From the NCBI RefSeq assembly GCF_001613465.1, contig NZ_BDCK01000016.1:124001-188000 (forward strand): a DNA stretch of 64,000 nucleotides, given 5' to 3'. Positions 1-64,000 of the stretch are shown here, one piece after another. The DNA is from Nocardia niwae NBRC 108934 = DSM 45340 (GTDB taxonomy: Bacteria; Actinomycetota; Actinomycetes; Mycobacteriales; Mycobacteriaceae). A model generated the notes under the pieces. The model was not told the origin of the DNA and made no database searches. It worked only from the letters and a program-made list of their open reading frames with translations. Position numbers and translations under genes: made by a program. Every line of letters starts with the position of its first letter. Positions within the stretch are counted from its first letter, which is position 1.

Positions 1-174
1 ATCCGCGACCTTCGGATTGACGCCCATGTAGTTGAGCGGTCCCGCGATGACAGTGACGGCGATCGTGCCGAAACCGGCGCAGTTGACCGGTCCACTGTCG
101 AAATAGTGGCGTTGTGCCGCGGCGATCACGCCGATCAGCAACCAGATCAAGACGATTACACTTCCGATTCTCAT
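1..174 (-). CDS. small membrane protein, N-terminal part only
   Basis: Reading the minus strand from the ATG at 174 gives 58 codons that run off the window edge. The first 20 or so residues form one hydrophobic helix (MRIGSVIVLIWLLIGVIAAA), followed by a polar stretch and a second hydrophobic stretch. GAGAGAAAT before the ATG is a weak ribosome site. I do not recognise a function. The C-terminus lies outside the window. Confidence 0.6.
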   Translation of the reverse strand, partial: MRIGSVIVLIWLLIGVIAAAQRHYFDSGPVNCAGFGTIAVTVIAGPLNYMGVNPKVAD

Positions 175-340
175 ATTTCTCTCGCGCATCGTTCCCGCGC
201 GGATTGTCCGACGGCGCATCTGGCATCGCGTCCTTCCCGCACTTTCCGTATCGGGCGTATACCCGCGATCGCGCTCGTTACCCTTCGCGAAACGAGCAAT
301 TTTCGGATCCGCCCAGCGCGGGCGGGTACCGTCGGCAGGC

Positions 341-628
341 ATGGCAGAGGTGTTGCAGTGGTGGATCCCCGGGTGGGTCATCCTGCTCGTGCTGGTGGCC
401 GTCTACGAGCTGACCGTGAACAAACGCCGCCGACGACGCCGCACCCCGATCTCCGGCACGTTCACCGACGAGTTCACCGCGCTGTTCTACGCGACCAAGC
501 GCATGGAGCTGGATCATCGCGAATCGGTGTCGATGCTGCGCGACGAGCAGGACGAAGGCGCGCCGCCGCTGGTCGGGGTCGACCTGGACGGGCGCAAGGT
601 GGTGCTGCGCACGGAAGCGGGTCAGTAA
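341..628 (+). CDS. DUF6191-like small membrane-anchored protein
   Basis: A 95-residue protein. One N-terminal membrane helix (about residues 8-24) is followed by a run of arginines (about 28-33), so the rest should be cytoplasmic. The tail carries the pattern F.DEF.ALF...KR.EL.HR..., then a DGAPP-like segment and VDLDG, which I remember from DUF6191 proteins of actinomycetes. No catalytic motif is visible and the role is unknown. It stands alone, about 50 bp before the next gene. Confidence 0.7.
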   Translation: MAEVLQWWIPGWVILLVLVAVYELTVNKRRRRRRTPISGTFTDEFTALFYATKRMELDHRESVSMLRDEQDEGAPPLVGVDLDGRKVVLRTEAGQ

Positions 629-677
629 ACCGCTGCGCCCCTGCGATTTCCAGCGAAGGCGTCGGTGGTCGGCCAGA

Positions 678-1001
678 ATGAGGCCCATGCGTGGCTCGAT
701 GGATGAGAAATGGCAGCGGTTCGGCGAGCACCTCGCGTCCGCGCCGGGACGGCTGCCGAGCGAGGTCCGCCGTGTCCTGCGAGACAGGGCCGCCGGCTCC
801 GGCCAGGACGCCGGAGGAGAACTGGCCGCCTTCGCCGAACTGGTGGCCGACCGGTCCTACCGGGTCACCGAGCAGCGGATCGCGGCGTTGAAGGCGGCAG
901 GCCACTCCGACGACGAAATCTTCGAGGCGACCGCGATCGCCGCCTACGGTGCGGCCGACCGGCGCCTGCGCGCTGCCCGCCTGGCGTGGGAGGGGCACTG
1001 A
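678..1001 (+). CDS. hypothetical protein paired with AhpD-like protein
   Basis: A predicted soluble, helical protein of 107 residues, rich in Ala and Arg. Three in-frame ATGs (678, 687, 699) make the start uncertain. Its stop is one base from the ATG of the AhpD-like gene at 1003, so the two are almost certainly co-transcribed. The central phrase GHSDDEIFEATAIAAYGAA resembles segments of carboxymuconolactone-decarboxylase-fold helices, but the CxxC motif is absent. It may be a partner of the downstream protein; this is inference from spacing and helix content. Confidence 0.7.
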   Translation: MRPMRGSMDEKWQRFGEHLASAPGRLPSEVRRVLRDRAAGSGQDAGGELAAFAELVADRSYRVTEQRIAALKAAGHSDDEIFEATAIAAYGAADRRLRAARLAWEGH

Positions 1002-1002
1002 G

Positions 1003-1620
1003 ATGTGGCTCGAAGCGGTTCGCTCCGGCCACGACCGGCCGACCAGATTCGTGTTGTGGACCATGCGGCGATTCAGCGGCGTGGAGGTTCCCGCCGTGCT
1101 GAAGGTGCTGTTCTACCGGCACAGGTTCTTCGGATCCCCGCTGTCGGAGCTGATTCAGGACGTCATGCGCGGCCCGTCGTACTGGACCGTCGCCGAACGC
1201 GAGATCTTCGCGACGCACACCTCCCAGGCCAACGAGTGCCCGTTCTGCGCCACCTCGCACGAGGCGATCGCAGGCGCGTACGTCGACGCCGACGTGGTGA
1301 CCCGCGCTTTGGCCGACGGCTCGGATTCCCCGCTGCGTCCCGAGGCGCGCGTCATGCTCGGCTTCCTCGCCAAGATGGCTCGCGACCCCGACGGGTTGAC
1401 CGCCGAGGACGCGGCGCTGGTCCGGCTGGCGGGCGTCTCCCGCGAAGCGTTCGACGAGGCCGTCTGGGTGGGCACCTGCTTCAATGTGATCAATCGCATG
1501 ATGAACACCGTCGGAGCGGGACCGCTGGAGGACAGGCAGCGCGGCGTGAGCGCGCGATTCATCAAACTCGCCGGTTACCGTATGCCGCCGCCGGTGACAT
1601 TGTTCTCCCGCGGCGTCTGA
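1003..1620 (+). CDS. carboxymuconolactone decarboxylase / AhpD-fold protein
   Basis: A 205-residue protein with ECPFCATSHEAIA near residues 78-90, the C-x-x-C-x-x-x-H redox site of AhpD-like enzymes. These usually act in peroxide or alkylhydroperoxide defence, or as uncharacterised decarboxylase homologues. An earlier in-frame start exists at 949, but the ATG at 1003 sits one base after the upstream stop and is preferred. The substrate cannot be told from sequence. Confidence 0.85.
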   Translation: MWLEAVRSGHDRPTRFVLWTMRRFSGVEVPAVLKVLFYRHRFFGSPLSELIQDVMRGPSYWTVAEREIFATHTSQANECPFCATSHEAIAGAYVDADVVTRALADGSDSPLRPEARVMLGFLAKMARDPDGLTAEDAALVRLAGVSREAFDEAVWVGTCFNVINRMMNTVGAGPLEDRQRGVSARFIKLAGYRMPPPVTLFSRGV

Positions 1621-1672
1621 CCTCATTTCGACCGATCCGCTCGCGTACCGGATCGAAGTGTGTTCTCCTCGA

Positions 1673-3079
1673 ATGGTGAGCCAAGTCCACTTGGGGCACA
1701 TTTTTCACATCGCCGGGAGTCCCGCTGCCGGCGCTGTGACCGACGCGCTGGCCGAAGTCCCCGACGGTGCGCTGATAATCGACGACAGCGGCCGCGTCGC
1801 ATTCTGCGGGCCGCGCTCCGATATCCCCGCCGAATACCGCACCGAAAAGGTGTTCGATCATCGCCCCGGATTTCTGCTTCCCGGATTCGTCGACACCCAT
1901 ATTCATTTTCCCCAGACCTTCGCCGGGGACGCCTACGGGGGCGGTCAGCTGCTGGAATGGCTCGAATTGTGCATCTATCCCGCCGAATCTCGGTACGCCG
2001 ACCCGGAATTCGCGCAGCGGGCCGCCGCCGAATTCTGTTCGCGCCGCATCGCCGCGGGCACCACGGCGGCGATGGTGTTCGGCTCGGCGTTCCCGCACGC
2101 GCAGGACGCCTTGTTCGCCGAAACCCGGCGGCGTGGACTGCGGATGGTCGGCGGCCGCGGTATCCAAACGACGGGAGAGCCCGCGGCGGCTCCTCTGATC
2201 ACCACCGAAGACGACGCCATTCGCCTGACCGACGAGGAGATCGGCAAGTGGCACGCCGCCGACACCGGTGACGTGGACACCGCGCTCCTGCACGTGGCGA
2301 TCGTCCCGCGGTTCTCTTTGGCGGTCACTCGCGCGACGTTGAAGAACCTCGGCGAACTCTACGATTCGGTGCGCGAGCGCGGCGTCTATTTCCACACTCA
2401 CCTCAACGAGAACAACCGCCCCGGCACCGGCGAAGTCGACAGCACCAAACAGGCGTACGGCGTGACGACCTATCTGGACACCTACGACGGGAAGTTCCTG
2501 CCCGGATCCGCGGTGGGCGGTAAGAGCCTGCTCGGCAGGCGCAGCATCCTCGCCCACTGTGTGCACTGCCAAGACGCCGAACTGCGGCGGATGGCCGAGA
2601 CCGGCACGTCGGTCGCGCACTGCCCGGTGTCGCAGCAGTTCCTCGGCTCCGGCACCATGCCGTGGAAGCGGACGCTCGCCTCCGGCGTCACCGTCGCCGC
2701 GGGCACCGATTACGGCGGCGGCGACGAATGGCTGATCCCGCAGGTGCTGTCCGCCGCGTTCAAGGTGCACATCTCCGAGCCGGGCGAACTCGGCGTATCG
2801 ATGCATCCGGCGGAAATGCTGTTCACCGGCACGCTGGCCGGGGCGCGCGCCCTGGACATGGAAAACCGGTTCGGTAATTTCGACGCGGGTAAGGAAGCCG
2901 ACTTCCTGGTGATCGAACCGGCGCGCGTTCCGGCGCTGGAGAGCATGCTTGCATACGGCACTCGTTCCGACGACCCCGTATTGGCCCGCGATCAAACGCT
3001 GTTCGCGCTGCTGATGGGAATTCGCGAGCCCGCGATCACCCAGGTATACGTGCGGGGCCGTCGCGTCGACGCCGCGTAG
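1673..3079 (+). CDS. guaD: guanine deaminase
   Basis: Amidohydrolase that hydrolyses guanine to xanthine and ammonia in purine salvage. Visible metal-site motifs in order are GFVDTHIHFPQ (HxH of strand 1), the FHTHLNEN segment (His on strand 5), LAHCVH (His on strand 6) and GTDYGGG (Asp on strand 8). The SVAHCPVSQQFLGSG segment and the length of about 468 residues suit GuaD. The start is ATG 1673; GTG 1676 and an upstream GTG at 1658 are alternatives. It is followed 5 bp later by the ABM-domain gene. Confidence 0.9.
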   Translation: MVSQVHLGHIFHIAGSPAAGAVTDALAEVPDGALIIDDSGRVAFCGPRSDIPAEYRTEKVFDHRPGFLLPGFVDTHIHFPQTFAGDAYGGGQLLEWLELCIYPAESRYADPEFAQRAAAEFCSRRIAAGTTAAMVFGSAFPHAQDALFAETRRRGLRMVGGRGIQTTGEPAAAPLITTEDDAIRLTDEEIGKWHAADTGDVDTALLHVAIVPRFSLAVTRATLKNLGELYDSVRERGVYFHTHLNENNRPGTGEVDSTKQAYGVTTYLDTYDGKFLPGSAVGGKSLLGRRSILAHCVHCQDAELRRMAETGTSVAHCPVSQQFLGSGTMPWKRTLASGVTVAAGTDYGGGDEWLIPQVLSAAFKVHISEPGELGVSMHPAEMLFTGTLAGARALDMENRFGNFDAGKEADFLVIEPARVPALESMLAYGTRSDDPVLARDQTLFALLMGIREPAITQVYVRGRRVDAA

Positions 3080-3084
3080 TCCCG

Positions 3085-4032
3085 ATGGACGCCGCCGCCA
3101 CCGCTGTAACGGTCTTCCACCGACCGGCACACGACGCGGCTTTCCGGGAATGGCTGGCGCGGATGACCGAATTCGCCCGCGAAATGGACGGGTTCGTGAA
3201 TTCCTCCGTGGCGGTGACCGGAGACCCGCTGCTCGACCCGGGATTCAGCGTCACATTTCGATCCGAGCCGTCCCTGCACGCATTCCTGGACTCGCCCGAA
3301 CGAGCGGCGGCGCTGTCCGACGGCACAGCGCTGGGATTTCATTGCAAGAGCGCGGATCTGGTCTTCGTCGAGGGCGAGCCGCCGCCGCCGGGCATCGGCG
3401 TATTCCGGCACAGCGTCGCGCGCGAGAGGGAAGCCGAATTCGAGGCGACCGAGGCGAGCCTCGTCGCGGTGAGTTCGAAGTTTCCGGGATTCGAGGGCGC
3501 CGCCCTGTTTCCGGCGGACGGCGGGCGGTGGTTCTCGTTGCTCCGGTTCCGCACGGGACGGCAGTTGGCGGATTGGCTGCACTCGGACGAACGCGCCGCC
3601 GCCCTACCGGAATTGCGCGCGAAGCTGACCGAGGACTTCACCGTGGACGCGCACACCACACCGTTCGGCTCGACCGTGCGAACGGTCGACGGCGAGACCA
3701 GGATGACGCCGACGTGGAAGACCGCCATGATGGTGCTGCTGGTGTTGTATCCGACGGTGATGGTGCTGTCGCGTTTCCTCGGGCCGGTGCTCGACCGGCT
3801 CGGAGCGCCGCCGTGGCTGGCCTTGTGGCTCAGCCAAATCGTCAGCGTGGGCCTGATGAGCTACTTCCTCTCGCCCGCCGTCGCGAGGTGGTTCCGCCGC
3901 TGGCTCGATCCGATCGACGGCGCGAGCCCGCGGATCAGCGTCGCGGGCGCGGCGGTGGTCGTCGCCCTCTACGCGCTGACACTGCTGCTGTTCGCGTCGG
4001 TGCGCTGGCTGCAGTACTGGGACTACGACTGA
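3085..4032 (+). CDS. twin ABM-like domain protein with membrane C-terminus
   Basis: A 315-residue protein. Residues about 5-95 and 105-200 look like two antibiotic-biosynthesis-monooxygenase (dimeric alpha/beta barrel) repeats, each with F..W...M..F....GF or a similar pattern. The last 110 residues hold about three hydrophobic helices (from 212, 240 and 278). This layout resembles known actinobacterial ABM-membrane fusions. It lies 5 bp after guaD, so the two are likely one operon. Its reaction is unknown; some family members bind haem or oxidise quinols. Confidence 0.75.
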   Translation: MDAAATAVTVFHRPAHDAAFREWLARMTEFAREMDGFVNSSVAVTGDPLLDPGFSVTFRSEPSLHAFLDSPERAAALSDGTALGFHCKSADLVFVEGEPPPPGIGVFRHSVAREREAEFEATEASLVAVSSKFPGFEGAALFPADGGRWFSLLRFRTGRQLADWLHSDERAAALPELRAKLTEDFTVDAHTTPFGSTVRTVDGETRMTPTWKTAMMVLLVLYPTVMVLSRFLGPVLDRLGAPPWLALWLSQIVSVGLMSYFLSPAVARWFRRWLDPIDGASPRISVAGAAVVVALYALTLLLFASVRWLQYWDYD

Positions 4033-4038
4033 GCGCGC

Positions 4039-4494
4039 TCAGGACAGGTCGAGGTGCCGGTTCATCGACATCGCCGCCTCGGCCAGTTCGGGAAGCTCCA
4101 CCACCGTGACGCCCGCCTGCTGCAACTTCTCCACTCCGACACAGTTCACCACGAACGTCGACGGCTCCCGCCACGCGATCACCACCACCGGGATGCCGGC
4201 CCGCAAGATCCGGTCCGTACACGGCAGCCGGTCCTTGGTCCCGCGTTCCGAGCAGGGTTCCAGCGTGCTGTAGAGCGTGGCCCGCGCCAGCCGCGGATCC
4301 GCCGGGTCGAGCTTGCCGAGCGCGGCCTCCTCCGCGTGTTCCTTCGGGCCGGACTCGCGGGAATAGCCGGTCGCGATCTCCGCGCCCTCGGCCACGATCA
4401 CCGCGCCCACCGAGAAGGCGCCCTCGGCCACCGGGCACAAGCGCGCCAGCTCGATGGCCCGGTTCATCCAGTAGCGGTGGTGGGGCTCGGTCAC
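4039..4494 (-). CDS. cytidine/dCMP deaminase-family protein (RibD-like)
   Basis: A 151-residue zinc deaminase fold. The zinc ligands are EHAEEAA (His and catalytic Glu) and LEPCSERGTKDRLPC (two Cys). The Cys spacing, with the insert SERGTKDRLP, differs from TadA (PCxxC) and resembles the RibD deaminase half or other pyrimidine deaminases. The GTG at 4494 is chosen because AAGGAGG lies 9 bp before it; an in-frame ATG at 4548 is less likely. The substrate is not defined by sequence. Confidence 0.8.
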   Translation of the reverse strand: MTEPHHRYWMNRAIELARLCPVAEGAFSVGAVIVAEGAEIATGYSRESGPKEHAEEAALGKLDPADPRLARATLYSTLEPCSERGTKDRLPCTDRILRAGIPVVVIAWREPSTFVVNCVGVEKLQQAGVTVVELPELAEAAMSMNRHLDLS

Positions 4495-4539
4495 CGGATC
4501 GCCCTCCTTCAGCAGCCGACGCACTCGTCCTGCGAAAAA

Positions 4540-4569
4540 GCCCCTCACCTGTAAGAACAGATGAGGGGC
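4540..4569 (-). terminator. rho-independent terminator after tRNA-Ser(CGA)
   Basis: A hairpin with an 8-bp outer stem GCCCCTCA/TGAGGGGC, one mismatch, a 4-bp inner stem CTGT/ACAG and a 4-base loop. On the minus strand it is followed directly by CTTTTTCGC. It lies just downstream of the tRNA and upstream of the deaminase start. Confidence 0.85.
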
Positions 4570-4574
4570 GTAAG

Positions 4575-4662
4575 CGGTGGCGGAGGGATTTGAACCCTCG
4601 GAGGGGGGTTACCCCTCACACGCTTTCGAGGCGTGCTCCTTAGGCCGCTCGGACACGCCACC
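4575..4662 (-). tRNA. tRNA-Ser (anticodon CGA)
   Basis: Class II tRNA of 88 nt. The acceptor stem is GGTGGCG/CGCCACC with discriminator G. The anticodon loop CTCGAAA reads CGA, decoding UCG. There is a long variable arm and the T-arm GGTTCAAATCC. CCA is not encoded. Confidence 0.95.
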
Positions 4663-4719
4663 GCCGACAACCATACCGGACCCTGGCCGGATCACTAAAT
4701 CGCCCGCTGACCTGCGGGC

Positions 4720-5196
4720 TCACCGCTGCGACCGGAAGAACTCGTCGAGCAGGGCCGCGCACTCGTCCTCGAGCACCCCGCCGCGCACCTCGGGCCGGTG
4801 ATTGAGCCGACGGTCGCGCACCACGTCCCACAGCGACCCGACGGCGCCGGTCTTCGGCTCCCACGCGCCGAAGACCAGGCGGCCGACCCGCGCGAGCACC
4901 AACGCGCCCGCGCACATGGTGCACGGTTCCAGCGTGACGGCGAGGGTGGCGCCTTCCAGCCGCCATCCGTCGCCGTGGACGGCGGCGGCCCGGCGCAGCG
5001 CCAGGATCTCCGCGTGCGCGGTCGGATCGCCGAGCGCCTCCCGGGCGTTCGCGGCGCGCGCGAGTTCCCTTCCGGCGGAGTCGAATACCACCGCCCCGAC
5101 CGGCACGTCACGATCCCCGGCCGCCGCCGCGGCCGCGAGGGCGGCGCGCACCATGTCGGCGTCCGACAGGATCGGGCCGTCCGGGAGAACGCCCAC
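4720..5196 (-). CDS. tadA: tRNA-specific adenosine deaminase
   Basis: Deaminates the wobble adenosine of tRNA-Arg(ACG) to inosine; that tRNA is encoded in this window at 36289-36361. Motifs are PVGAVVF, TAHAEILAL (His and catalytic Glu), and EPCTMCAGAL (PCxxC zinc ligands). At 158 residues it is typical for TadA. The GTG start at 5196 lies 1 bp after the stop of the upstream gene; an internal ATG at 5154 is possible. It is co-transcribed with the TadA-associated protein. Confidence 0.95.
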   Translation of the reverse strand: MGVLPDGPILSDADMVRAALAAAAAAGDRDVPVGAVVFDSAGRELARAANAREALGDPTAHAEILALRRAAAVHGDGWRLEGATLAVTLEPCTMCAGALVLARVGRLVFGAWEPKTGAVGSLWDVVRDRRLNHRPEVRGGVLEDECAALLDEFFRSQR

Positions 5197-5197
5197 G

Positions 5198-5737
5198 TCA
5201 GCGCGGCAGCTTGTCCAGCACCGCGGCGAATTCTCCGGCGAAGCCGAGACGCTGGGCGATCATGCCGAGCTGCTCGTCCGGATAGAGATCGGTCTCGGCG
5301 AGGATGACGCTCAGCACCGGTTCGGGCAGGCCTAGATCGGCGAGCACCCCGAGGTCGCCCTCCTCCCAGGGCTCCACGTCGTCCAATTCGTCCGGATCGA
5401 TATCGGGAATTTCCACGTTCAGGGCCTCTAGCACGTCCGCCGCGATGTCGTAATCGATCGCGGCCGTGGCGTCCGAGACGAGCATCCGGGTTCCGCTCGG
5501 CGCGGGCCGGAGCACGATGAAGAACTCGTCGTCGATGTCGAGCAAACCGAACACCGCTCCGGAGCTGCGCAAAGCCTTCAGTTCGCTCTCCGCGGCGGAC
5601 AAATCGGTGAGCGCGTCCCGGCTCAGCGGACTGCATCGCCATTTGCCTTCTTCGCGGACAACCGCCACTGCGAACCCTTCCACGTCGTCGTAGTCGTCCG
5701 ACGCCGCCCTGTTAGTGCCCGAGCGCTGTGCTGCCAT
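5198..5737 (-). CDS. tRNA adenosine deaminase-associated protein
   Basis: A 179-residue acidic protein that precedes tadA in many actinobacteria and is named after that linkage. The N-terminal half carries VEGFAVAVVREEGKWRC, and the C-terminal half has repeated Asp/Glu clusters (DIDPDELDDVEPWEEGD). No catalytic motif is seen and its biochemical role is unknown. It is divergent from tyrA with about 58 bp between the starts. Confidence 0.88.
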   Translation of the reverse strand: MAAQRSGTNRAASDDYDDVEGFAVAVVREEGKWRCSPLSRDALTDLSAAESELKALRSSGAVFGLLDIDDEFFIVLRPAPSGTRMLVSDATAAIDYDIAADVLEALNVEIPDIDPDELDDVEPWEEGDLGVLADLGLPEPVLSVILAETDLYPDEQLGMIAQRLGFAGEFAAVLDKLPR

Positions 5738-5795
5738 GGCCGCAACGGTAGTCGGCTCGAGGGGAAATGTTGAAGTCGTATGCCAATCTGTTCCG

Positions 5796-6746
5796 GTGAC
5801 TTCGGCGAAGAAAGCTCCCGTGTGCGTCCTCGGGACCGGTTTGATCGGTGGGTCGCTATTGCGCGCGGCCGTCGCCGCGGGCTACGACGGCTGGGGATAC
5901 AACCGGTCGGCGGCGGGCGCGCAGGCCGCGCGGGCCGACGGATTCGACGTCATCGAAGACCTACCCGCCGCATTGCGCCGCGCGGCGGCGACCGATGCGC
6001 TGATCGTCGTCGCGGTGCCGATGCCCGCGGTCGACCACATGCTCTCCGCCATCGCGACCTACGCGCCGCAGTGCGCGCTCACCGACGTGGTGAGCGTGAA
6101 GGCGCCGGTCGCGGCGGCCGTGCGCGCCCACGGTCTCGCCGATCGGTACGTGGGCGGTCACCCGATGGCGGGCACCTCCGAATCCGGCTGGGCCGCCACC
6201 GATCCCACGTTGTTCGGCGACGCGGTGTGGGCGGTCGGCGTGGACGAAGGCACCCGGACCGACCCGTGGACCCGCGTGGTACGGCTCGCACTGGACTGCG
6301 GCTCGGTGGTGGTCCCGGTGGTGGCCGCCGAGCACGATCGCGCCGTCGCGCGCATTTCCCATCTACCGCACGTACTGGCCGAGGCGCTGGCTCTGGCGGG
6401 CGCCGGTGGCGGTGATCTCGCGCTCGGACTCGCGGCCGGATCGTTCCGGGACGGCACCCGCGTCGCGGGCACGGCGCCGGGCCTGGTTCGCGCGATCTGC
6501 GAACCGAATTCGGCGGCGCTGCTGGAAGTTCTGGACGAAACGCTCACCGTGCTGGCCACGGCCCGCGACAGCCTGCGCGCCGAGACGTCGCTCGCGGATC
6601 TGGTCGAGGCCGGACACGACGCGCGGCGGCGGTACGAATCCGCGCGACGCTGGGAGATCACGGATATCCGCCCTGGCGACCGCGATTGGCTGGAAGAGCT
6701 GCGCGCGGCCGGTCAGCGCGGTGGGGTGCTCACGCGGCTCGGCTGA
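5796..6746 (+). CDS. tyrA: prephenate dehydrogenase
   Basis: NAD(P)-dependent oxidative decarboxylation of prephenate to 4-hydroxyphenylpyruvate in tyrosine synthesis. The nucleotide site VLGTGLIGGSLL is at about residues 11-22. GHPMAGTSESG holds the family's substrate-binding His, and HDRAVARISHLPH the second conserved region. I start it at GTG 5796, leaving about 12 residues before the Rossmann motif. Further upstream in-frame starts at 5715 and 5736 would overlap the divergent gene. Confidence 0.92.
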   Translation: MTSAKKAPVCVLGTGLIGGSLLRAAVAAGYDGWGYNRSAAGAQAARADGFDVIEDLPAALRRAAATDALIVVAVPMPAVDHMLSAIATYAPQCALTDVVSVKAPVAAAVRAHGLADRYVGGHPMAGTSESGWAATDPTLFGDAVWAVGVDEGTRTDPWTRVVRLALDCGSVVVPVVAAEHDRAVARISHLPHVLAEALALAGAGGGDLALGLAAGSFRDGTRVAGTAPGLVRAICEPNSAALLEVLDETLTVLATARDSLRAETSLADLVEAGHDARRRYESARRWEITDIRPGDRDWLEELRAAGQRGGVLTRLG

Positions 6747-6911
6747 TCGCGCGCCGACCTGCGGGTCGGGTCGAACAAGTGCGGCACCTGCCGACCACCA
6801 CCAACCCCGGCGCACCGGATTGGTTCCGGCTGCTGCCGATCGCCGGTAACGCCCCCAGCGGAAAGCCTCGGCCTTGCCGCTTTCACACGTCGCGGACCAG
6901 GGCGGGCTGTG

Positions 6912-7526
6912 TCAGATGCGTTCGGCCAGGCCCGGGTAGTCCAGCAGGAAGCCGTCGGCATCCACCGTGACCGTCGCGCTGGAGACCGGCGACAGCACGC
7001 TGATCCCGTCGGCGGCGCTGCTGTAGATCAGCGTGGCCTCTTGGACGAGCAGGTCGGGCAGACGCACGTAGACCACCGGGACCTGCACGTCCTCGACCGC
7101 GTGCTGCAGGTCGTAGCGGCGGATCGGCAGCGTGTTGAAGAACGGGCTGAGCACCACGTCCACGTCGAGCGCCCCGGCGAAGGTGGAGCGCACATGATTG
7201 CCGCCCGCGTCGACGAGCCAGTAGTCCTCCTCGTCGCGGGCGATCGACGCGTGCCGCTCACCGGCTGCCGTCGTGGTGCGCAGCGACAACCGCTTCGTCA
7301 CGCCGTTCTCGTCGGTGACCAGGTCGTAGGACGCGCTGAACGCGGGATGGTCCGCGCTCGCGCCGCCGATCATGCGCCCGGCGGCGCGGATGCGGTTGCC
7401 GTTGAGCTGCACCCGTACCGACTCCATGCGCGTCGCGTCGTGGGCACGCCAGGTGAGGATCGCCGGCCACCGGGATTCCTGCGGGCTCGCGGCGGCGCTC
7501 TCGGGGTCGGAGGCTGGGGTCGTCAC
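6912..7526 (-). CDS. putative glycolipid-binding protein (PF06475-like)
   Basis: About 204 residues. The pattern (WPAILTWRAHDATRMESVRV near the N-terminus, then alternating beta-strands, with DLDVDVVLSPFFNTLPIRR in the middle) is that of the putative glycolipid-binding family. The GTG at 7526 is preferred over the track-like start at 7565 because the residues before it are unstructured and Gly/Pro rich. No signal peptide is seen, so it is probably cytoplasmic. Family function is poorly established. Confidence 0.8.
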   Translation of the reverse strand: MTTPASDPESAAASPQESRWPAILTWRAHDATRMESVRVQLNGNRIRAAGRMIGGASADHPAFSASYDLVTDENGVTKRLSLRTTTAAGERHASIARDEEDYWLVDAGGNHVRSTFAGALDVDVVLSPFFNTLPIRRYDLQHAVEDVQVPVVYVRLPDLLVQEATLIYSSAADGISVLSPVSSATVTVDADGFLLDYPGLAERI

Positions 7527-7575
7527 GTATCTACCGTAAGCGACACCCGGCCCCGGCCCGAACAACCACCGCTCA

Positions 7576-9489
7576 TCACACCAGCGACTCCCGCCACGCC
7601 GAGTGCAGGCCGGCGAACCGGCCGGTCCCCGCGATCAAGGCCTCCGGCGCGCCGTCCTCGACGATCCGGCCGGACTCGAGCACCAGCACCCGGTCCGCGA
7701 TCGCCACCGTGGACAGCCGGTGCGCGATGATCACCGCGGTACGCCCGCGCAACACGGTCTCCAGCGCCCGCTGCACCAGCCGTTCGCTGGGGATGTCCAG
7801 GCTCGATGTGGCCTCGTCCAGCACGATCACGGCGGGATCGGCCAGGAACACCCGCGCGAACGCGACCAGCTGCCGCTGCCCCGCCGAGAGCCTGCCGCCG
7901 CGCTTGCGCACGTCGGTCGCGAAGCCCTCGGGCAGCGCCTGCACGAAGTCGTACAAGCCCACGGCGCGCGCCGCCGCGAACACCTCCGCGTCGGTGGCCT
8001 CGGGCCTGCCCAGCCGGATGTTGTCGGCCACCGACCCGGAGAACAGGTACGACTCCTGGGTGACCATCACCACGTTGCGTCGCAGGTCGACGTCGGACAG
8101 GTCGCGCAGGTCGACGCCGTCCAGGGTGACCGTGCCGCCGGACGGGTCGTAGAACCGCGTCAGCAGCTTCGCCAGCGTCGACTTGCCCGCGCCGGTCGCA
8201 CCGACGAGCGCGATCACCTGCCCCGCCGGGATGTCCAAGGTGAACTCCGGCAGCACCGGTCGCGTCCGGTGGTCGGCCTTGCCCGGTTCGGCGGGCGGCG
8301 CCGGGACGCTCGAGTAGCCGAACCACACCTTCTCCAGCCGCACGGCCCCGGACGCCTTGTCCAGCGCCACCGGCCGCACGGGCTCGGGCACCGACGGCTC
8401 CTCCTCCAGCACGCCGGAGATCTTCTCCAGCGCGGCCGCCGCGGACTGGTAGGCGTTGAACACCTGCGCCAGCTCGTCCAGCGGACCGTAGAACTCGTTG
8501 AGGTACAGCAGGTAGGCCGCGAGCACGCCGACCGCGAGATCACCCTCGATCACCCGCCAGGCGCCGACCACGATGATGATCACCGTGGTCAGGTTGCCGA
8601 GCAGCTTGGTCAGGCCCGCGTAGTCGCCCATGCCGCGCATGGCCGCGGTGGTCGCGCGGCGGTACTCGGAGTCCTCGATCGCGAGCACCGACTCGTTGCG
8701 CTGCTCCCGGCGGAACGCCTGCACCGCCCGCATGCCGCCCATCGACTCGACGAACTGCACGACCACCTTGGCGATCGCCGCGCGCGTGCGTCGGTAGCCC
8801 GCCCGCTGCCTACGCTGCGCCCAGCGGGTGACCACCACCAGCGGAACGAATCCCGCCAGCACGATCGCGGCGAGCGCCTGGTCCAGGTAGATCAGCAGCG
8901 CCGCGATGGTGACCACCGACAGGATCGCGCTCAGCGCCTGGTTGAGCGCGCTCTCCAGCAGTTCCTGCAGCGTCTCGATGTCGCCGGTGAGCCGCGCCAC
9001 CACCTTGCCCGAGGTGTACTTCTCGTGGAACGCGACACTGAGCCGCTGGGTGTGCGCGAACGCGCGCACGCGCAGGTCGAACAGCACGCTCTGGCTCAGC
9101 CTGCCGGACACTCGCAGGAAGGAGTACGTGCAGATCACGCTGATCAGGACCGAGCCGAGGAACCCGGCCACGGTCCACGCCAGCGGCGCCCAATCTCCCT
9201 CGGCGCCGCGCGCGATGCCGGTGTCCAGGCCGTGCGCGACGAACAGCGGCGCCGACACTTTGGCGACGTTGTCCAGCACGATGAGCACCAGCGCGAGCGC
9301 GGTGAGCTTGCGGTAGGGCTTGACCAGGTCGAGCAGTAGCCGCCGGGAGCGCCCGGCGAGCACCAGATTCCCGGTTTGGGTGACCTCCTTGTCCTCACCG
9401 GCGATGCCACGCCAGTCGGCCGCCCGTTCCTTGGGCTCGGTAATCTCCTCCGGCGCCCCATCCTTCGATTCGGTGGTCGTGATACTCAC
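7576..9489 (-). CDS. ABC exporter half-transporter, second subunit
   Basis: A 637-residue type IV exporter subunit. An N-terminal membrane domain of about six helices (residues 70-360) is fused to a nucleotide-binding domain. Walker A is GATGAGKST, the signature RLSAGQRQL, and Walker B AVIVLDEATSSLD. Its GTG start overlaps the stop of the upstream half-transporter by 4 bp (GTGA), so the two very likely form a heterodimer. Substrate unknown; homologues export lipids or drugs. Confidence 0.93.
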   Translation of the reverse strand: MSITTTESKDGAPEEITEPKERAADWRGIAGEDKEVTQTGNLVLAGRSRRLLLDLVKPYRKLTALALVLIVLDNVAKVSAPLFVAHGLDTGIARGAEGDWAPLAWTVAGFLGSVLISVICTYSFLRVSGRLSQSVLFDLRVRAFAHTQRLSVAFHEKYTSGKVVARLTGDIETLQELLESALNQALSAILSVVTIAALLIYLDQALAAIVLAGFVPLVVVTRWAQRRQRAGYRRTRAAIAKVVVQFVESMGGMRAVQAFRREQRNESVLAIEDSEYRRATTAAMRGMGDYAGLTKLLGNLTTVIIIVVGAWRVIEGDLAVGVLAAYLLYLNEFYGPLDELAQVFNAYQSAAAALEKISGVLEEEPSVPEPVRPVALDKASGAVRLEKVWFGYSSVPAPPAEPGKADHRTRPVLPEFTLDIPAGQVIALVGATGAGKSTLAKLLTRFYDPSGGTVTLDGVDLRDLSDVDLRRNVVMVTQESYLFSGSVADNIRLGRPEATDAEVFAAARAVGLYDFVQALPEGFATDVRKRGGRLSAGQRQLVAFARVFLADPAVIVLDEATSSLDIPSERLVQRALETVLRGRTAVIIAHRLSTVAIADRVLVLESGRIVEDGAPEALIAGTGRFAGLHSAWRESLV

Positions 9490-11303
9490 AGCTGCTCACC
9501 TCCCATCAGTTCGCGGTAGTTTCTGCTGGTCCGCAGCAATTGATCGTGGGTCCCCTCCGCGACGATCCGGCCGTCGGCGAGCACCGCCACCCGATCGGCC
9601 AGCGCCGCCGTGGACGGACGGTGCGCGACCAGCAGCGTCGTCGCGTCGGCCAGCACGGTGCGCAGGCGCGCCTGCACCCGCTCCTCGGTCTCCACGTCGA
9701 GCGCGGACAGCGGGTCGTCGAGCACCATGATCCGGCTGCCCTTGCCCCCGCCCGCGCCGGTGAGCACCGCGCGGGCCAGCGCGAGCCGCTGCCGCTGGCC
9801 GCCGGACAGGCTCAGGCCCTGTTCACCGATCCTGGTGTCCAAGCCCCAGGGCAGGTCGTCGACGAACTCGGTGGCCTGTGCGACCTCCAGAGCGCGGCGC
9901 ACGTCGGCGTCGGTGGCGGCCGGATCGCCGAGCGCCACGTTCTCCCGCACACTCGCGGAGAACAGCACCGGGTCCTCGAACGCCACCGAGACCAGCGACC
10001 GCAGGTCGGCGACCCGCATCGTCGCGATGTCGATGCCGTCGATGGTGATCGCGCCGCCCGACACGTCGTACAGCCGCGGAATCAGGTTCAGCAGTGCCGT
10101 CTTACCGCTTCCCGTCGCGCCGACCAGCGCCACCGTCTCACCGGGACACACCCGCAGCGACACCTCCCGCAGTACGTCGGCCTCCGCGTCGGGGAAGGCG
10201 AAACGCACGGCATCCAAACTCAATTCGCCGCGGATGCGCTCGGGCAGATCCACCGGGTCGGCCGGATCGGTGATGTCGACCGGCGTGTCGATGATCTCCC
10301 AGTACCGGTCGGCCGCGGTGCGCGCGTCGTTCAGCTCGGCGAGCAAGAAGCCGGTCCAGATGATCGGCCACTGCAGGAAGGTCGCCAGCGTGATGCCCGC
10401 GATCAAGGTGCCGAGCGTCATCGTGCCGTGCGCCACGGCGTATCCGCCGTAGCCGAGCGCGAACGCGATGGCCAGCTGCGGCAGGCTCACCATGCTCGAC
10501 CACAATGTCGCGTCCAGGCGCGCTTTCAGCAGCTCGGTCTGCCGCAGCGCCTGCGCCTGGGCGGTGAACCTGCGGCCGAAGAACACGCCCCGCCCGAACG
10601 CCTTGAGCACCCGCACGCCCTGCGCCGACTCCTCGGCGGTGGTGGCCAGGTCACCGGACTGGTCCTGGGAACGCCGCGAGGCCACCGCGTATCGGCGCTC
10701 GAAACGGATGCAGCCGATGACCAGCGGGATCGAGATGATCGCGAAGATCAGGCCGATCTGCGGGCTCAGCGCGATCAGCACGAGCAGGCCGACCGGAATG
10801 ATCACACCGTGGATGAGCAGGAACGGTCCCGCGAACGAGACGAACCGGCGCATGGTGGCCAGGTCATCGATCGCCCGCGAGAGCAGCTGTCCCGACTCCC
10901 ACGCGTCGTGCCTGCCGATCGACAGCGCCTGCAGCTTCTGGAAGATCCTCGCGCGCAACGCTATTTCGAACCGAGTCGCGGGCGCGGCGATAAGCCAGCG
11001 GCGGCCCCACACGCCACCGGCTTCCAACAGGCCGAGCGCCAGCACCGCGGCCACCGGCCAGAGCGCGCCCCCGAGATCGCGGTGGGCGACCGGGCCATCG
11101 ATGATCCGGGCGATCATCAGCGGAATGACGACGGCCGTCAGACCGGACAGCAGCGCGAGTCCGCTGGCGGCGAGCAGAATCCCGACGTGCGGGCGCAGGT
11201 ACGGCCAGAATCGGCGCAGCGAATGCAGGCGGCCCGTGGCGGCGGGCCGCTCCGTTCTGTCGGCCTCCGGTTCGGCCGGCGAAACGTCCAGTGCGACAGA
11301 CAA
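9486..11303 (-). CDS. ABC exporter half-transporter, first subunit
   Basis: A membrane domain (HSLRRFWPYLRPHVGILLAA onward) and a nucleotide-binding domain with Walker A GATGSGKTA, signature LSLSGGQRQRLAL and Walker B IMVLDDPLSALD. Walker B lacks the usual catalytic Glu (Asp-Pro instead of Glu), so this is probably the degenerate-site partner of a heterodimeric exporter with the gene at 7576-9489. The start is uncertain: TTG 11303 follows a GGGGGAG run, while the open frame extends to 11483. Confidence 0.88.
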   Translation of the reverse strand: MSVALDVSPAEPEADRTERPAATGRLHSLRRFWPYLRPHVGILLAASGLALLSGLTAVVIPLMIARIIDGPVAHRDLGGALWPVAAVLALGLLEAGGVWGRRWLIAAPATRFEIALRARIFQKLQALSIGRHDAWESGQLLSRAIDDLATMRRFVSFAGPFLLIHGVIIPVGLLVLIALSPQIGLIFAIISIPLVIGCIRFERRYAVASRRSQDQSGDLATTAEESAQGVRVLKAFGRGVFFGRRFTAQAQALRQTELLKARLDATLWSSMVSLPQLAIAFALGYGGYAVAHGTMTLGTLIAGITLATFLQWPIIWTGFLLAELNDARTAADRYWEIIDTPVDITDPADPVDLPERIRGELSLDAVRFAFPDAEADVLREVSLRVCPGETVALVGATGSGKTALLNLIPRLYDVSGGAITIDGIDIATMRVADLRSLVSVAFEDPVLFSASVRENVALGDPAATDADVRRALEVAQATEFVDDLPWGLDTRIGEQGLSLSGGQRQRLALARAVLTGAGGGKGSRIMVLDDPLSALDVETEERVQARLRTVLADATTLLVAHRPSTAALADRVAVLADGRIVAEGTHDQLLRTSRNYRELMGGEQL

Positions 11304-11529
11304 AACTCCCCCTCGAGGTATGCGACTGGCGGCGGAGAACGGGACCCACGGTGATGTTCGCAGCGGGGTCCGACATTCCAGGGTCGCACCGGAACGGGCA
11401 TCGACCAACCGATTTTCCGGGCGGCGCCGGACATCCGCGCTCGCCGCGGCGACGGGATCCACACTCATTCGCCAAGTCGACAACCTCGAGCGAACTCGAG
11501 GTCAAGCCAGGCGCATCTGGACTCCCCTC

Positions 11530-11808
11530 ATGCTGATCGTCGCCGGATACTTGCGGGTCACCGATCGCGACCGCTACCTCGACAGCTGCCGGGAAGTCGT
11601 GGCGCTCGCCCGCGCCGCCGAAGGCTGTCTCGACTTCAGTCTCGGCGCGGATCTGCTCGAACCCGATCGGGTGAACGTCTACGAGCGCTGGACGACCCGT
11701 GCCGCGGTGGAACGCTTCCGCGGCACGGGCACCTCGGGCGAGCTCGACGCCCGGATAGTGGGCGCCGACGTCCGCGAGTTCGACTACGAGACGGAGACGC
11801 GGCTCTAG
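11530..11808 (+). CDS. putative quinol monooxygenase (ABM domain)
   Basis: A 92-residue single ABM domain: [20 protein letters not shown], then [23 protein letters not shown], the typical two halves of the ferredoxin-like fold. Such dimers can oxidise small phenols or quinols without a cofactor. Its TAG stop overlaps the stop of the convergent FadD32-like gene by 3 bp. Probably cytoplasmic. Confidence 0.82.
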
Positions 11809-13781
11809 CCGACGACCGCCGTCTCCGACTCCCACTCCTGCGGCGCGTCCGGGAATGCCTGCTGCTGGTGGCCGCCGCGCAGCGTGCCCTCCAGATAGGC
11901 GGCCCGGCAGGCGCGGCGAGCGATCTTGCCGCTGGACGTGCGCGGAATCGAACCGGCGGGCACCAGCAGCACGTCACGGACCATGACGCCGTGCCGGCGG
12001 GCGATCGCGGCGCGCACCGTGTCGGCGACCGACTCCGACTCGAGCTTGCTCGCACCGGTATTGCGCTCCGCGACGATCACCAACTGCTCGGAGGCGTCCG
12101 CGGCGTCGAACGTCAGCCCGGAGCGGCTGTCCTGTTCGAAGACCAGCGCGGGCAGTTCGTTGGCCGGCACCGAGAACGCCGCGACGAAGCCGGGGCGTAG
12201 TGCCGTGCTGGACTCCTGGGCCGAGAACTCCAGATCCTGCGGATAGTGATTGCGGCCGTCGACGATGACCAGGTCCTTGACCCGGCCGGTGATGTACAGC
12301 TCGCCGTCGAGGTAGGCGCCGAAATCGCCGGTGCGCATCCAATTGGCGTCCGGCGGCGCACCCTCCGCGTGACTACCTTCCGGCAAGCGGGTGGCCAGCT
12401 TGGCGCGGAAAGTTGCCTCGGTCTCCTCGGGGCGGCCCCAGTAGCCGATGCCCATGTTCTCGCCGTGCAGCCAGATCTCGCCGACCTCGCCGTCACGTCG
12501 CTCGACGCCGTGCTCCGGATCGACGATCACCGCCCACTGCGACAGCGCGACGTATCCGCAGGACACCTGCGCGATGGCGTTGTCGGCATCCGCGGCGACC
12601 TCGACCATCCGCCCGGCGTTCAGCTCCGCCCGGTCGACGTGGACGACCTTCGCCTTGTCCTGTGCCCTGGTGGCGGAGACGAACACCGTCGCCTCGGCCA
12701 TGCCGTAGCAGGGCTTGATCGCCGTCTCCGGCAACCCGTACGGCACGAACGCCTCGTTGAACTTCTTCATCGACGACACCGAGACCGGCTCGCTGCCGTT
12801 GATCAGCCCGATCACATTGGACAGGTCCAATTCCTCACCGGGCTTCGGCTTGCCACGCGCCGCGGCGTGCTCGAACGCGAAGTTGGGTGCCGCCGCGAAG
12901 GTCCCTGCGCCGTCGGAGGCGGCGGCCAGTTCCTTGATCCAGCGGTACGGTCGACGGACGAACGCGCTCGGCGACATGATGGTGATGAAGCCGCCACCGA
13001 CGGTCGGCAGGATCACGGCCAGTAGACCCATGTCGTGGAACAGCGGCAGCCAGGTGACCCCGCGCGAATTCTCGGTGACGCCGATGGCGTCGATCATCTG
13101 CAGCAAGTTGGTGCCCACCGCGCGGTGGGTGATCTCCACGCCCGCGGGCGTCCGGGTGGATCCCGACGTGTACTGCAGATAGGCGACGCTGTCGATGTTG
13201 ATGTCCGGACGCACCCAGGAGGCGCCGACGCTGTCCGGGATCGCCTCCACCGCGATGATGCGCGGACGCTGCGGCGGCGGCAGGTGCCGGAAGAATTTCC
13301 GCACGCCGCTCGCCGCGGACCCCGCCGTGAGGATCGCGGCGGGGGTGCAGTCACCGAGGACCGCGCGCAAGCGGTCGGTGTGGCCCTGTTCCTCCGGATC
13401 GAAGAGCGGAACGGCGATATTGCCCGCGTACACCGCGGCGAACAGCGAGACGACGTAGTCGAGCCCCTGCGGCGCGAGGATCGCCACGCGATCGCCCGGC
13501 CGCGTGACCTGCTGCAGCCGGGCCGCCACCGCGCGCAGGCGCACACCGAACTGCTGCCAGGTGAGTTCGTGGTATTCGCCGTCCCTTTCCCTGGAGTAGT
13601 CGATGAAGCGGTAGGCGAGGTCGTCGCCGTTCTCCGTGCTGTGCTTGTCGACGAAGTCGATCAGGGTCTTGTCCCCGCGAATTCTGATATTGCCCTGATC
13701 GTCCAGATAGTCGTCGAAGGTTTCGTCGATCATCGCCTTATCCTTTTCCAGCGCATCGGCACTCAGGCCGTGCAATGACAC
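11805..13781 (-). CDS. fatty acyl-AMP ligase, FadD32-like
   Basis: Activates a long-chain fatty acid as acyl-adenylate for loading on an ACP domain. The 658-residue protein follows mycobacterial FadD32 closely as I remember it: [43 protein letters not shown] (ATP loop), GNGSEPVS-like [23 protein letters not shown], and [17 protein letters not shown] with the catalytic Lys. FAAL-type enzymes lack CoA ligation because of an insertion. It lies downstream of the KasA-like gene, not of a Pks13 gene, so it may be a paralogue rather than the mycolate FadD32. Confidence 0.9.
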
Positions 13782-13841
13782 CGAACACAGGTCGATAACG
13801 AAGCGTCGGGAAGGCTAGCAGGTATCCCGGCCACCTGGCGG

Positions 13842-15092
13842 TCAGTACCGTCCGAAGGCGAGAGCGACGTTGTGGCCGCCGAATCCGAACGAGTTGTTCA
13901 GGGCGTAATCGATCCGGCCGGGCCGGGAGCGGCCGTGCACCACATCGAGTTCGATTTCGGGATCCTGATTGTCCAGATTCAACGTGGGCGGCACGATTTC
14001 GTCGCGCACGGTGAGCACGGTGAGCACGGATTCGAGCGCACCCACCGCGCCGATGGAGTGGCCGAGGGCGGACTTGGGCGCGTAAACCGACGCGTGATCG
14101 CCCACCGCCTGGCTGATCGCGCGCGCTTCCGCCGTGTCCCCGATCGGAGTGGCGGTCGCGTGCGCGTTGACGTGCGTGACGTCGGTCTTGGCCAGCCCCG
14201 CCGTGCGCATCGCCCGCGTCATCGCGCGCGCGGCGCCGGTGCCCTCCGGGTCCGGCGCCACCAGGTGGAAGCCGTCGGAGGTGATGCCCGCGCCCATCAG
14301 CCGGGCGTGGATGGTCGCGCCGCGCGCTTTCGCGTGCTCCTCGGTCTCCAGCACCAGTAGCGCGCCCGCCTCACCGAAGACGAAACCGTCGCGGTCGGCG
14401 TCGAACGGACGCGAGGCGCTCTTCGGCGCGTCGTTGCGGGTGCTCATCGCGCGCATCATGGTGAACGCCGCGATCGCGAGGGCCTGGATGGAACCCTCCA
14501 CACCGCCGGTGACCACCATGTCGGCGTCGCCCATGACGATCGTCCGCCACGCGTTGGCGATCGCCTCCGCACCGGACGAACAGGCCGACACCGGTGTCGT
14601 CACCCCGGCCCGCGCACCGAGTTCCAGCGCGACACAGGCCGCCGCGCCGTTCGGCATCACGGCCTGGACGGTGTACGGCGACACCTTGCGGTAGCCCCCG
14701 TTGTGCAGCTTGTCCCGAGCGTGGATCATCGCCTCCGCGCCACCGAGCCCGGTGCCGATGGACACCCCCAGCCGGTGCGTATCCACCTCGGGGCTGCCCG
14801 CGTTGCGCCAGACCTCGCGCCCGAGCACGAGGGCCAGCTGCTCGACGTAGGCGAGCCTGCGGGCCTCGGCCGGGTCCAGATACGCGGTGGGTGAAACTTT
14901 CAGATGCCCGCCGATGCGGACCGGCAGCTCGAATTCGTCGATGAAATCGTCTTCCAGGACGTCGATACCGCTGTCGCCGTTGAGCAAGCCCTTCCACGTG
15001 GAATCCACGTCACCCGCGAGGGACGTGGTCGCCGCGAGGCTTGTGACCACAACCGAGGGAAATTGTCCGTTTCTCGTGGAAGGCATCTGCAT
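13842..15092 (-). CDS. beta-ketoacyl-ACP synthase, KasA/KasB-like
   Basis: Condensing enzyme that elongates acyl chains with malonyl-ACP. With start ATG 15092 it has 416 residues, the length I remember for KasA, and the catalytic set falls at the same numbers: Cys171 (VSACSSG), His311 (VNAHATATP), Lys340 and His345 (APKSALGHS). The residue after His311 is Ala, where most family members have Gly. The open frame extends to 15191, but the extra residues do not resemble the family. It likely forms an operon with the FadD32-like gene 60 bp downstream. Confidence 0.92.
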
Positions 15093-15412
15093 GTTTCGCT
15101 CACTTTCCCTAGCGTCGCTCTGGAACTTCGTCGAGCAAAAGCAATGCGCGAGCGCGCCACCAGGATCGTGGGCGGCCCGCACGGATGGCACTGGAGCGCA
15201 GGCGGATCAGCCGATCATCACGTCCGCGTGCGACCACCCTTGTGCATTATTGGAAATGCGCGTCGATCGCACGGCGTGACACGCGGACCGTACCAGGTGC
15301 CGGGGATGATGGTCGCGTGTTCGGTGTTCGCCCCGGACGACTCGAGTAACCTGCTCCCCGGGCACGGGACGCGCGGGCGGCGTCCGGTGTGGACGCGAGA
15401 AAGGGAAGGTCG

Positions 15413-16561
15413 TTGACGGGCGCGCGGATGGTCGGGCTGTTCGCGGGGATCGGCGGGCTCGAGCTCGGCCTCGGCAAGCACGGCTGGCATACCGAACTGC
15501 TGTGCGAGATCGAGCCCGGGGCGCAAGGCGTGCTCGCCGCCCGCTTCCCGGACGTACCGCTGCATTCCGACATCACCCGGCTGCGGGCCATCCCGGCGGG
15601 AACGGAGCTGGTCGCGGCCGGATTTCCGTGCCAGGACCTCTCCCAGGCGGGCCGCACCGCGGGCATCACCGGCACGCGCTCGGGTCTGGTCGACGAAGTC
15701 TTCCGGCTGGTGCGCCGCAAGCGCGGCCCGCGCTGGCTGGTGATCGAGAATGTGCCGTTCATGCTGCAGCTGGGCCGCGGCGCTGCCATGCGGCACATCA
15801 CCGGCGCGCTCGACGAACTCGGCTACACCTGGGCCTACCGTGTGGTGGACGCCCGGGCCTTCGGCCTGCCCCAGCGCAGGCAGCGGGTGGTGATGCTGGC
15901 CTCCCGCACCGAGGACCCCCGCGGGGTGCTGTTCGGCGAAGACGCCGGTCCTCGCACCATCGGCGATCCCGCGGTCGATCCGTGCGGCTTCTACTGGACC
16001 GAGGGAGTGCGCGGACTCGGCTGGGCGGTGAACGCGGTGCCCACGCTGAAGGGCGGCTCCGCGCTCGGCATCGCCAGTCCGCCCGCGGTGCGGCTGCCGT
16101 CCGGGGAGATCGTCACGCCGGGCATCGCCGACGCCGAACGCCTGCAGGGCTTCGACCCCGGCTGGACAGCGCCCGCGACCGAACTGCCGGGCATCAGGAA
16201 GGGCCACCGCTGGAAGCTGGTCGGCAATGCGGTGAGCGTGCGGATGGCGGCCTGGGTTGGGTCGCGGCTGGCCGCTCCGCTCGAGCCGGTCTCCGGCGAT
16301 CAGCCGCTGGCGCCGGGCACCCCGTGGCCGGTCGCCGCGTGGGGGCACGCCGGCGTGGCCTATCGTGTGCCGGTCTCGACCTGGCCGGTACACCAGCCGT
16401 ATGAGGATCTGGCCGGTTTCCTCACCGACGCGCAGTTGCTCTCCGCCCGCGCGACGGCCGGATTCCTCCGCCGCACCACCATGGGCAGTCTGCGATTTCC
16501 GCCGGGGTTCCTGGCCGACGTGGAAAGTCATCTGGACCGAATGGGCGGGTGGGCGGCGTGA
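15413..16561 (+). CDS. dcm: DNA (cytosine-5) methyltransferase
   Basis: C5-cytosine methyltransferase of about 382 residues. Motif I is GLFAGIGGLELGL, motif IV AGFPCQDLSQAG with the catalytic Cys, motif VI ENVPF, motif VIII FGLPQRRQRVV, and motif X VGNAVSV. The variable target-recognition region is at about 190-260. A TTG at 15413 after AAGGGAAGG is my start; ATG 15428 is an alternative. Its stop overlaps vsr by 4 bp (GTGA). No restriction enzyme gene is adjacent. Confidence 0.92.
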   Translation: MTGARMVGLFAGIGGLELGLGKHGWHTELLCEIEPGAQGVLAARFPDVPLHSDITRLRAIPAGTELVAAGFPCQDLSQAGRTAGITGTRSGLVDEVFRLVRRKRGPRWLVIENVPFMLQLGRGAAMRHITGALDELGYTWAYRVVDARAFGLPQRRQRVVMLASRTEDPRGVLFGEDAGPRTIGDPAVDPCGFYWTEGVRGLGWAVNAVPTLKGGSALGIASPPAVRLPSGEIVTPGIADAERLQGFDPGWTAPATELPGIRKGHRWKLVGNAVSVRMAAWVGSRLAAPLEPVSGDQPLAPGTPWPVAAWGHAGVAYRVPVSTWPVHQPYEDLAGFLTDAQLLSARATAGFLRRTTMGSLRFPPGFLADVESHLDRMGGWAA

Positions 16562-16983
16562 ACCGGCCTCCTACCGACGCGGCCACCAGCGCGCGGATGG
16601 CGCGCCAACGGCGCGCCGGAACCGATCCGGAGCTCGCGCTGCGCCGGGAACTGCATCGCCGCGGGCTGCGCTACTTCGTCGATCGCGCACCGATCCGGGG
16701 CCAGCGCAGGCGCGCCGACCTGGTCTTTCCCCGCCGCCGCGTCGCGGTCTATGTGGACGGCTGTTTCTGGCACCGCTGCCCGCAGCACGCCGCCGACCCG
16801 AAGAACAATGCCGAATGGTGGGCGGCCAAACTGGCGGGCAACGTGGCCCGCGACCGGGCCACCGACGCGGCGCTGACCGCGGCGGGATGGCGCGTGGTCC
16901 GCGTCTGGGAGCACGAGGACCCCGTCAGGGCGGCCGATCGCGTCCAGGCGACATTGTCAGCGGTGCCGGACCCGCACCAGTGA
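16558..16983 (+). CDS. vsr: very short patch repair endonuclease
   Basis: Nicks next to T:G mismatches that arise when 5-methylcytosine is deaminated. The 141-residue protein has ARMARQRRAGTDPELALRRE, then RADLVFPRRRVAVYVDGCFWHRCPQH (catalytic Asp, and the His and Cys zinc site) and VVRVWEHED. The GTG at 16558 overlaps the methyltransferase stop, so the pair is translationally coupled. Its end is overlapped on the other strand by the 37-residue gene at 16957-17070. Confidence 0.93.
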   Translation: MNRPPTDAATSARMARQRRAGTDPELALRRELHRRGLRYFVDRAPIRGQRRRADLVFPRRRVAVYVDGCFWHRCPQHAADPKNNAEWWAAKLAGNVARDRATDAALTAAGWRVVRVWEHEDPVRAADRVQATLSAVPDPHQ

Positions 16984-17070
16984 ACGCGGAGCGTGTGCGG
17001 CCAGGTAACCGGACATCACCATCACCGTGATGACCGCGATTCCGGCGGCGGCAGTCGCGAAACCGAGCAT
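16957..17070 (-). CDS. 37-residue single-pass membrane peptide
   Basis: ATG at 17070, with GAGGAGG 5 bp upstream, one of the better ribosome sites outside the cluster. The product starts MLGFATAAAGIAVITVMVMS, one hydrophobic helix, then a basic tail with several Arg and His. It overlaps the last 27 bp of vsr on the opposite strand. Such small membrane proteins are often missed; no family is recognised. Coding is inferred from the ribosome site and helix. Confidence 0.55.
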   Translation of the reverse strand: MLGFATAAAGIAVITVMVMSGYLAAHAPRSLVRVRHR

Positions 17071-17201
17071 GGGAACCTCCTCGAGTTGCAGCTGTCGTCC
17101 AGCGTGCCGGGCGTAGCTGACAAGACCCTGTGTGCCGGATGGTAATGACGTGTGCGGCCTGCCGCTGTCCGGCGCGCTCGAACAATCAGCACAATGGGGA
17201 C

Positions 17202-17924
17202 GTGACGGGTGGCTCGGAGAACGCCGTTCGACGCGTACGACCGGTATCGGTGCTGGTCGCCGCGGCGATCGCAATCGCGGGGCTGTGTTATTCGTCGTGG
17301 CTGCTGCAATTCGCGCTGCCCATCGACCTCGACCCGGTCGACACCTTCCTCAGCGAGCTGGACGCCGAGGGCAAGCCGTACCGCCAAGTCTTCGCGACCG
17401 CGGACCTGATCGTCGGGGCGATGCTCATGCCGGCGGCGGTCACGGGGGTGTGGTTGTTCCCGCGCCGCAGACTGACCGACGTCGGCTGGATCGCGCTGTT
17501 CTGCTTCGGCGCGGCGACCATCGCCGACGTCCTGCTGCCGCTGCGTGACTGCACGCCCGGCGAGAGCGGATGCGGCGGCCCGAGCGAACTGTTTCCCCAA
17601 CTGCATCAGCCACACGCCTTGACGAGCACCCTGGCCGTCACCTCGATCGCCGTCGCCGCCTTCGCCTTCAGCATCGCCGCGTTCCGCTCTCGGCGCTGGC
17701 GGATACTGCGCGAATTCGGCCTGGTCGTGCTGGTGATCGGCGCGCTGGCAACGGTGTGGATGCTGGTGGCCGACAACCTGCCGGGAAACTACGCCCTCGG
17801 CATCGCCCAGCGTATCCAGGTCGGATCGATGTCCCTGTGGCTGATCACCCTGGCCGTCGGGGTCGTCGTGGAGGACCGGCAGCTGCGGCGCCGAGGGCCG
17901 TGCGATGCTGTCGCCCATGAGTGA
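17202..17924 (+). CDS. DUF998 integral membrane protein
   Basis: About 240 residues with six hydrophobic helices. The loop LLPLRDCTPGESGCGGPSEL after helix 3, with two Cys, and the FPQLHQPHALTSTLAV segment fit DUF998. The GTG at 17202 is preferred: residues upstream in the frame are Cys rich and unlike a membrane protein start. The stop overlaps the RidA-family start by 8 bp. Function unknown. Confidence 0.8.
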   Translation: MTGGSENAVRRVRPVSVLVAAAIAIAGLCYSSWLLQFALPIDLDPVDTFLSELDAEGKPYRQVFATADLIVGAMLMPAAVTGVWLFPRRRLTDVGWIALFCFGAATIADVLLPLRDCTPGESGCGGPSELFPQLHQPHALTSTLAVTSIAVAAFAFSIAAFRSRRWRILREFGLVVLVIGALATVWMLVADNLPGNYALGIAQRIQVGSMSLWLITLAVGVVVEDRQLRRRGPCDAVAHE

Positions 17925-18309
17925 TCGCGTGAACATCTCCTCCGGTTCGGAGTTCGAAGACCTCGTCGGCTACTCGCGGGCGGTCCGGCTCGGCAATGTC
18001 ATCGCGGTCAGCGGGACCACGGCCTCGGCTCCCGGCGGCACGGCCGTCGGCGGCGACGACATCGGCGAGCAGACCAGAGAGACTCTGCGGCGCATCGGCT
18101 CCGCGCTGGAGGAGGCGGGCGCGAGCCTGGCCGACGTCGTGCGCACCCGCATCTTCGTCACCGATATCGCCCGCTGGCCCGAGGTCGCCAAGGCGCACGC
18201 GGAGGTGTTCGGCGAGATCCGTCCGGCGACGGCGATGTACGAGATCAAAGGGTTGATCACCCCGGCCCTGCTGGTCGAGATCGAAGCCGACGCGATCGTC
18301 GGCGGGTAG
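17917..18309 (+). CDS. RidA-family enamine/imine deaminase
   Basis: A 130-residue Rid-fold protein: SGSEFEDLVGYSRAVRLGNVIAVSGTT, ETLRRIGSALEEAGASLADVVRTRIFVTDI (with the Arg that binds carboxylate in RidA enzymes), and PATAMYEIKGL. Members hydrolyse reactive enamines or act on related small molecules. ATG 17917 is used; ATG 17905 is also in frame. Probably co-transcribed with the DUF998 gene. Confidence 0.85.
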   Translation: MSDRVNISSGSEFEDLVGYSRAVRLGNVIAVSGTTASAPGGTAVGGDDIGEQTRETLRRIGSALEEAGASLADVVRTRIFVTDIARWPEVAKAHAEVFGEIRPATAMYEIKGLITPALLVEIEADAIVGG

Positions 18310-18374
18310 GCGAAGTTCTCGAACCCGGCCCGTCATCGCGGCGGACCGGGCCGAGCCTCGCTAGGGTCGGAATC

Positions 18375-19091
18375 GTGACCACCGCCTCGCAGACCCCTGT
18401 GCAGCTCGACACCGTCGCCGAGGCGACCACCCGCCTGCTCGACACCATCCGCGGACTCGACGAGAGCGCCGTCACCGCGCCCTCCTTGCTTCCCGGCTGG
18501 ACCCGCGGCCATGTCCTCGCACACCTCGCCCGCAACGCCGACAGCCTGGTGAACCTGCTGCTGTGGGCGCACACCGGCGTCGAAATTCCGCAATACGCCA
18601 GCGCTTTCCTGCGCGACGCCGACATCGAGGCGGGCGCGCCCCGCCCACTCGCCGAACAGATCGCCGACAACGAGGCCGCCACCACGCGTTTTCTCGGCCT
18701 CGCGCGCTCACTCACCGACGACGCGTGGCAAGCGCAGGTCCGCACCCGCCAGGGCCGCCCCATCCCCGCAACCGAAGTCCTGTGGATGCGTCTGCAAGAG
18801 GTCGAGATCCACCACGTAGACCTGAACGCCGCCTACACCCCCGCCGACTGGCCCGCCCCTTTCGTCGCCCGCATCCTCCCCCAGGCCACCGCCGACCTCA
18901 CCTGCCTCACTGCCGAGTCAGCACTCTCCTTCACCATCCAGGCCACCGACACCGACTACACCGCCCCCATCGGCCCTTCCCCCACCCACACCATCTCCGG
19001 CCCCGCCTCATCCCTCGCCGCCTGGCTCCTCGGCCGCAGCCCCGGCACAGACCTCACCGGCGATCTCCCACCCCTCCCCGCCTGGAAGTGA
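18375..19091 (+). CDS. maleylpyruvate isomerase-family mycothiol-dependent enzyme
   Basis: A 238-residue DinB-fold protein. The N-terminal LLPGWTRGHVLAHLARNADSL supplies His, and EVEIHHVDLNAAY supplies two His and Glu for the metal site typical of mycothiol-dependent isomerases and transferases. The C-terminal half resembles the SCP2-like extension. The last conserved-looking chromosomal gene before the acquired cluster. Substrate unknown. Confidence 0.88.
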   Translation: MTTASQTPVQLDTVAEATTRLLDTIRGLDESAVTAPSLLPGWTRGHVLAHLARNADSLVNLLLWAHTGVEIPQYASAFLRDADIEAGAPRPLAEQIADNEAATTRFLGLARSLTDDAWQAQVRTRQGRPIPATEVLWMRLQEVEIHHVDLNAAYTPADWPAPFVARILPQATADLTCLTAESALSFTIQATDTDYTAPIGPSPTHTISGPASSLAAWLLGRSPGTDLTGDLPPLPAWK

Positions 19092-19237
19092 CGAGCGGCG
19101 CACCTCCGCGGCATGTGCGAGAACCGAGCACGCGGGCACCGAGCTCGTTCGCCGAGGGACTGCATACCCGTCGCGCAGCTTCGTGCACCGCCCGTGCCAG
19201 TTCCGGACTTCTCGCGCCAGTCGCTCGAGGTCGGATT

Positions 19238-20989
19238 TCACGTCGGTGCGGGTTTGGTGGACGCGTTCCGGCGCTCGAGCGCGCCTGGAAACAATCCGCG
19301 ATCCTCCGCCACCCGCAACGGGACCCGATCGACGGGGACCCCTTCGACGGTGTAGCGGGCCAAGCGAGTCCCCGTTTTCGCAACGTTCGAGATGCGCTCC
19401 GGGATCAAGCATTCAACGGCGATCCCCGCTGCGCCGGCAGCCAAGTTCTTGCCGATGAGCCGGCCCGGCGCTACCGCTCCGGCGGTGACGGTCGGATCGG
19501 AGGCACTCGGGATAGGACAGATCCGCCAGATATCCCCTTTGGAGTTCGAGACCAGGTTGCCTCGCTCCTCCCAAGGCGTCACCGGCTCATCCGGTATCGA
19601 GACCAAGCCGCGAAAGAGGTTGTTGGCGCGGCCTTGGTTCACGATCTGACCGGTGTCGACGGTGAAGTCCCTGGAGAAGAAGTAGGACGGCGGCAGGCCC
19701 GCCGCACGCAGGGCCCACCAGTAATCCTCGACCAGCGGAAGGACGCTGGTGCGGATGTGCTCGGACTTTCTCGGGTCGCGGACCGACCACGCATCAGCCT
19801 GGGCGCGGATCTCGAGGATCACCGCGTCCACGTCTGCCGCAGTCGCCGCGGCCCATTCGGCCCGACGAGCGATACCCGCCGCCTTCTTCACTGTGAGGAG
19901 AGCAGCCAGGAACACCCGCTGCATATCGTTATAACCCGATTTCCGGGTGGACGAAGCGGGGTAGAGGTTCAGCCCGTAGAACCCGTTCTCGTCGAAACCC
20001 GGGTTTACCGCGTAGTACGGCCCGTCGATGTTCTCCAGGCGAAACAGCCGCCGTCGCACACCGGTCCGCAGGACCTCGTCGTTCGACATATCAGTCATCG
20101 GCGGTAGGACCGCATGACAATAGTCGGTGGGCGGCAGATCGAAGATGGGGCTCGCCGCTGTGGGCGTGCCGTCCGGCGCACACCGGTCGTCCAACCCCGT
20201 TATCCGTGCCGTCGACGGGACCTCGGAGACCGGATCTGCGGACACGAGCAGATGCGGACCACAGCGAATCCGGTGCCGCCCGTCCACGAAGTCCTCGACG
20301 ACCTCGGCATTGTCCACCAGCGGCGCGAAACGCAGTTCGACGCATGTTCGCTCGCGCACCGGCGCTACCGCGGTGAACCGTGGCGAGTATGTACGCAGCG
20401 CATTCGCGAAATCGAGCAGGTACTCCCGCCGCGCCCCCGGTCGGCGTGATTCGGCGGCCGCCGTATACGACCAGGTCCACGGGGTGAACGAAAACCGGAC
20501 GCCGGCGAGAGATTCGTACGGGAGGGTGGCGAGCGCGCTGTGCATCTCCTGCAGCCGAACGTTCGACCGCGAGAATCCTACCGTGGTAATGCGGACGCCA
20601 CAGCCGAGTTCAGCCGAGCACAGCCGCACGTAATCGAGTAGTTCAGAATAGGAGCCGATATCGTTGTCGATATAGGGGAAGAGCACCTTCTTCTTGTGCG
20701 TTCGCTCACTCGCGATGGCAAGCCCCCGTTCCGCCGCAATCGTGCGCAGCGCCCAGATCAATGCCCGAAGCGAGCTGTTCGGGAACTCCCACACCACATT
20801 CGCGGCGTGCTGGCTACAAAATGCACATCTGTTGAAGCAGCCTATTTGCGGCTGGAAATATTGTAGTCGAGTGAGCGCGTCGTCCGGCACCGATCGCAGG
20901 CGCTCCAGGATCTGGTCCCGTTGTCTGATGTCATCGCTCGCAAGTTTTTCCGGAGTCTCGTCTCGCAGCAGATAGTAGGTGGCAATCAC
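19238..20989 (-). CDS. radical SAM enzyme of the RiPP-like cluster
   Basis: About 583 residues. GCFNRCAFCSQH at roughly residues 50-61 is the C-x3-C-x2-C site that binds the 4Fe-4S cluster and S-adenosylmethionine. The rest shows the radical SAM barrel, but I see no SPASM or twitch cysteine array, only scattered Cys (ICPIPS, VECLIP). GTG 20989 is chosen because GGAGATGAGG lies just before it and it clears the upstream stop; an in-frame ATG at 21013 would overlap. It is the last gene of the cluster. The substrate could be a peptide or a sugar. Confidence 0.85.
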   Translation of the reverse strand: MIATYYLLRDETPEKLASDDIRQRDQILERLRSVPDDALTRLQYFQPQIGCFNRCAFCSQHAANVVWEFPNSSLRALIWALRTIAAERGLAIASERTHKKKVLFPYIDNDIGSYSELLDYVRLCSAELGCGVRITTVGFSRSNVRLQEMHSALATLPYESLAGVRFSFTPWTWSYTAAAESRRPGARREYLLDFANALRTYSPRFTAVAPVRERTCVELRFAPLVDNAEVVEDFVDGRHRIRCGPHLLVSADPVSEVPSTARITGLDDRCAPDGTPTAASPIFDLPPTDYCHAVLPPMTDMSNDEVLRTGVRRRLFRLENIDGPYYAVNPGFDENGFYGLNLYPASSTRKSGYNDMQRVFLAALLTVKKAAGIARRAEWAAATAADVDAVILEIRAQADAWSVRDPRKSEHIRTSVLPLVEDYWWALRAAGLPPSYFFSRDFTVDTGQIVNQGRANNLFRGLVSIPDEPVTPWEERGNLVSNSKGDIWRICPIPSASDPTVTAGAVAPGRLIGKNLAAGAAGIAVECLIPERISNVAKTGTRLARYTVEGVPVDRVPLRVAEDRGLFPGALERRNASTKPAPT

Positions 20990-20996
20990 CCGTACC

Positions 20997-22049
20997 TCAT
21001 CTCCCCACGGCATCGGATAAACACTGCACTACCCGATCCATATCCTGTCGTGACATTCGTGCGTGCAAAGGAACACGCAGCACGGTGTTCCGCGCCGCAT
21101 CGGCGACAGGCGGTAACCCGACACCCGGGATCGCATCCACCCCCCTGGCCGATATCCCATTACCGTTGAGCGCTCGTTCGGCGAGTCCGCGTCGATGGGC
21201 CGAATCGAAACGGAGCAGAGCGGACGTCCAGGTACCCTCGCATCCCGGCGCACTCGCCAGCAATTCGACATCCGGAACTTCGACCAGTCGCTCGGCATAA
21301 CCGGCGGCGAGTCGCCGGCGCACATCGACAATCGCGGGCAAGCGATCGAGTTGCGCATTTGCCATCGCTGCGGTGATATCGCTCATCCCCAGCTTCGGAT
21401 AGCCCTCGACCGGATAGTTCTCGCTTGTGCCGTGCTGGGTCCATGCCAGCAATCCGCCTTCGCCGGTCGTCATGCTTTTGGTGGCATTCAAGCTGAAGAT
21501 GCCGAAGTCACCGTCGCGTCCAACCGGCCCCCCGCGCGTCGCGCCACCGAATACAGACGCGCAATCCTCGATCAACGGAATGCTCGCATGGTCGCACAGC
21601 GAACGAATCGGCTCGATATCACCGACAAGTCCGCCGTAGTGCACGAACACCACCGCCCCGGTACGTTCGGTGAGGCATTCCGCCACCGCACCCGGCGCCA
21701 GTGCCAGCGTGTCGGTTGTCAAGTCGGCAAATACCGGAGTTCCGCCGACGAAGCGGATGACGTCGACAACTCCCTCGCAAACAATCGGAGTTGTGACGAC
21801 CTCACGTCGGTCTCCGCGCAAGACCTGCCGCAGCGCGATCCACAGCGCAATGCTGCCGGAACACGTGGCGAAGGTGCGCCGACCGAGCACTGCGCTCGTT
21901 CTCGACTCGAATGCAGCGACCTCCGCACCGGCGGCTATCCATCCCGACCCGATAGCACGCGCCACAGCGGAGACATCGACATCGGTCACGTCCGGCCGGA
22001 ACAGCGCGATATCCCAGTCAGTATCGGACACGATGGAAATGCCTTCCAT
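20997..22049 (-). CDS. DegT/DnrJ/EryC1 aminotransferase, copy 2
   Basis: PLP enzyme that aminates keto-sugars or similar compounds. ATCSGSIALWIALR binds PLP phosphate, IPLIEDCASVFGG carries the cofactor Asp, and SLNATKSMTTGEGG the Schiff-base Lys. At 350 residues it is slightly short for the family. It overlaps the deacetylase-like gene by 32 bp and leads into the radical SAM gene. The product is likely an amino-sugar or amino group on the cluster's product; sequence does not show which. Confidence 0.9.
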   Translation of the reverse strand: MEGISIVSDTDWDIALFRPDVTDVDVSAVARAIGSGWIAAGAEVAAFESRTSAVLGRRTFATCSGSIALWIALRQVLRGDRREVVTTPIVCEGVVDVIRFVGGTPVFADLTTDTLALAPGAVAECLTERTGAVVFVHYGGLVGDIEPIRSLCDHASIPLIEDCASVFGGATRGGPVGRDGDFGIFSLNATKSMTTGEGGLLAWTQHGTSENYPVEGYPKLGMSDITAAMANAQLDRLPAIVDVRRRLAAGYAERLVEVPDVELLASAPGCEGTWTSALLRFDSAHRRGLAERALNGNGISARGVDAIPGVGLPPVADAARNTVLRVPLHARMSRQDMDRVVQCLSDAVGR

Positions 22050-22734
22050 ACCAATTATGCGGATGCGTCAGGACGTAGACGAGGGGTCGTCGATCCGCCA
22101 ATTGCGCACACAGGCAGCGCTCATCGTCCGTCAATACGCCGCGGTCGAACCGCCGCCACCGGCCGAGGCTGTCGGTGATGTATTGCGCCGTATGGAAGAG
22201 ATCGAGTGGCTCGCGTCCGTAAGCTTCGTAGGCGAAGCCGTGGGCGGCAGGGTCGACGGCTGACAAGAAATCCAGATTGTTGTCCCGCGTCTGATCGCGA
22301 TGACTCGCGATACCGGGCGGCTTGTCGGTCCCCGCGAGCAACCGGAATATCGCCAGTTGGAGTTCCAGCGCCTGCTCGCGCGGGACCCCGGTCGCGGACT
22401 CGTAGTCGAGTGGCTCCGCATGCAAGCCGATTTCGTGCCCCGCCGCCTGCAGATCTTTGATCAGGCTGTACACCTCGTAACCGAATACGTTGTAGCCGTT
22501 CGCCGAGACTCGCCAGAAATACGTTGCCGGTATGCCGAGCGCATTCTCGATCTCGGCGAATTTCGCCGCCCGGTCGGGCGCCTCGTCCACATCGTGCCGC
22601 AGCACGACGGTCCGGTCGCCCGTTGTCGCGCCGATCAGGTCGGCGCACCGGCTGAACTCGTAACCCATATCTACCGCGAGCCGGAGGCAGTCGGCGTAAT
22701 GCGCGAAAGTAAAATCACAGTCGCGGTCAACCAT
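22018..22734 (-). CDS. polysaccharide-deacetylase-like (NodB-fold) protein
   Basis: A 238-residue protein with TVVLRHDVDEAPDRAAKFAEI, matching the metal-binding Asp motif of the NodB fold (HDVD variant), PATYFWRV and AGHEIGLHAE, which supplies His. No signal peptide is present, so the substrate should be cytoplasmic: an N-acetylated sugar nucleotide or a glycosylated intermediate rather than cell-wall polymer. Overlaps the neighbours at both ends (8 bp and 32 bp), indicating one operon. Confidence 0.78.
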   Translation of the reverse strand: MVDRDCDFTFAHYADCLRLAVDMGYEFSRCADLIGATTGDRTVVLRHDVDEAPDRAAKFAEIENALGIPATYFWRVSANGYNVFGYEVYSLIKDLQAAGHEIGLHAEPLDYESATGVPREQALELQLAIFRLLAGTDKPPGIASHRDQTRDNNLDFLSAVDPAAHGFAYEAYGREPLDLFHTAQYITDSLGRWRRFDRGVLTDDERCLCAQLADRRPLVYVLTHPHNWYGRHFHRVRY

Positions 22735-23776
22735 GGGACATCACCTGCAGAGGGTAAGCCGCAACGAGTTCACGCATCCACGGCGAATGGTCGCGTGCCA
22801 CCTTGCCGGAAGCGATCGCACGACGCAGCGAGCGAATATTGCTGTAGGCGTCGTTCTCGATGTCTGCTATGGCCCCGGCCCGCACGGCGTCCGCTATTTC
22901 CGCAATACCCTGTTCGATCGTCCGGGTCTTCCGATAGCCGAGCTCGGCCAGCCGCCGGAAATCGACGCGGTAACTCCGCCGATCCTCGTTGTCCGCGGTA
23001 TCGCCGAAGTGCACTGTCGCACCGGATACCGCTCTGATCCGCGCCGCGAGGTCGGCGATGGTGAGGTTGTCGTCGTCTGCACCGACGTTGATCGGTCCGA
23101 CGTAGCCCGACGACATCAGCAACTCCACGCTTCTGGCGATATCGAGGACGTGGACGAATGGCCGCCACTGCCCGCCGCCGCGCACCTCGAGCGCGATGCC
23201 CGCGGCCGCCCTAGCGCTCATCAGATTCACCACGGTGTCCAGCCTGGGCCGATGCGACAGCCCGAACGCGGTGCCGAAACGTGGGAACGCACAGGCCGTC
23301 CGGCCGGTCAACATCCCACCGACGACTCGCTCGATTCCGAGCTTGGTGGCGGCGTACACACCGATCGGGCATGCCGTCGACGTCTCGTCGACCACAGCCG
23401 CCTCCGCGCCGTAGACGCTGCATGTAGACGCCGCGACGAAAACCGGAATCCGCAACTCGTCGACCACCTGGGCAGCGCCGATGACACTGGTGTAGGTCAG
23501 CTCTACGGCGAGATCGACATCGACCTGGCAGGCCGGTTCGCCTACCAGCCCGCCCATATGAATGCAGGCGTCGACGCCACGCAGGACCTCCGTCAACGAA
23601 CTCTTCGACCGATAGTCGGCATGGATCAGTTCGATGTCGCCCGAGCTCATCTCCTCGCTCCAACGATGTCCGTACATGAAGTTGTCGACGGCCCGCACGG
23701 TATGGCCCGAGCCGGCCAGATATCCTGCGATGGCGCTGCCCAGATAGCCGCCCCCGCCCAGCACTGTGACTTTCAT
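22727..23776 (-). CDS. NAD-dependent sugar epimerase/dehydratase A
   Basis: Extended SDR of 349 residues. MKVTVLGGGGYLGSAIAGYL is the Rossmann motif, HMGGLVGEPA follows the central sheet, and GVYAATKLGIERV holds a Tyr-x3-Lys pair (YAATK). Start ATG 23776 gives a native N-terminus and an ATGA overlap with the preceding gene. Probably acts on a nucleotide sugar feeding the two aminotransferases and glycosyltransferases. Exact reaction not visible. Confidence 0.88.
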   Translation of the reverse strand: MKVTVLGGGGYLGSAIAGYLAGSGHTVRAVDNFMYGHRWSEEMSSGDIELIHADYRSKSSLTEVLRGVDACIHMGGLVGEPACQVDVDLAVELTYTSVIGAAQVVDELRIPVFVAASTCSVYGAEAAVVDETSTACPIGVYAATKLGIERVVGGMLTGRTACAFPRFGTAFGLSHRPRLDTVVNLMSARAAAGIALEVRGGGQWRPFVHVLDIARSVELLMSSGYVGPINVGADDDNLTIADLAARIRAVSGATVHFGDTADNEDRRSYRVDFRRLAELGYRKTRTIEQGIAEIADAVRAGAIADIENDAYSNIRSLRRAIASGKVARDHSPWMRELVAAYPLQVMSHG

Positions 23777-24792
23777 ACTCGTGCTTTCTCTGCGATGAGC
23801 CGCAGCCATGTCGGAATCGCGGAAGGATTCGCACTCATCCAATCCACGTACTGCCGCACGCCGTCGGAGAAGGTGATGCCGGGGCGCCAGTTCAGGACCT
23901 TCCGGCATACTTCGGTATCCGCGACACCGCCTTTCGGGTCACCTTCCGGCATGTCCGTCGATGTCACCGTCATCGCCGGAAAGTACTCCGCCAACTCGGT
24001 GACCACGTCTCTGATGGCCGTGGCCTGCCCGGTACCGATGTTCAGAATCCGGCCGGCCGCGCTATCGGTCACCGCTGCCCGGATCGTGCCTTCCACGATA
24101 TCGCCGAGATGCGTGAAATCACGAATTTGATGACCGCCACCGTTCAGCTCGATCGGCAGGCCCAGCATCGCACGCATAACGAATATCGCGACCGCCCAAC
24201 TGTGGCTGCCTTCCTTGGGAATCTGCGGCCCACCGTATACGCTGAAGTAGCGCACTACCGCGGTGTGTTCAGGAGCCGCCTTCGTCAGCGCGATCTCCTC
24301 TCCCGCCAGTTTCGATCTGCCGTACTCGGAGATCGGATCGGGAGCATCGGATTCAGCGAAGACCTGCGGTCCGCTGCCGACCACCCCGTTGCCGTACACA
24401 CTCGCACTGGACACAAACACCGCTTTGGACACTCCGGCGCGGCGTGCGGCGGCCAACACCGTCGCCGTACCCCGCACATTCACGTCCTCGCATTCGCCCG
24501 GCATCCGTGTACATGCGGCGACATCAGCAAGCGCCGCCGCATGTATCACTACATCCCGACCTCGCAGTGCAGCCTCCACAACATCGCTGTCGCGGACATC
24601 GCCGCGGACGAGCGCTATATCGGCGTCGCTGTCGAACAGATACCGCCTGCTCTCCGCTGGATACGCACTGAGATTGTCGAATGCCGTCACTCGCCCGCCC
24701 GCTCTGGCGATTGTGCGGCAGATCGCTCCGCCGACCAGCCCGGCCCCTCCGGTCACCAGGAAATTCATATCTCGAACATCGACTGCGCTCAT
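23773..24792 (-). CDS. NAD-dependent sugar epimerase/dehydratase B
   Basis: Extended SDR of 339 residues with FLVTGGAGLVGGAICRTIA, VFVSSASVYG (catalytic Ser region), and ISEYGRSKLAGEE (YxxxK). GGGHQIRDFTHLGDIVEG is the GalE-like substrate loop. It is distinct from epimerase A rather than a recent duplicate. Translationally coupled on both sides (4-bp overlaps). Likely makes or converts a UDP- or dTDP-sugar. Confidence 0.9.
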   Translation of the reverse strand: MSAVDVRDMNFLVTGGAGLVGGAICRTIARAGGRVTAFDNLSAYPAESRRYLFDSDADIALVRGDVRDSDVVEAALRGRDVVIHAAALADVAACTRMPGECEDVNVRGTATVLAAARRAGVSKAVFVSSASVYGNGVVGSGPQVFAESDAPDPISEYGRSKLAGEEIALTKAAPEHTAVVRYFSVYGGPQIPKEGSHSWAVAIFVMRAMLGLPIELNGGGHQIRDFTHLGDIVEGTIRAAVTDSAAGRILNIGTGQATAIRDVVTELAEYFPAMTVTSTDMPEGDPKGGVADTEVCRKVLNWRPGITFSDGVRQYVDWMSANPSAIPTWLRLIAEKARV

Positions 24793-25760
24793 TGCTCAAC
24801 CTTCTTCTGCAGACCGTCCGCAATTCTGCTGAATTCGGCGACAGTTAGTTTCTCCGTGAAGAAGAATGGCACCATCAGCACCGAAACATCGTTCGTCGAC
24901 CGATAGAATTCCGTGAGGCACCGGACGCCCTCTTCGGTGATCATGTAGGGCTTGCTGTGCGGTAGATGCACCGTGACCGCGCGCGCCAGGAAAAGCGGCG
25001 AGACCTCCGCCACCCGCAAGCGGTAACCGAATTCGAGATCCGCGTACCATCCGGTCGGGTCGAACAGTGTATTGACGCCACCCACATCATGGAACAATGA
25101 CTTGGGCAGCGAATGGTTGCCGTACCGCATCGCCAGCCAGCCAGCCGAATCACTTTGGAAACGGCCGGATTTGATGACCGCTTCGATATCGCGATAGACG
25201 GCGGGCTTTTTCGACATCATCTTGATGGCGTCGAACCGGTCGCGGACATCGGCAACCGACAGCCGGAACTCGTCCAGCTGCAACAGGTCGACGAGTGTGC
25301 TCTCGCCGGGACGTGAAACGAACGCCGAATGAACCTCGCCGGTGATGACGTCACGAACCGCCGCCGCCTGCCAGCAGTACAGCTCCCGCCCCACCGCCAC
25401 GGTCGGCTTTCGAGTCTCTCGATGCGCCTCGATATGACGCCGCAGCAAGTCCGTGTCGGCGAGGTTGTCGTCAATGGCCAGGAACAACAGCTCGGACCGT
25501 GCCGCCGCGGCGGCCGCGTTGTAGGCGGAGCACATCCCGGCCGGATCCTGACGTATCACCCGCAGATTGCTCGCGGCCACGCCCCAGGCCGCGAACATGT
25601 CCGAGATCGGTTCGTCGCTGCCATCGTCGACCAGGATGATCTCGTAGCGGTCCGAGTCGATGTCCTGGCGCAGCAAGGTCTCGATAGTCAGCCGAAGCCG
25701 GCTCGGGCCCTGGTGTTCGTCGTTGATCCGGCATGGCAAAAGCACGGACAGCTCAGTCAT
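24789..25760 (-). CDS. GT2 glycosyltransferase, copy 2
   Basis: A 323-residue GT-A fold enzyme: ELSVLLPCRINDEHQGPSRL, then YEIILVDDGSD for nucleotide binding, and LFLAIDDNLAD at the DxD position. It is a clear paralogue of the gene at 34783-35775: the N-terminal phrase, GMC.AYN.AAAA, VGRELYCW/FCW and DPTGWYADLE are shared. ATG 25760 is chosen by alignment with that copy. Its unusual start motif LLPCRIN is not typical of cell-wall GT2 enzymes. Confidence 0.88.
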   Translation of the reverse strand: MTELSVLLPCRINDEHQGPSRLRLTIETLLRQDIDSDRYEIILVDDGSDEPISDMFAAWGVAASNLRVIRQDPAGMCSAYNAAAAAARSELLFLAIDDNLADTDLLRRHIEAHRETRKPTVAVGRELYCWQAAAVRDVITGEVHSAFVSRPGESTLVDLLQLDEFRLSVADVRDRFDAIKMMSKKPAVYRDIEAVIKSGRFQSDSAGWLAMRYGNHSLPKSLFHDVGGVNTLFDPTGWYADLEFGYRLRVAEVSPLFLARAVTVHLPHSKPYMITEEGVRCLTEFYRSTNDVSVLMVPFFFTEKLTVAEFSRIADGLQKKVEQ

Positions 25761-26037
25761 CGTCGTCGGCTTCCTCGAGGAACAGTTCATCGATGAGCCT
25801 GGCGACGAATTCCCGCACATCCGCGAGTGCGTCATCGAGGGAGACGTCGTACTCCTGGTTCAGCAGGGCGGCGATCTGGCTAAGGTCCTTGGTGCCATCG
25901 CAGGCGTTCCAGATCAGCTCACTGGTTTCGTTCAGCACATACGCTCGGCTGCGGCGCACGATCTCCAGTTGGCCGTCGGGCCTGCGCCGCGACGACGCGC
26001 CCAGCGCCTTGACAGGTACCCGCGAGGTCAGCTCCAT
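25753..26037 (-). CDS. PqqD-like RRE protein (peptide-binding)
   Basis: A 94-residue stand-alone PqqD-fold protein. The pattern EIVRRSRAYVLNETSELIW, then DGTKDLSQIAALLNQEYDVS, and a C-terminal acidic tail is that of the RiPP recognition element, a winged helix that holds a precursor leader for the tailoring enzymes. The ATG at 26037 overlaps the nucleotidyltransferase stop by 10 bp. Encoded two genes after the 23-residue peptide. PqqD-like proteins also occur in some exopolysaccharide clusters, so the RiPP reading is inference. Confidence 0.85.
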   Translation of the reverse strand: MELTSRVPVKALGASSRRRPDGQLEIVRRSRAYVLNETSELIWNACDGTKDLSQIAALLNQEYDVSLDDALADVREFVARLIDELFLEEADDDD

Positions 26038-26852
26038 CGCACGACCACCGTCTCGAGCAGAGCACGGCACGTGCGCAGGTCTCGCGCGATTGCGCGACGG
26101 CCATCGGCCCCTTCGGCCGGCCCCCCGAGGATGATCGGCACAAGGCGATCGTTCACTGTCGAATCGAGCGCCCGCCGCATGCGCCGCACGATCCATTTGT
26201 CTTTGGCTCGCGACGAAAGGTATCCGCTGTCCAGAACCAAGGCGTTGCCGGTGTGGCTCGCGGCGATCCGTATCGAGATGGTCGCGGATTCCAGATCGCC
26301 GGATTCCAGCAGTCCCGCGGCATCTTCGAGGGCAGCGTTGGCCGTCATCCAGTCGCGGATCTTCAAAGCCTCTCGCAGGCCGCTGTCCAGCATGCGCGCT
26401 CTCAGCTCCTCGAAGGCATCCGCACCGATGACCGCAGTTCCGGTGCACAGTCTGCAGGCGAACTCCGCCTCATCGTCGGAGAGCGCACCGAATCGGCCAC
26501 TGCGACCAGCGCGCGATATATGGTCGAGCACTGTTTCGAAATGGCTTGTGGTCCACTCTTCGACATCCCAGCGACAGTCTTCCGCTTCGATGATCCGGAT
26601 ATTCACCGGATCTCGCATGGCGGGCAACCACAGATACTGCGTTGCGGATTCCGCAGAAGTATATTCCGGCACGATGGCGTAGAGATCGATATCGCTTTCC
26701 GCGTGCGCGAAGCCCTCGACCGCCGAGCCGCTCGCGTAGACTGCCACGGCGGACGACGCGAAGTCGAGACGCGCAAGGACTTCAGTTGGATCGAGAGTCA
26801 ACAATATACTGATCCGTTCTCGTCGTTCTATTTCGGAACTGCGCGGGTGCAT
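26028..26852 (-). CDS. MNT-type nucleotidyltransferase domain protein
   Basis: About 274 residues. AVAVYASGSAVEGFAHAESDIDLYAIV is the GS...S-D-I-D-L core of polymerase-beta-like nucleotidyltransferases, with the two metal-binding Asp. The C-terminal part is helical, with DAAGLLESGDLESATISIRI. ATG 26852 is used; a GTG at 26891, 9 bp after the upstream peptide stop, is also in frame. It could adenylylate or otherwise nucleotidylate an antibiotic, sugar or peptide. Confidence 0.78.
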   Translation of the reverse strand: MHPRSSEIERRERISILLTLDPTEVLARLDFASSAVAVYASGSAVEGFAHAESDIDLYAIVPEYTSAESATQYLWLPAMRDPVNIRIIEAEDCRWDVEEWTTSHFETVLDHISRAGRSGRFGALSDDEAEFACRLCTGTAVIGADAFEELRARMLDSGLREALKIRDWMTANAALEDAAGLLESGDLESATISIRIAASHTGNALVLDSGYLSSRAKDKWIVRRMRRALDSTVNDRLVPIILGGPAEGADGRRAIARDLRTCRALLETVVVRWS

Positions 26853-26899
26853 CTCGCGATACACCCGCGCAGGCCAGGCCTGACATAGCACAGCCTGAA

Positions 26900-26971
26900 T
26901 CAGATGACCGGGACAGGGTTCAACCCTCGGGTCAATTCCGGCTTCTTGTAAGACTTCCGCACGATCTGCAT
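26900..26971 (-). CDS. candidate 23-residue RiPP precursor peptide 1
   Basis: ATG at 26971, preceded by AAAGGAGGTGA, an almost perfect Shine-Dalgarno at ideal spacing. The product begins MQIVRKSYKKPELTRG and ends in PVPVI. The segment Y-x-x-P-x-L-x-x-G resembles the leader motif (YxxPxLxxxG) that RRE domains bind in actinobacterial lasso peptides and related RiPPs, and a PqqD-like gene follows shortly after. Only seven residues follow the Gly, very short for a core, so it might be a leader-like or regulatory peptide. Confidence 0.55.
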   Translation of the reverse strand: MQIVRKSYKKPELTRGLNPVPVI

Positions 26972-27022
26972 GATTCACCTCCTTTCGCTGTCGAAGTCGT
27001 TTCCCGGTTGGAAACGCGGAGG

Positions 27023-28171
27023 TCAGATGCGATGCGCGTGCAGGACTTCTCCGATGACATCCGACACGCGATCGACCTCTTCCGGCGACAGCCCGCCGTG
27101 CATGGGAATACTGAAAATATTCGCCGCGACAGCCTTCGCCACAGATTTTCCTCTGGTGTGCAGCCGGGCATTTCGGTAGAAAGGCTGACTGCTGATCGGC
27201 ACGAAATGAATCGACGTTCCAATGCCCCGGACACGCAGTTCCTCGATGAATCTGTCGCGCCCGCACCGCACCTGGGCGGGGTTCAGCTCCACCATGTACA
27301 GATGCCAGCCGTGCGTGACCTCGGGAGCAGTGCTCGGCAGCCTGAGGCCGGACGATGCGCCGAGGGCAGCGTCATACCGCTTCGCGACTTCGTGTCGATT
27401 CCGCTGCATTCCGGAAAGGCGATCGAGCTGAGCCAAGCCGACAGCCGCCGACATACTCGGCATATTGAACTTCAGCCCGGGTGCGACCACCTCGTAGTAT
27501 GGGTTACTACCGTCGATTCGACCGGCCAACGTTTTCCGGATTCCGTGGTTCGCGAGCAATCTGGCGGCACCGAGATTCTCCTCGGTAGATATCAATATCC
27601 CGCCCTCGCCAGTGGTCATGTTCTTGTTCGCATAGAAACTGAAAGCGGCCCATTCACCGAAGGAGCCGACCGGCATGCCCTTGTACCGCGCCCCGATCCC
27701 GTGCGCCGCGTCCTCGATGATGAAAAGGCCTTTGGCCCTGGCAATTTCGCGTAAGGCGTCCATATCGTCCGGATGCCCCGCCATGTGAATCGGCATTATC
27801 GCTTTGGTCCGCGACGTCACCGCGGCTTCGACCAGTTCGACATCGAGTCGCAGGTAGGGCAACGTCACGTCGACGAGCACGGGGGTGGCCCCGCACGCGG
27901 CGATGACATTCGCGGTGGCCGCGAAGGTGTAGTCACTGGTGATGACCTCGTCTCCCGGACCTACGCCGGCAGCGCGCAGTGCGAGAAACAATGCTGCGGT
28001 GGCGTTCGAGACCGCGATCGCGGGCCGGTCCCCGATGATGGCGGCGAACTTCTTCGTGAACTCCTCGGTGACCGGTCCGCTGGTGAGCCAGCCGGATTCG
28101 AGCACCCGCAGTACAGCCGCCTTCTCCGCTTCGCCGACCACCGGTTTGCTGAACGGTATGAATCCTGCCAT
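27023..28171 (-). CDS. DegT/DnrJ/EryC1 aminotransferase, copy 1
   Basis: A 382-residue PLP sugar aminotransferase. FIPFSKPVVGEAEKAAVLRV starts the fold, VSNATAALFLAL binds cofactor, LFIIEDAAHGIGA carries the Asp, and FYANKNMTTGEGG the Schiff-base Lys. ATG 28171 gives the usual N-terminus. It is full length and more canonical than the copy at 20997-22049. Located 51 bp upstream of the 23-residue peptide gene and 7 bp after the methyltransferase. Confidence 0.92.
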   Translation of the reverse strand: MAGFIPFSKPVVGEAEKAAVLRVLESGWLTSGPVTEEFTKKFAAIIGDRPAIAVSNATAALFLALRAAGVGPGDEVITSDYTFAATANVIAACGATPVLVDVTLPYLRLDVELVEAAVTSRTKAIMPIHMAGHPDDMDALREIARAKGLFIIEDAAHGIGARYKGMPVGSFGEWAAFSFYANKNMTTGEGGILISTEENLGAARLLANHGIRKTLAGRIDGSNPYYEVVAPGLKFNMPSMSAAVGLAQLDRLSGMQRNRHEVAKRYDAALGASSGLRLPSTAPEVTHGWHLYMVELNPAQVRCGRDRFIEELRVRGIGTSIHFVPISSQPFYRNARLHTRGKSVAKAVAANIFSIPMHGGLSPEEVDRVSDVIGEVLHAHRI

Positions 28172-28178
28172 CGGTCGA

Positions 28179-29006
28179 CTATCGACCCGGCTTGTGCATG
28201 ACGTACACGAACTGTTCGGACAGATGATCCGAGATGTCATCGACCGGATGCGAGTCGGCTTCGATCGCGAGGGCGTGCATCTTGCCGGCGACCTCGACCT
28301 GCTTGTTCGCGATGAGATGGCGCACCACAGTCGTCGCCGGGCTGCCGTAGATCTCGGAGACAGTCATCCCACAGTCGACGAGCCTCCCGAGCACATGTTT
28401 GGTCGGCACCACATTGCAGAGGTAACCATTGGGCTGTTGTTGTTTCGAACGGAAGGGGTTGTCCGCGTCCCCGGCGAGAAATACGCTGTTTTCGCTGTTG
28501 ACCTCGAGCACGAGAGTTCCGCCGGGCGCGCACATCCGAACCAGATCGGCCAAGAATGAATCCAGGGCCTCCGGTGGAAGATGTTCGACCAACCCGAGGC
28601 ACGCGACGATGTCGAAGCTGCCGGCATAGCCGGGCCTATCGACAACGCTGAGTGCGTCGCCCTGGACGGTTTCCACCCGGACGGCGTGTTCAGCGGCCGT
28701 GCGACGAAGAACATCGAGCATTTCGTTCGACACATCCACACAGGTCAATTCGCCGCCTCGGCGCGCGAGCCCGATCGAAATCCGCCCGACACCGCACCCG
28801 ATATCCAAGATCCGTAAGCCCGAGATATCCTCCGGTAGGGCCCGTGCGAGCACTACCCGATGCCACTCGTCATAGGTGTTATTCCACTCGGTCGATCTAT
28901 TGAAAGCCAGAACGGCCTCCAGATTGTCCCGAGCTGCGGGAAGACGGGTCCTTCCCCAGTACTCGGCAGCCAGCGCCGACGAGTATTCGTGTACCACTTC
29001 CACCAT
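28179..29006 (-). CDS. SAM-dependent methyltransferase
   Basis: Class I methyltransferase of 275 residues: ILDIGCGVGRISIGLARRG (SAM motif I), ELTCVDVSNEML (motif II acidic residue), SFDIVACLGLVEHL, and GGTLVLEVNSE. First gene of the third transcription unit, with GGGGAGAT upstream and a 130-base leader that carries repeats. It probably methylates the sugar or peptide product; C-, N- or O-selectivity cannot be told. Confidence 0.9.
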   Translation of the reverse strand: MVEVVHEYSSALAAEYWGRTRLPAARDNLEAVLAFNRSTEWNNTYDEWHRVVLARALPEDISGLRILDIGCGVGRISIGLARRGGELTCVDVSNEMLDVLRRTAAEHAVRVETVQGDALSVVDRPGYAGSFDIVACLGLVEHLPPEALDSFLADLVRMCAPGGTLVLEVNSENSVFLAGDADNPFRSKQQQPNGYLCNVVPTKHVLGRLVDCGMTVSEIYGSPATTVVRHLIANKQVEVAGKMHALAIEADSHPVDDISDHLSEQFVYVMHKPGR

Positions 29007-29061
29007 GATTCAATCTCCCCTATCGAATGCCAGGTCCCCCGGTTGAAGTGGATGCCGCCTG

Positions 29062-29085
29062 GCTGCAGAAGCGTGACCCTGCAGC
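29062..29085 (-). promoter_or_regulatory. hairpin in methyltransferase leader
   Basis: Perfect 7-bp stem GCTGCAG/CTGCAGC with a 10-base loop, inside the untranslated leader between the predicted start of transcription and the methyltransferase ATG. No T-run follows, so it is not a clear terminator. Confidence 0.4.
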
Positions 29086-29088
29086 GGT

Positions 29089-29122
29089 TTGCCTATCCCT
29101 CCGGCTTGCCTATCCCTCCGGC
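29089..29122. repeat. 17-bp tandem direct repeat in leader
   Basis: TTGCCTATCCCTCCGGC occurs twice head to tail (29089-29105 and 29106-29122), followed by a degraded third unit TATCACTCCGGC (29123-29134). On the transcribed strand each unit contains GGAGGGATA, which resembles a ribosome site but has no start codon after it. Confidence 0.85.
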
Positions 29123-29145
29123 TATCACTCCGGCGTTCTGATTCG

Positions 29146-29174
29146 AATCTAGATCGGGAACTGCCGGTTCTCAA
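29146..29174 (-). promoter_or_regulatory. promoter A, upstream of methyltransferase unit
   Basis: TTGAGA (29169-29174) and TAGATT (29146-29151) on the minus strand, separated by 17 bp. It lies 42 bp downstream of the palindrome at 29217-29231. Predicted transcription start is near 29139. Confidence 0.55.
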
Positions 29175-29216
29175 CCCGATTGTGGACTTTTCCGCAGGTC
29201 GAGCGCCATTAATTCA

Positions 29217-29231
29217 TGTCCGGTGCGGACA
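29217..29231. promoter_or_regulatory. operator-like palindrome A
   Basis: TGTCCG-GTG-CGGACA, a perfect inverted repeat with a 3-bp spacer. One of three copies in the cluster, each in a gap upstream of a group of genes. Confidence 0.65.
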
Positions 29232-29265
29232 CTCGTCGTAAGCCGGCCGAATGACGCCGAACCGG

Positions 29266-29898
29266 TCAAGCCGACAGACCCCAATCCTCCAGCAGGCCGG
29301 TCAGCTCACGTAAGCGCGCCGGCGTCAACTCCTTACGCGCGGAATCTTCCGCGGAATCCTGCGTGGCACTGTAATGCCACCAGGACTTCTGTCGATCGAA
29401 GACCAATGAACGGTCTTTGACGGCGGGCCCGCGGATGACCAGCGAAACCGTGTTCGGCTCGGCGGCCACCGCATGGACTACCGAGTGGTGCAGGACGTAG
29501 CCGTCACCCGGTCCCTCATGCCGTGCGTGAACGATCGGCGGCATGACTCCCTTCGGCGCGTCGCCGTACACCAGATGCCGATACCCACCCCTGAGGATCG
29601 AGGTCGCGAACGTCCACCGATGATTGTGTGGCAGATCCGCGTGACCAGGAAGAAAAACATGCAGCCTGACCCTGATGCCCGACTCTGCGTCCGAGTACAG
29701 GATGAGCTTGTCCACGGAATAGCGTTCCTGGTGCTCGCACAAGCGAAGTAGTTCGGGCCGCGCCGGTATTTGCCGCAGCGCGGCAGCGAGGATGTCCGGA
29801 CGCCCGGCGATCTGCGCGAGCGCCGCTCCCGCCTGACGCTGGACCGCGCCGATATCTTCCCAGTCGAGTGAGCGCAGCGGCTCGATTATCTCGTCCAT
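29266..29898 (-). CDS. cupin-like protein
   Basis: A 210-residue protein with a helical N-terminus and a beta-rich C-terminal part. VFLPGHADLPHNHRWTFATSI supplies an H-x-H metal motif, and YVLHHSVVHAVAAE the second His region of a cupin barrel. It could be a non-haem iron dioxygenase (cysteine-dioxygenase-like) or a sugar isomerase. ATG 29898 is preceded by GAGGGGG. Last gene of the transcription unit that begins at 32133. Confidence 0.68.
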   Translation of the reverse strand: MDEIIEPLRSLDWEDIGAVQRQAGAALAQIAGRPDILAAALRQIPARPELLRLCEHQERYSVDKLILYSDAESGIRVRLHVFLPGHADLPHNHRWTFATSILRGGYRHLVYGDAPKGVMPPIVHARHEGPGDGYVLHHSVVHAVAAEPNTVSLVIRGPAVKDRSLVFDRQKSWWHYSATQDSAEDSARKELTPARLRELTGLLEDWGLSA

Positions 29899-29905
29899 AT
29901 CCCCC

Positions 29906-30715
29906 TCAATTCGATGACATCCCCAGGTCCTGCCGCGACGCGGTGATCTGGGAGCCGACACGACTCCACCCTCGCGCGCGCAGTGCCGTCCATACCTTCG
30001 GTCCACGAGTATCCGATCCCATAGTGACCGTGCCGCGAATTCGATCGAACCCTTCCATTCGTGCCGTACTCGCCAGCAGTGACTCTGCGTATCGTGTATC
30101 GGTGCCGACGAGGTCGAACAGCTCGAGCCGTTGCCGTCCGTCCCAGTCGTCCTCGACCAGCAGACACGCGGCAGCCAGTGTGCGGGTGGTGGAATGGGAC
30201 ACGAAGAAGTTCGGATTGCCGAACAAATCGCCGAGGTAATTCGCCAAAGCCGCCTCCGCGAAGACGAGTCCACGAGCGGCCGCGCCATTGCGTAGCGACG
30301 TTTCCAGGTTGGACCGCACCCAGTCGGGTGCTTCCGCGAGTGTCGTTCGCCGGATATCGCCGTCTCCGTCGTGCGTGATCATCCGCTCGACGTATATTTG
30401 GCTACAGCGCATGTCCCGCAGGTCGGCTGCCCCCGGTGCGTCTATCGAGAACATGTCTTCGCCACACGTGGCTATAGCCCAATCGAGTGTCGCCCGCATT
30501 TCGACTGGCGTCGGTGCCGTCCCGAACCGCACGATCCGGATCTGCGTACCCGCTACCGGATCGAAGTCGATCCCGGTGAGGAAGGGAGCGGCGCCGGACT
30601 TGTACAGCTGTCCCTCGCTTACCCAGTCCTCGATGCACCACCGCGCATACGGGATGCTCAGCGCGTCCAGCACTTCGTGCGGCGACGTCACCATATGCAC
30701 GTCCTCGGCGCCCAT
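29906..30715 (-). CDS. unknown cluster protein, possibly GNAT-like
   Basis: A 269-residue protein with an excellent ribosome site (AGAGGAGA, 6 bp before ATG 30715). I do not recognise it with confidence. The C-terminal 110 residues (FFVSHSTTRTLAAACLLVED, then ELFDLVGTDTRYAESLLAST and VTMGSDTRGPKVWTALRARG) have the strand-helix order and late GW of GNAT acyltransferases such as WecD, but no clear acetyl-CoA loop. If so it would acylate an amino-sugar; weak inference. Confidence 0.7.
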   Translation of the reverse strand: MGAEDVHMVTSPHEVLDALSIPYARWCIEDWVSEGQLYKSGAAPFLTGIDFDPVAGTQIRIVRFGTAPTPVEMRATLDWAIATCGEDMFSIDAPGAADLRDMRCSQIYVERMITHDGDGDIRRTTLAEAPDWVRSNLETSLRNGAAARGLVFAEAALANYLGDLFGNPNFFVSHSTTRTLAAACLLVEDDWDGRQRLELFDLVGTDTRYAESLLASTARMEGFDRIRGTVTMGSDTRGPKVWTALRARGWSRVGSQITASRQDLGMSSN

Positions 30716-30741
30716 GCGTATCTCCTCTTACCTGTGCACGA

Positions 30742-30780
30742 GGTGGGGCGGGCCCGGTCAGGCGAATGGCTCGCCCCACC
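30742..30780 (-). promoter_or_regulatory. stem-loop after peptide gene 2
   Basis: 9-bp perfect stem GGTGGGGCG/CGCCCCACC with a 21-base loop, just downstream of the 25-residue peptide gene and before the next gene. No T-run follows on the minus strand, so it likely acts as a partial terminator or RNA stabiliser, which would raise peptide mRNA over downstream genes. Confidence 0.6.
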
Positions 30781-30787
30781 CGATCCG

Positions 30788-30865
30788 CTACTGAGACTTC
30801 ACGGATTTCTTCGCCTTCTTCGACTTCTTCCTACGGATCGTAAAAATCGGACCAGCTGCGCCCAT
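30788..30865 (-). CDS. candidate 25-residue Lys-rich peptide 2
   Basis: ATG 30865 follows AGGAGGTGAT, matching the anti-Shine-Dalgarno sequence over ten bases, 9 bp away. The product is MGAAGPIFTIRRKKSKKA followed by KKSVKSQ. Nine of 25 residues are Lys, most coded AAG. Both neighbours are close (32 bp upstream, 72 bp downstream with a stem-loop). An overlapping frame from ATG 30870 encodes a 22-residue Arg-rich peptide at tighter spacing. It does not match ribosomal proteins bS22 or bL37. It may be a precursor peptide or a carrier for modification. Confidence 0.55.
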   Translation of the reverse strand: MGAAGPIFTIRRKKSKKAKKSVKSQ

Positions 30866-30897
30866 CGCATATCACCTCCTCCCTCCCATCACCTTTC

Positions 30898-32133
30898 CTA
30901 GGCCTGATCCGCCCGCAGCGGAAACTCCACAAGCCATTCCTCGCGCACCGCACTACTGAGCGCTAGGACGAAGCGCCCGACGGGTGTCGAGAGATGGGCA
31001 CGCCCCCCGTCGGATACCAACTCCGCTCCGTCCAGCAGGGAACGACCATCGCGATACGGTCGCGATACACCGCTTCCCGGCTCGCCGAGCGGCATACCGA
31101 CAAGAGCGACCCCCATTCCGATCAGGCGGTCCACACCGAAGCTGCGCTGAGCGCCGAGCAGCACGCGTTCAGCCAGCGCAGCGGCGGTGCCGGAGCGGCG
31201 ACGGTGCGTCTCCGCTGCCACAGCGAGCACTGAGGCCATCGGAGCGCGACTGGCCCACCACGGCAGGTGCGGTTTGCGTGTCCGCCGACGTGCCTGGGTA
31301 CGGACCTCGCACAACCAGGCGACGGCCGACGGCAGATGGATGCGGGCAGCCTCGATCATCGAAGCCAGCGGCGCCAGTGCTCGATACTCGACGACGAGCT
31401 CGACAACTTTTCGGGTATCCGCGGGTTGCATTCGCTCCAGGAACACCGCCAGATCGAACATGTCACGCATCCGGATCCGGCGATCGCGCACCTCTTCGAG
31501 CAGACACATCACGCAATCAGCCAATGTCAGCGCAGGATCAACAGGCCACGCACGACGCCGCGGTGGCATCGTCACACGATCGCCCTCGTAGGCGATCGTG
31601 GAGAGATCGACCTCGTCCGCGGGCGTGAGATCGGGGTCGGCCGCCGGCCGTCGCATCACCAAAGTCGATTCCATCTGTCCGCCGACCTGCCAGACCCGGA
31701 TCGCGCCTGGCGCCCAGCCCTGTTCGGCGAGCCGACGGCCACAGCGCCATACCGCCGATACGTCGGGAACCACCAGGTCGAGATCCGCCATATCGCGGTC
31801 CAATCCGATCGGGTACCAGAACGCCGCAGACAAACCTTTGAGGCACACCGCGCGCGGCTCCACCACGCGTAGGTCGTCGAGGACGGCTCGATACCTTTCG
31901 ATCCGCTCGCGATGCAAGCGCAATTCCGCCGCATGGGGCTCACTGACCCGGATTCCGCGGTCGAGCCAGGCACTCACCAACGTCGGCAAGCCAGCATTCT
32001 CACCGCGCGCCGCACGCGCTCGCAAGAATGGCCGCGCGTCCGCACGATCTCGGGTGAACGTCGCCGCAATATCGTCTATCGGAACATCCCGGATGCTGGG
32101 CGTCCCGGCTGATTCATCGGCTACCGAACTCAC
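30898..32133 (-). CDS. nucleotidyltransferase family protein (PF14907-like)
   Basis: A 411-residue protein. PRAVCLKGLSAAFWYPIG, then LDRDMADLDLVV, is the KG...R..DLDL core of the uncharacterised nucleotidyltransferases found in RiPP and exopolysaccharide clusters. Followed by a helical region with RRIRMRDMFDLAVFLERM, and a C-terminal beta-rich part. A GTG start at 32133 follows a G-run. It opens the second transcription unit. Unrelated in sequence to the nucleotidyltransferase at 26028-26852. Confidence 0.8.
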   Translation of the reverse strand: MSSVADESAGTPSIRDVPIDDIAATFTRDRADARPFLRARAARGENAGLPTLVSAWLDRGIRVSEPHAAELRLHRERIERYRAVLDDLRVVEPRAVCLKGLSAAFWYPIGLDRDMADLDLVVPDVSAVWRCGRRLAEQGWAPGAIRVWQVGGQMESTLVMRRPAADPDLTPADEVDLSTIAYEGDRVTMPPRRRAWPVDPALTLADCVMCLLEEVRDRRIRMRDMFDLAVFLERMQPADTRKVVELVVEYRALAPLASMIEAARIHLPSAVAWLCEVRTQARRRTRKPHLPWWASRAPMASVLAVAAETHRRRSGTAAALAERVLLGAQRSFGVDRLIGMGVALVGMPLGEPGSGVSRPYRDGRSLLDGAELVSDGGRAHLSTPVGRFVLALSSAVREEWLVEFPLRADQA

Positions 32134-32161
32134 CCCCCACGTTCACGTTTCGGTCTGCGTC

Positions 32162-32191
32162 ATCGTATGCAGCGCAATCCGAAGGGCTCAA
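32162..32191 (-). promoter_or_regulatory. promoter B, upstream of nucleotidyltransferase unit
   Basis: TTGAGC (32186-32191) and TACGAT (32162-32167) with an 18-bp spacer on the minus strand. It lies 41 bp downstream of the palindrome at 32232-32248, and shares GGAAAAG and ACAA blocks with promoter A. The leader is only about 22 bases. Confidence 0.55.
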
Positions 32192-32231
32192 CCACCTTGT
32201 CGCCTTTTCCCAGATCAGCGCGGGTCGATTA

Positions 32232-32248
32232 GTGTCCGGTGCGGACAC
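32232..32248. promoter_or_regulatory. operator-like palindrome B
   Basis: GTGTCCG-GTG-CGGACAC, a 17-bp perfect inverted repeat. Second copy of the cluster motif, in the only gap over 100 bp between the WbqC-like and nucleotidyltransferase genes. Confidence 0.65.
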
Positions 32249-32251
32249 CGG

Positions 32252-32908
32252 TCAGCGCTGAAGCGGCCCCTCGAAGGAGAGCAGATCGTGCAGAATAGAC
32301 AATTCTTGCGCCCCTGGCGGTAACGAAAAGCTTTGCCATAAAACCGAGATTCCGGAATCCGCGAACAGTTGCTGTTCGAGGTAGTTCCGTCCGCCGGCAC
32401 CGGAAAGATATGTCCGTGCTCCGACACGTTGACACAACGCCACCAGGCGCGCGGAGGGGCTGCGCTGCTCGATATCGGTCAGGCCCAACTCACTTTGCCG
32501 TATCATGGGGGTACGGATGCCGAGCAGTGTCATCATTGCGGTCAGGCATGCGTTTCCTATATCGGAGAGCGGAGCAATTTCACCCTGCGCCCCGATCGCA
32601 TCCCTGATCGAGTGCCAAGCCGCTAGGTTCGGGCTCGCCCGATAGTATGCGGATATGATCCGGTCATGTTTCTCCAGCCAACGGGGATCGGCCGGGTGGA
32701 CATCACAGATCCGAGTCTTCTCGCTGCTGTGCACCGGTATCGTGAGCCATCGGCCACCTGCGATCCGGTTGCGATGCTGGAAATCCCTGCGGGTGAACTG
32801 AAGGTCATCCTGGATGACGAACACGTCGGCCGCGGAGATCTTCTCCAGCAACCTCCGCGACGGGAGATAGGCAGGCTGATGCGCCGCCATCACAACCACG
32901 GCGTTCAC
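32252..32908 (-). CDS. WbqC-like family protein
   Basis: A 218-residue protein starting VVVMAAHQPAYLPSRRLLEK, with DVFVIQDDLQFTRRDFQHRN and WLTIPV, the N-terminal half of the WbqC family seen in O-antigen and natural product clusters. TYLSGAGGRNYLEQQLF near the C-terminus is also typical. The biochemical role of the family is not settled; some members may add amino acid or aminoacyl groups to sugars. Overlaps the MFS gene by 4 bp. Confidence 0.87.
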   Translation of the reverse strand: MNAVVVMAAHQPAYLPSRRLLEKISAADVFVIQDDLQFTRRDFQHRNRIAGGRWLTIPVHSSEKTRICDVHPADPRWLEKHDRIISAYYRASPNLAAWHSIRDAIGAQGEIAPLSDIGNACLTAMMTLLGIRTPMIRQSELGLTDIEQRSPSARLVALCQRVGARTYLSGAGGRNYLEQQLFADSGISVLWQSFSLPPGAQELSILHDLLSFEGPLQR

Positions 32909-34137
32909 GCCTCGGCCGGCAAACGGGGCACCTCGAGAAACCCGCTGTATTCGATGAGGGCAGCGCCGATGAGCAGGACTATCAGAAGCACCCCGCTGCA
33001 GACGAACAGCGCGGTAGTGCCGAGGATGCTCCAGAGTACCGGCGCGCTAGCGATTCCCAGCATACGGAGGCTGCTCTCGACCACCCACTCGACCGACGAC
33101 ACCCGCGACAGGTAGCCCATGGGAATCACGCGCTGAATCAGCGTCTCCCGGAAGGTTTCCGCAACACATGCCGCCAATCCGCTGACACCGAAGGAGACGA
33201 CGATGGCGATCGGCAACGCGGGCACACCGAGCAGCACGATCGGCGGTACGCCGAGAAGCGACGCCAAACACGAGGTCCGATAAGCGTTGACGAGATTCAG
33301 CCGGGCAGCGACCGGTGCCCCGATCAGTGCGCCGATACCGGCGGCCGAAATCGATGCCGCCCAGACAATTTTGCCGCCCGAGACGGTCTCCAGAACGGCG
33401 GGCCCGATGGTGACGACGATACCTTGCGATACGAACTGCGCACCGGCGCCCACACAGATCATGGCCAGCAGCCAACGAGTCGCGAAAACGAACTTTATCC
33501 CGTGGACAACGCCGGACCATAAAGATCCGGGACCCTCTTCGGGTTCGACGTCACGCAGACGTACGCCGGCCAGCAACAGCGCCGACGCCAGAAAAGTACA
33601 GCAGTCGATGAACAGTACATCCACCGGCGCGAGCACGGTCGCCAGCACACCGCCTGCCGCGGGCCCGACGGTGATGCACAGATAATAGATGAAGTTGTGC
33701 GCTGCATTGGCAGCCTTGAGGTTGGCCTGCTCCACGAGCAGCAGGGGGATGATTCCGCCGAGCGAGGGCCGGAAGAATGACAAGGCGATCCCGTAGATGA
33801 AATACAATACGCACAGCGCGACCAGGTTCAGATCGTCCTGCATCAACAGGACAGCCGACACGGCGACGCAACTCGCCGACACGATGTCCGCCGCCACCAT
33901 CACCCGGATACGAGAGTATCGATCACCGATGCTTCCGCCGATCAGCGCGAAGAGGAACATCGCAAATGTCCGCGCGAATATTATCGCCGCGAGGTCGGCG
34001 GCGGTTCCCCGAGCGAGTACCGCGAAAGCCAGAGCGGCCGATGTCATTCCGTCACCGAAAACGGACACGCCACGCGCGGTCAGGAACCAGGACAGCGACT
34101 TCTCGGATATACGGAGGCGATCCATCAGCACGGACAT
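32905..34137 (-). CDS. MFS exporter
   Basis: A 410-residue major facilitator with about 12 membrane helices. GDGMTSAALAFAVLARGT begins helix 1 and GGSIGDRYSRIRVMVAADIV is the loop 2-3 motif. It is the only transporter in the cluster and so probably exports the finished product or gives self-resistance. Coupled to neighbours by overlaps of 4 bp (WbqC) and 13 bp (kinase-like). Confidence 0.9.
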   Translation of the reverse strand: MSVLMDRLRISEKSLSWFLTARGVSVFGDGMTSAALAFAVLARGTAADLAAIIFARTFAMFLFALIGGSIGDRYSRIRVMVAADIVSASCVAVSAVLLMQDDLNLVALCVLYFIYGIALSFFRPSLGGIIPLLLVEQANLKAANAAHNFIYYLCITVGPAAGGVLATVLAPVDVLFIDCCTFLASALLLAGVRLRDVEPEEGPGSLWSGVVHGIKFVFATRWLLAMICVGAGAQFVSQGIVVTIGPAVLETVSGGKIVWAASISAAGIGALIGAPVAARLNLVNAYRTSCLASLLGVPPIVLLGVPALPIAIVVSFGVSGLAACVAETFRETLIQRVIPMGYLSRVSSVEWVVESSLRMLGIASAPVLWSILGTTALFVCSGVLLIVLLIGAALIEYSGFLEVPRLPAEA

Positions 34138-34766
34138 GCCGGTTCTCCCGCCAGTAAGAGATCGACTCGAGCGGCGACATCCGCGGCGATGGCAGCGGCA
34201 GCTCGCTCACCGGATACTTCGCAGGTGTGCTCGGGCAGAATCGATTCGTAGATGGCGTCGAGCCGGTCCTGGTACCGCACGAAGGTCTGCTCGAGCGACG
34301 TCCCCTCCTCCTCGTGATCGTGTCCTGATTGATGTCCGCGCAGCGGCAGTCCGGCCGCGAGCCGCCGCCGACAGGTCACTTCACCGGAAGTGCGGATCCA
34401 GATGACCGCATCCGGCTCCGGCAATCCCTGGAACAACTCGCCCAGCAGCGATGGCTGCACGCCGCGCATGATTCCTCTCGCGAAGGTTGTGTAGAACCAT
34501 CGATCGGCCAGCACGATGCCGTCACGTATCGCCTGTCCGATCCCATCCCGCAGCCGGATACGCAAGTCGGCCGCCTCTAAACAAACCAACGCGAAGGGAT
34601 CGAGCCGGTCGTCGATCTTGAGTCTGCTGACGCCCGCGCCCAGCCCTGCCGCTGAATTCCAGGTCGTGACGACGGCTTCTTTTCCGGCTTTCCGCAAGTG
34701 CTCCCTTGCCAGTGCCAGCTGCGATGATTTGCCAGAGCTGTGCACACCCTCGAATACGATCAGCAT
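34125..34766 (-). CDS. thymidylate-kinase-like P-loop protein
   Basis: A 213-residue P-loop kinase: MLIVFEGVHSSGKSSQLALA, then IVLADRWFYTTFA (DRxxx lid region) and AVIWIRTSGEVTCRRR. It resembles dTMP kinase but the segment after Arg differs and the C-terminus ends GEPACPC. A housekeeping Tmk is expected elsewhere, so this copy probably phosphorylates a cluster intermediate or a nucleotide for sugar activation. ATG 34766 gives the natural start. Confidence 0.8.
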   Translation of the reverse strand: MLIVFEGVHSSGKSSQLALAREHLRKAGKEAVVTTWNSAAGLGAGVSRLKIDDRLDPFALVCLEAADLRIRLRDGIGQAIRDGIVLADRWFYTTFARGIMRGVQPSLLGELFQGLPEPDAVIWIRTSGEVTCRRRLAAGLPLRGHQSGHDHEEEGTSLEQTFVRYQDRLDAIYESILPEHTCEVSGERAAAAIAADVAARVDLLLAGEPACPC

Positions 34767-34782
34767 CCCTCGGCCCCTGCCC

Positions 34783-35775
34783 TCATCGTCCGAAGCCGGC
34801 TGCCATCGGCTCCCGCTCGACGTCCTTGATGCCATCGACGATGCGGCCGAACTGCGCGATCGTCATCCGCTCGGCGAAGAACGACGGCACCATCAGCACC
34901 GCGGTGTCCCTGGTGGTCGCATAGAATTCCCGCAAACACCGGTAACCGACTTCTGGAACCATGTAAGGCTTGTCGTGCGGCAGGTGCACTGTGATCGCTT
35001 CGGTGTCCAGTATCGGCACGATCCCACGGCGCTGGATACGGCGCCCCAGCTCCAAGTCCGCGTACCAGCCCGTCGGGTCCAACTTGGTTTCGGCCCCACC
35101 GAGTTCATCGAACAGCCGCTTCGGCATGGAGTGGTTTCCGAAGCGCATGGCGAGCCATCCGACCGCGGAGTCACCGAATCTTCCCGTTGCGATAGTTTCC
35201 TCGATATCCGCGTACGAGGCCGGCCGCTTCGACATCATGACAATCCAGCCGAAATTCTCGCGCACGTCCGCCACCGAGAGCTGGAATTCACCGATCTGCA
35301 TGGCTTCGACCAAACTGGTGTGCGCGCTGTCGTCCCCGATGATGTCATTGCGTTCTCCGGTGATGACATCGCGTAACAGCTGCGTCGGCCAGCAGAACAA
35401 CTCACGTCCGACCACGAGCTTTTCGCCCGCGGTGCGGTGCGCGCGCACATGCCGCCGAAGCAGGCTCTTTTCCGCGAGATTGTCATCTATGGCGAAGAAC
35501 AGCAATTCGGAGCCCGCCGCAGCAGCAGCTACGTTGTAGGCCGTGCACATACCGGTCGGCGCCTGACGTTTCAAGACAAGATTGTCGGCGTCGATCCCCC
35601 ACTCGCTCAACAGCTCTTCGATCGGCATGTCGCTGCCGTCGTCGACGAGGATTATTTCATAGCGCTCGTCCGGCAGATCTTGATTGAGCAACGACTCCAG
35701 GGTCAACCGCAATCTGCTGGATCCCTGATGTTCTTCATTTATCCGGCATGGCAGCAAGACGGATATCTCGCGCAT
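34783..35775 (-). CDS. GT2 glycosyltransferase, copy 1
   Basis: A 330-residue GT-A enzyme starting MREISVLLPCRINEEHQG, with YEIILVDDGSD and LFFAIDDNLAE at the DxD position. Paralogue of the gene at 24789-25760, to which it is collinear over its whole length. First gene of the cluster. The pair may add two related sugars, or one may have become a partner or regulator. ATG 35775 fits the paralogue alignment. Confidence 0.9.
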   Translation of the reverse strand: MREISVLLPCRINEEHQGSSRLRLTLESLLNQDLPDERYEIILVDDGSDMPIEELLSEWGIDADNLVLKRQAPTGMCTAYNVAAAAAGSELLFFAIDDNLAEKSLLRRHVRAHRTAGEKLVVGRELFCWPTQLLRDVITGERNDIIGDDSAHTSLVEAMQIGEFQLSVADVRENFGWIVMMSKRPASYADIEETIATGRFGDSAVGWLAMRFGNHSMPKRLFDELGGAETKLDPTGWYADLELGRRIQRRGIVPILDTEAITVHLPHDKPYMVPEVGYRCLREFYATTRDTAVLMVPSFFAERMTIAQFGRIVDGIKDVEREPMAAGFGR

Positions 35776-35946
35776 TTTGTCCCGTTCTGATCATCGGAAT
35801 CGGTCGACGATGGACGACCTATCCGCGGATAACCCATAACTCATCGACATGTGCTGCCTGCAAATCCCTCCCGAGGTGCGCTGCCATGTGCTATTACCGC
35901 GTACGACGAGCGAACGTAACCGCCACGGAAATGGCCGCCGTGGCCC

Positions 35947-35952
35947 ATCATA
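35947..35952 (-). promoter_or_regulatory. -10 element of promoter C
   Basis: TATGAT on the minus strand, 76 bp past the end of the palindrome at 36029-36043, compared with 65 bp in promoters A and B: a difference of 11 bp, about one helical turn. The -35 region (near TCGTGT) is poor. The leader to the GT2 start would be about 165 bases. Confidence 0.4.
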
Positions 35953-36025
35953 GATACAATGCGCGTCGCTACACGATTGTTTTGGCCCGCGGCAGCGTCA
36001 TCGTCGCACGTTATCGGCAACAAGC

Positions 36026-36046
36026 CGGTGTCCGGACCGGACACCG
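36026..36046. promoter_or_regulatory. operator-like palindrome C
   Basis: Longest copy of the motif: CGGTGTCCG and CGGACACCG around GAC, 21 bp and perfect. It sits about 250 bp upstream of the first cluster gene. Together with the tRNA-Arg terminator and the -10 element it accounts for most recognisable signals in the gene-free stretch 35776-36288. Confidence 0.7.
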
Positions 36047-36250
36047 ATTCGCTGCAAGATCGGGTGAGATGGCCCGCATCGCACACCGCGCCTGCCGATG
36101 CGGAACGTCTGGTGCGGAGGACCGGACAGTTCGCCCGCCCAGCCGCCGTGGGCGGTCGGGGAGCCGGCCACACAGCCGTACGCCGCTCCCCTCCTGACGG
36201 CTACACGCGCATGGAGCCAGGCGGCCGACCATGTTGTCACCACACGCGCG

Positions 36251-36282
36251 AAGGCCCCTCCGCAATGAGTCGGAGGGGCCTT
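36251..36282 (-). terminator. terminator-like hairpin downstream of tRNA-Arg
   Basis: 12-bp perfect stem AAGGCCCCTCCG/CGGAGGGGCCTT with an 8-base loop, 6 bp downstream of the tRNA-Arg 3' end. No clear T-run follows. Confidence 0.65.
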
Positions 36283-36288
36283 CGTAAG

Positions 36289-36361
36289 TGCGCCCGAAGG
36301 GATTCGAACCCCTAACCTTCTGATCCGTAGTCAGATGCTCTATCCGTTGAGCTACGGGCGC
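36289..36361 (-). tRNA. tRNA-Arg (anticodon ACG)
   Basis: 73 nt with acceptor stem GCGCCCG/CGGGCGC, anticodon loop CTACGGA reading ACG (substrate of TadA), and T-arm GGTTCGAATCC. CCA not encoded. It marks the upstream edge of the acquired-looking cluster. Confidence 0.95.
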
Positions 36362-36395
36362 CTGTGTTCTTCAGTTGTGCCCGGTTTCCCGGGTG

Positions 36396-36485
36396 TGGCG
36401 GAGGCGAGAGGATTTGAACCTCCGGTCCCCGTGAAGGGACAACTCATTAGCAGTGAGTCCCATTCGGCCGCTCTGGCACGCCTCC
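36396..36485 (-). tRNA. tRNA-Ser (anticodon GCT)
   Basis: Class II tRNA with acceptor stem GGAGGCG/CGCCTCC, anticodon loop CTGCTAA reading GCT, a long variable arm, and T-arm GGTTCAAATCC. CCA appears encoded after the discriminator G (36396-36398). It lies 34 bp upstream of tRNA-Arg on the same strand, probably in one transcript. Confidence 0.95.
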
Positions 36486-36573
36486 TGGAGCCTTCTCTTC
36501 GAGGGCACCGGTCCTTTCGAACCGCCGAGCAGAAAGGTTACAGCAGCTACCGTCCAGATCACAAAACGGCTGG

Positions 36574-37278
36574 TCAGCGCAGGTTACTGTCGAACCAATC
36601 GAAGATTCTGGTCTGCGAATCGACCGCATCACCGTCGTCGGTCTCGGAGGTGTCGGCGCGGTGATGCAGGCCGGGGTAGGTGACCACCAGGCTGGCGACC
36701 GCGGCGCGGGCGGTCGCGTCGCGTAGCTCGTCGACCTGGGCGGGCGGGGTGGCCGGGTCGTCGGCGCCGAACAGGCCCAGCCACGGCGCCTGCAGGTGGG
36801 GGGCGGCGCGCACGAGGGCGTCGGCCTGCTCGGTGAGCGGCTCGGTGATGCCGTGCGCCGCGACGCTCACGGCGGCGCCGATCGGACGATTGGTCGCGAC
36901 CAGGAACGCGGCGGTGCCCGCGGAATCGAAGCCGAGCACGCCGATGGTGTCGGGGAAGACCCCGCGCCGGGTGAGCCAGTCGAAGCAGGCGTCGAAGTCC
37001 TGGAACAGCTCGTCGCCGAAGACTCCGGCGCCGGGGTCTTCGTCCGCCCGATGGAAGAGTTTGGGCGCTACCACGGTCCACCCTTCGCCCGCCAGCGCGT
37101 TCATCAGGTCGCGTAACGCGCCGGTGAACTCGCGCGACTCGTGCAGCACCACGATCCCGCCGCGGGCGTTTCCTTCCGGCTCCACCACTGTGATGGGCAC
37201 CTGCCCACCGCTGGCCGGCCGCTCGTCTTCCTGGTCGCTACCCCGCAGCGGGGCCATATCGTCGTAGGTGCCCGACAT
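36574..37278 (-). CDS. dienelactone hydrolase-family alpha/beta hydrolase
   Basis: A 234-residue protein: RGGIVVLHESREFTGALRDLMN and GWTVVAPKLFHR are DLH hallmarks, and YPGLHHRAD supplies the His. The nucleophile elbow is GVLGFDSAG, with Ser where classical dienelactone hydrolases have Cys (GxCxG). The open frame extends far upstream, but ATG 37278 is the natural start. Substrate unknown. Confidence 0.85.
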   Translation of the reverse strand: MSGTYDDMAPLRGSDQEDERPASGGQVPITVVEPEGNARGGIVVLHESREFTGALRDLMNALAGEGWTVVAPKLFHRADEDPGAGVFGDELFQDFDACFDWLTRRGVFPDTIGVLGFDSAGTAAFLVATNRPIGAAVSVAAHGITEPLTEQADALVRAAPHLQAPWLGLFGADDPATPPAQVDELRDATARAAVASLVVTYPGLHHRADTSETDDGDAVDSQTRIFDWFDSNLR

Positions 37279-37395
37279 GAAACCAGCGTAGGGCGAGTTG
37301 CTGATCTTCGGTAGAAATTGCACGTGAGGGCCTATAACCCAGAGAATTTCCGGTACGCCGATCGGGTTGGTGACCGTCCGGATTAGGGTTGGAGT

Positions 37396-38469
37396 GTGAC
37401 AGCGCAGATCCGGCCGGACCTCGAATCGATCCCGGCGTACACCCCCGGCCGCAGCAATCCCGGCGCGGTCAAGCTGGCCAGCAACGAGACGACCGTCGGG
37501 CCGCTGCCCGCCGCCGCCAAGGCCATCGCCGAGGCGGCCGAGCTGGCCAACCGGTATCCGGACAATCAGGTCACCGAGCTGCGGACAGCGCTGGCCGAGT
37601 TCCTCGGGGTCGGCTACGAGAATGTCGCGGTCGGCTGCGGCAGCGTGGCGCTGTGCCAGGAACTGGTGCAGATCACCTGCTCGTCCCCGTCCGACGAGGT
37701 GCTGTTCGCGTGGCGCTCGTTCGAGGCGTACCCGATCGTCACCAAGGTGGGCAACGCCACCGCCGTGCAGGTCCCGCTCACGCCGGGCCAGGTGCACGAT
37801 CTGGACGCGCTGGCCGCCGCCGTCACGGAGCGGACCAAGTTGGTCTTCGTCTGCAACCCGAACAACCCGACGGGGACCGCCGTCGGCAAGGCCGAGCTGG
37901 TCCGGTTCCTGGACGCGGTGCCGTCGCACGTGCTGGTGGTGCTGGACGAGGCGTACTACGAGTACGTGCGGCTGGCCGACCACCCCGACGGCGTCGAGAT
38001 CGGCCGCACCAGGCCCAATGTGGTTGTGCTGCGCACCTTCTCCAAGGCATACGGTCTGGCGGGCCTCCGGGTCGGTTACGCGGTGGGCGCCCCGGCCGTG
38101 ATCACGGCGCTGCTGAAGGTGCACATCCCGTTCAGCGTGAACCGGCTCGCGCAGGCGGCGGCGATCGCGTCGCTGGAGTCACGCCACGAATTGCTGGATC
38201 GCACCGACCTTCTGGTCACCGAGCGCGAGCGGGTGCGCGACGCGCTGGTGGCGATGGGGTATCCGGTGCCGCCGAGCGAGGCGAATTTCGTCTGGCTGCC
38301 GCTGGGGGCGCGCAGCGCCGAGTTCGGCGAGGCCAGCGCGGCGGCCGGGGTGCTGGTGCGGCCGTACGGAACCGACGGCGTGCGCGTCACCATCGGTGAC
38401 CCGCACGAGAACGACCTGTTCCTGAGCTTCGCCGGTGAGCCGGAAGTGCTGGCCCGGTTCCTGGCCTAG
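37396..38469 (+). CDS. pat: aromatic amino acid / histidinol-phosphate aminotransferase
   Basis: Class I/II PLP aminotransferase of 357 residues, of the HisC2/Pat type that makes phenylalanine or tyrosine from the keto acid. PGRSNPGAVKLASNETTVG opens the protein; NPNNPTGT, LDEAYYEYV (Asp) and TFSKAYGLAGLRVGY (Schiff-base Lys) follow. GTG start. Its stop overlaps that of the convergent esterase. In mycobacteria the orthologue also lies near serine and arginine tRNAs, as I remember. Confidence 0.9.
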   Translation: MTAQIRPDLESIPAYTPGRSNPGAVKLASNETTVGPLPAAAKAIAEAAELANRYPDNQVTELRTALAEFLGVGYENVAVGCGSVALCQELVQITCSSPSDEVLFAWRSFEAYPIVTKVGNATAVQVPLTPGQVHDLDALAAAVTERTKLVFVCNPNNPTGTAVGKAELVRFLDAVPSHVLVVLDEAYYEYVRLADHPDGVEIGRTRPNVVVLRTFSKAYGLAGLRVGYAVGAPAVITALLKVHIPFSVNRLAQAAAIASLESRHELLDRTDLLVTERERVRDALVAMGYPVPPSEANFVWLPLGARSAEFGEASAAAGVLVRPYGTDGVRVTIGDPHENDLFLSFAGEPEVLARFLA

Positions 38470-39548
38470 CGGACCCCGATCGCGGGCGCGATCGTCGGCC
38501 AGGAGAGGGCGAGCTCGTCCTCCCAGTAGGGCCAGGAGTGCGTGCCGGTGGCCCGGAAGTGGGCGGTGATCGGGATGCCGAGCGACCGCAGCCGATCGGT
38601 GAGCCGCCGGGTGCAGGCGTTGGTGGCGGCCTCCAGCGGCCCGCCGAACGTGATGGCGCTGGGCAGGTCGACGTTCGGCGTGCCGGGCACATCGTGCACG
38701 CCGGGCAGGCCGCTGCCGACCGACAGATAGATCGTCTTGCCGCGCAACGCGTCCGCGTGCAGGGTGACGTCGTGCGCCAGCCAGGCCGGGTCGTCCTGCT
38801 TGCCGAACATGTTGTCCGGCTCCCCCATGTAGGTGGCCACCACAGCGCGCGCCTGCGCCTGGCCGATGTCGGTGCCCATCGAGAAGCAGCCGCTGTGCGC
38901 CGCGATCGCCTTGTAGAGCGTCGGCTGCCGGAAGGCGAGCATCATCGCTGCCTCCGCGCCCATCGAGACGCCCATGACCGCGTTGGTGCCGTTGCCGTCG
39001 AACTTCGCGTCGATCAGCGGGGGCAGTTCCTTGGCGAGGAACGTCTCCCACTTGTTGGTCCCGAGCACCGGGTCGGGCTGCTGCCAGTCGGTGTAGAAGC
39101 TGGCCGGACCGCCCACGGTGAGCACGACGTTGACGTCCTTGTCCGCGTAGAAGCGGTCGGCGTGCCCGAGTTCGGTCCAGTTGTTGCTGTCGGGGCTCGC
39201 GCTGCGGCCGTCGAGCATGTACACGGTGGGCCGCGGACGTGACTGGTCGCGCGGCAGCAGCACCTGCACCTCGACCACCCGGCTCATCGCGGGCGAGGCG
39301 ACGTACACACGCAGCCATCGATCGTTGATCGGTTCGATGCGCTCGATCCGCGGGGTCGAAGGTTGCTTGCTGGTCGGCTCGGCCGGGCCCGGGCCGTCGG
39401 CGGACCCGGTGTTCACCGGCGGAGGATTACCGGGCGCCGCCGTGACCTGCGGGGCACCGAAAGACACCGCACCGGAGACGAGTGCGGCACTGATCAAGGC
39501 GCTGGAGAGCCAACGCCGCACCCCGCGGCGACACAGCATGCGAACCAT
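38466..39548 (-). CDS. secreted antigen-85-like mycolyltransferase/esterase
   Basis: About 360 residues. An Arg-rich start and hydrophobic helix (SSALISAALVSGAVSFGAP) form a signal peptide, followed by a Pro/Ser linker. The alpha/beta-hydrolase domain has GVSMGAEAAM (Ser nucleophile) and a late GTHSWPYWEDEL His motif typical of antigen 85 enzymes that transfer mycolates to trehalose and arabinogalactan. Start ATG 39548 or 39539. Acts outside the membrane. Confidence 0.87.
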   Translation of the reverse strand: MVRMLCRRGVRRWLSSALISAALVSGAVSFGAPQVTAAPGNPPPVNTGSADGPGPAEPTSKQPSTPRIERIEPINDRWLRVYVASPAMSRVVEVQVLLPRDQSRPRPTVYMLDGRSASPDSNNWTELGHADRFYADKDVNVVLTVGGPASFYTDWQQPDPVLGTNKWETFLAKELPPLIDAKFDGNGTNAVMGVSMGAEAAMMLAFRQPTLYKAIAAHSGCFSMGTDIGQAQARAVVATYMGEPDNMFGKQDDPAWLAHDVTLHADALRGKTIYLSVGSGLPGVHDVPGTPNVDLPSAITFGGPLEAATNACTRRLTDRLRSLGIPITAHFRATGTHSWPYWEDELALSWPTIAPAIGVR

Positions 39549-39610
39549 CCTGCCAGAGACGCCGAGGGCGGATCGAAGCCTGTTGTCGTGTCCAGGAACA
39601 CGCACGGCGC

Positions 39611-40660
39611 TCACCGGGCGGCCAGACCGTCCTGCCAGCGCCGCTCCACACCGGCGAGACGCCACACCGCGATGGCGACCGCCCAGGTGAGCACGAACAA
39701 TCCGACGATGATGAAACCGAGATCGCCCAGGTCGAGATTCCCGACCCAGGCGACGACGCCCGATTCGACCTCGAGCCTCTCGGCGAAGATCGAGACGATC
39801 TCCTGCCCACCGATCAGCAGCGCCACCGCCACCGACAGACCCGTGATCACCAGGTTGTAGTAGATCTTCCGCACCGGCCTGGCGAAGGCCCAGTCGTAGG
39901 CGAAGCTCATGAAAGAGCCGTCCAGCGAGTCGAACAGCGCCATGCCCGCCGAGAAAAGCACGGGCAGTACCAGGATGGAATACCAGGGCAGCCCGGTGGC
40001 CGCCGCGCCGCCCGCGATCACCAGCAGTCCGACCTCGGTGACGGTGTCGAAGCCGAGGCCGAACAGCACGCCCACCGGGTACATGTGCCCGGGCCTGCGA
40101 ACGAGGCCGATCACCGGCCGCAGCACCCGGTTGAGCAGGCCCCGGCTGTCCAGCTGCCTTTCCAACTGCGCCTCGTCGTACTCGCCGCGGCGCATCTGCC
40201 GGAACACCCGCCAGATCCCTGTCAGCGACGCCAGATTGAGCAGGCCGATCAGGATCAGGAAGGTCCCCGAGACACCGGTGCCCCATAGGCCCGTCCAGCG
40301 TTGCAGGGCCGAATCCTCGTCTTCCAGGCTGGACGCCAGTGCTCGTATGCCGAACGCGAGCAAGGCCACCAGCACGAACACCACGGTGGAGTGGCCGAGC
40401 GCGAACCAGAAGCCGACCGTATGGACCCTTCCCTTGCCGCTCTCCGCCACCAGTTTTCGCGTGGTGTTGTCGATCGCGGCGATATGGTCGGCGTCGAACG
40501 CGTGGCGCATGCCGAGCGTGTAGGCCGTCACCCCGAGTCCGACGCCGAACACCGAACCCTCGATCACATAGTGATTCGGTGCCACGAACAGCAGAAGCGT
40601 CCCCCAGCCGAGGACGTGCAGCGCGACGACGGTGACGGCCATACCGATGACACTGCGCAC
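39611..40660 (-). CDS. NiCoT nickel/cobalt permease
   Basis: About 349 residues with eight hydrophobic helices. RHAFDADHIAAIDN is the signature metal motif of the HoxN/NixA family; FGLGFDTVTEVGLL and FSAGMALFDSLDG are the second and third motifs. It imports Ni(II) and/or Co(II). GTG 40660 is chosen because GAGGGG lies 7 bp before it; the open frame extends to 40699. No cobalamin-riboswitch box was seen upstream. Confidence 0.92.
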   Translation of the reverse strand: MRSVIGMAVTVVALHVLGWGTLLLFVAPNHYVIEGSVFGVGLGVTAYTLGMRHAFDADHIAAIDNTTRKLVAESGKGRVHTVGFWFALGHSTVVFVLVALLAFGIRALASSLEDEDSALQRWTGLWGTGVSGTFLILIGLLNLASLTGIWRVFRQMRRGEYDEAQLERQLDSRGLLNRVLRPVIGLVRRPGHMYPVGVLFGLGFDTVTEVGLLVIAGGAAATGLPWYSILVLPVLFSAGMALFDSLDGSFMSFAYDWAFARPVRKIYYNLVITGLSVAVALLIGGQEIVSIFAERLEVESGVVAWVGNLDLGDLGFIIVGLFVLTWAVAIAVWRLAGVERRWQDGLAAR

Positions 40661-41080
40661 GAGTGAACCCCTCAGCCCCCGAAAAGCAGACCCGGTCAAC
40701 GATACTCGACACCGCTGATTCCGGTTCGCGTCTCCGGCTGATCCAGCAAATCCAGCAAATCATGGCACACCATCAGCACACCGGTCGTACGCTGAGCGCC
40801 TGGCCATTTCCCGGTATCGAACCAGGACGGACATGATCGGGTATTCGCACCGCTGGCGTCGAGGCCACCGCGCTGCGCTTCGGTGCGCGACGCGGACCGG
40901 ACGCCCGGTTCGCGGCCGCGACATCCCCTCTGTCGTCCGGGCGAGGCGTGGGCGAAAGCTATTTCGTGGCATCTGCCTGGCGCGCCTTCGCGGGCCCCCG
41001 CCACGCCGGCGGTACCGGCGCGAATTCTCTGCTCGATTCTTCTGTTCCACCGCAGGATCCATGCCCGACCGGAGAAAACC
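40661..41080. other. gene-free divergent promoter region
   Basis: About 420 bp between the permease and nitric oxide synthase starts. It contains ATCCAGCAA twice in tandem (near 40740-40758) and GC-rich shadow frames only. No RNA gene or clear operator was recognised. Confidence 0.5.
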
Positions 41081-42232
41081 GTGAATCCAGTGTCACCCGC
41101 CTGCTCGCTCGCGAACGTATCGGACCCAACGACCTGTCTTCCCGATCTGGAACGCCGGATGCGGGAGTGCGACGAGTTCTTCCGGCTGCCGGAACTGGCG
41201 CACCTGAACGCTCAGCGCAGACGCAGCGCGCTGGAGCAGCTCGAACAGACCGGGACCTATCTCCAGACCGCCGAGGAGATCCTGATCGGCGCCAAGCTCG
41301 CGTGGCGTAATCACGCCCGCTGCGTGGGCCGGAAACATTGGCGCTCGCTCAAATTGCTCGACGCCCGCCGGGTGCGTACGGCGCGCGATCTGGCCGAGGT
41401 CTGCTGGCAGCACCTGCACATGGCCACCAACGGCGGCGCCATCCAGTCGATGATCACCGTCGGGCCGCCGCGGCAGCCGGACGGGCGCGAATTCCGCATC
41501 GTCAGCCCACAGATCATCCGCTACGCGGGTTATCGCAACGGGGACGGCACGGTCACCGGCGACGCCGCCAACGTCGAACTCACCGAATTCGCCATGACGC
41601 TCGGGTGGCGCGGCGCCGGTACGCCTTTCGACATCCTTCCGCTGCTGATCAGCACACCGGACGAGCCGATACGCTGGTTCAACATCCCGCCCGAGCTCAC
41701 GCGCGAGGTGGAACTGGAGCACCCGGAGTTCGAGTGGTTCGCCGGTCTCGGCCTGCGCTGGCACGCGCTGCCCGCCGTGTCCGACATGAATCTCGAGGTC
41801 GGCGGCATGACCTATCCGTTCGCTCCGTTCAACGGCTGGTATCTGGGCGCGGAGATCGGGGCGCGCAATCTCAGCGACGCCAACCGCTACAACATGCTCC
41901 CGCTCATCGCGGAGATGATGTGCCTGGACACCAGGGCCGAACGCAATCTCTGGCGCGATCAGGCGCTGGTCGAGCTCAACCGGGCGGTGCTCTACAGCTT
42001 CCGCAAGTCGGGCGTGTACATAGTCGACCACCACACCGTCGCCAAGCAGTTCTGCGATCACGTTCAGCGCGAGGAAGCCGCGGGCCGCGCGTGCCCCACC
42101 GACTGGTCCTGGATCAACCCGCCGATCTCCTCGGGACTGACCCCGACCTTCCACCGCTACTACGATCCGCCCGACATGGATATCCGTCCGAACTTCGTCC
42201 GCAGAGACGTCGCTGCGGGCCCGACGTTGTAA
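41081..42232 (+). CDS. nos: bacterial nitric oxide synthase oxygenase
   Basis: Haem- and pterin-dependent oxidation of L-arginine to citrulline and nitric oxide. The 383-residue protein is the oxygenase domain only. WRNHARCVGR carries the haem thiolate Cys (about residue 81); RWHALPAVSDMNLEVGG and PFNGWYLGAEIGARNL line the arginine and pterin sites. GTG 41081 follows CCGGAGAAAACC. A separate reductase must supply electrons; none is adjacent. Confidence 0.95.
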   Translation: MNPVSPACSLANVSDPTTCLPDLERRMRECDEFFRLPELAHLNAQRRRSALEQLEQTGTYLQTAEEILIGAKLAWRNHARCVGRKHWRSLKLLDARRVRTARDLAEVCWQHLHMATNGGAIQSMITVGPPRQPDGREFRIVSPQIIRYAGYRNGDGTVTGDAANVELTEFAMTLGWRGAGTPFDILPLLISTPDEPIRWFNIPPELTREVELEHPEFEWFAGLGLRWHALPAVSDMNLEVGGMTYPFAPFNGWYLGAEIGARNLSDANRYNMLPLIAEMMCLDTRAERNLWRDQALVELNRAVLYSFRKSGVYIVDHHTVAKQFCDHVQREEAAGRACPTDWSWINPPISSGLTPTFHRYYDPPDMDIRPNFVRRDVAAGPTL

Positions 42233-42352
42233 CCAGCGCGACAGCGCCACGAACGGTGTCGCCGGGCGGGGTACGGGGGTTGGACTCCCACAAGACATTG
42301 CGGAACGAGCAGGGCTCGCTCTCCATGAGCGTGCATCGCCCAGCGAGTGTTG

Positions 42353-42437
42353 CGGAGACGGAGGGATTTGAACCCCCGGTCGCTCTCGCGACGCTCGCTT
42401 TCAAGGCGAGTGCATTCGGCCGCTCTGCCACGTCTCC
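42353..42437 (-). tRNA. tRNA-Ser (anticodon TGA)
   Basis: Class II tRNA with acceptor stem GGAGACG/CGTCTCC, discriminator G, anticodon loop CTTGAAA reading TGA, long variable arm, and T-arm GGTTCAAATCC. CCA not encoded. Confidence 0.95.
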
Positions 42438-42461
42438 AGGGACCCGATCGTAGCGGACGGA

Positions 42462-42962
42462 TCAGCCGGAGTGCTTGCCGATTTCCTCGTCGACGCGTTC
42501 GAAGACGTCGCCGATCACCTCGAGCTGGGCCGGGGCGAGCAGGTCGATGAAGTGGCGGCGGACGGCTTCCACGTGGCCGGGCGCGGCGGCTTGCAGGCGG
42601 CGCAAGCCCTCGTCGGTGAGTTCGGCCAGCACACCTCGGCCGTCCTCCAGGCAGGTATTGCGGCGGACCATCTGCTGCGCCTCCAGCCGCCGGATCTGAT
42701 GGGTCAGCTTGCTGCGCGAAGACAGCACACCGTCGGCCAGCTCGCTCATTCGCAGCGAGCGGTCGGGCGCCTCGGAGAGCAGGACCAGGATCCGGTATTC
42801 GGCGACGGTCAGGTCGCTGTCCCGCTGCAATTGACGATTCAGCGCCGTCATCAGGCGCTGGTGGCCGTCCATGTAAGCGCGCCATGCGCGCTGCTGGGCC
42901 GGGGTCAGCCAGCGTGGCTCGGCCAGGACGCGACCGCTCGGTTCGGGATGCACGGTGGCCAT
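42462..42962 (-). CDS. MarR-family transcriptional regulator
   Basis: A 166-residue winged-helix protein: LTVAEYRILVLLSEAPDRSL, RMSELADGVLSSRSKLTHQI (recognition helix) and RRLEAQQMVRR, ending with a helical dimer region. ATG 42962 gives a typical length. The neighbouring FMN oxidase (minus strand, 43004-44185) ends 41 bp upstream of this start, so the two may be co-transcribed. Ligand and targets unknown. Confidence 0.9.
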   Translation of the reverse strand: MATVHPEPSGRVLAEPRWLTPAQQRAWRAYMDGHQRLMTALNRQLQRDSDLTVAEYRILVLLSEAPDRSLRMSELADGVLSSRSKLTHQIRRLEAQQMVRRNTCLEDGRGVLAELTDEGLRRLQAAAPGHVEAVRRHFIDLLAPAQLEVIGDVFERVDEEIGKHSG

Positions 42963-43003
42963 TCTATGCGCGACGAACTGCGGAAACGGGCAACTCTCGC
43001 AGG

Positions 43004-44185
43004 TCAGCGCACCGTGGACAGCAGTGCGCGGTTCACCTCTGCCGGGCTGGTGCATCCGGAGAGGCCGAGCGCGGAGTCGAAATCGGCCAGCAGCATCCGC
43101 AGCGCGTGCCGGACGCCCGCGGCCCCGGCCAAGCCGAGACCATAGGCCCACGGCCGCCCGTACAACACCGCCTTCGCGCCCAGCGCCAGCGCGACGAGCA
43201 CGTCCGAACCGGTGCGCAGCCCGGAGTCGAACAGCACGTCGGCGCGGTCGCCGACGGTGGCGACCACCGCCGGGAGCGCGTCCAGCGCCGCGATCGAGCC
43301 GTCCACCTGGCGGCCGCCGTGATTGCTCACCACGACCGCGTCCGCGCCGGCGTCCACCACCTGGCGCGCGTCGTCGGGGTGCAGGATGCCCTTCACCGCG
43401 ATCGGAAGGTCGGTCCACTCGCGCAGCCGGGCGAGATCGGCGGGCCGCAAGGTGTGGTTGCCGAACAACCCCACCCAGGTGAGGATCGCCGTCCGCATCG
43501 CCTCCTCGCTATCCTCCGGCGCGGCGGGCAGCTTGGCCCGGAACACCGGGTCGGACAGATAGTTGGCGATGCCCTTGCCGTGCAGGAAGGGCAGGTGCGC
43601 CTGCGTCAGGTCGCGTGGCCGCCAGCCGAGGGTGGGGGTGTCCACGGTGACCACGATCGCCGAGGCCCCGGCCCGTTCGGCCCGCCGGACGAAGGAGCAG
43701 GCCAGTTCGTCGTCGGCGGGCCAATACAGCTGGTACCACCAGGCACCGGCCGCCGTGCCGACGTCTTCGATGGTCGAGGAGGCCGCGGTGGACAGCACGG
43801 TGCCGATGCCGAGTTCCGCGGTCACTTCGGCCGCGATCACCTCGCCGCCCTCGTGCAGCAGTTCGAGGACGCCGATCGGCGCGGTGAGCACGGGCGCGGC
43901 CAGCTTCGTGCCGAGCACCTCGACCGACAGATCGCGTGCGCCGGGGCCGGTGGAGCCGCGCAGCATCCGCGGCAGGATGCGGTAACGGTCGAAGGCGGAC
44001 CGGTTGGCCGCGGCGGTGCGCTCGGCGGACGCGCTGCCCGCGACGTACGCGAAAGCGGCCGGATCCAGCCTCTGCTGGGCGAGCGACTCCAAACCCGCGG
44101 CGGTCATGGGCAATTCGGGTGCCGCACCACCCAGACCACCCAGGTAGATCTCGTTCTGGAAATCGATGAAGCCGCCACTCACCAC
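43004..44185 (-). CDS. FMN-dependent alpha-hydroxy-acid oxidase
   Basis: A 393-residue TIM-barrel flavoprotein of the lactate 2-monooxygenase/L-lactate dehydrogenase family: LAAPVLTAPIGVLELLHEGG, TVDTPTLGWRPRDL, and VVSNHGGRQVDGSI with the catalytic His and Arg. FDSGLRTGSDVLVALALGA binds the FMN phosphate. The substrate is probably L-lactate or another 2-hydroxy acid. Confidence 0.9.
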   Translation of the reverse strand: MVSGGFIDFQNEIYLGGLGGAAPELPMTAAGLESLAQQRLDPAAFAYVAGSASAERTAAANRSAFDRYRILPRMLRGSTGPGARDLSVEVLGTKLAAPVLTAPIGVLELLHEGGEVIAAEVTAELGIGTVLSTAASSTIEDVGTAAGAWWYQLYWPADDELACSFVRRAERAGASAIVVTVDTPTLGWRPRDLTQAHLPFLHGKGIANYLSDPVFRAKLPAAPEDSEEAMRTAILTWVGLFGNHTLRPADLARLREWTDLPIAVKGILHPDDARQVVDAGADAVVVSNHGGRQVDGSIAALDALPAVVATVGDRADVLFDSGLRTGSDVLVALALGAKAVLYGRPWAYGLGLAGAAGVRHALRMLLADFDSALGLSGCTSPAEVNRALLSTVR

Positions 44186-44342
44186 CGGAACGGTAGTCCG
44201 TGACGCCGATCACCGCAGGGCGCTTGCCGGATTGCGTGTGCGTAGAGTGTTTCCGCTCGGGCCCCGGCCCGGCACGCCGACACGGGGGGCCGACGCGGGG
44301 GGCCGCGCGCAGCCGCCGGTCCGCGCGGAGCACTATGGCACG

Positions 44343-45347
44343 GTGCGCGCGATAGATCTGGAAGGTTCCGGCGGTCCCGACGTCATGTCCCTTGCCGAGG
44401 TGCCGGATCCGAAGCCCGGACACGGCGAAGTGTTGATCGAGGTCGCCGCGGCGGGCGTCAACCGGGCCGATCTGTTGCAGCGTCAGGGCTACTACCCGCC
44501 CCCGCAGGGAGCCAGCCCGCTGCTCGGCCTCGAATGCTCCGGTGTGATCGCCGAGATCGGCGACGGAGTGCGCGAGTGGGCGGTCGGCGATCGCGTCTGC
44601 GCCTTGCTGTCCGGCGGCGGTTACGCCGAGCGGGTCGTGGTGCCCGCGACCCAGGTGCTTCCGGTCCCGGACGGCTTGGATCTGGGCGCGGCGGCGGGGC
44701 TGCCCGAAGTGGCGGCGACCGTGTGGTCGAACCTGGTGATGACCGCGCAGCTGCGGGCCAACCAGCTGGTGTTGATCCACGGGGGCGGCAGCGGGATCGG
44801 CACGCACGCCATCCAGGTCGCCAAGGCCCTCGGCGCGCGCGTCGCGGTGACCGCCGGATCGGCGGAGAAGCTGGCGCGCTGCGCGGAGCTCGGCGCGGAT
44901 GTGCTGGTCAACTACAAGGAGGACGACTTCGTCGCCGTCGTGCGCGCCCAGCGATCGGGCGCGGGCAGCCCCGGCGCGGACGTCATCCTCGACAACATGG
45001 GCGCGGTCTACCTGGGCCGCAACGTCGAGGCGCTGGCCGAGCACGGCCGCCTCGTGGTGATCGGCATGCAGGGTGGCGTGACCGCCGACCTGAATCTGGG
45101 CGTCCTCTTGCGCAAGTGGGGCACCGTCCACGCCACCAATGTGCGCGCGCGGCCCGCGACCGGTGTCGGCAGCAAAGCGGAAATCATGGCGGAGGTGCAC
45201 CGGCATCTGTGGCCGTTGATCGCCGACGGCACGGTGGCGCCCGTCATCGCGGCCGAATTGCCGATCGAGGAGGCCGCCGAAGCGCACCGTCTGCTGGACT
45301 CCGGCGAGGTTTTCGGCAAGGTGGTGCTGCGGGTGGCGGAACTGTGA
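44343..45347 (+). CDS. NADPH:quinone oxidoreductase
   Basis: Zinc-free medium-chain reductase of about 334 residues: VNRADLLQRQGYYPPPQGAS near the N-terminus and HGGGSGIGTHAIQVAKALGA for NADPH binding. I choose GTG 44343, where the product begins MRAIDLEGSGGPDVM; the open frame starts at 44166 but the extra part is not conserved-looking. In mycobacteria a similar gene sits beside the same cysteine-desulfurase-like gene. Confidence 0.88.
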   Translation: MRAIDLEGSGGPDVMSLAEVPDPKPGHGEVLIEVAAAGVNRADLLQRQGYYPPPQGASPLLGLECSGVIAEIGDGVREWAVGDRVCALLSGGGYAERVVVPATQVLPVPDGLDLGAAAGLPEVAATVWSNLVMTAQLRANQLVLIHGGGSGIGTHAIQVAKALGARVAVTAGSAEKLARCAELGADVLVNYKEDDFVAVVRAQRSGAGSPGADVILDNMGAVYLGRNVEALAEHGRLVVIGMQGGVTADLNLGVLLRKWGTVHATNVRARPATGVGSKAEIMAEVHRHLWPLIADGTVAPVIAAELPIEEAAEAHRLLDSGEVFGKVVLRVAEL

Positions 45348-45354
45348 ACGTCGC

Positions 45355-46557
45355 TCACTCCAGCGCGAGCAGCGCTCTGCCGAGCTGATCGATCTCGAAT
45401 TTCGTGGTGTAGGGCGCGAGGCCGATGGTCACCGCGCCGCCCTCGTCGTTGACGCCGAGCGCGTCCAGCAGCCTGCTGCCGCCGTGCACGCCGCTCACCG
45501 TACCGATCCGGTTGTCGGCGAGTTTCGCCGCGACCTTCTCCGCCTGCATGCCCGCGAGCGTGAAGCTGACCGTGGGGATGCGGGTGGAGGCGCGGCCGAT
45601 AACGGTGAGACTCGGAATCGAGTCCAGCACGCTCATCAAGTGCTCGAACAGCTGGTCGTGATAGTCCTGCAGCGAGGTGATCGACATCTCCAGGCGCTCG
45701 CGCCTGGTGCCGTGCGCCCGCTCGTCCAGTCCGGCCAGGAAGTCGATCGAGGTGGTCAGGCCCGCCAGCAGGGCGTACTGGTGTCCGCCGACCTCGAGCC
45801 GTTCGGCGCCCTTCGCGTACGGGTTCAACGACATGGACGGGATCCGGTCCAGAAACGCCGGGTCGCGGAAGACCAGCGCGCCGATCTGCGGACCGCCCCA
45901 TGCCGGGGCGCTCAGCGCGACGACGTCGGCGTTCAGTTCATCGATGTCGATCAGCGCGTAGGGCGCGGCGCCGAACGCGTCGGCCACCAGCAGGCCGCCC
46001 ACCTCGTGCACCCGGTCCGCGGCGACCCGCACGGCGGGCGCCGAGCCGACGATCGGCGAGGCGGCGGTGAGCGCGACCAGTCGCGCTGTGGGCCCGATCA
46101 GCTCCTCGAACTGCCAGGACGGCATCTCGCAGGTCTCGATCTCCACCTCGGCCCAGCGCACGTGGGCGCCGTAGCGATTGGCGATGCGCAGCCAGGGCGC
46201 GACGTTCGCCTCGTCGTCCAGCCGGGAGAGCACGATGCCGGTGCCGAGGCCGAGCCGCGAACTCAGCGATTCGGCGAGCCAGGCCAGCAGGACCGCGCGG
46301 TCGGGGCCGAGGACGACGCCGGCCGGGTCACCGCCGACGAGGTCGGCCACGGCCTCGCGGGCCGCGTCCAGGATCGCCGCACTGCGCACGGCGGCGCCGT
46401 TGCGGCCGATATGCGAAAAGGAAGAGGTCCGAAAACCCGTGGAAACAGCGCGGGATACCGCGTCCGGAACCAGCATGCCCGCTTGCGGGTCGAGATGGAT
46501 CCAGCCGTCGCCCAGGGACGGTATCAGGCCCCGAACCCTCGCGACGTCGTAAGTCAT
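45355..46557 (-). CDS. cysteine desulfurase-like protein, likely without PLP lysine
   Basis: A 400-residue class V aminotransferase fold (SufS-like subfamily). WIHLDPQAGMLVPDAVSRAV starts it; LLVADAFGAAPYALIDIDEL keeps the cofactor Asp. Where active desulfurases read S-x-H-K, this protein has ALSAPAWGGPQIGALVF: both His and the Schiff-base Lys are replaced. A catalytic Cys loop is also not evident. It may be a non-catalytic or altered enzyme. ATG 46557 is the start. Confidence 0.88.
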   Translation of the reverse strand: MTYDVARVRGLIPSLGDGWIHLDPQAGMLVPDAVSRAVSTGFRTSSFSHIGRNGAAVRSAAILDAAREAVADLVGGDPAGVVLGPDRAVLLAWLAESLSSRLGLGTGIVLSRLDDEANVAPWLRIANRYGAHVRWAEVEIETCEMPSWQFEELIGPTARLVALTAASPIVGSAPAVRVAADRVHEVGGLLVADAFGAAPYALIDIDELNADVVALSAPAWGGPQIGALVFRDPAFLDRIPSMSLNPYAKGAERLEVGGHQYALLAGLTTSIDFLAGLDERAHGTRRERLEMSITSLQDYHDQLFEHLMSVLDSIPSLTVIGRASTRIPTVSFTLAGMQAEKVAAKLADNRIGTVSGVHGGSRLLDALGVNDEGGAVTIGLAPYTTKFEIDQLGRALLALE

Positions 46558-46797
46558 GCTGGCCACTCTAAGGGCAGCGGGCGAGCCTGTGTAACCGCGT
46601 TCCCCTCCACATCGTGGCGGGAGCACAGCGACCTGGGACTCAGCATGGCGACCGACTTTCGACAAATCCGAACCACACGACCTGAACAGAATAGAACGCC
46701 AGGCCCACACGGCGGCGCGGACCGCAGACGCGTGCCATACCGTCCCGCGACGCCCGGCCCCGGAGCACCGGCTTAGCGCGTTCGGGCCGGACACGAC

Positions 46798-47412
46798 ATG
46801 ATAGGGACCATGACGCACTCGGACGAGGCACCGGACCACATCGTCGTTGTCGGACCCGACGGCAGGCCGTTGGCCATCCCTGCGGCCGCCGGATCGGAGG
46901 CGCCGTTCACCGCGCAGGTGGTGACCGACGATAACAAGGACGAGCCGGACGACCGGGACGACTCCGGCGAATCGCTCGCCGGCATGGTCGAGCAGCCCGC
47001 GAAGGTCATGCGGATCGGCACCATGATCAAGCAGCTGCTCGAGGAAGTGCGCGCGGCTCCGCTCGACGAGGCCAGCCGCAACCGCCTCAAGGAGATCCAC
47101 ACGTCGTCGGTGCGGGAGCTGGAGCAGGGGCTCGCCCCCGAGCTGCGCGAGGAGCTCGAGCGGCTCACCCTGCCGTTCACCGACGACGCCGTGCCGTCCG
47201 ACGCGGAGCTGCGGATCGCGCAGGCGCAGCTGGTCGGCTGGCTGGAGGGCCTGTTCCACGGCATCCAGACCGCGCTGTTCGCCCAGCAGATGGCCGCGCG
47301 CGCCCAGCTCGAACAGATGCGTCAGGGCGCGCTGCCGCCCGGCATCCACGCCGCCGACCCGCGCGGCGGCCAGGCGAGTCACATCACCGGCGGTTCCGGC
47401 CAGTACCTGTGA
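46798..47412 (+). CDS. bpa: bacterial proteasome activator
   Basis: Forms a ring that docks on the 20S proteasome and promotes ATP-independent degradation. Matches mycobacterial Bpa (PafE) over LAGMVEQPAKVMRIGTMIKQ and the helix-rich core LVGWLEGLFHGIQTALFAQQ, and ends GQYL, the proteasome-docking motif. The N-terminal 60 residues are disordered and acidic. ATG 46798 or 46810 may be the start. Its presence implies a Pup-proteasome system. Confidence 0.95.
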   Translation: MIGTMTHSDEAPDHIVVVGPDGRPLAIPAAAGSEAPFTAQVVTDDNKDEPDDRDDSGESLAGMVEQPAKVMRIGTMIKQLLEEVRAAPLDEASRNRLKEIHTSSVRELEQGLAPELREELERLTLPFTDDAVPSDAELRIAQAQLVGWLEGLFHGIQTALFAQQMAARAQLEQMRQGALPPGIHAADPRGGQASHITGGSGQYL

Positions 47413-47460
47413 GCGTGTGCCACGCGGTGGCGCGAAGCCGCAAGGGTAGTCTCGTGCACC

Positions 47461-48507
47461 GTGCCCGCCGCTGCCGCTCGCTCCGACTCGGTCTCCGACC
47501 CGAGTGCGGTGCGTCCTGAAGAGAGCTCAGTTGGTTCCGATGACCAAGCGCGTTCAGATGACAGCTCGCCGTCCGACTCGGCCGAGCACACGGCGCCGTC
47601 CGGCGACGACTCGCGGGAGCGTCCGGTGAGCGCGGCCACGCCGGAGGCGGAGACCCTGCACGCGGGGGCCACCGTCGCGAAGATCGTGCCCGACTCCCAG
47701 ACGTTCCGGCGCGCGTTCCAGGACTTCGCGGGCGGGTTCGCGCAGCGTGAACTGTGGCTGTCGCTGGGCTGGCAGGACATCAAGCAGCGCTACCGCCGCT
47801 CGGTGCTCGGCCCGTTCTGGATCACCATCGCCACCGGCCTGCAGGCCGTGGCGATGGGCGTGCTGTACGCGGCGCTGCTCGGCCAGCCGCTGCGCGAGTA
47901 CCTGCCCTACGTGACGGTCGGGCTGGTCATCTGGAACGTGATCAGCGCGAGCATCCTGGAGGGTTCGGAGGTCTTCATCGCCAACGAGGGCCTGATCAAG
48001 CAGCTTCCCTCGGCGCTGAGCGTGCACGTCTACCGGCTGGTGTGGCGGCAGTTACTGTTCTTCGCCCACAACATGGTGATCTACCTGGTGATGCTCGCCG
48101 CGTTCGGCGTGTGGCGCCATCTCGGGGTGGCCAGCCTGATGGCGATTCCGGCGATCGCGCTGATCTTCCTGAATTCGATGTGGGTGTCGATCGTGTTCGG
48201 CATCTTCAGCACGCGCTACCGCGATATCGCGCCGATTCTCGGCAGCACCACACTGATGCTGTTCGTGCTGACGCCGGTCATGTGGACGACCAAGACGCTG
48301 GAATCGCAGGTGGGCAACGGCGATCGCGCGAAACTGGCCGAACTGGTGCCAACCTTCCACTATCTCGAAATCGTCCGGGCGCCGTTGCTCGGCGAACCGC
48401 AGGAACTGCGGCACTGGCTGGTCGTCGGCACGATCACCCTGGTGGGTTGGATCGCCGCGATCCTGGCCATGAAGCAGTACCGTTCGCGCGTACCGTACTG
48501 GGTATAG
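47461..48507 (+). CDS. wzm: galactan ABC exporter permease
   Basis: ABC-2 permease with about six helices: LWLSLGWQDIKQRYRRSVLG opens the domain, and TRYRDIAPILGSTTLMLFVL follows. It works with the ATPase 10 bp downstream to flip lipid-linked galactan, as in mycobacterial Rv3783/Rv3781. The N-terminal 75 residues are Ser/Asp/Glu-rich; a GTG at 47626 would remove much of them, so the start is uncertain. Confidence 0.9.
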   Translation: MPAAAARSDSVSDPSAVRPEESSVGSDDQARSDDSSPSDSAEHTAPSGDDSRERPVSAATPEAETLHAGATVAKIVPDSQTFRRAFQDFAGGFAQRELWLSLGWQDIKQRYRRSVLGPFWITIATGLQAVAMGVLYAALLGQPLREYLPYVTVGLVIWNVISASILEGSEVFIANEGLIKQLPSALSVHVYRLVWRQLLFFAHNMVIYLVMLAAFGVWRHLGVASLMAIPAIALIFLNSMWVSIVFGIFSTRYRDIAPILGSTTLMLFVLTPVMWTTKTLESQVGNGDRAKLAELVPTFHYLEIVRAPLLGEPQELRHWLVVGTITLVGWIAAILAMKQYRSRVPYWV

Positions 48508-48517
48508 GAGCGCCCCG

Positions 48518-49354
48518 ATGAGTCGTGTGAGTATCGAGACCCAGGAAGCCTGGGTCGAATTCCCGATCTTCGACGCCAAATCGCGGTCGCTGAAGAAGGC
48601 GTTCCTCGGCAAGGCGGGCGGCGCGATCGGACGCAATCAGTCCGACGTCGTCGTGGTCGAGGCCCTGCGGGACATCAACCTGTCGCTGAAGGAGGGCGAC
48701 CGAGTCGGCCTGGTCGGGCACAACGGCGCGGGCAAATCGACGCTGCTGCGCCTGCTTTCGGGCATCTACGAACCCTCGCGCGGCAGTGCGCGCATCCGCG
48801 GGCGGGTGGCTCCGGTGTTCGATCTCGGCGTCGGCATGGATCCGGAGATCTCCGGCTACGAGAACATCATCATTCGCGGCCTGTTCCTCGGACAGACGCG
48901 TAAGCAGATGCTGTCGAAGATCGACGAGATCGCGGATTTCACCGAACTCGGCGAATACCTGTCCATGCCGTTGCGCACGTATTCCACCGGTATGCGCGTG
49001 CGCCTGGCGATGGGCGTGGTCACCTCGATCGATCCCGAGATCCTGCTGCTCGACGAGGGCATCGGCGCCGTCGACGCGGAATTCATGAAGAAGGCCCGGC
49101 TGCGATTGCAGTCCTTGGTCGCGCGTTCCGGCATCCTGGTTTTCGCCAGCCACTCCAACGAATTCCTCGCGCAGCTGTGCGATACCGCGCTGTGGATCGA
49201 CCACGGCCAGATCCGGTTGCGCGGCGGCATCGAAGAAGTGGTGCGGGCCTACGAGGGGCCGGAGGCGGGGAATCACGTCGCGACCGTGCTGCGCGAAATG
49301 GAAGCCGAACGGGCCGGAACGGACCAGCGAGAATTGGAGCGGAATCAAGCATGA
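48518..49354 (+). CDS. wzt: galactan ABC exporter ATPase
   Basis: A 278-residue ATPase: Walker A GHNGAGKST, the signature LRTYSTGMRVRLAMG typical of polysaccharide exporters (TGM instead of SGG), and Walker B ILLLDEGIGAVD. SLKKAFLGKAGGAIGRNQSD near the N-terminus. It partners with the permease upstream. No C-terminal glycan-binding domain is present. Confidence 0.95.
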   Translation: MSRVSIETQEAWVEFPIFDAKSRSLKKAFLGKAGGAIGRNQSDVVVVEALRDINLSLKEGDRVGLVGHNGAGKSTLLRLLSGIYEPSRGSARIRGRVAPVFDLGVGMDPEISGYENIIIRGLFLGQTRKQMLSKIDEIADFTELGEYLSMPLRTYSTGMRVRLAMGVVTSIDPEILLLDEGIGAVDAEFMKKARLRLQSLVARSGILVFASHSNEFLAQLCDTALWIDHGQIRLRGGIEEVVRAYEGPEAGNHVATVLREMEAERAGTDQRELERNQA

Positions 49355-49427
49355 GCGGTCAGGCCCGGAGGCGGCGGCGAAGCGTGACCACGGACGGTCC
49401 CGCTCGTGCAGGAAAGGTTGCCGCGGC

Positions 49428-50363
49428 ATGAGTGAGCCGGCCCCGGCCGAATCCGCCGGAACGGGCTCCGGTGCGCAGCAGCGGATCGTGGCCGTCGTCG
49501 TCACGCACAAGCGCCGCGAACTGCTCGCGGAGTCGCTGAAGGTCGTCACGTCCCAGTCCCGCCCGGTGGATCACCTCATCGTGGTCGACAACGGCAACGA
49601 GGCCGAGGTCGCCGATCTGGTGCGCGACCAGCCGGTGGAGGCCACCTACCTGGGTTCGGCGCACAACCTCGGCGGCGCGGGCGGATTCGCGCTCGGCATG
49701 CTGCACGCGTTGAGCATCGGCGCGGATTGGGTGTGGCTCGCCGACGACGACGGCAGGCCCGAGGGTCCCGACGTACTGTCCACGCTGCTGGACTGCGCGA
49801 ACCGGCACGGCTTGGTCGAGGTCTCGCCCGTGGTCTGCGACATCGATGAACCCGACCGCCTCGCCTTCCCGCTGCGCCGCGGCGTGGTCTGGCGCCGGCT
49901 GCGCTCGGAACTCGGCGACGACGATTTCCTGCCCGGCATCGCCTCGCTGTTCAACGGCGCGCTGATCTCCGCGCGCGCGGTCGACGTGATCGGGGTGCCG
50001 GACCTGCGCCTGTTCGTGCGCGGCGACGAAGTCGAGGTGCATCGCAGGCTGGTGCGCTCCGGGCTGCCGTTCGGCACCTGCCTGCAGACGGCGTATCTGC
50101 ATCCCAACGGCGCGGCCGAGTTCAAGCCGATCCTCGGCGGCCGGATGCACACGCAGTACCCGGACGATCCGGTGAAGCGCTACTTCACCTACCGCAACCG
50201 GGGCTACCTGATGTCCCAGCCGGGCATGCGGAAACTGCTTCCCCAGGAATGGGTCCGCTTCTCCTGGTTCTTCCTGGTCACCCGGCGCGACCCCGCCGGC
50301 CTGCGGGAGTGGTTCCACCTACGCTCCCTCGGCCGCCACGAGCAGTTCGGCAAACCCGACTGA
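49428..50363 (+). CDS. glfT1: galactofuranosyltransferase GlfT1
   Basis: GT2 enzyme that adds the first galactofuranose units to the decaprenyl-linked rhamnose-GlcNAc primer of arabinogalactan. The 311-residue protein has AVVVTHKRRELLAESL, HLIVVDNGNEAEV, NLGGAGGFALGML, WLADDDGRP (DxD) and DLRLFVRGDEVEVHRRL. It follows wzm-wzt, as in mycobacteria. Cytoplasmic, membrane-associated. Confidence 0.93.
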   Translation: MSEPAPAESAGTGSGAQQRIVAVVVTHKRRELLAESLKVVTSQSRPVDHLIVVDNGNEAEVADLVRDQPVEATYLGSAHNLGGAGGFALGMLHALSIGADWVWLADDDGRPEGPDVLSTLLDCANRHGLVEVSPVVCDIDEPDRLAFPLRRGVVWRRLRSELGDDDFLPGIASLFNGALISARAVDVIGVPDLRLFVRGDEVEVHRRLVRSGLPFGTCLQTAYLHPNGAAEFKPILGGRMHTQYPDDPVKRYFTYRNRGYLMSQPGMRKLLPQEWVRFSWFFLVTRRDPAGLREWFHLRSLGRHEQFGKPD

Positions 50364-50495
50364 ATCCGGATCGCCCGCGCGTCGGGTCGAGGATGTGCGA
50401 GGCCCTTCGGCGATCGAATCGGAAATTCGATTGCGCGAAGCGTGATCGAGTGCGAAAGTGAGCGGAGCTGCGAGAGAGGTAAGGAGGTGTGGTCC

Positions 50496-50585
50496 GTGAC
50501 GAGGAACGTTGGGATTGTCGTGCCCTGGCGAGCTGACCTCCGTCGTGCCGCCACACGAAACTCCACCTCATTCTCCGCTCGCTGA
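50496..50585 (+). CDS. possible 29-residue leader ORF
   Basis: GTG at 50496 preceded by AAGGAGGTG, 6 bp away. The product begins MTRNVGIVVPWRADLRRAAT and ends FSAR; it stops 42 bp before rsgA. The gap also holds an inverted repeat ATCGAAT/ATTCGAT (near 50416). No similarity recognised; low confidence. Confidence 0.25.
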   Translation: MTRNVGIVVPWRADLRRAATRNSTSFSAR

Positions 50586-50627
50586 GCCCTTCTCGGGTTC
50601 GGCGCCCGACGAAGGATTCCTTCCATC

Positions 50628-51674
50628 ATGGTCGACTACGACCTTCTCGTCCCTTACGGCTGGACCGAAGCCGTATCCACCGGCTACGCCGCGCTGATCG
50701 ACGAAGACTGCGTGCCCGCGCGCGTGATTCGCATGGATCGCAGTGAATGCGACGCGGTCACGCCGAACGGGCTCGCCCGCGTCCGCTGCCCGCGTCCCGA
50801 TGCCGAGGTCAGCGGGTTGTGCACCGGCGACTGGGTGACGGTCGACGCCACCTCGGCAGTGCGTCGGCTGCTTCCGCGCCGATCCGCGATCGTGCGCTCA
50901 TCGGTATCCGGCCGGTCGCAGGGCCAGGTGCTCGCCGCCAATGTCGACACCGTGCTGATCTGCACCGCCGCCGACGGTGATGTGGACCTCGGGCGCATCG
51001 AGCGCATGCTCGCGCTGGCCTGGGAGAGCAACGCCCAGCCGATCGTGCTGCTCACCAAAACCGATGCGGCCGACGACGTTCCGCTCGACGAGGTGCGCGC
51101 CGTCGCGCCGGGCGCTGCCGTGCTCGAGGTGAGCGCGAACACCGGCCTGGGGCTGGATGTGCTCACGGCGATGCTCGACGGCACCGTCGCACTGCTCGGA
51201 CCCTCCGGTGCTGGGAAGTCGACTCTCGCCAACGCGCTGCTCGGCGCGGAGGTCTTCGCCACCAACTCCGTCCGCGACACGGACAAGAAGGGCAGGCACA
51301 CCACGGTGCACCGGGAATTGCGCCCGCTGCCCGGTGGCGGCACTTTGATCGATACGCCCGGGCTGCGCGGCGTCGGATTGTGGGATGCGGGCGAAGGCAT
51401 CGAGAAGACCTTCAGCGACATCGAATCCCTTGCCGCTCAGTGCCGTTTCGGCGACTGCGCACACCGCGGCGAGCCGGGGTGCGCGGTGCGGGAGGCGATC
51501 GACAGCGGCGAGATCACCCAGCGCAGGCTCGACAGTTACAACAAGCTGGCCCGAGAGAACGAATGGATGCAGGCGCGCAGCGACAAGCGCTTGCAGGCCG
51601 AGCGCCAGCGGGCCTGGCGGGGCATCGTCAAACAGCAGCGCCGGATGTACCAGGAGCGCAACTCGGGACGGTGA
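50628..51674 (+). CDS. rsgA: ribosome small subunit-dependent GTPase A
   Basis: Circularly permuted GTPase that matures the 30S subunit. An OB-fold N-terminus is followed by LLTKTDAAD (G4), then ALLGPSGAGKSTLANALLG (G1), and LIDTPGLRGVG (G3). CRFGDCAHRGEPGCAVREAI is the C-terminal zinc motif. At 348 residues it is normal. It stands between the two galactan glycosyltransferase genes. Confidence 0.95.
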   Translation: MVDYDLLVPYGWTEAVSTGYAALIDEDCVPARVIRMDRSECDAVTPNGLARVRCPRPDAEVSGLCTGDWVTVDATSAVRRLLPRRSAIVRSSVSGRSQGQVLAANVDTVLICTAADGDVDLGRIERMLALAWESNAQPIVLLTKTDAADDVPLDEVRAVAPGAAVLEVSANTGLGLDVLTAMLDGTVALLGPSGAGKSTLANALLGAEVFATNSVRDTDKKGRHTTVHRELRPLPGGGTLIDTPGLRGVGLWDAGEGIEKTFSDIESLAAQCRFGDCAHRGEPGCAVREAIDSGEITQRRLDSYNKLARENEWMQARSDKRLQAERQRAWRGIVKQQRRMYQERNSGR

Positions 51675-51731
51675 TCGAGCGAGGGGCACGGTAGGGTGCC
51701 CCTCGCATCGTTCGCTATCTGGGAGGGATAG

Positions 51732-52448
51732 ATGAGTCAACCCGGCGGGTACCCGCCACCCGGTCAGCAGCCCGGCCCGTGGCCAGGGCAGCCGACGTTC
51801 GGTCAGCAGCCGCCAGTCGGCCAGTACCCGCCTCCGCAGGCGCCCGCGCAGTACGCGCCGCCGGCGGGGCAGCATCCGAGCCAACCGCATCTCGCCCAAC
51901 CACAGGTGGGCCAGCCGCCGTACGGTCAGCCCGCGCCCCAATTCGGTCAGCCCGCACCGCAGTACGGTCAGCCGCAGCCGTATGGCCAGCCGCAGCCGCA
52001 TGGTCAGCCGCAGCCGTATGGGCAACCGCAGCAGTTCGCTCAGCCCGGCTACGGCGGGCCTGCCGACCCGCCGGGCATCACCATCGATGCCTCGTACTCG
52101 CTGTGGACGTTCATGCTCGCGCTGACCAAGCCGAAGATCCTGGTGAACGGTCAGCGGGTGCCCAACACCCGCTGGGGCGCCAACCACATTCCGGTCGGGC
52201 CCGGCCAGTACCACGTCCGGGTCACCACCCCGTGGTTGTTCGACATGGGTCAGGCGAACGTCACCGTGCCGATCGCCGAGGGACAGGCCGCCCGGTTCTA
52301 CTACAAGCCGCCGGTGGTGATCTTCCTCAACGGCGCGATCGGACCGGTTCCGCAGAAGGCGCCGGGCATGGTCTTCCTGTACATCGTCTGGGCTCTGGTC
52401 GCAGTGATGTTCCTGCTGAACATCCTGCTCGTCGCCGCCTCGGTCTGA
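51732..52448 (+). CDS. Pro/Gln/Tyr-rich membrane protein with YGQPQP repeats
   Basis: A 238-residue protein. Residues 1-108 are low complexity (GYPPPGQQPG, then repeats of YGQPQP and FGQPAP). The middle 80 residues form a beta-rich domain (SYSLWTFMLALTKPKILVNG onward), and one membrane helix at the C-terminus (FLYIVWALVAVMFLLNILLV) ends the protein. No function known; the repeat head may interact with the cell division or wall apparatus by analogy, not by evidence. Strong ribosome site GGGAGGG. Confidence 0.85.
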   Translation: MSQPGGYPPPGQQPGPWPGQPTFGQQPPVGQYPPPQAPAQYAPPAGQHPSQPHLAQPQVGQPPYGQPAPQFGQPAPQYGQPQPYGQPQPHGQPQPYGQPQQFAQPGYGGPADPPGITIDASYSLWTFMLALTKPKILVNGQRVPNTRWGANHIPVGPGQYHVRVTTPWLFDMGQANVTVPIAEGQAARFYYKPPVVIFLNGAIGPVPQKAPGMVFLYIVWALVAVMFLLNILLVAASV

Positions 52449-52453
52449 GCAGG

Positions 52454-52485
52454 AGAGAGGGCACCGGCAGGCCGGTGCCCTCTCT
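52454..52485 (+). terminator. hairpin after the YGQPQP-repeat gene
   Basis: 15-bp perfect inverted repeat AGAGAGGGCACCGGC/GCCGGTGCCCTCTCT with a 2-base gap, 5 bp after the stop. No T-run, as is common in actinobacteria. Confidence 0.75.
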
Positions 52486-52495
52486 CAGCAACGTA

Positions 52496-52513
52496 TATGC
52501 AACTAGTTGCATA
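52496..52513. promoter_or_regulatory. 18-bp palindrome upstream of SDR gene
   Basis: TATGCAACT/AGTTGCATA is a perfect 18-bp palindrome, about 80 bp upstream of the SDR start. The symmetry and length suit a MarR- or TetR-type operator. No regulator gene is adjacent. Confidence 0.6.
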
Positions 52514-52592
52514 GCACGCGGGTTTACGCTTAGTCTGCAAGCGCGTACAGCCGCGGGCTCGATCCTGTGGCGGAAACGAAGGAGCAGGTCAG

Positions 52593-53462
52593 ATGACGGA
52601 ACCCGGATCCAAGCCGCTAGCGGGCCGAACGATGATCATGTCCGGCGGCAGCCGCGGCATCGGGCTGGAGATCGCGAAAAGGGCCGCAGCCGACGGCGCC
52701 AACATCACCCTGATCGCGAAGACCGATCAGCCGCATCCCAAACTGCCCGGCACCATCCACACCGCCGCCGCGGAACTCGAGCAGGCGGGCGGGCAGGTGC
52801 TGCCGTTCGTCGGCGACGTCCGCATCGACGAGTCGGTGGCCGAGGCGGTGCGCCAGACGGTCGAACGCTTCGGCGGTATCGACATCGTGGTGAACAACGC
52901 CTCCGCGATCGACCTGTCCCCCACCGACGCCCTGCCGATGAAGAAGTACGACTTGATGCAGGACATCAACTGCCGGGGCAGCTTCCTGCTGTCCAAGCTG
53001 AGCATCCCGCACCTGCGCGAATCGGCGAAGGCCGGGCGCAACCCACACATCCTCACCCTCTCCCCGCCGCTGAACCTCGACCCCAAGTGGGCGGGCATGG
53101 CGCTGGGCTACACCATCGCCAAGTACGGCATGTCGCTGACCACGCTGGGGCTGGCCGAGGAACTCGAGAGCGACGGCATCGGCGTCAATTCGCTGTGGCC
53201 GCGCACCACCATCGCCACGGCGGCGGTGAAGAACCTGCTCGGCGGCGAGGAGATGGTCTCCACCTCGCGCACCCCCGACATCTACGCCGACGCCGCCTAC
53301 CTGGTGCTGACTTCGCCCGGCAAGGAGACCAGCGGCAACTTCTTCATCGACGACGACGTCCTCGCCGCCCACGGCATCACCGACCTGGACAAGTACCGCG
53401 TCACCCCGGGCGACGGCGAACTGACCACCGACCTCTTCCTGTCCGCCGCTCCGCGCCATTAG
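52593..53462 (+). CDS. SDR-family oxidoreductase (HSDL2-like)
   Basis: A 289-residue short-chain dehydrogenase. MSGGSRGIGLEIAKRAAADG binds NAD(P), VVNNASAIDLSP follows, and LGYTIAKYGMS carries the YxxxK pair. The NFFIDDDVLAAHGITDLDKY tail is typical of the HSDL2-like group. Substrate unknown. Possibly controlled by the palindrome at 52496. Confidence 0.9.
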   Translation: MTEPGSKPLAGRTMIMSGGSRGIGLEIAKRAAADGANITLIAKTDQPHPKLPGTIHTAAAELEQAGGQVLPFVGDVRIDESVAEAVRQTVERFGGIDIVVNNASAIDLSPTDALPMKKYDLMQDINCRGSFLLSKLSIPHLRESAKAGRNPHILTLSPPLNLDPKWAGMALGYTIAKYGMSLTTLGLAEELESDGIGVNSLWPRTTIATAAVKNLLGGEEMVSTSRTPDIYADAAYLVLTSPGKETSGNFFIDDDVLAAHGITDLDKYRVTPGDGELTTDLFLSAAPRH

Positions 53463-53505
53463 GCCGGACTCAGGCGCCGCGCCAGCAGCGTTCACGGCGA
53501 CGATC

Positions 53506-53533
53506 GGGGGACGGGCTGGTCAGCCCGTCCCCC
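53506..53533. terminator. bidirectional hairpin between SDR and glfT2
   Basis: 13-bp perfect stem GGGGGACGGGCTG/CAGCCCGTCCCCC with a 2-base gap, between two convergent genes. Confidence 0.75.
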
Positions 53534-53558
53534 ACGAATTACTCAGGTGTCGACGAGA

Positions 53559-55472
53559 TCAGCTGTCGCGCTCGGAACCTTTGATCCCGTACAGCCGCTC
53601 CCAGTTCTCGCGGCTGGTCAGCTCCGGCATGGCGGCGCGATACTGCTCCTGCACAGCGGGCAGTTCCCGGCGCAGGCGACGCAGCACGCGCAGCATCCGG
53701 CGCAGCAGTTGCAGCGCGCGGGCCTTGTCCCGCCTGCGCACCCGGACGCCGGACTGCGAGGCATCCGTGACCACCACGTGGTCGAACAGCGAGACATGCC
53801 ACCAGTAGGCGTCTTCCCTGGTGACGCCGATGATGCCGTGCTGCGTACGGCCGAGCCACTGAGTGATCGCGCGCTTGATCAGCACCAGTTTCGCGCGACT
53901 GGGTTCGCCACCGGCACGGCGCAGGGTGATGTCCGCGGAGCGGACCGGCGGCGTCGCGGCCGGATGCTTGATCGTCTCGGGGTAGTCGGCGCGACTGGTG
54001 CGCGCGGCGGCCAGTGCTTCGATACCGCCGTCCCGCAGCACCTTCGGGCCTTTCAGGAAGTCCTCGATGCCCTGCAGCGTGGTGTGCACCAGGCCGTACT
54101 GCATCGCGACCAACTGCTCGGACATCTCCCGGAACAGCTTGCCCGCGATCTCCTTACCGTTCAGCTCCGTGTGCAGCGAGCCGACGATCAGCGAGTTGCG
54201 GGTGCTGAAGTAGCGCGCCCAGTCGTCGTAGTCCTTCCAGTAGAAGTCCGCGTGCCAGACCGCGGCGTTGGGCAGCGTCACGGTGACGAACCCGTGCTCG
54301 CGTGCCCGGATGCCATATTCGACGTCGTCCCACTGGAAGAAGATCGGGATCGGCAAGCCGATCTTCGCGACCACCTCGGCCGGGATCAGGCAGGTCCACC
54401 AGGCGTTGTAGCCCGCGTCCACGCGGCGCTCCTGGTTCTTCTTCAGCATGCTGGTGTTGCGCAGCGCCTTCGACACCTTCTGGCCGTGCCGCAGCCGGTT
54501 CAGATGCACTTCCTCGGCGCCGACGTTGAGGTAGTCGGGGTTGAGCAGGAACAGCATCTGCGCGCCGACCAGGGTCGGCTCGACCGTCAGGTTGGCGAAC
54601 GCGTTGAGCCGCAGCACCGTCTCCGGTTCGCACAGGATGTCGTCGTCCATCAGGATGACGTCGGCGTGCTCGTTGACCGCCGACACCTCGTAGAGCCCGC
54701 GGGTGAAGCCGCCCGCGCCGCCGAGGTTCGGCTGGCGCAGGTAGCGCAGCTTCTCACCGAAGACCGGCGCGACCTCCTGGTAGCGCGGCCGGTTCTCCAC
54801 CAGATCGGTGCCCTGGTCGACGACATACACCGCGTCGATCGCGGCGAGCACGGTGGGATCGGAGGACAGCGCCGCGACCGTCTCGGCGCAGTCCTCGGCA
54901 CGGTTGAAGGTGCAGATCGCGATGGCGACCGGACGGACGCGCTCCGGCGCGACGGCGGTCCAGCTCAGTTCCGCGATGCCCAGGGCGCCCCCGATGGCGT
55001 CGAACTCCAGCCACAGCGCGCCGCCGTCGACGTACTGGTCGAGCGGGGCGCTCAGCGTGACCGAACCGCTCGCGTCGACCCGCGCGGTGTCGATGATCCT
55101 GCGGTGACCCGCGATATCCGAAGCCACCAGCCGAATCTTCGCCTTGGCGACCACCTCGAGCACCATGGTGGCCCGCACTTCGGTGACCGTGGTCCAGCGC
55201 TGCCAGTAGCTGGCGGCGAACCGGCCGAAGTAGGTGTTGGTGTGCGCCGTCGCGCCCTTGTCCAAGCGCAAAGTCTGGCGTTCCCGGTGCGCGCCGCCCT
55301 TCACGACGGCGTACAGCTCGTCGCTCACCTTCGCCGACGGACCGGTGAAGATGCCGCGCTGGAGCACTAACCGGTCCGGCGCCCGATGGTCGGCGCGCAG
55401 CGCGGCAGGCGCCTCAGCGGCCGTCGAGCGATCGTTTGTTTCGGTAACGGCCTCGATAGCCGACTGATCCAT
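53559..55472 (-). CDS. glfT2: galactofuranosyltransferase GlfT2
   Basis: Bifunctional UDP-galactofuranosyltransferase that polymerises the galactan. The 637-residue protein has an N-terminal beta domain, then AIAICTFNRAEDCAETVAAL, QPNLGGAGGFTRGLYEV, ILMDDDILCEPE (DDD metal motif), FFQWDDVEYGIRA (catalytic Asp pair) and AAVWHADFYWKDYDDWARYF. C-terminal helices hold basic residues for membrane contact. Close in plan to mycobacterial GlfT2. Confidence 0.96.
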   Translation of the reverse strand: MDQSAIEAVTETNDRSTAAEAPAALRADHRAPDRLVLQRGIFTGPSAKVSDELYAVVKGGAHRERQTLRLDKGATAHTNTYFGRFAASYWQRWTTVTEVRATMVLEVVAKAKIRLVASDIAGHRRIIDTARVDASGSVTLSAPLDQYVDGGALWLEFDAIGGALGIAELSWTAVAPERVRPVAIAICTFNRAEDCAETVAALSSDPTVLAAIDAVYVVDQGTDLVENRPRYQEVAPVFGEKLRYLRQPNLGGAGGFTRGLYEVSAVNEHADVILMDDDILCEPETVLRLNAFANLTVEPTLVGAQMLFLLNPDYLNVGAEEVHLNRLRHGQKVSKALRNTSMLKKNQERRVDAGYNAWWTCLIPAEVVAKIGLPIPIFFQWDDVEYGIRAREHGFVTVTLPNAAVWHADFYWKDYDDWARYFSTRNSLIVGSLHTELNGKEIAGKLFREMSEQLVAMQYGLVHTTLQGIEDFLKGPKVLRDGGIEALAAARTSRADYPETIKHPAATPPVRSADITLRRAGGEPSRAKLVLIKRAITQWLGRTQHGIIGVTREDAYWWHVSLFDHVVVTDASQSGVRVRRRDKARALQLLRRMLRVLRRLRRELPAVQEQYRAAMPELTSRENWERLYGIKGSERDS

Positions 55473-55606
55473 GAAATCCTCGAAATTCTCATTGTGCCGG
55501 ACGGGACAGACACGCCCCTCGATGCCTTCACGGCGGGGGTGAGGATATCAACCGCCCTGTGCGGTTGCCCGCCGTACAGCCACGCCGACGTGTGCTCGAA
55601 CCATTG

Positions 55607-56143
55607 CTAAACGTTCGCCGATTCGTTGTCGGTAGCACTGTCCTTGTCCGCTCGCGCCCCGGTGAAGACCCATTTGTCGTATGCCCAGAACCGGAACACC
55701 ACGGCCACGATCTGCCCGATCAACGTACCGGAGATGTTGTCCGAGAGGGGGCTGGACAGGTCGAGCACGTAGCGGGAGAAGCCCAGACAGCCCAGTTGCA
55801 GGCCGATCGCCACCACATTGAACACGGCGTACAGGAGGTACTCGCGACCGGGATTATCGGTCTGCTTGTGCGCGAAAGTCCACCATTTGTTGCCGAAATA
55901 GGTCACTACCGTCGCCACCGCGATCGCGATGATCTTGGCCGGTAGTGGGTAGTGATACAGCACGCCCTCGCCACCCAGGAAGACCAGGAGGTTGTACGTG
56001 CCCGCGTCCACCAGGAAGCCGATCGCGCCGACCACCAGGAAAGCCCCGCCTCTGCGCAGCGCGGTGAAGACCTTGCGAACGACCGTTCCGGTCTCCTGCG
56101 TCACTGGCTCGCCCGCGGATGCGGTGGACTCACTGGATGGCAC
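55607..56143 (-). CDS. GtrA-family membrane protein
   Basis: A 178-residue protein with four membrane helices: GGAFLVVGAIGFLVDAGTYN (GtrA start), FGNKWWTFAHKQT, and GQIVAVVFRFWAYDKWVF at the end. GtrA-like proteins help move polyprenyl-linked sugars across the membrane; a mycobacterial homologue is linked to arabinan synthesis. GTG 56143 chosen. It is divergent from the GT2 gene at 56291, which may be its partner. Confidence 0.9.
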   Translation of the reverse strand: MPSSESTASAGEPVTQETGTVVRKVFTALRRGGAFLVVGAIGFLVDAGTYNLLVFLGGEGVLYHYPLPAKIIAIAVATVVTYFGNKWWTFAHKQTDNPGREYLLYAVFNVVAIGLQLGCLGFSRYVLDLSSPLSDNISGTLIGQIVAVVFRFWAYDKWVFTGARADKDSATDNESANV

Positions 56144-56290
56144 GGCCCGACGGTACCGCAGGCGCGGAGAACCGTCCGCGACGGGAAATTCCGCTCCCGC
56201 GCACGGTGAGGTCGGCCACGCACAAGCTGTGCGTTCCCTGTACCCTCCCCGTGTTCCCACATTCACCACCGATCGCGAGGATTGACCCGG

Positions 56291-57265
56291 GTGGACTCCA
56301 CCGAGCTCCGTATTGCCGCCGTGGTTCCGTGTCACAACGAAGAGGCTTCGGTCGCCAAGGTCGTGGCCGACCTGCAGGCCGCCGTGCCGGGAATCGTCGT
56401 CTACGTCTACGACAATCTGAGCACGGACAACACCGCCGAGCGCGCCCGCGAGGCCGGAGCGATCGTCCGGCACGAGCACACCAAGGGCAAGGGCAACGTG
56501 GTGCGCCGCGCCTTCGCCGACATCGAGGCCGACGTGTATCTGATGATCGACGGCGACGATACCTACGAGGCGTCGGCCGCGCCGCTGATGATCAAGACCC
56601 TGCTGGACGGCCCCTATGACCACGTGCTCGGCGTGCGTAAGCAGGACGAGGGCGGCTCGGCCTACCGGGCGGGACACGAGACCGGCAACAAGGTGCTCAA
56701 CGGCGTGGTCGGGAAGGTGTTCGGCGAGAACGTCGAGGACATGCTCTCCGGTTTCAGGGTGTTCTCCCGCCGCTTCGTGAAGAGCTTCCCCGCGGTGTCG
56801 CGCGAGTTCGAGATCGAGACCGAGCTCACCGTGCATTCCCTGCACCTGCGGGTGCCGCAGACCGCCGTGCCGGTCGGCTTCCGCGATCGTCCGGCGGGCA
56901 GTGAGAGCAAACTGCGCACCTACCACGACGGGTTCAAGATCCTCGCCCTGATCGTCGGCCTGGCCCGGCACGAACGGCCGGTCGCGTTCTACGGCTTGTT
57001 CGGCACGCTGGCCTGGCTGGTCTCGATCATCCTGACCATTCCGATCGTCGTCGAGTTCTACAACACCCACGCGGTGCCGCGGTTCCCGACGCTGTTCCTC
57101 GGCTTCACGCTGCTGCTGCTCGGCAGCCTCGCCTGGACCGCGGGCCTGATTCTCGACGGCATCCGGCGCTCCCGTCACGAGGCCGCGCGCCTGGTCTACC
57201 TGCGGTACACCGCGGTGGGCGCGGACGACCGGCGCAGTGCGGGCAACGGCGGAGCCGGGCGTTGA
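56291..57265 (+). CDS. GT2 glycosyltransferase with membrane C-terminus
   Basis: A 324-residue dolichol-phosphate-mannose-synthase-like enzyme: IAAVVPCHNEEASVAKVVAD, VVYVYDNLSTDNTAE, and LMIDGDDTYEA (DxD). Two membrane helices near residues 235-290. It probably charges polyprenyl phosphate with a sugar for the GtrA protein or the DUF2142 protein. GTG 56291 is preferred to TTG 56282 on spacing from GAGG. Overlaps the next gene by 4 bp. Confidence 0.9.
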   Translation: MDSTELRIAAVVPCHNEEASVAKVVADLQAAVPGIVVYVYDNLSTDNTAERAREAGAIVRHEHTKGKGNVVRRAFADIEADVYLMIDGDDTYEASAAPLMIKTLLDGPYDHVLGVRKQDEGGSAYRAGHETGNKVLNGVVGKVFGENVEDMLSGFRVFSRRFVKSFPAVSREFEIETELTVHSLHLRVPQTAVPVGFRDRPAGSESKLRTYHDGFKILALIVGLARHERPVAFYGLFGTLAWLVSIILTIPIVVEFYNTHAVPRFPTLFLGFTLLLLGSLAWTAGLILDGIRRSRHEAARLVYLRYTAVGADDRRSAGNGGAGR

Positions 57266-58851
57266 CGACTTCGGCTGATCAGACCGCGACGCCGGACAAG
57301 GATGTGGAAGAGCGCGCCGACACCACCCCCCTACCCGCGACCGACACCGCGCCGCTCCCCGCGGTGGAGGGCGAGGCGTCCGCCGGCACGGACCGGTCCG
57401 CGAAAGGCTTCGCGGGCCGACTGGTGACCCGGCTGGGCGGGGCGACCATCGCCTTCACCCTGCTGGCCACGATCTTCGGCGCGCTGTTCACCGTCCTCAC
57501 CCCGCCGTTCTGGGGCCATGACGAGATCACCCAGTTCGGTCGCGCCTACCAGGTCGCACACGGGGGTTTCCTCCCGCAGAAAATCCACGACGATCGGGGC
57601 ATCGCCTACGGCGGCGACGTCCCGTCCAGCATCACGAAGCTGATGGGCTACGCGCTGCAGGACTACACCACCAACCCGGACGAGCCGGACCCCATGGTGG
57701 CCGACCCGGCTCGCTACGACCAGCTGACGAGCGCCGCGGTTTCGGATGCCACCGAACCGGTCTGGTTCACCAACACCGCCGCGTACTCGCCGGTCCCCTA
57801 CATCCCGGCCGCGATCGGCATCCGGCTCGGTGAACTCTTCGGGCTCGACGTGGGTGGCCTGCTGCTGCTCACCCGTCTCGCGGGGCTGGTGGCCTACCTG
57901 GCGGTGGTCGGGTTCGGCCTGTGGGCCTTGCGCGCGCACCGGGTGCAGTGGCTGGCGTTCACCGTCGCGGTGCTGCCGATCGCGGTGTTCCAGGCGGGCA
58001 CGGTCACCGCCGACACCATGACCAATGCCCTGGCCATCCTCGTCTCCGCGCTGCTGGTGAAGGCCGTGTTCCTCGGCGCGCGCCTGGGCCGAGTGGAGAT
58101 CGGCGCCCTGCTGACCGCGACGATCCTGCTGCCGGTGAGCAAGCCCACCTATGTGCTGCTCGCGCTCCTTGTGGCCCTGGTACCCCCGGAGCGGTTCGGG
58201 TTCAGCGGCTGGCGGCGCGGGATCCCGTGGGCCTTCGCCGCGGCCGGCGGGCTCGTCTTCGCGGTGTGGATGAAGATCGCCGCGCCGACCGGTGACGGGA
58301 TGGGTCTCATGCGGCCGCCGCACCAGTGGCACTCGGTGCGTCCCGGCGATCAACTCAGCGGCATCCTGCGCGATCCGCCCGAGTTCGTGCACGTGTTCGG
58401 CGAGAGCATCGCACTGCGCGACCAGCGCTGGTTCAGCCAGTTCTTCGGCGAACTCGGCTTCGCCTACGTCGACGTGCCCGCCCTCTCGATGCTGGCCTGT
58501 CTGCTGGCGTTCGCGGTGAGCCTCGGCATCGCCGAACGGATGACCGTCCCGGCCTTCCGCCGCACCCTGATCATCGCGCTCACCATGGCCGCCGGCGTCG
58601 CGATGATCTACGTGACGCTCTACATGTCGTTCACGCCGGTCGGCTACTACATCATCGACGGCGTGCAGGGCCGCTACTTCGTGCCGTTGGCACTCGTGAC
58701 ATTCGCGGTGCTGCTGCGCTGGATGCCCCTGCGGCTCACCGATTCCACCGGGAAGACTCCGACGGTGGGCCCGCCCGTCACCGTGCTCGTGGCGGCGAGT
58801 GTGGCCTTGGTCGCGGCGGCGGCGAAGTACTACACCATCGTCTGGGGCTGA
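57262..58851 (+). CDS. DUF2142-like polytopic membrane protein
   Basis: A 529-residue protein with about ten helices after a disordered 60-residue head. VLTPPFWGHDEITQFGRAYQ (first periplasmic loop with acidic residues) and GYYIIDGVQGRYFVPLALVT are typical of DUF2142, a GT-C-like family that may use polyprenyl-phosphate sugars. Its TTG start overlaps the GT2 stop, so the two form an operon, probably for cell-envelope glycosylation. Confidence 0.87.
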   Translation: MTTSADQTATPDKDVEERADTTPLPATDTAPLPAVEGEASAGTDRSAKGFAGRLVTRLGGATIAFTLLATIFGALFTVLTPPFWGHDEITQFGRAYQVAHGGFLPQKIHDDRGIAYGGDVPSSITKLMGYALQDYTTNPDEPDPMVADPARYDQLTSAAVSDATEPVWFTNTAAYSPVPYIPAAIGIRLGELFGLDVGGLLLLTRLAGLVAYLAVVGFGLWALRAHRVQWLAFTVAVLPIAVFQAGTVTADTMTNALAILVSALLVKAVFLGARLGRVEIGALLTATILLPVSKPTYVLLALLVALVPPERFGFSGWRRGIPWAFAAAGGLVFAVWMKIAAPTGDGMGLMRPPHQWHSVRPGDQLSGILRDPPEFVHVFGESIALRDQRWFSQFFGELGFAYVDVPALSMLACLLAFAVSLGIAERMTVPAFRRTLIIALTMAAGVAMIYVTLYMSFTPVGYYIIDGVQGRYFVPLALVTFAVLLRWMPLRLTDSTGKTPTVGPPVTVLVAASVALVAAAAKYYTIVWG

Positions 58852-58868
58852 CCCGCAGCGAATTCGTC

Positions 58869-58900
58869 ACGGCGCCTCGGGGCTTTCCCCGGGGCGCCGT
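58869..58900. terminator. bidirectional hairpin between DUF2142 gene and rmlB
   Basis: 14-bp stem (one T-G pair) ACGGCGCCTCGGGG/CCCCGGGGCGCCGT with a CTTT loop, between convergent genes. Confidence 0.8.
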
Positions 58901-58907
58901 CGCCGTT

Positions 58908-60230
<1,323 letters not shown>

Positions 60231-60938
60231 ATGCTGATGAGGAAATTCGCCGCGACGTCGGCACTGCTGATCGCCGCTCTCGGCGTCACCGCCGGCACCG
60301 TGAACGCGGCTCCGGCCACCGAGGCCGATGGCGCGGTGAACTTCACCGCCCACGCGACCGACACCCAGTCCATCATCACGACCGATGCCGGTTCCATGGT
60401 CGTCGAGGATGGCACGTTCAAGGTCAAGGCCGCCAACGGCGACGTGCTGACCGGCATGCCGCTGACCTTCCGGGTGGACGACTTCGAGTTCCCGATCGCT
60501 GCCGAGATCGCGGACCGCACCGCCACCCTGACCCCCCAGTTCGACATGGCCCACGCGACCTACAAGCCGGTCGCCCTTCCCTTCGAGGACAAGGCGCCGT
60601 GGAAGACCGAGTACGACCGTGAGACGGCCGCCTTCAACCGCATGAAGGACACCATCTCGACCGGCGCCACCATCGGCACCCTGGTCGGCGGCATCGGCGG
60701 CGGCGCCGTCGGCTGCGTGCTCGGCGGCATCGCCGGCGCCACCGTCGCCTCGGCGGCCATCGTCGGGCTGTTCGGCGCGTTCATCCCGGCCGCGGCCATC
60801 GGCTGCCTCGGCGGCATCATCGCCGTCGGCGCGCTGGGCACCCTCGCCGGCCAGCTGCTGATCACCGCCCCGGTCGCGATCGGTGCTGCGATCCAGTACT
60901 TCACCACCATCAACCAGCCGTTCAACGCCCCGAAGTAA
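60231..60938 (+). CDS. secreted Gly-zipper protein of Nocardia type
   Basis: A 235-residue exported protein. Signal peptide MLMRKFAATSALLIAALGVT, with likely cleavage after VNAAPA. A beta-rich middle domain (about 35-120) is followed by a Gly/Ala-rich hydrophobic region (TLVGGIGGGAVGCVLGGIAG onward, residues 150-225) that could enter a membrane. Resembles proteins I remember as DUF8020 from Nocardia. Function unknown. Confidence 0.88.
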   Translation: MLMRKFAATSALLIAALGVTAGTVNAAPATEADGAVNFTAHATDTQSIITTDAGSMVVEDGTFKVKAANGDVLTGMPLTFRVDDFEFPIAAEIADRTATLTPQFDMAHATYKPVALPFEDKAPWKTEYDRETAAFNRMKDTISTGATIGTLVGGIGGGAVGCVLGGIAGATVASAAIVGLFGAFIPAAAIGCLGGIIAVGALGTLAGQLLITAPVAIGAAIQYFTTINQPFNAPK

Positions 60939-60969
60939 TCCGCCGGGAACGCACAATCGAACAACACAG

Positions 60970-61006
60970 AAGCCCCGCCCGCGCTGTCCACGCGGGCGGG
61001 GCTTCA
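60970..61006 (+). terminator. terminator of the secreted-protein gene
   Basis: 15-bp perfect stem GAAGCCCCGCCCGCG/CGCGGGCGGGGCTTC with a 7-base loop, followed by AGTTATT. Confidence 0.85.
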
Positions 61007-61152
61007 GTTATTCCGGCAACAGACGGCAAGGTGAACAATTGCTGAACTAAACGGAAAAATAGAAGATCACAGCTTCGTGACCTGGCCTATCAAGGCCGGA
61101 TAACTTCGATTCGGAAATAGTCTCGCGAGAGGCCGCCGATCCCCACACAGAC

Positions 61153-61189
61153 GCGAGCCCCGTCCCGACCGGTGCGGGGCGGGGCTCGC
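61153..61189 (-). terminator. terminator-like hairpin after the hydrolase gene
   Basis: A 14-bp stem with one wobble pair (outer part GCGAGCCCCG/CGGGGCTCGC) and a 9-base loop, 19 bp past the stop of the minus-strand hydrolase. Confidence 0.65.
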
Positions 61190-61208
61190 CTTGTCGGGGC
61201 CCGACCGG

Positions 61209-62198
61209 TTACGCCGTCCGAGCCCGCTGGTCCCCTTCGATCCGGGCCCGCACGAACCGCGAGACCCGCGCCAGCGCCGCCCTGCTCTCCGGCAGGTTCG
61301 GCGCGATGCTCATGAATGCGTGGACCTGGCCGCGCCACAGCTCCAGCGCGTTCGGCACGCCCGCCGCCGTGAGCCGCTGCGCCATCAATTCGGAGTCGAA
61401 GCGCAGCACCTCGTCCTCGGCGGCGATCAGCAACACCGGCGGCAGCGCGGACAGCACCGCGTTGACCGGCGACAGCGCCGGATCGAGCACCCCGTCGATC
61501 TCCGCGCCGATACGCACCACCGCTTCCAGCGCCGACAGCGGGATATACGGATCCCGCGTGACGTTCACGTAGTCCCGCTTCGCCCCGTAGTCCAGGTCCA
61601 GCAGCGGGCTCAAGCCGACCAACCCGGCCGGCGCGGGCAACCCCGACTCCACGGCCAGCAGCGCGGTCGCGAAAGTGAGGTATCCGCCCGCCGAGTCACC
61701 GGCGAATATGATCCGCGCCGGATCCGCGCCGTGGCGCAGCAGCCAGCGGTAGGCGGCCAGGCAGTCCCGTACCGAGTCGGTGATCCGCGTGCCGGGCAGC
61801 TGGCGGTATTCGACGTTGATCACGGGCAGGCCGGTGCGACGGGCCAGGCTCGCCGCGATCGGACGGTGGCTGCGGGTGCTGCAGATCGCGAAGCCGCCGC
61901 CGTGCATATAGAGCACCGCGCCATGCCGCAGCGCCCGCGCCGCGCCGGCCGGGCGGATGATCTCCAGGCGGAGACCGTGCAGCGACACCTGCTCCCGATC
62001 GATGCCGTGCGGCCGCGGACGCAAACGCGCCAGCCCGTCCACGGTGGCGGCGCCGACCGGGATGGTCGTCCTGGTCACCGGAAAGGTTCGCAGCATCGGC
62101 CGCACCACGCCCATGCAGGTGGCCAGCAGCAGGCGCGACTGCGCGCTGGGGCCCTTCGGATTCATCACCACGCCGGGCTCACCGTCTCTGGTCGCCAT
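61209..62198 (-). CDS. alpha/beta hydrolase, hormone-sensitive lipase family
   Basis: A 329-residue esterase/lipase: [18 protein letters not shown] (oxyanion HGGGF), [15 protein letters not shown] (Ser nucleophile), a late Asp ([12 protein letters not shown]) and VHAFMSIAP (His). No signal peptide. Such enzymes hydrolyse short acyl esters. Its neighbours are envelope genes, but no specific link is visible. Confidence 0.92.
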
Positions 62199-62426
62199 CG
62201 CGCACCTACCTCACAACTGGCGCGCCGAATCACGACCGGACCGAGGTCGCCCAGGCGAGCTGTCGGCGCTGACATCTCACGCGGAGTCTTTTCAGAACAC
62301 CACGCGCATCGTGACCTACGCAACAGAATCGCTCCAACACAGTCCCCGCGAAACAGCCGTGACCGAATCGAGGACTACTCGGAACCTCACCGAATCCCGG
62401 AGCCGCCGAACTGGCAGACTCCAACC

Positions 62427-63299
62427 ATGCGCGGAATCATTCTGGCGGGCGGCACCGGCTCCCGGTTGCACCCGATCACGCGCGGGGTGAGCAAGCAGCT
62501 GGTCCCGGTCTACGACAAACCCATGGTCTACTACCCCCTTTCCACGCTGATGCTCGCGGGGATCAGGGACATCCTGGTGATCACGACGCCCGAGGACGCA
62601 GCGGCGTTCCGGCGGCTGCTCGGCGACGGCACGCAGTTCGGGCTGTCGCTCAGCTATGTGGTCCAGCCCGAGCCCGACGGCCTGGCCAGGGCCTTCGTCC
62701 TGGGCGCCGATCACATCGGCGGGGATTGCGCCGCATTGGTGCTCGGCGACAACATCTTTCACGGTCCCGGTCTCGGCACCAGCCTCAATCGTTTCCACGG
62801 GATCGACGGCGGCGCGGTGTTCGCGTACTGGGTGTCCGACCCGACCGCCTACGGCGTGGTGGAGTTCACCGGCGGACGCGCGGTGTCCATCGAGGAGAAG
62901 CCCAAAGTTCCCCGGTCGAACTACGCCATTCCGGGGCTGTACTTCTACGACAACGACGTGGTGGAGATCGCGCGGTCGCTCCGGCCGTCCGCGCGCGGCG
63001 AATACGAGATCACCGACATCAATCGCGCCTACCTGGAACAGGATCGCCTGAGCGTGGACGTACTCGCCCGCGGCACCGCGTGGCTGGACACCGGTACCTT
63101 CGATTCCCTGCTCGACGCGGCCAATTACGTGCGCACCATCGAGGAGCGGCAGGGCCTCAAGATCGGCGTCCCCGAGGAGGTGGCCTGGCGGATGGGCTTC
63201 ATCGACGACGAGCAGCTGCGCAGACTCGCCGAACCGATGGTCCGCTCCGGGTACGGCCGCTACCTGCTGGATCTTCTCGACCGCGGACGGGACTGGTGA
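62427..63299 (+). CDS. rmlA: glucose-1-phosphate thymidylyltransferase
   Basis: First step of dTDP-L-rhamnose synthesis. The 290-residue protein has [48 protein letters not shown] and [17 protein letters not shown] 62427. Directly followed by rmlC (2 bp apart). rmlB is nearby but on the other strand. Confidence 0.96.
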
Positions 63300-63301
63300 G
63301 C

Positions 63302-63850
63302 ATGGATTTCCGGGAGCTCGCGGTGCCGGGCGCGTGGGTGGTCACGCCGCGCCAGCACGGCGACGATCGCGGCATGTTCCTCGAGGGGTTCAAGGCCTCG
63401 GAGTTCGAGAAGGCGACCGGGCGGCCGTTCGACCTGCGGCAGGTGAACTGCTCGGTGTCGGCCGCCGGGGTGCTGCGTGGCATCCACTACACCGAGGACC
63501 CACCCGGGCAGGCGAAGTACGTGACCTGCGTGCGCGGCGCGTTCCTCGACGTGGTGGTCGACCTGCGCCCCGGCTCGCCGACCTACGGGCGCTGGGACAG
63601 TGTGCTGCTCGATGACGTCGACCGACGCTCGGTGTTCCTCTCCGAAGGTCTCGGCCACGCGATCCTCTCCCTGGAGGACGGCTCGACGGTCACCTACCTG
63701 TGCTCCCTGGAGTACCAGCCGGAGTTCGACCACGATATCGACGCGTTCGATCCCACGCTGGGCATCGAGTGGCCCCGGGTGGGGCGCGACGGCAAGGAAC
63801 TCACCTTCGTCCGTTCCGCGAAAGACACTGTGGCTCCGCCGTTCTCCTGA
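63302..63850 (+). CDS. rmlC: dTDP-4-dehydrorhamnose 3,5-epimerase
   Basis: Third step of dTDP-L-rhamnose synthesis. The 182-residue cupin has QHGDDRGMFLEGFKASEFEK, QVNCSVSAAGVLRGIHY (catalytic His), and YLCSLEYQPEFDHDIDAFDP (Tyr and Asp). rmlD is not in the window and should lie further downstream or elsewhere. Confidence 0.95.
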   Translation: MDFRELAVPGAWVVTPRQHGDDRGMFLEGFKASEFEKATGRPFDLRQVNCSVSAAGVLRGIHYTEDPPGQAKYVTCVRGAFLDVVVDLRPGSPTYGRWDSVLLDDVDRRSVFLSEGLGHAILSLEDGSTVTYLCSLEYQPEFDHDIDAFDPTLGIEWPRVGRDGKELTFVRSAKDTVAPPFS

Positions 63851-63956
63851 TCCGAGCGAGGGATTCGGCGGCGTCTCGACGTCGATGCCCGGTCCGAGCG
63901 AGACCACCGGTCCGAAGCCCGCCCGACGGGCCGAGGGAAGCAGTCGCATACGCCGA

Positions 63957-63985
63957 GCGCCGCCACCCGGAGCGGGTGACGGCGC
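63957..63985 (+). terminator. hairpin downstream of rmlC
   Basis: Stem GCGCCG then CACCCG pairing with CGGGTG then CGGCGC, with one C-A mismatch and a 3-base loop. About 105 bp after rmlC. The last bases of the window show no gene. Confidence 0.6.
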
Positions 63986-64000
63986 GAGGGCGGACGATGC

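Follow-up and report, generated by a model that had tools for sequence, protein, structure and literature searches.

The protein encoded at 19238..20989 of the window (the whole 64-kb stretch of DNA analysed here) belongs to a family of radical SAM (RS) proteins that, as judged by profile searches, is without a curated model in Pfam or NCBIfam, and its probable role is to remodel a small phosphorylated molecule, not a peptide. On balance, we expect an enzyme whose only Fe-S cluster is the SAM-binding [4Fe-4S] one, auxiliary clusters being absent, and which acts on a nucleotide or nucleotide-(amino)sugar. A small phosphorylated substrate is preferred to a peptide because the protein has one standard Fe-S motif and its gene is surrounded by nucleotide and sugar genes.

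The gene lies in an island (19238-35775) that is rich in families typical of nucleotide-sugar pathways. The GC content of the island is 62.5%, compared to 68.6% for the rest of the window, and tRNA-Arg and tRNA-Ser genes follow about 500 bases after its end. Its GC content, the adjoining tRNA genes and its absence from congeners together suggest horizontal gain. The features of the island are listed here; residue numbers of the RS protein follow the 591-aa reading (ATG at 21013) throughout.

19238..20989, minus strand: radical SAM (RS) protein; GTG start at 20989, 583 aa; alternative ATG at 21013, 591 aa
20816..20839, minus strand: CxxxCxxC motif CFNRCAFC, RS protein residues 59-66 (591-aa reading); conserved in 23/23
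20997..22049, minus strand: DegT/DnrJ/EryC1 aminotransferase b; PF01041, E 6.9e-54
22018..22734, minus strand: NodB-like polysaccharide deacetylase; PF01522, E 0.0033, below cut-off; 44% to both sister clusters
22727..23776, minus strand: NAD-dependent epimerase/dehydratase B (start by reading); PF01370, E 1.2e-26
23773..24792, minus strand: NAD-dependent epimerase/dehydratase A; PF01370, E 2.7e-45
24789..25760, minus strand: GT2 glycosyltransferase a; PF00535, E 7e-13; start with ribosome site
25753..26037, minus strand: PqqD-family protein, 94 aa; PF05402, E 4.1e-15
26028..26852, minus strand: nucleotidyltransferase (NTP_transf_2), 274 aa; PF01909, E 0.0011, below cut-off; tblastn 4e-14 (Streptomyces plasmid)
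26900..26971, minus strand: short ORF pepA, 23 aa, MQIVRKSYKKPELTRGLNPVPVI; AGGAGGTGA ribosome site; resembles the L044, L045 and L047 peptides
27023..28171, minus strand: DegT aminotransferase a (start by reading); PF01041, E 2.4e-112
28179..29006, minus strand: SAM-dependent methyltransferase; PF13649, E 5.1e-22
29266..29898, minus strand: cupin-like by eye; ribosome site at 29898; longer ORF 29266-30288 without Pfam match
29906..30715, minus strand: GNAT-like by eye, 269 aa; no Pfam match
30788..30870, minus strand: short ORF pepB, 23 or 25 aa, two overlapping frames; second AGGAGGTGA site
30898..32133, minus strand: NTP_transf_5 nucleotidyltransferase; PF14907, E 2.3e-7, 0.1 bit under cut-off
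32252..32908, minus strand: WbqC-like protein; PF08889, E 1.6e-40
32905..34137, minus strand: MFS transporter; PF07690, E 2.9e-16
34125..34766, minus strand: thymidylate-kinase-like P-loop kinase (start by reading); PF02223, E 6.1e-7; 43-45% to sister clusters
34783..35775, minus strand: GT2 glycosyltransferase b; PF00535, E 3.4e-12

The radical SAM protein and its family

The GTG at 20989 is preceded by GGAG/GAGG and is probably the true start of the RS gene, giving a protein of 583 aa. Cysteines are found at positions 59, 63, 66, 132, 138, 224, 251, 278, 299, 499 and 535 of 591. The preliminary description had pointed to a CxxxCxxC near the N-terminus, and this motif is indeed present as a single copy (C59/C63/C66), whose residues are the only invariant cysteines across the 23 aligned family members. 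As they are identical in all 23, which come from three phyla, a chance origin of the motif was ruled out. The same description had noted that the final 250 residues contain isolated cysteines alone; C499 and C535 are the sole cysteines there, and neither is invariant. Its view that the protein has no auxiliary cluster domain is supported by the lack of any match to a SPASM or twitch model and of any further invariant cysteine. SPASM/twitch membership of the window branch was ruled out on the same grounds.

The RS family is rare in Actinomycetota and is also present in uncultured Bacilli. At E ≤ 0.001, the RS protein was not found in 35 congeners or in another 24 genomes of the order (1/60, the window itself), and it was present in 1/396 genomes of its phylum, again the window's own. 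In the genus of genome G082 (probably Streptomyces), 4/392 genomes passed E ≤ 0.001; one relative was full-length (46% identity in the genome search, 43% by BLASTP), and three weak partial matches of 66-77 residues were dropped from this count. The family was present in one of 296 genomes of the class of G838 (itself), and in two of 200 genomes of the order of G835, one being the search centre; the latter search gave the G1284 member. In a collection holding one genome for each of 84,980 species (genome_contigs), a scan with the single window protein gave no loci, and a scan with a two-sequence alignment gave 24: seven Streptomyces, one Catellatospora, a Gemmatimonadaceae MAG, a Berkelbacteria MAG and 14 uncultured Bacilli-type MAGs. 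As the two-sequence scan requires exact short motifs, it will have missed more distant kin. One of the 14 Bacilli-type MAGs is labelled merely as a bacterium.

The family alignment (A3) comprised 23 full-length members from three phyla; L017 and L030 (frame broken) and L032 and L002 (fragments) lie outside it, and the G1284 protein was used in the tree alone. The family has 15 invariant charged residues, ten of which are Arg, Lys or His (R104, H106, R141, H158, R228, R357, R366, K376, R462 and R484), and these ten would fit an anionic, phosphate-bearing substrate. In the tree, where the composition of nearly all rows departs from the model (tool warning), the RS proteins of the window, S. sulphureus and G1284 form one clade (support 96/94), the window protein sits on a long branch (1.53) and the Bacilli clade is remote (branch 2.27). 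In the Bacilli branch, six additional cysteines are nearly invariant, and four of them (72, 458, 486 and 525) occur in no non-Bacilli member.

The window protein matched nothing in Pfam, even at E ≤ 10, and nothing in NCBIfam at E ≤ 1. Against PDB sequences its best match was at chance level (pyruvate dehydrogenase X component, E 1.1), as was that of the family profile (a pilin, E 0.21). Its radical SAM identity comes from its relatives and its predicted fold, not from the window sequence alone: PF04055 (Radical_SAM) was weakly matched by 8/23 members at E ≤ 1 (best E 0.0015). At this threshold the 23 members matched 12 Pfam and three NCBIfam families, and SPASM/twitch was absent among them. 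The three NCBIfam models were all weakly matched, namely holo-ACP synthase (3 members), RS P-methyltransferase (NF038361, 1/23 members, E 0.028) and EfeO (one member). Searches for the sugar and aminocyclitol RS enzymes BlsE, BtrN, DesII and AprD4 gave no PDB sequence match beyond chance and no such NCBIfam model. A profile match to a characterised sugar-modifying or SPASM subgroup was thus found in neither Pfam nor NCBIfam.

An AlphaFold2 model built from the family alignment (pLDDT 81.7, pTM 0.85) predicts a RS fold, with CxxxCxxC placed after the first predicted strand (residues 50-53), i.e. in the first barrel loop. Foldseek alone gave nothing at E ≤ 0.001 and a mixed list with unrelated folds, alanine racemase first. 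With a second-look aligner, all 50 entries listed were RS enzymes by title, the top fold neighbour among them being EpeE (Z 11.1 over 233 residues). Further Z scores were 10.1 for SuiB (5v1q), 10.0 for BlsE, 9.3 for BtrN, 9.2 for viperin, 8.7 for DesII, 8.5 for PqqE (6c8v) and 6.4 for AprD4. Structure prediction, which the preliminary description had named as a check, therefore agreed with a RS protein, but the Z scores of the model do not separate sugar enzymes from peptide enzymes, and EpeE and SuiB, in the top rows, are peptide enzymes.

BlsE (7vob), BtrN (4m7t) and DesII (8hzv), which act on sugars, aminocyclitols or sugar nucleosides, share the RS fold with the window protein over 187-241 aligned residues (Z 8.7-10.0). 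However, identity is 9-12%, and the window protein has approximately 215 extra residues (228-446). BtrN has an auxiliary cluster, whereas the window protein has no invariant cysteines for one. The PqqE/SPASM peptide maturases also share the fold, and a PqqD gene is present in the island, but the window protein is without their auxiliary-cluster cysteines and PqqD is not conserved with the family. The strand order of the model suggests that residues 228-446, a strand-rich stretch with long helices after it, are an insertion in the barrel. Modelled alone (pLDDT 83.6), this region had no Foldseek match at E ≤ 0.001 and its top Z was 4.5; no fold was clearly matched, which by itself does not establish a new one.

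Sister clusters and the PqqD module

Nine genes are common to the window island and to actinobacterial clusters in S. sulphureus (L009) and G1284 (L041/L042). Eight of these were matched by BLAST: the RS protein (41-45% identity), the kinase (43-45%), two epimerases (38-47%), the methyltransferase (36-38%), two DegT aminotransferases (30-44%, with DegT b at 30-32%) and the deacetylase (44%). The ninth, NTP_transf_5, was matched by Pfam, with the window copy just under cut-off. WbqC and GT2 of the window were matched in G1284 only, and the kinase had no relatives on plasmids. Additional genes in G1284 encode an ACP, a PLP decarboxylase, an acyl-CoA dehydrogenase and an AMP ligase. A condensation-like protein is Pfam-supported in L009 only, its G1284 counterpart having no Pfam match. 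Neither sister cluster contains PqqD. A scan of both for short ORFs gave 11 candidates, none with YxxP; two are on the cluster-gene strand: a 22-aa ORF at L041 9883, which is upstream of the decarboxylase gene, and one at L042 4998, which falls within an ABC gene.

In the window, PqqD is in the same gene row as the RS gene, with five genes in between. For function, the preliminary description had offered either a sugar or small-molecule substrate, which the neighbouring genes favour, or peptide modification relying on the separate PqqD-like protein, which fared worse. A PqqD profile (four sequences, the window's included) found none in the available DNA around 27 other family loci, some of which are on short contigs. 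PF05402 was matched in 4/8 family-bearing genomes and not in the other four at E ≤ 0.01, and where PqqD is present in S. sulphureus and G1284 it is 254 kb and 1.46 Mb from the RS gene, respectively. As PqqD is missing from the available DNA of the other RS loci, the enzyme does not generally need it, and PqqD dependence is disfavoured. A conserved association of PqqD/RRE and a precursor was not found across the family; PqqD and a likely peptide occur together in the window alone.

The evidence for that peptide begins with the 9-mer AGGAGGTGA, which was found twice in the 64 kb when both strands were searched (about 0.4 expected by composition, a hand estimate). Both sites are in the island, each directly before an unannotated short ORF (pepA and pepB). 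The first, pepA, lies between the DegT a and nucleotidyltransferase genes, and PqqD is the next gene after the nucleotidyltransferase. It has a near-perfect ribosome site and contains SYKKPEL, a form of YxxPxL, the motif from lasso peptides that is bound by PqqD-type domains. YxxPx[LIVMF] was present in 3/355 ORFs of 18-60 aa in the window.

In a search of 296 genomes of the phylum, the NTP_transf_2 nucleotidyltransferase had no match but its own (E ≤ 1e-6). It has relatives on four plasmid records, among them a Streptomyces plasmid protein (tblastn 4e-14) whose gene adjoins PqqD. Three of the four, the Streptomyces plasmid loci L044, L045 and L047, have in common with the window PqqD, the NTP_transf homologue (29-32% identity) and a peptide of 22-23 aa with YxKP, where pepA aligns with their 22-aa ORFs (M(R/Q)KYxKP). 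These ORFs are just before a gene for an asparagine-synthase-like protein; this protein and a diiron oxygenase are additions of the plasmid loci, neither being identified in the window island. L044 also has inosamine-phosphate amidinotransferase and inositol monophosphatase genes. In L046, the fourth record, which has no annotation, PqqD was seen by eye and no such peptide was found. These comparisons make pepA a likely candidate precursor peptide of PqqD type. As it resembles the 22-aa peptides in PqqD/nucleotidyltransferase loci, the island product may be peptide-linked.

It is therefore conceivable, though we think it unlikely, that the aminosugar product of the island is assembled on a 23-aa ribosomal peptide held by PqqD, or is joined to it. 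The RS enzyme would then act on the nucleotide-sugar part, and the sister clusters would use a NRPS-like carrier module instead of a peptide. Such a module would comprise the ACP and AMP ligase in G1284 and the condensation-like protein in S. sulphureus. If true, sugar metabolites would here be made on a peptide scaffold, by way of a radical enzyme that carries no auxiliary cluster.

We consider it improbable that the RS enzyme itself modifies pepA (or pepB), presented by the stand-alone PqqD. The position of PqqD five genes away, the ribosome site of pepA, its YxxPxL motif shared with three Streptomyces peptides, and the peptide enzymes among the top fold neighbours would all suit such a role, but no PqqD is found beside other family members in the available DNA, both sister clusters included. 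Moreover, two of the three Streptomyces peptide loci have no RS gene listed in the stretch shown (gene tables in PLSDB being incomplete). In the third, the RS protein is another one, P0003 (BLASTP 24.6 bits, hhalign probability 15%), which aligned with the window protein only in the Cys-motif region.

Gene neighbourhoods across the family

Gene context was counted for 24 intact members (the 23 in A3 and G1284). A P-loop nucleotide-kinase-like gene was in the same neighbourhood in 9/24 (in the window it is 13 kb off, in the same island), NUDIX was near 6/24, an ATP-grasp homologue was directly upstream in 6/24 and a NADAR protein was directly downstream in 12/24. These neighbours vary by clade, with NADAR in Bacilli and NUDIX/ATP-grasp elsewhere.

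In a group made up of actinomycetes and two MAGs, the ATP-grasp homologue is directly upstream of the RS gene in L010, L011, L012, L014, L015, L016 and L017; the name ATP-grasp comes from Pfam for L017 alone (E 2.8e-7), and L012 gave no such match. NUDIX is directly downstream in L010, L011, L012, L015, L016 and L017. Five whole genomes of 6.6-9.5 Mb have 22, 50, 28, 26 and 34 NUDIX genes, respectively, and two small ones have 9 and 8, so that by our own estimate a NUDIX gene within a kilobase would be a ~1-2% event per locus. Thymidylate-kinase-like genes are present in L010 (E 1.7e-22) and L012 (weak, E 3.2e-4), with homologues of the L012 gene in L011, L015 and L016. In the Gemmatimonadaceae contig L014, UDPGP (UDP-sugar pyrophosphorylase) is directly downstream of the RS gene (E 7e-56). 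Two Streptomyces relatives, L003 and L013, fall outside all of these neighbour groups.

In tunicamycin, TunB couples a nucleoside and a nucleotide sugar by a C-C bond. An analogous bond made by the window enzyme, followed by pyrophosphate removal, deacetylation and glycosyl transfer, is a doubtful proposition, even with several of the relevant gene kinds at hand. The essential genes for tunicamycin are tunA, B, C, D, E and H (PMC6105854), and tunB, a radical SAM gene, stands among epimerase, glycosyltransferase and N-deacetylase genes (PMC6965331), as does the RS gene in the island. NUDIX or DHH hydrolases recur beside family members, and a NUDIX, TubG, acts in a nucleoside antibiotic pathway (PMC6112128). 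However, TunB has 337-340 aa (PMC6965331) compared to 583 aa for the window protein, and the likeness to tunicamycin is one of logic and gene kinds. In addition, no nucleoside-specific, NUDIX or DHH gene was identified in the island.

In Bacilli the operon order is LysR, RS and then the NADAR protein. Among the intact Bacilli members (BLAST groups), LysR is upstream in 13/13 and a NADAR homologue downstream in 12/13. The NADAR ORF is ~425-435 aa in 10/12, the length of a NADAR-DHH fusion, and ~147 aa in L024 and L027, that of NADAR alone; these assignments are by length, Pfam having been run on the one from L018 alone. In the exception, L020, NUDIX and a guanylate-kinase-like gene are downstream instead of NADAR. 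The MAGs with this operon are ~1.5 Mb, and no adjoining biosynthetic cluster was recognised by eye. NADARs, as described in PMC11125620, are suggested N-glycosidases of riboflavin intermediates and reverse guanine ADP-ribosylation. Such an operon would suit an enzyme of nucleotide salvage or damage control, whose biosynthetic role in the window was a later recruitment, but we regard this as quite unlikely for the window protein: the Bacilli clade is distant and has extra conserved cysteines, and its function may therefore differ.

Viperin, which has a single RS cluster and a genomic link to nucleotide kinases, shares the RS fold, as does a viperin-like protein (5vsm, 6q2p; Z about 9). However, viperin has ~260-290 resolved residues compared to 583 aa, its conserved motifs differ from those of the window family, and PADLOC defence models gave no match at E ≤ 1 for the three RS members tried (the window protein P0001, L012 and L018). 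A viperin/pVip or other defence identity was rejected on the PADLOC result for these three. Neighbour genes of the family did match PADLOC models, namely PDC-M42C (NADAR-DHH), PDC-S07 (NUDIX) and, more weakly, PDC-M51B and VakA (L012 kinase).

Nothing recognisable as the RS family was seen in the titles and abstract starts of the matches listed when the open-licence literature was searched via neighbour-gene names. That literature held no paper joining radical SAM, NADAR and gene neighborhood, none on a radical SAM/NADAR pairing by title and abstract start, none joining radical SAM, ATP-grasp, Nudix, thymidylate kinase and biosynthetic gene cluster, and none joining prokaryotic viperin, nucleotide kinase and radical SAM. 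For radical SAM and WbqC the sole match was unrelated by title and abstract start, and a gut riboflavin-degradation preprint mentions neither RS nor NADAR.

Proposed role and significance

The data above favour a sugar or small molecule as the substrate, because kinase, NUDIX, ATP-grasp, UDPGP and NADAR(-DHH) genes recur as neighbours and the island is of a sugar-nucleotide type. Together with the ten invariant R/K/H residues and the membership of the RS gene in a core common to PqqD-free clusters, these neighbours point to chemistry on a phosphorylated small molecule. The enzyme would take a hydrogen atom from its substrate, a nucleotide or nucleotide-(amino)sugar, which it would then rearrange, couple or oxidise; the reaction type may be epimerisation, dehydration, oxidation or coupling. 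The epimerases and DegT aminotransferases of the island (two of each), with its deacetylase, methyltransferase and kinase, would make an aminosugar moiety, which the GT2 enzymes would go on to transfer. A separate module would consist of PqqD, the nucleotidyltransferase and the short peptide.

As the RS family is missed by current models, its members will end up annotated as hypothetical or lost, along with the clusters that they mark. The recurrence of kinase, NUDIX, ATP-grasp and NADAR genes beside the family points to a substrate class that can be tested, and the extra cysteines of the Bacilli members offer a natural comparison between RS enzymes that may have a second metal site and those without one. 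The short peptides of the PqqD loci, which are not annotated, offer a lead to an unusual pathway combining peptide and sugar.

Short peptides in the island and on Streptomyces plasmids

Two short ORFs without annotation lie on the minus strand of the window, at 30788-30870 and 26900-26971. Each is preceded by AGGAGGTGA, which occurs at only these two sites within the window. The candidate precursor peptide, pepA (26900-26971), contains SYKKPEL and is similar to short peptides of PqqD loci.

Three Streptomyces plasmid loci with relatives of the window nucleotidyltransferase (L044, L045 and L047) encode a 22-residue peptide, M(R/Q)KYxKP..., starting at:
L044 15675
L045 2920
L047 9368

Asparagine-synthase-like genes stand right after these peptides, and the loci combine PqqD, nucleotidyltransferase, diiron oxygenase and MFS genes. 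L044 additionally carries aminocyclitol-type genes.

Two window features outside the island were assigned by eye:
15389-16983, plus: putative DNA cytosine methyltransferase, then a Vsr-like nuclease (immediately beyond the island)
40883-42232, plus: putative bacterial nitric oxide synthase oxygenase-like protein

Radical SAM proteins on plasmids and family fragments

L047 1564-3360, minus: radical SAM protein, 598 aa, CxxxCxxC at about residue 204
L002 14983-15501 (Streptomyces globosus plasmid): fragment of the window radical SAM (RS) family
L032 9746-10393 (S. turgidiscabies): RS family fragment

The 598-residue protein is encoded close to the PqqD gene of L047, and its alignment with the window RS protein is limited to the Cys-motif region.

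Neighbours and cysteines of the Bacilli branch

L018 11623-12906, and in other Bacilli loci: NADAR protein, adjoining the RS gene directly downstream
L023 13026-13286, L031 10092-10307, L020 3514-3795: small conserved protein, ~70-90 aa

The L018 NADAR protein is fused with a DHH domain (Pfam), as are those of most other Bacilli loci, judged from ORF length; in L024 and L027 the downstream ORF is of NADAR length only. Five loci have a gene for the small protein close to the RS operon of the Bacilli.

In an alignment of 23 full-length RS family members, Cys at 72, 132, 224, 458, 486 and 525 (window numbering) was kept in 12-13 of the 13 Bacilli members, and the 10 non-Bacilli members had no Cys at 72, 458, 486 or 525. 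The Bacilli branch, and that branch alone, possibly has an additional metal site.
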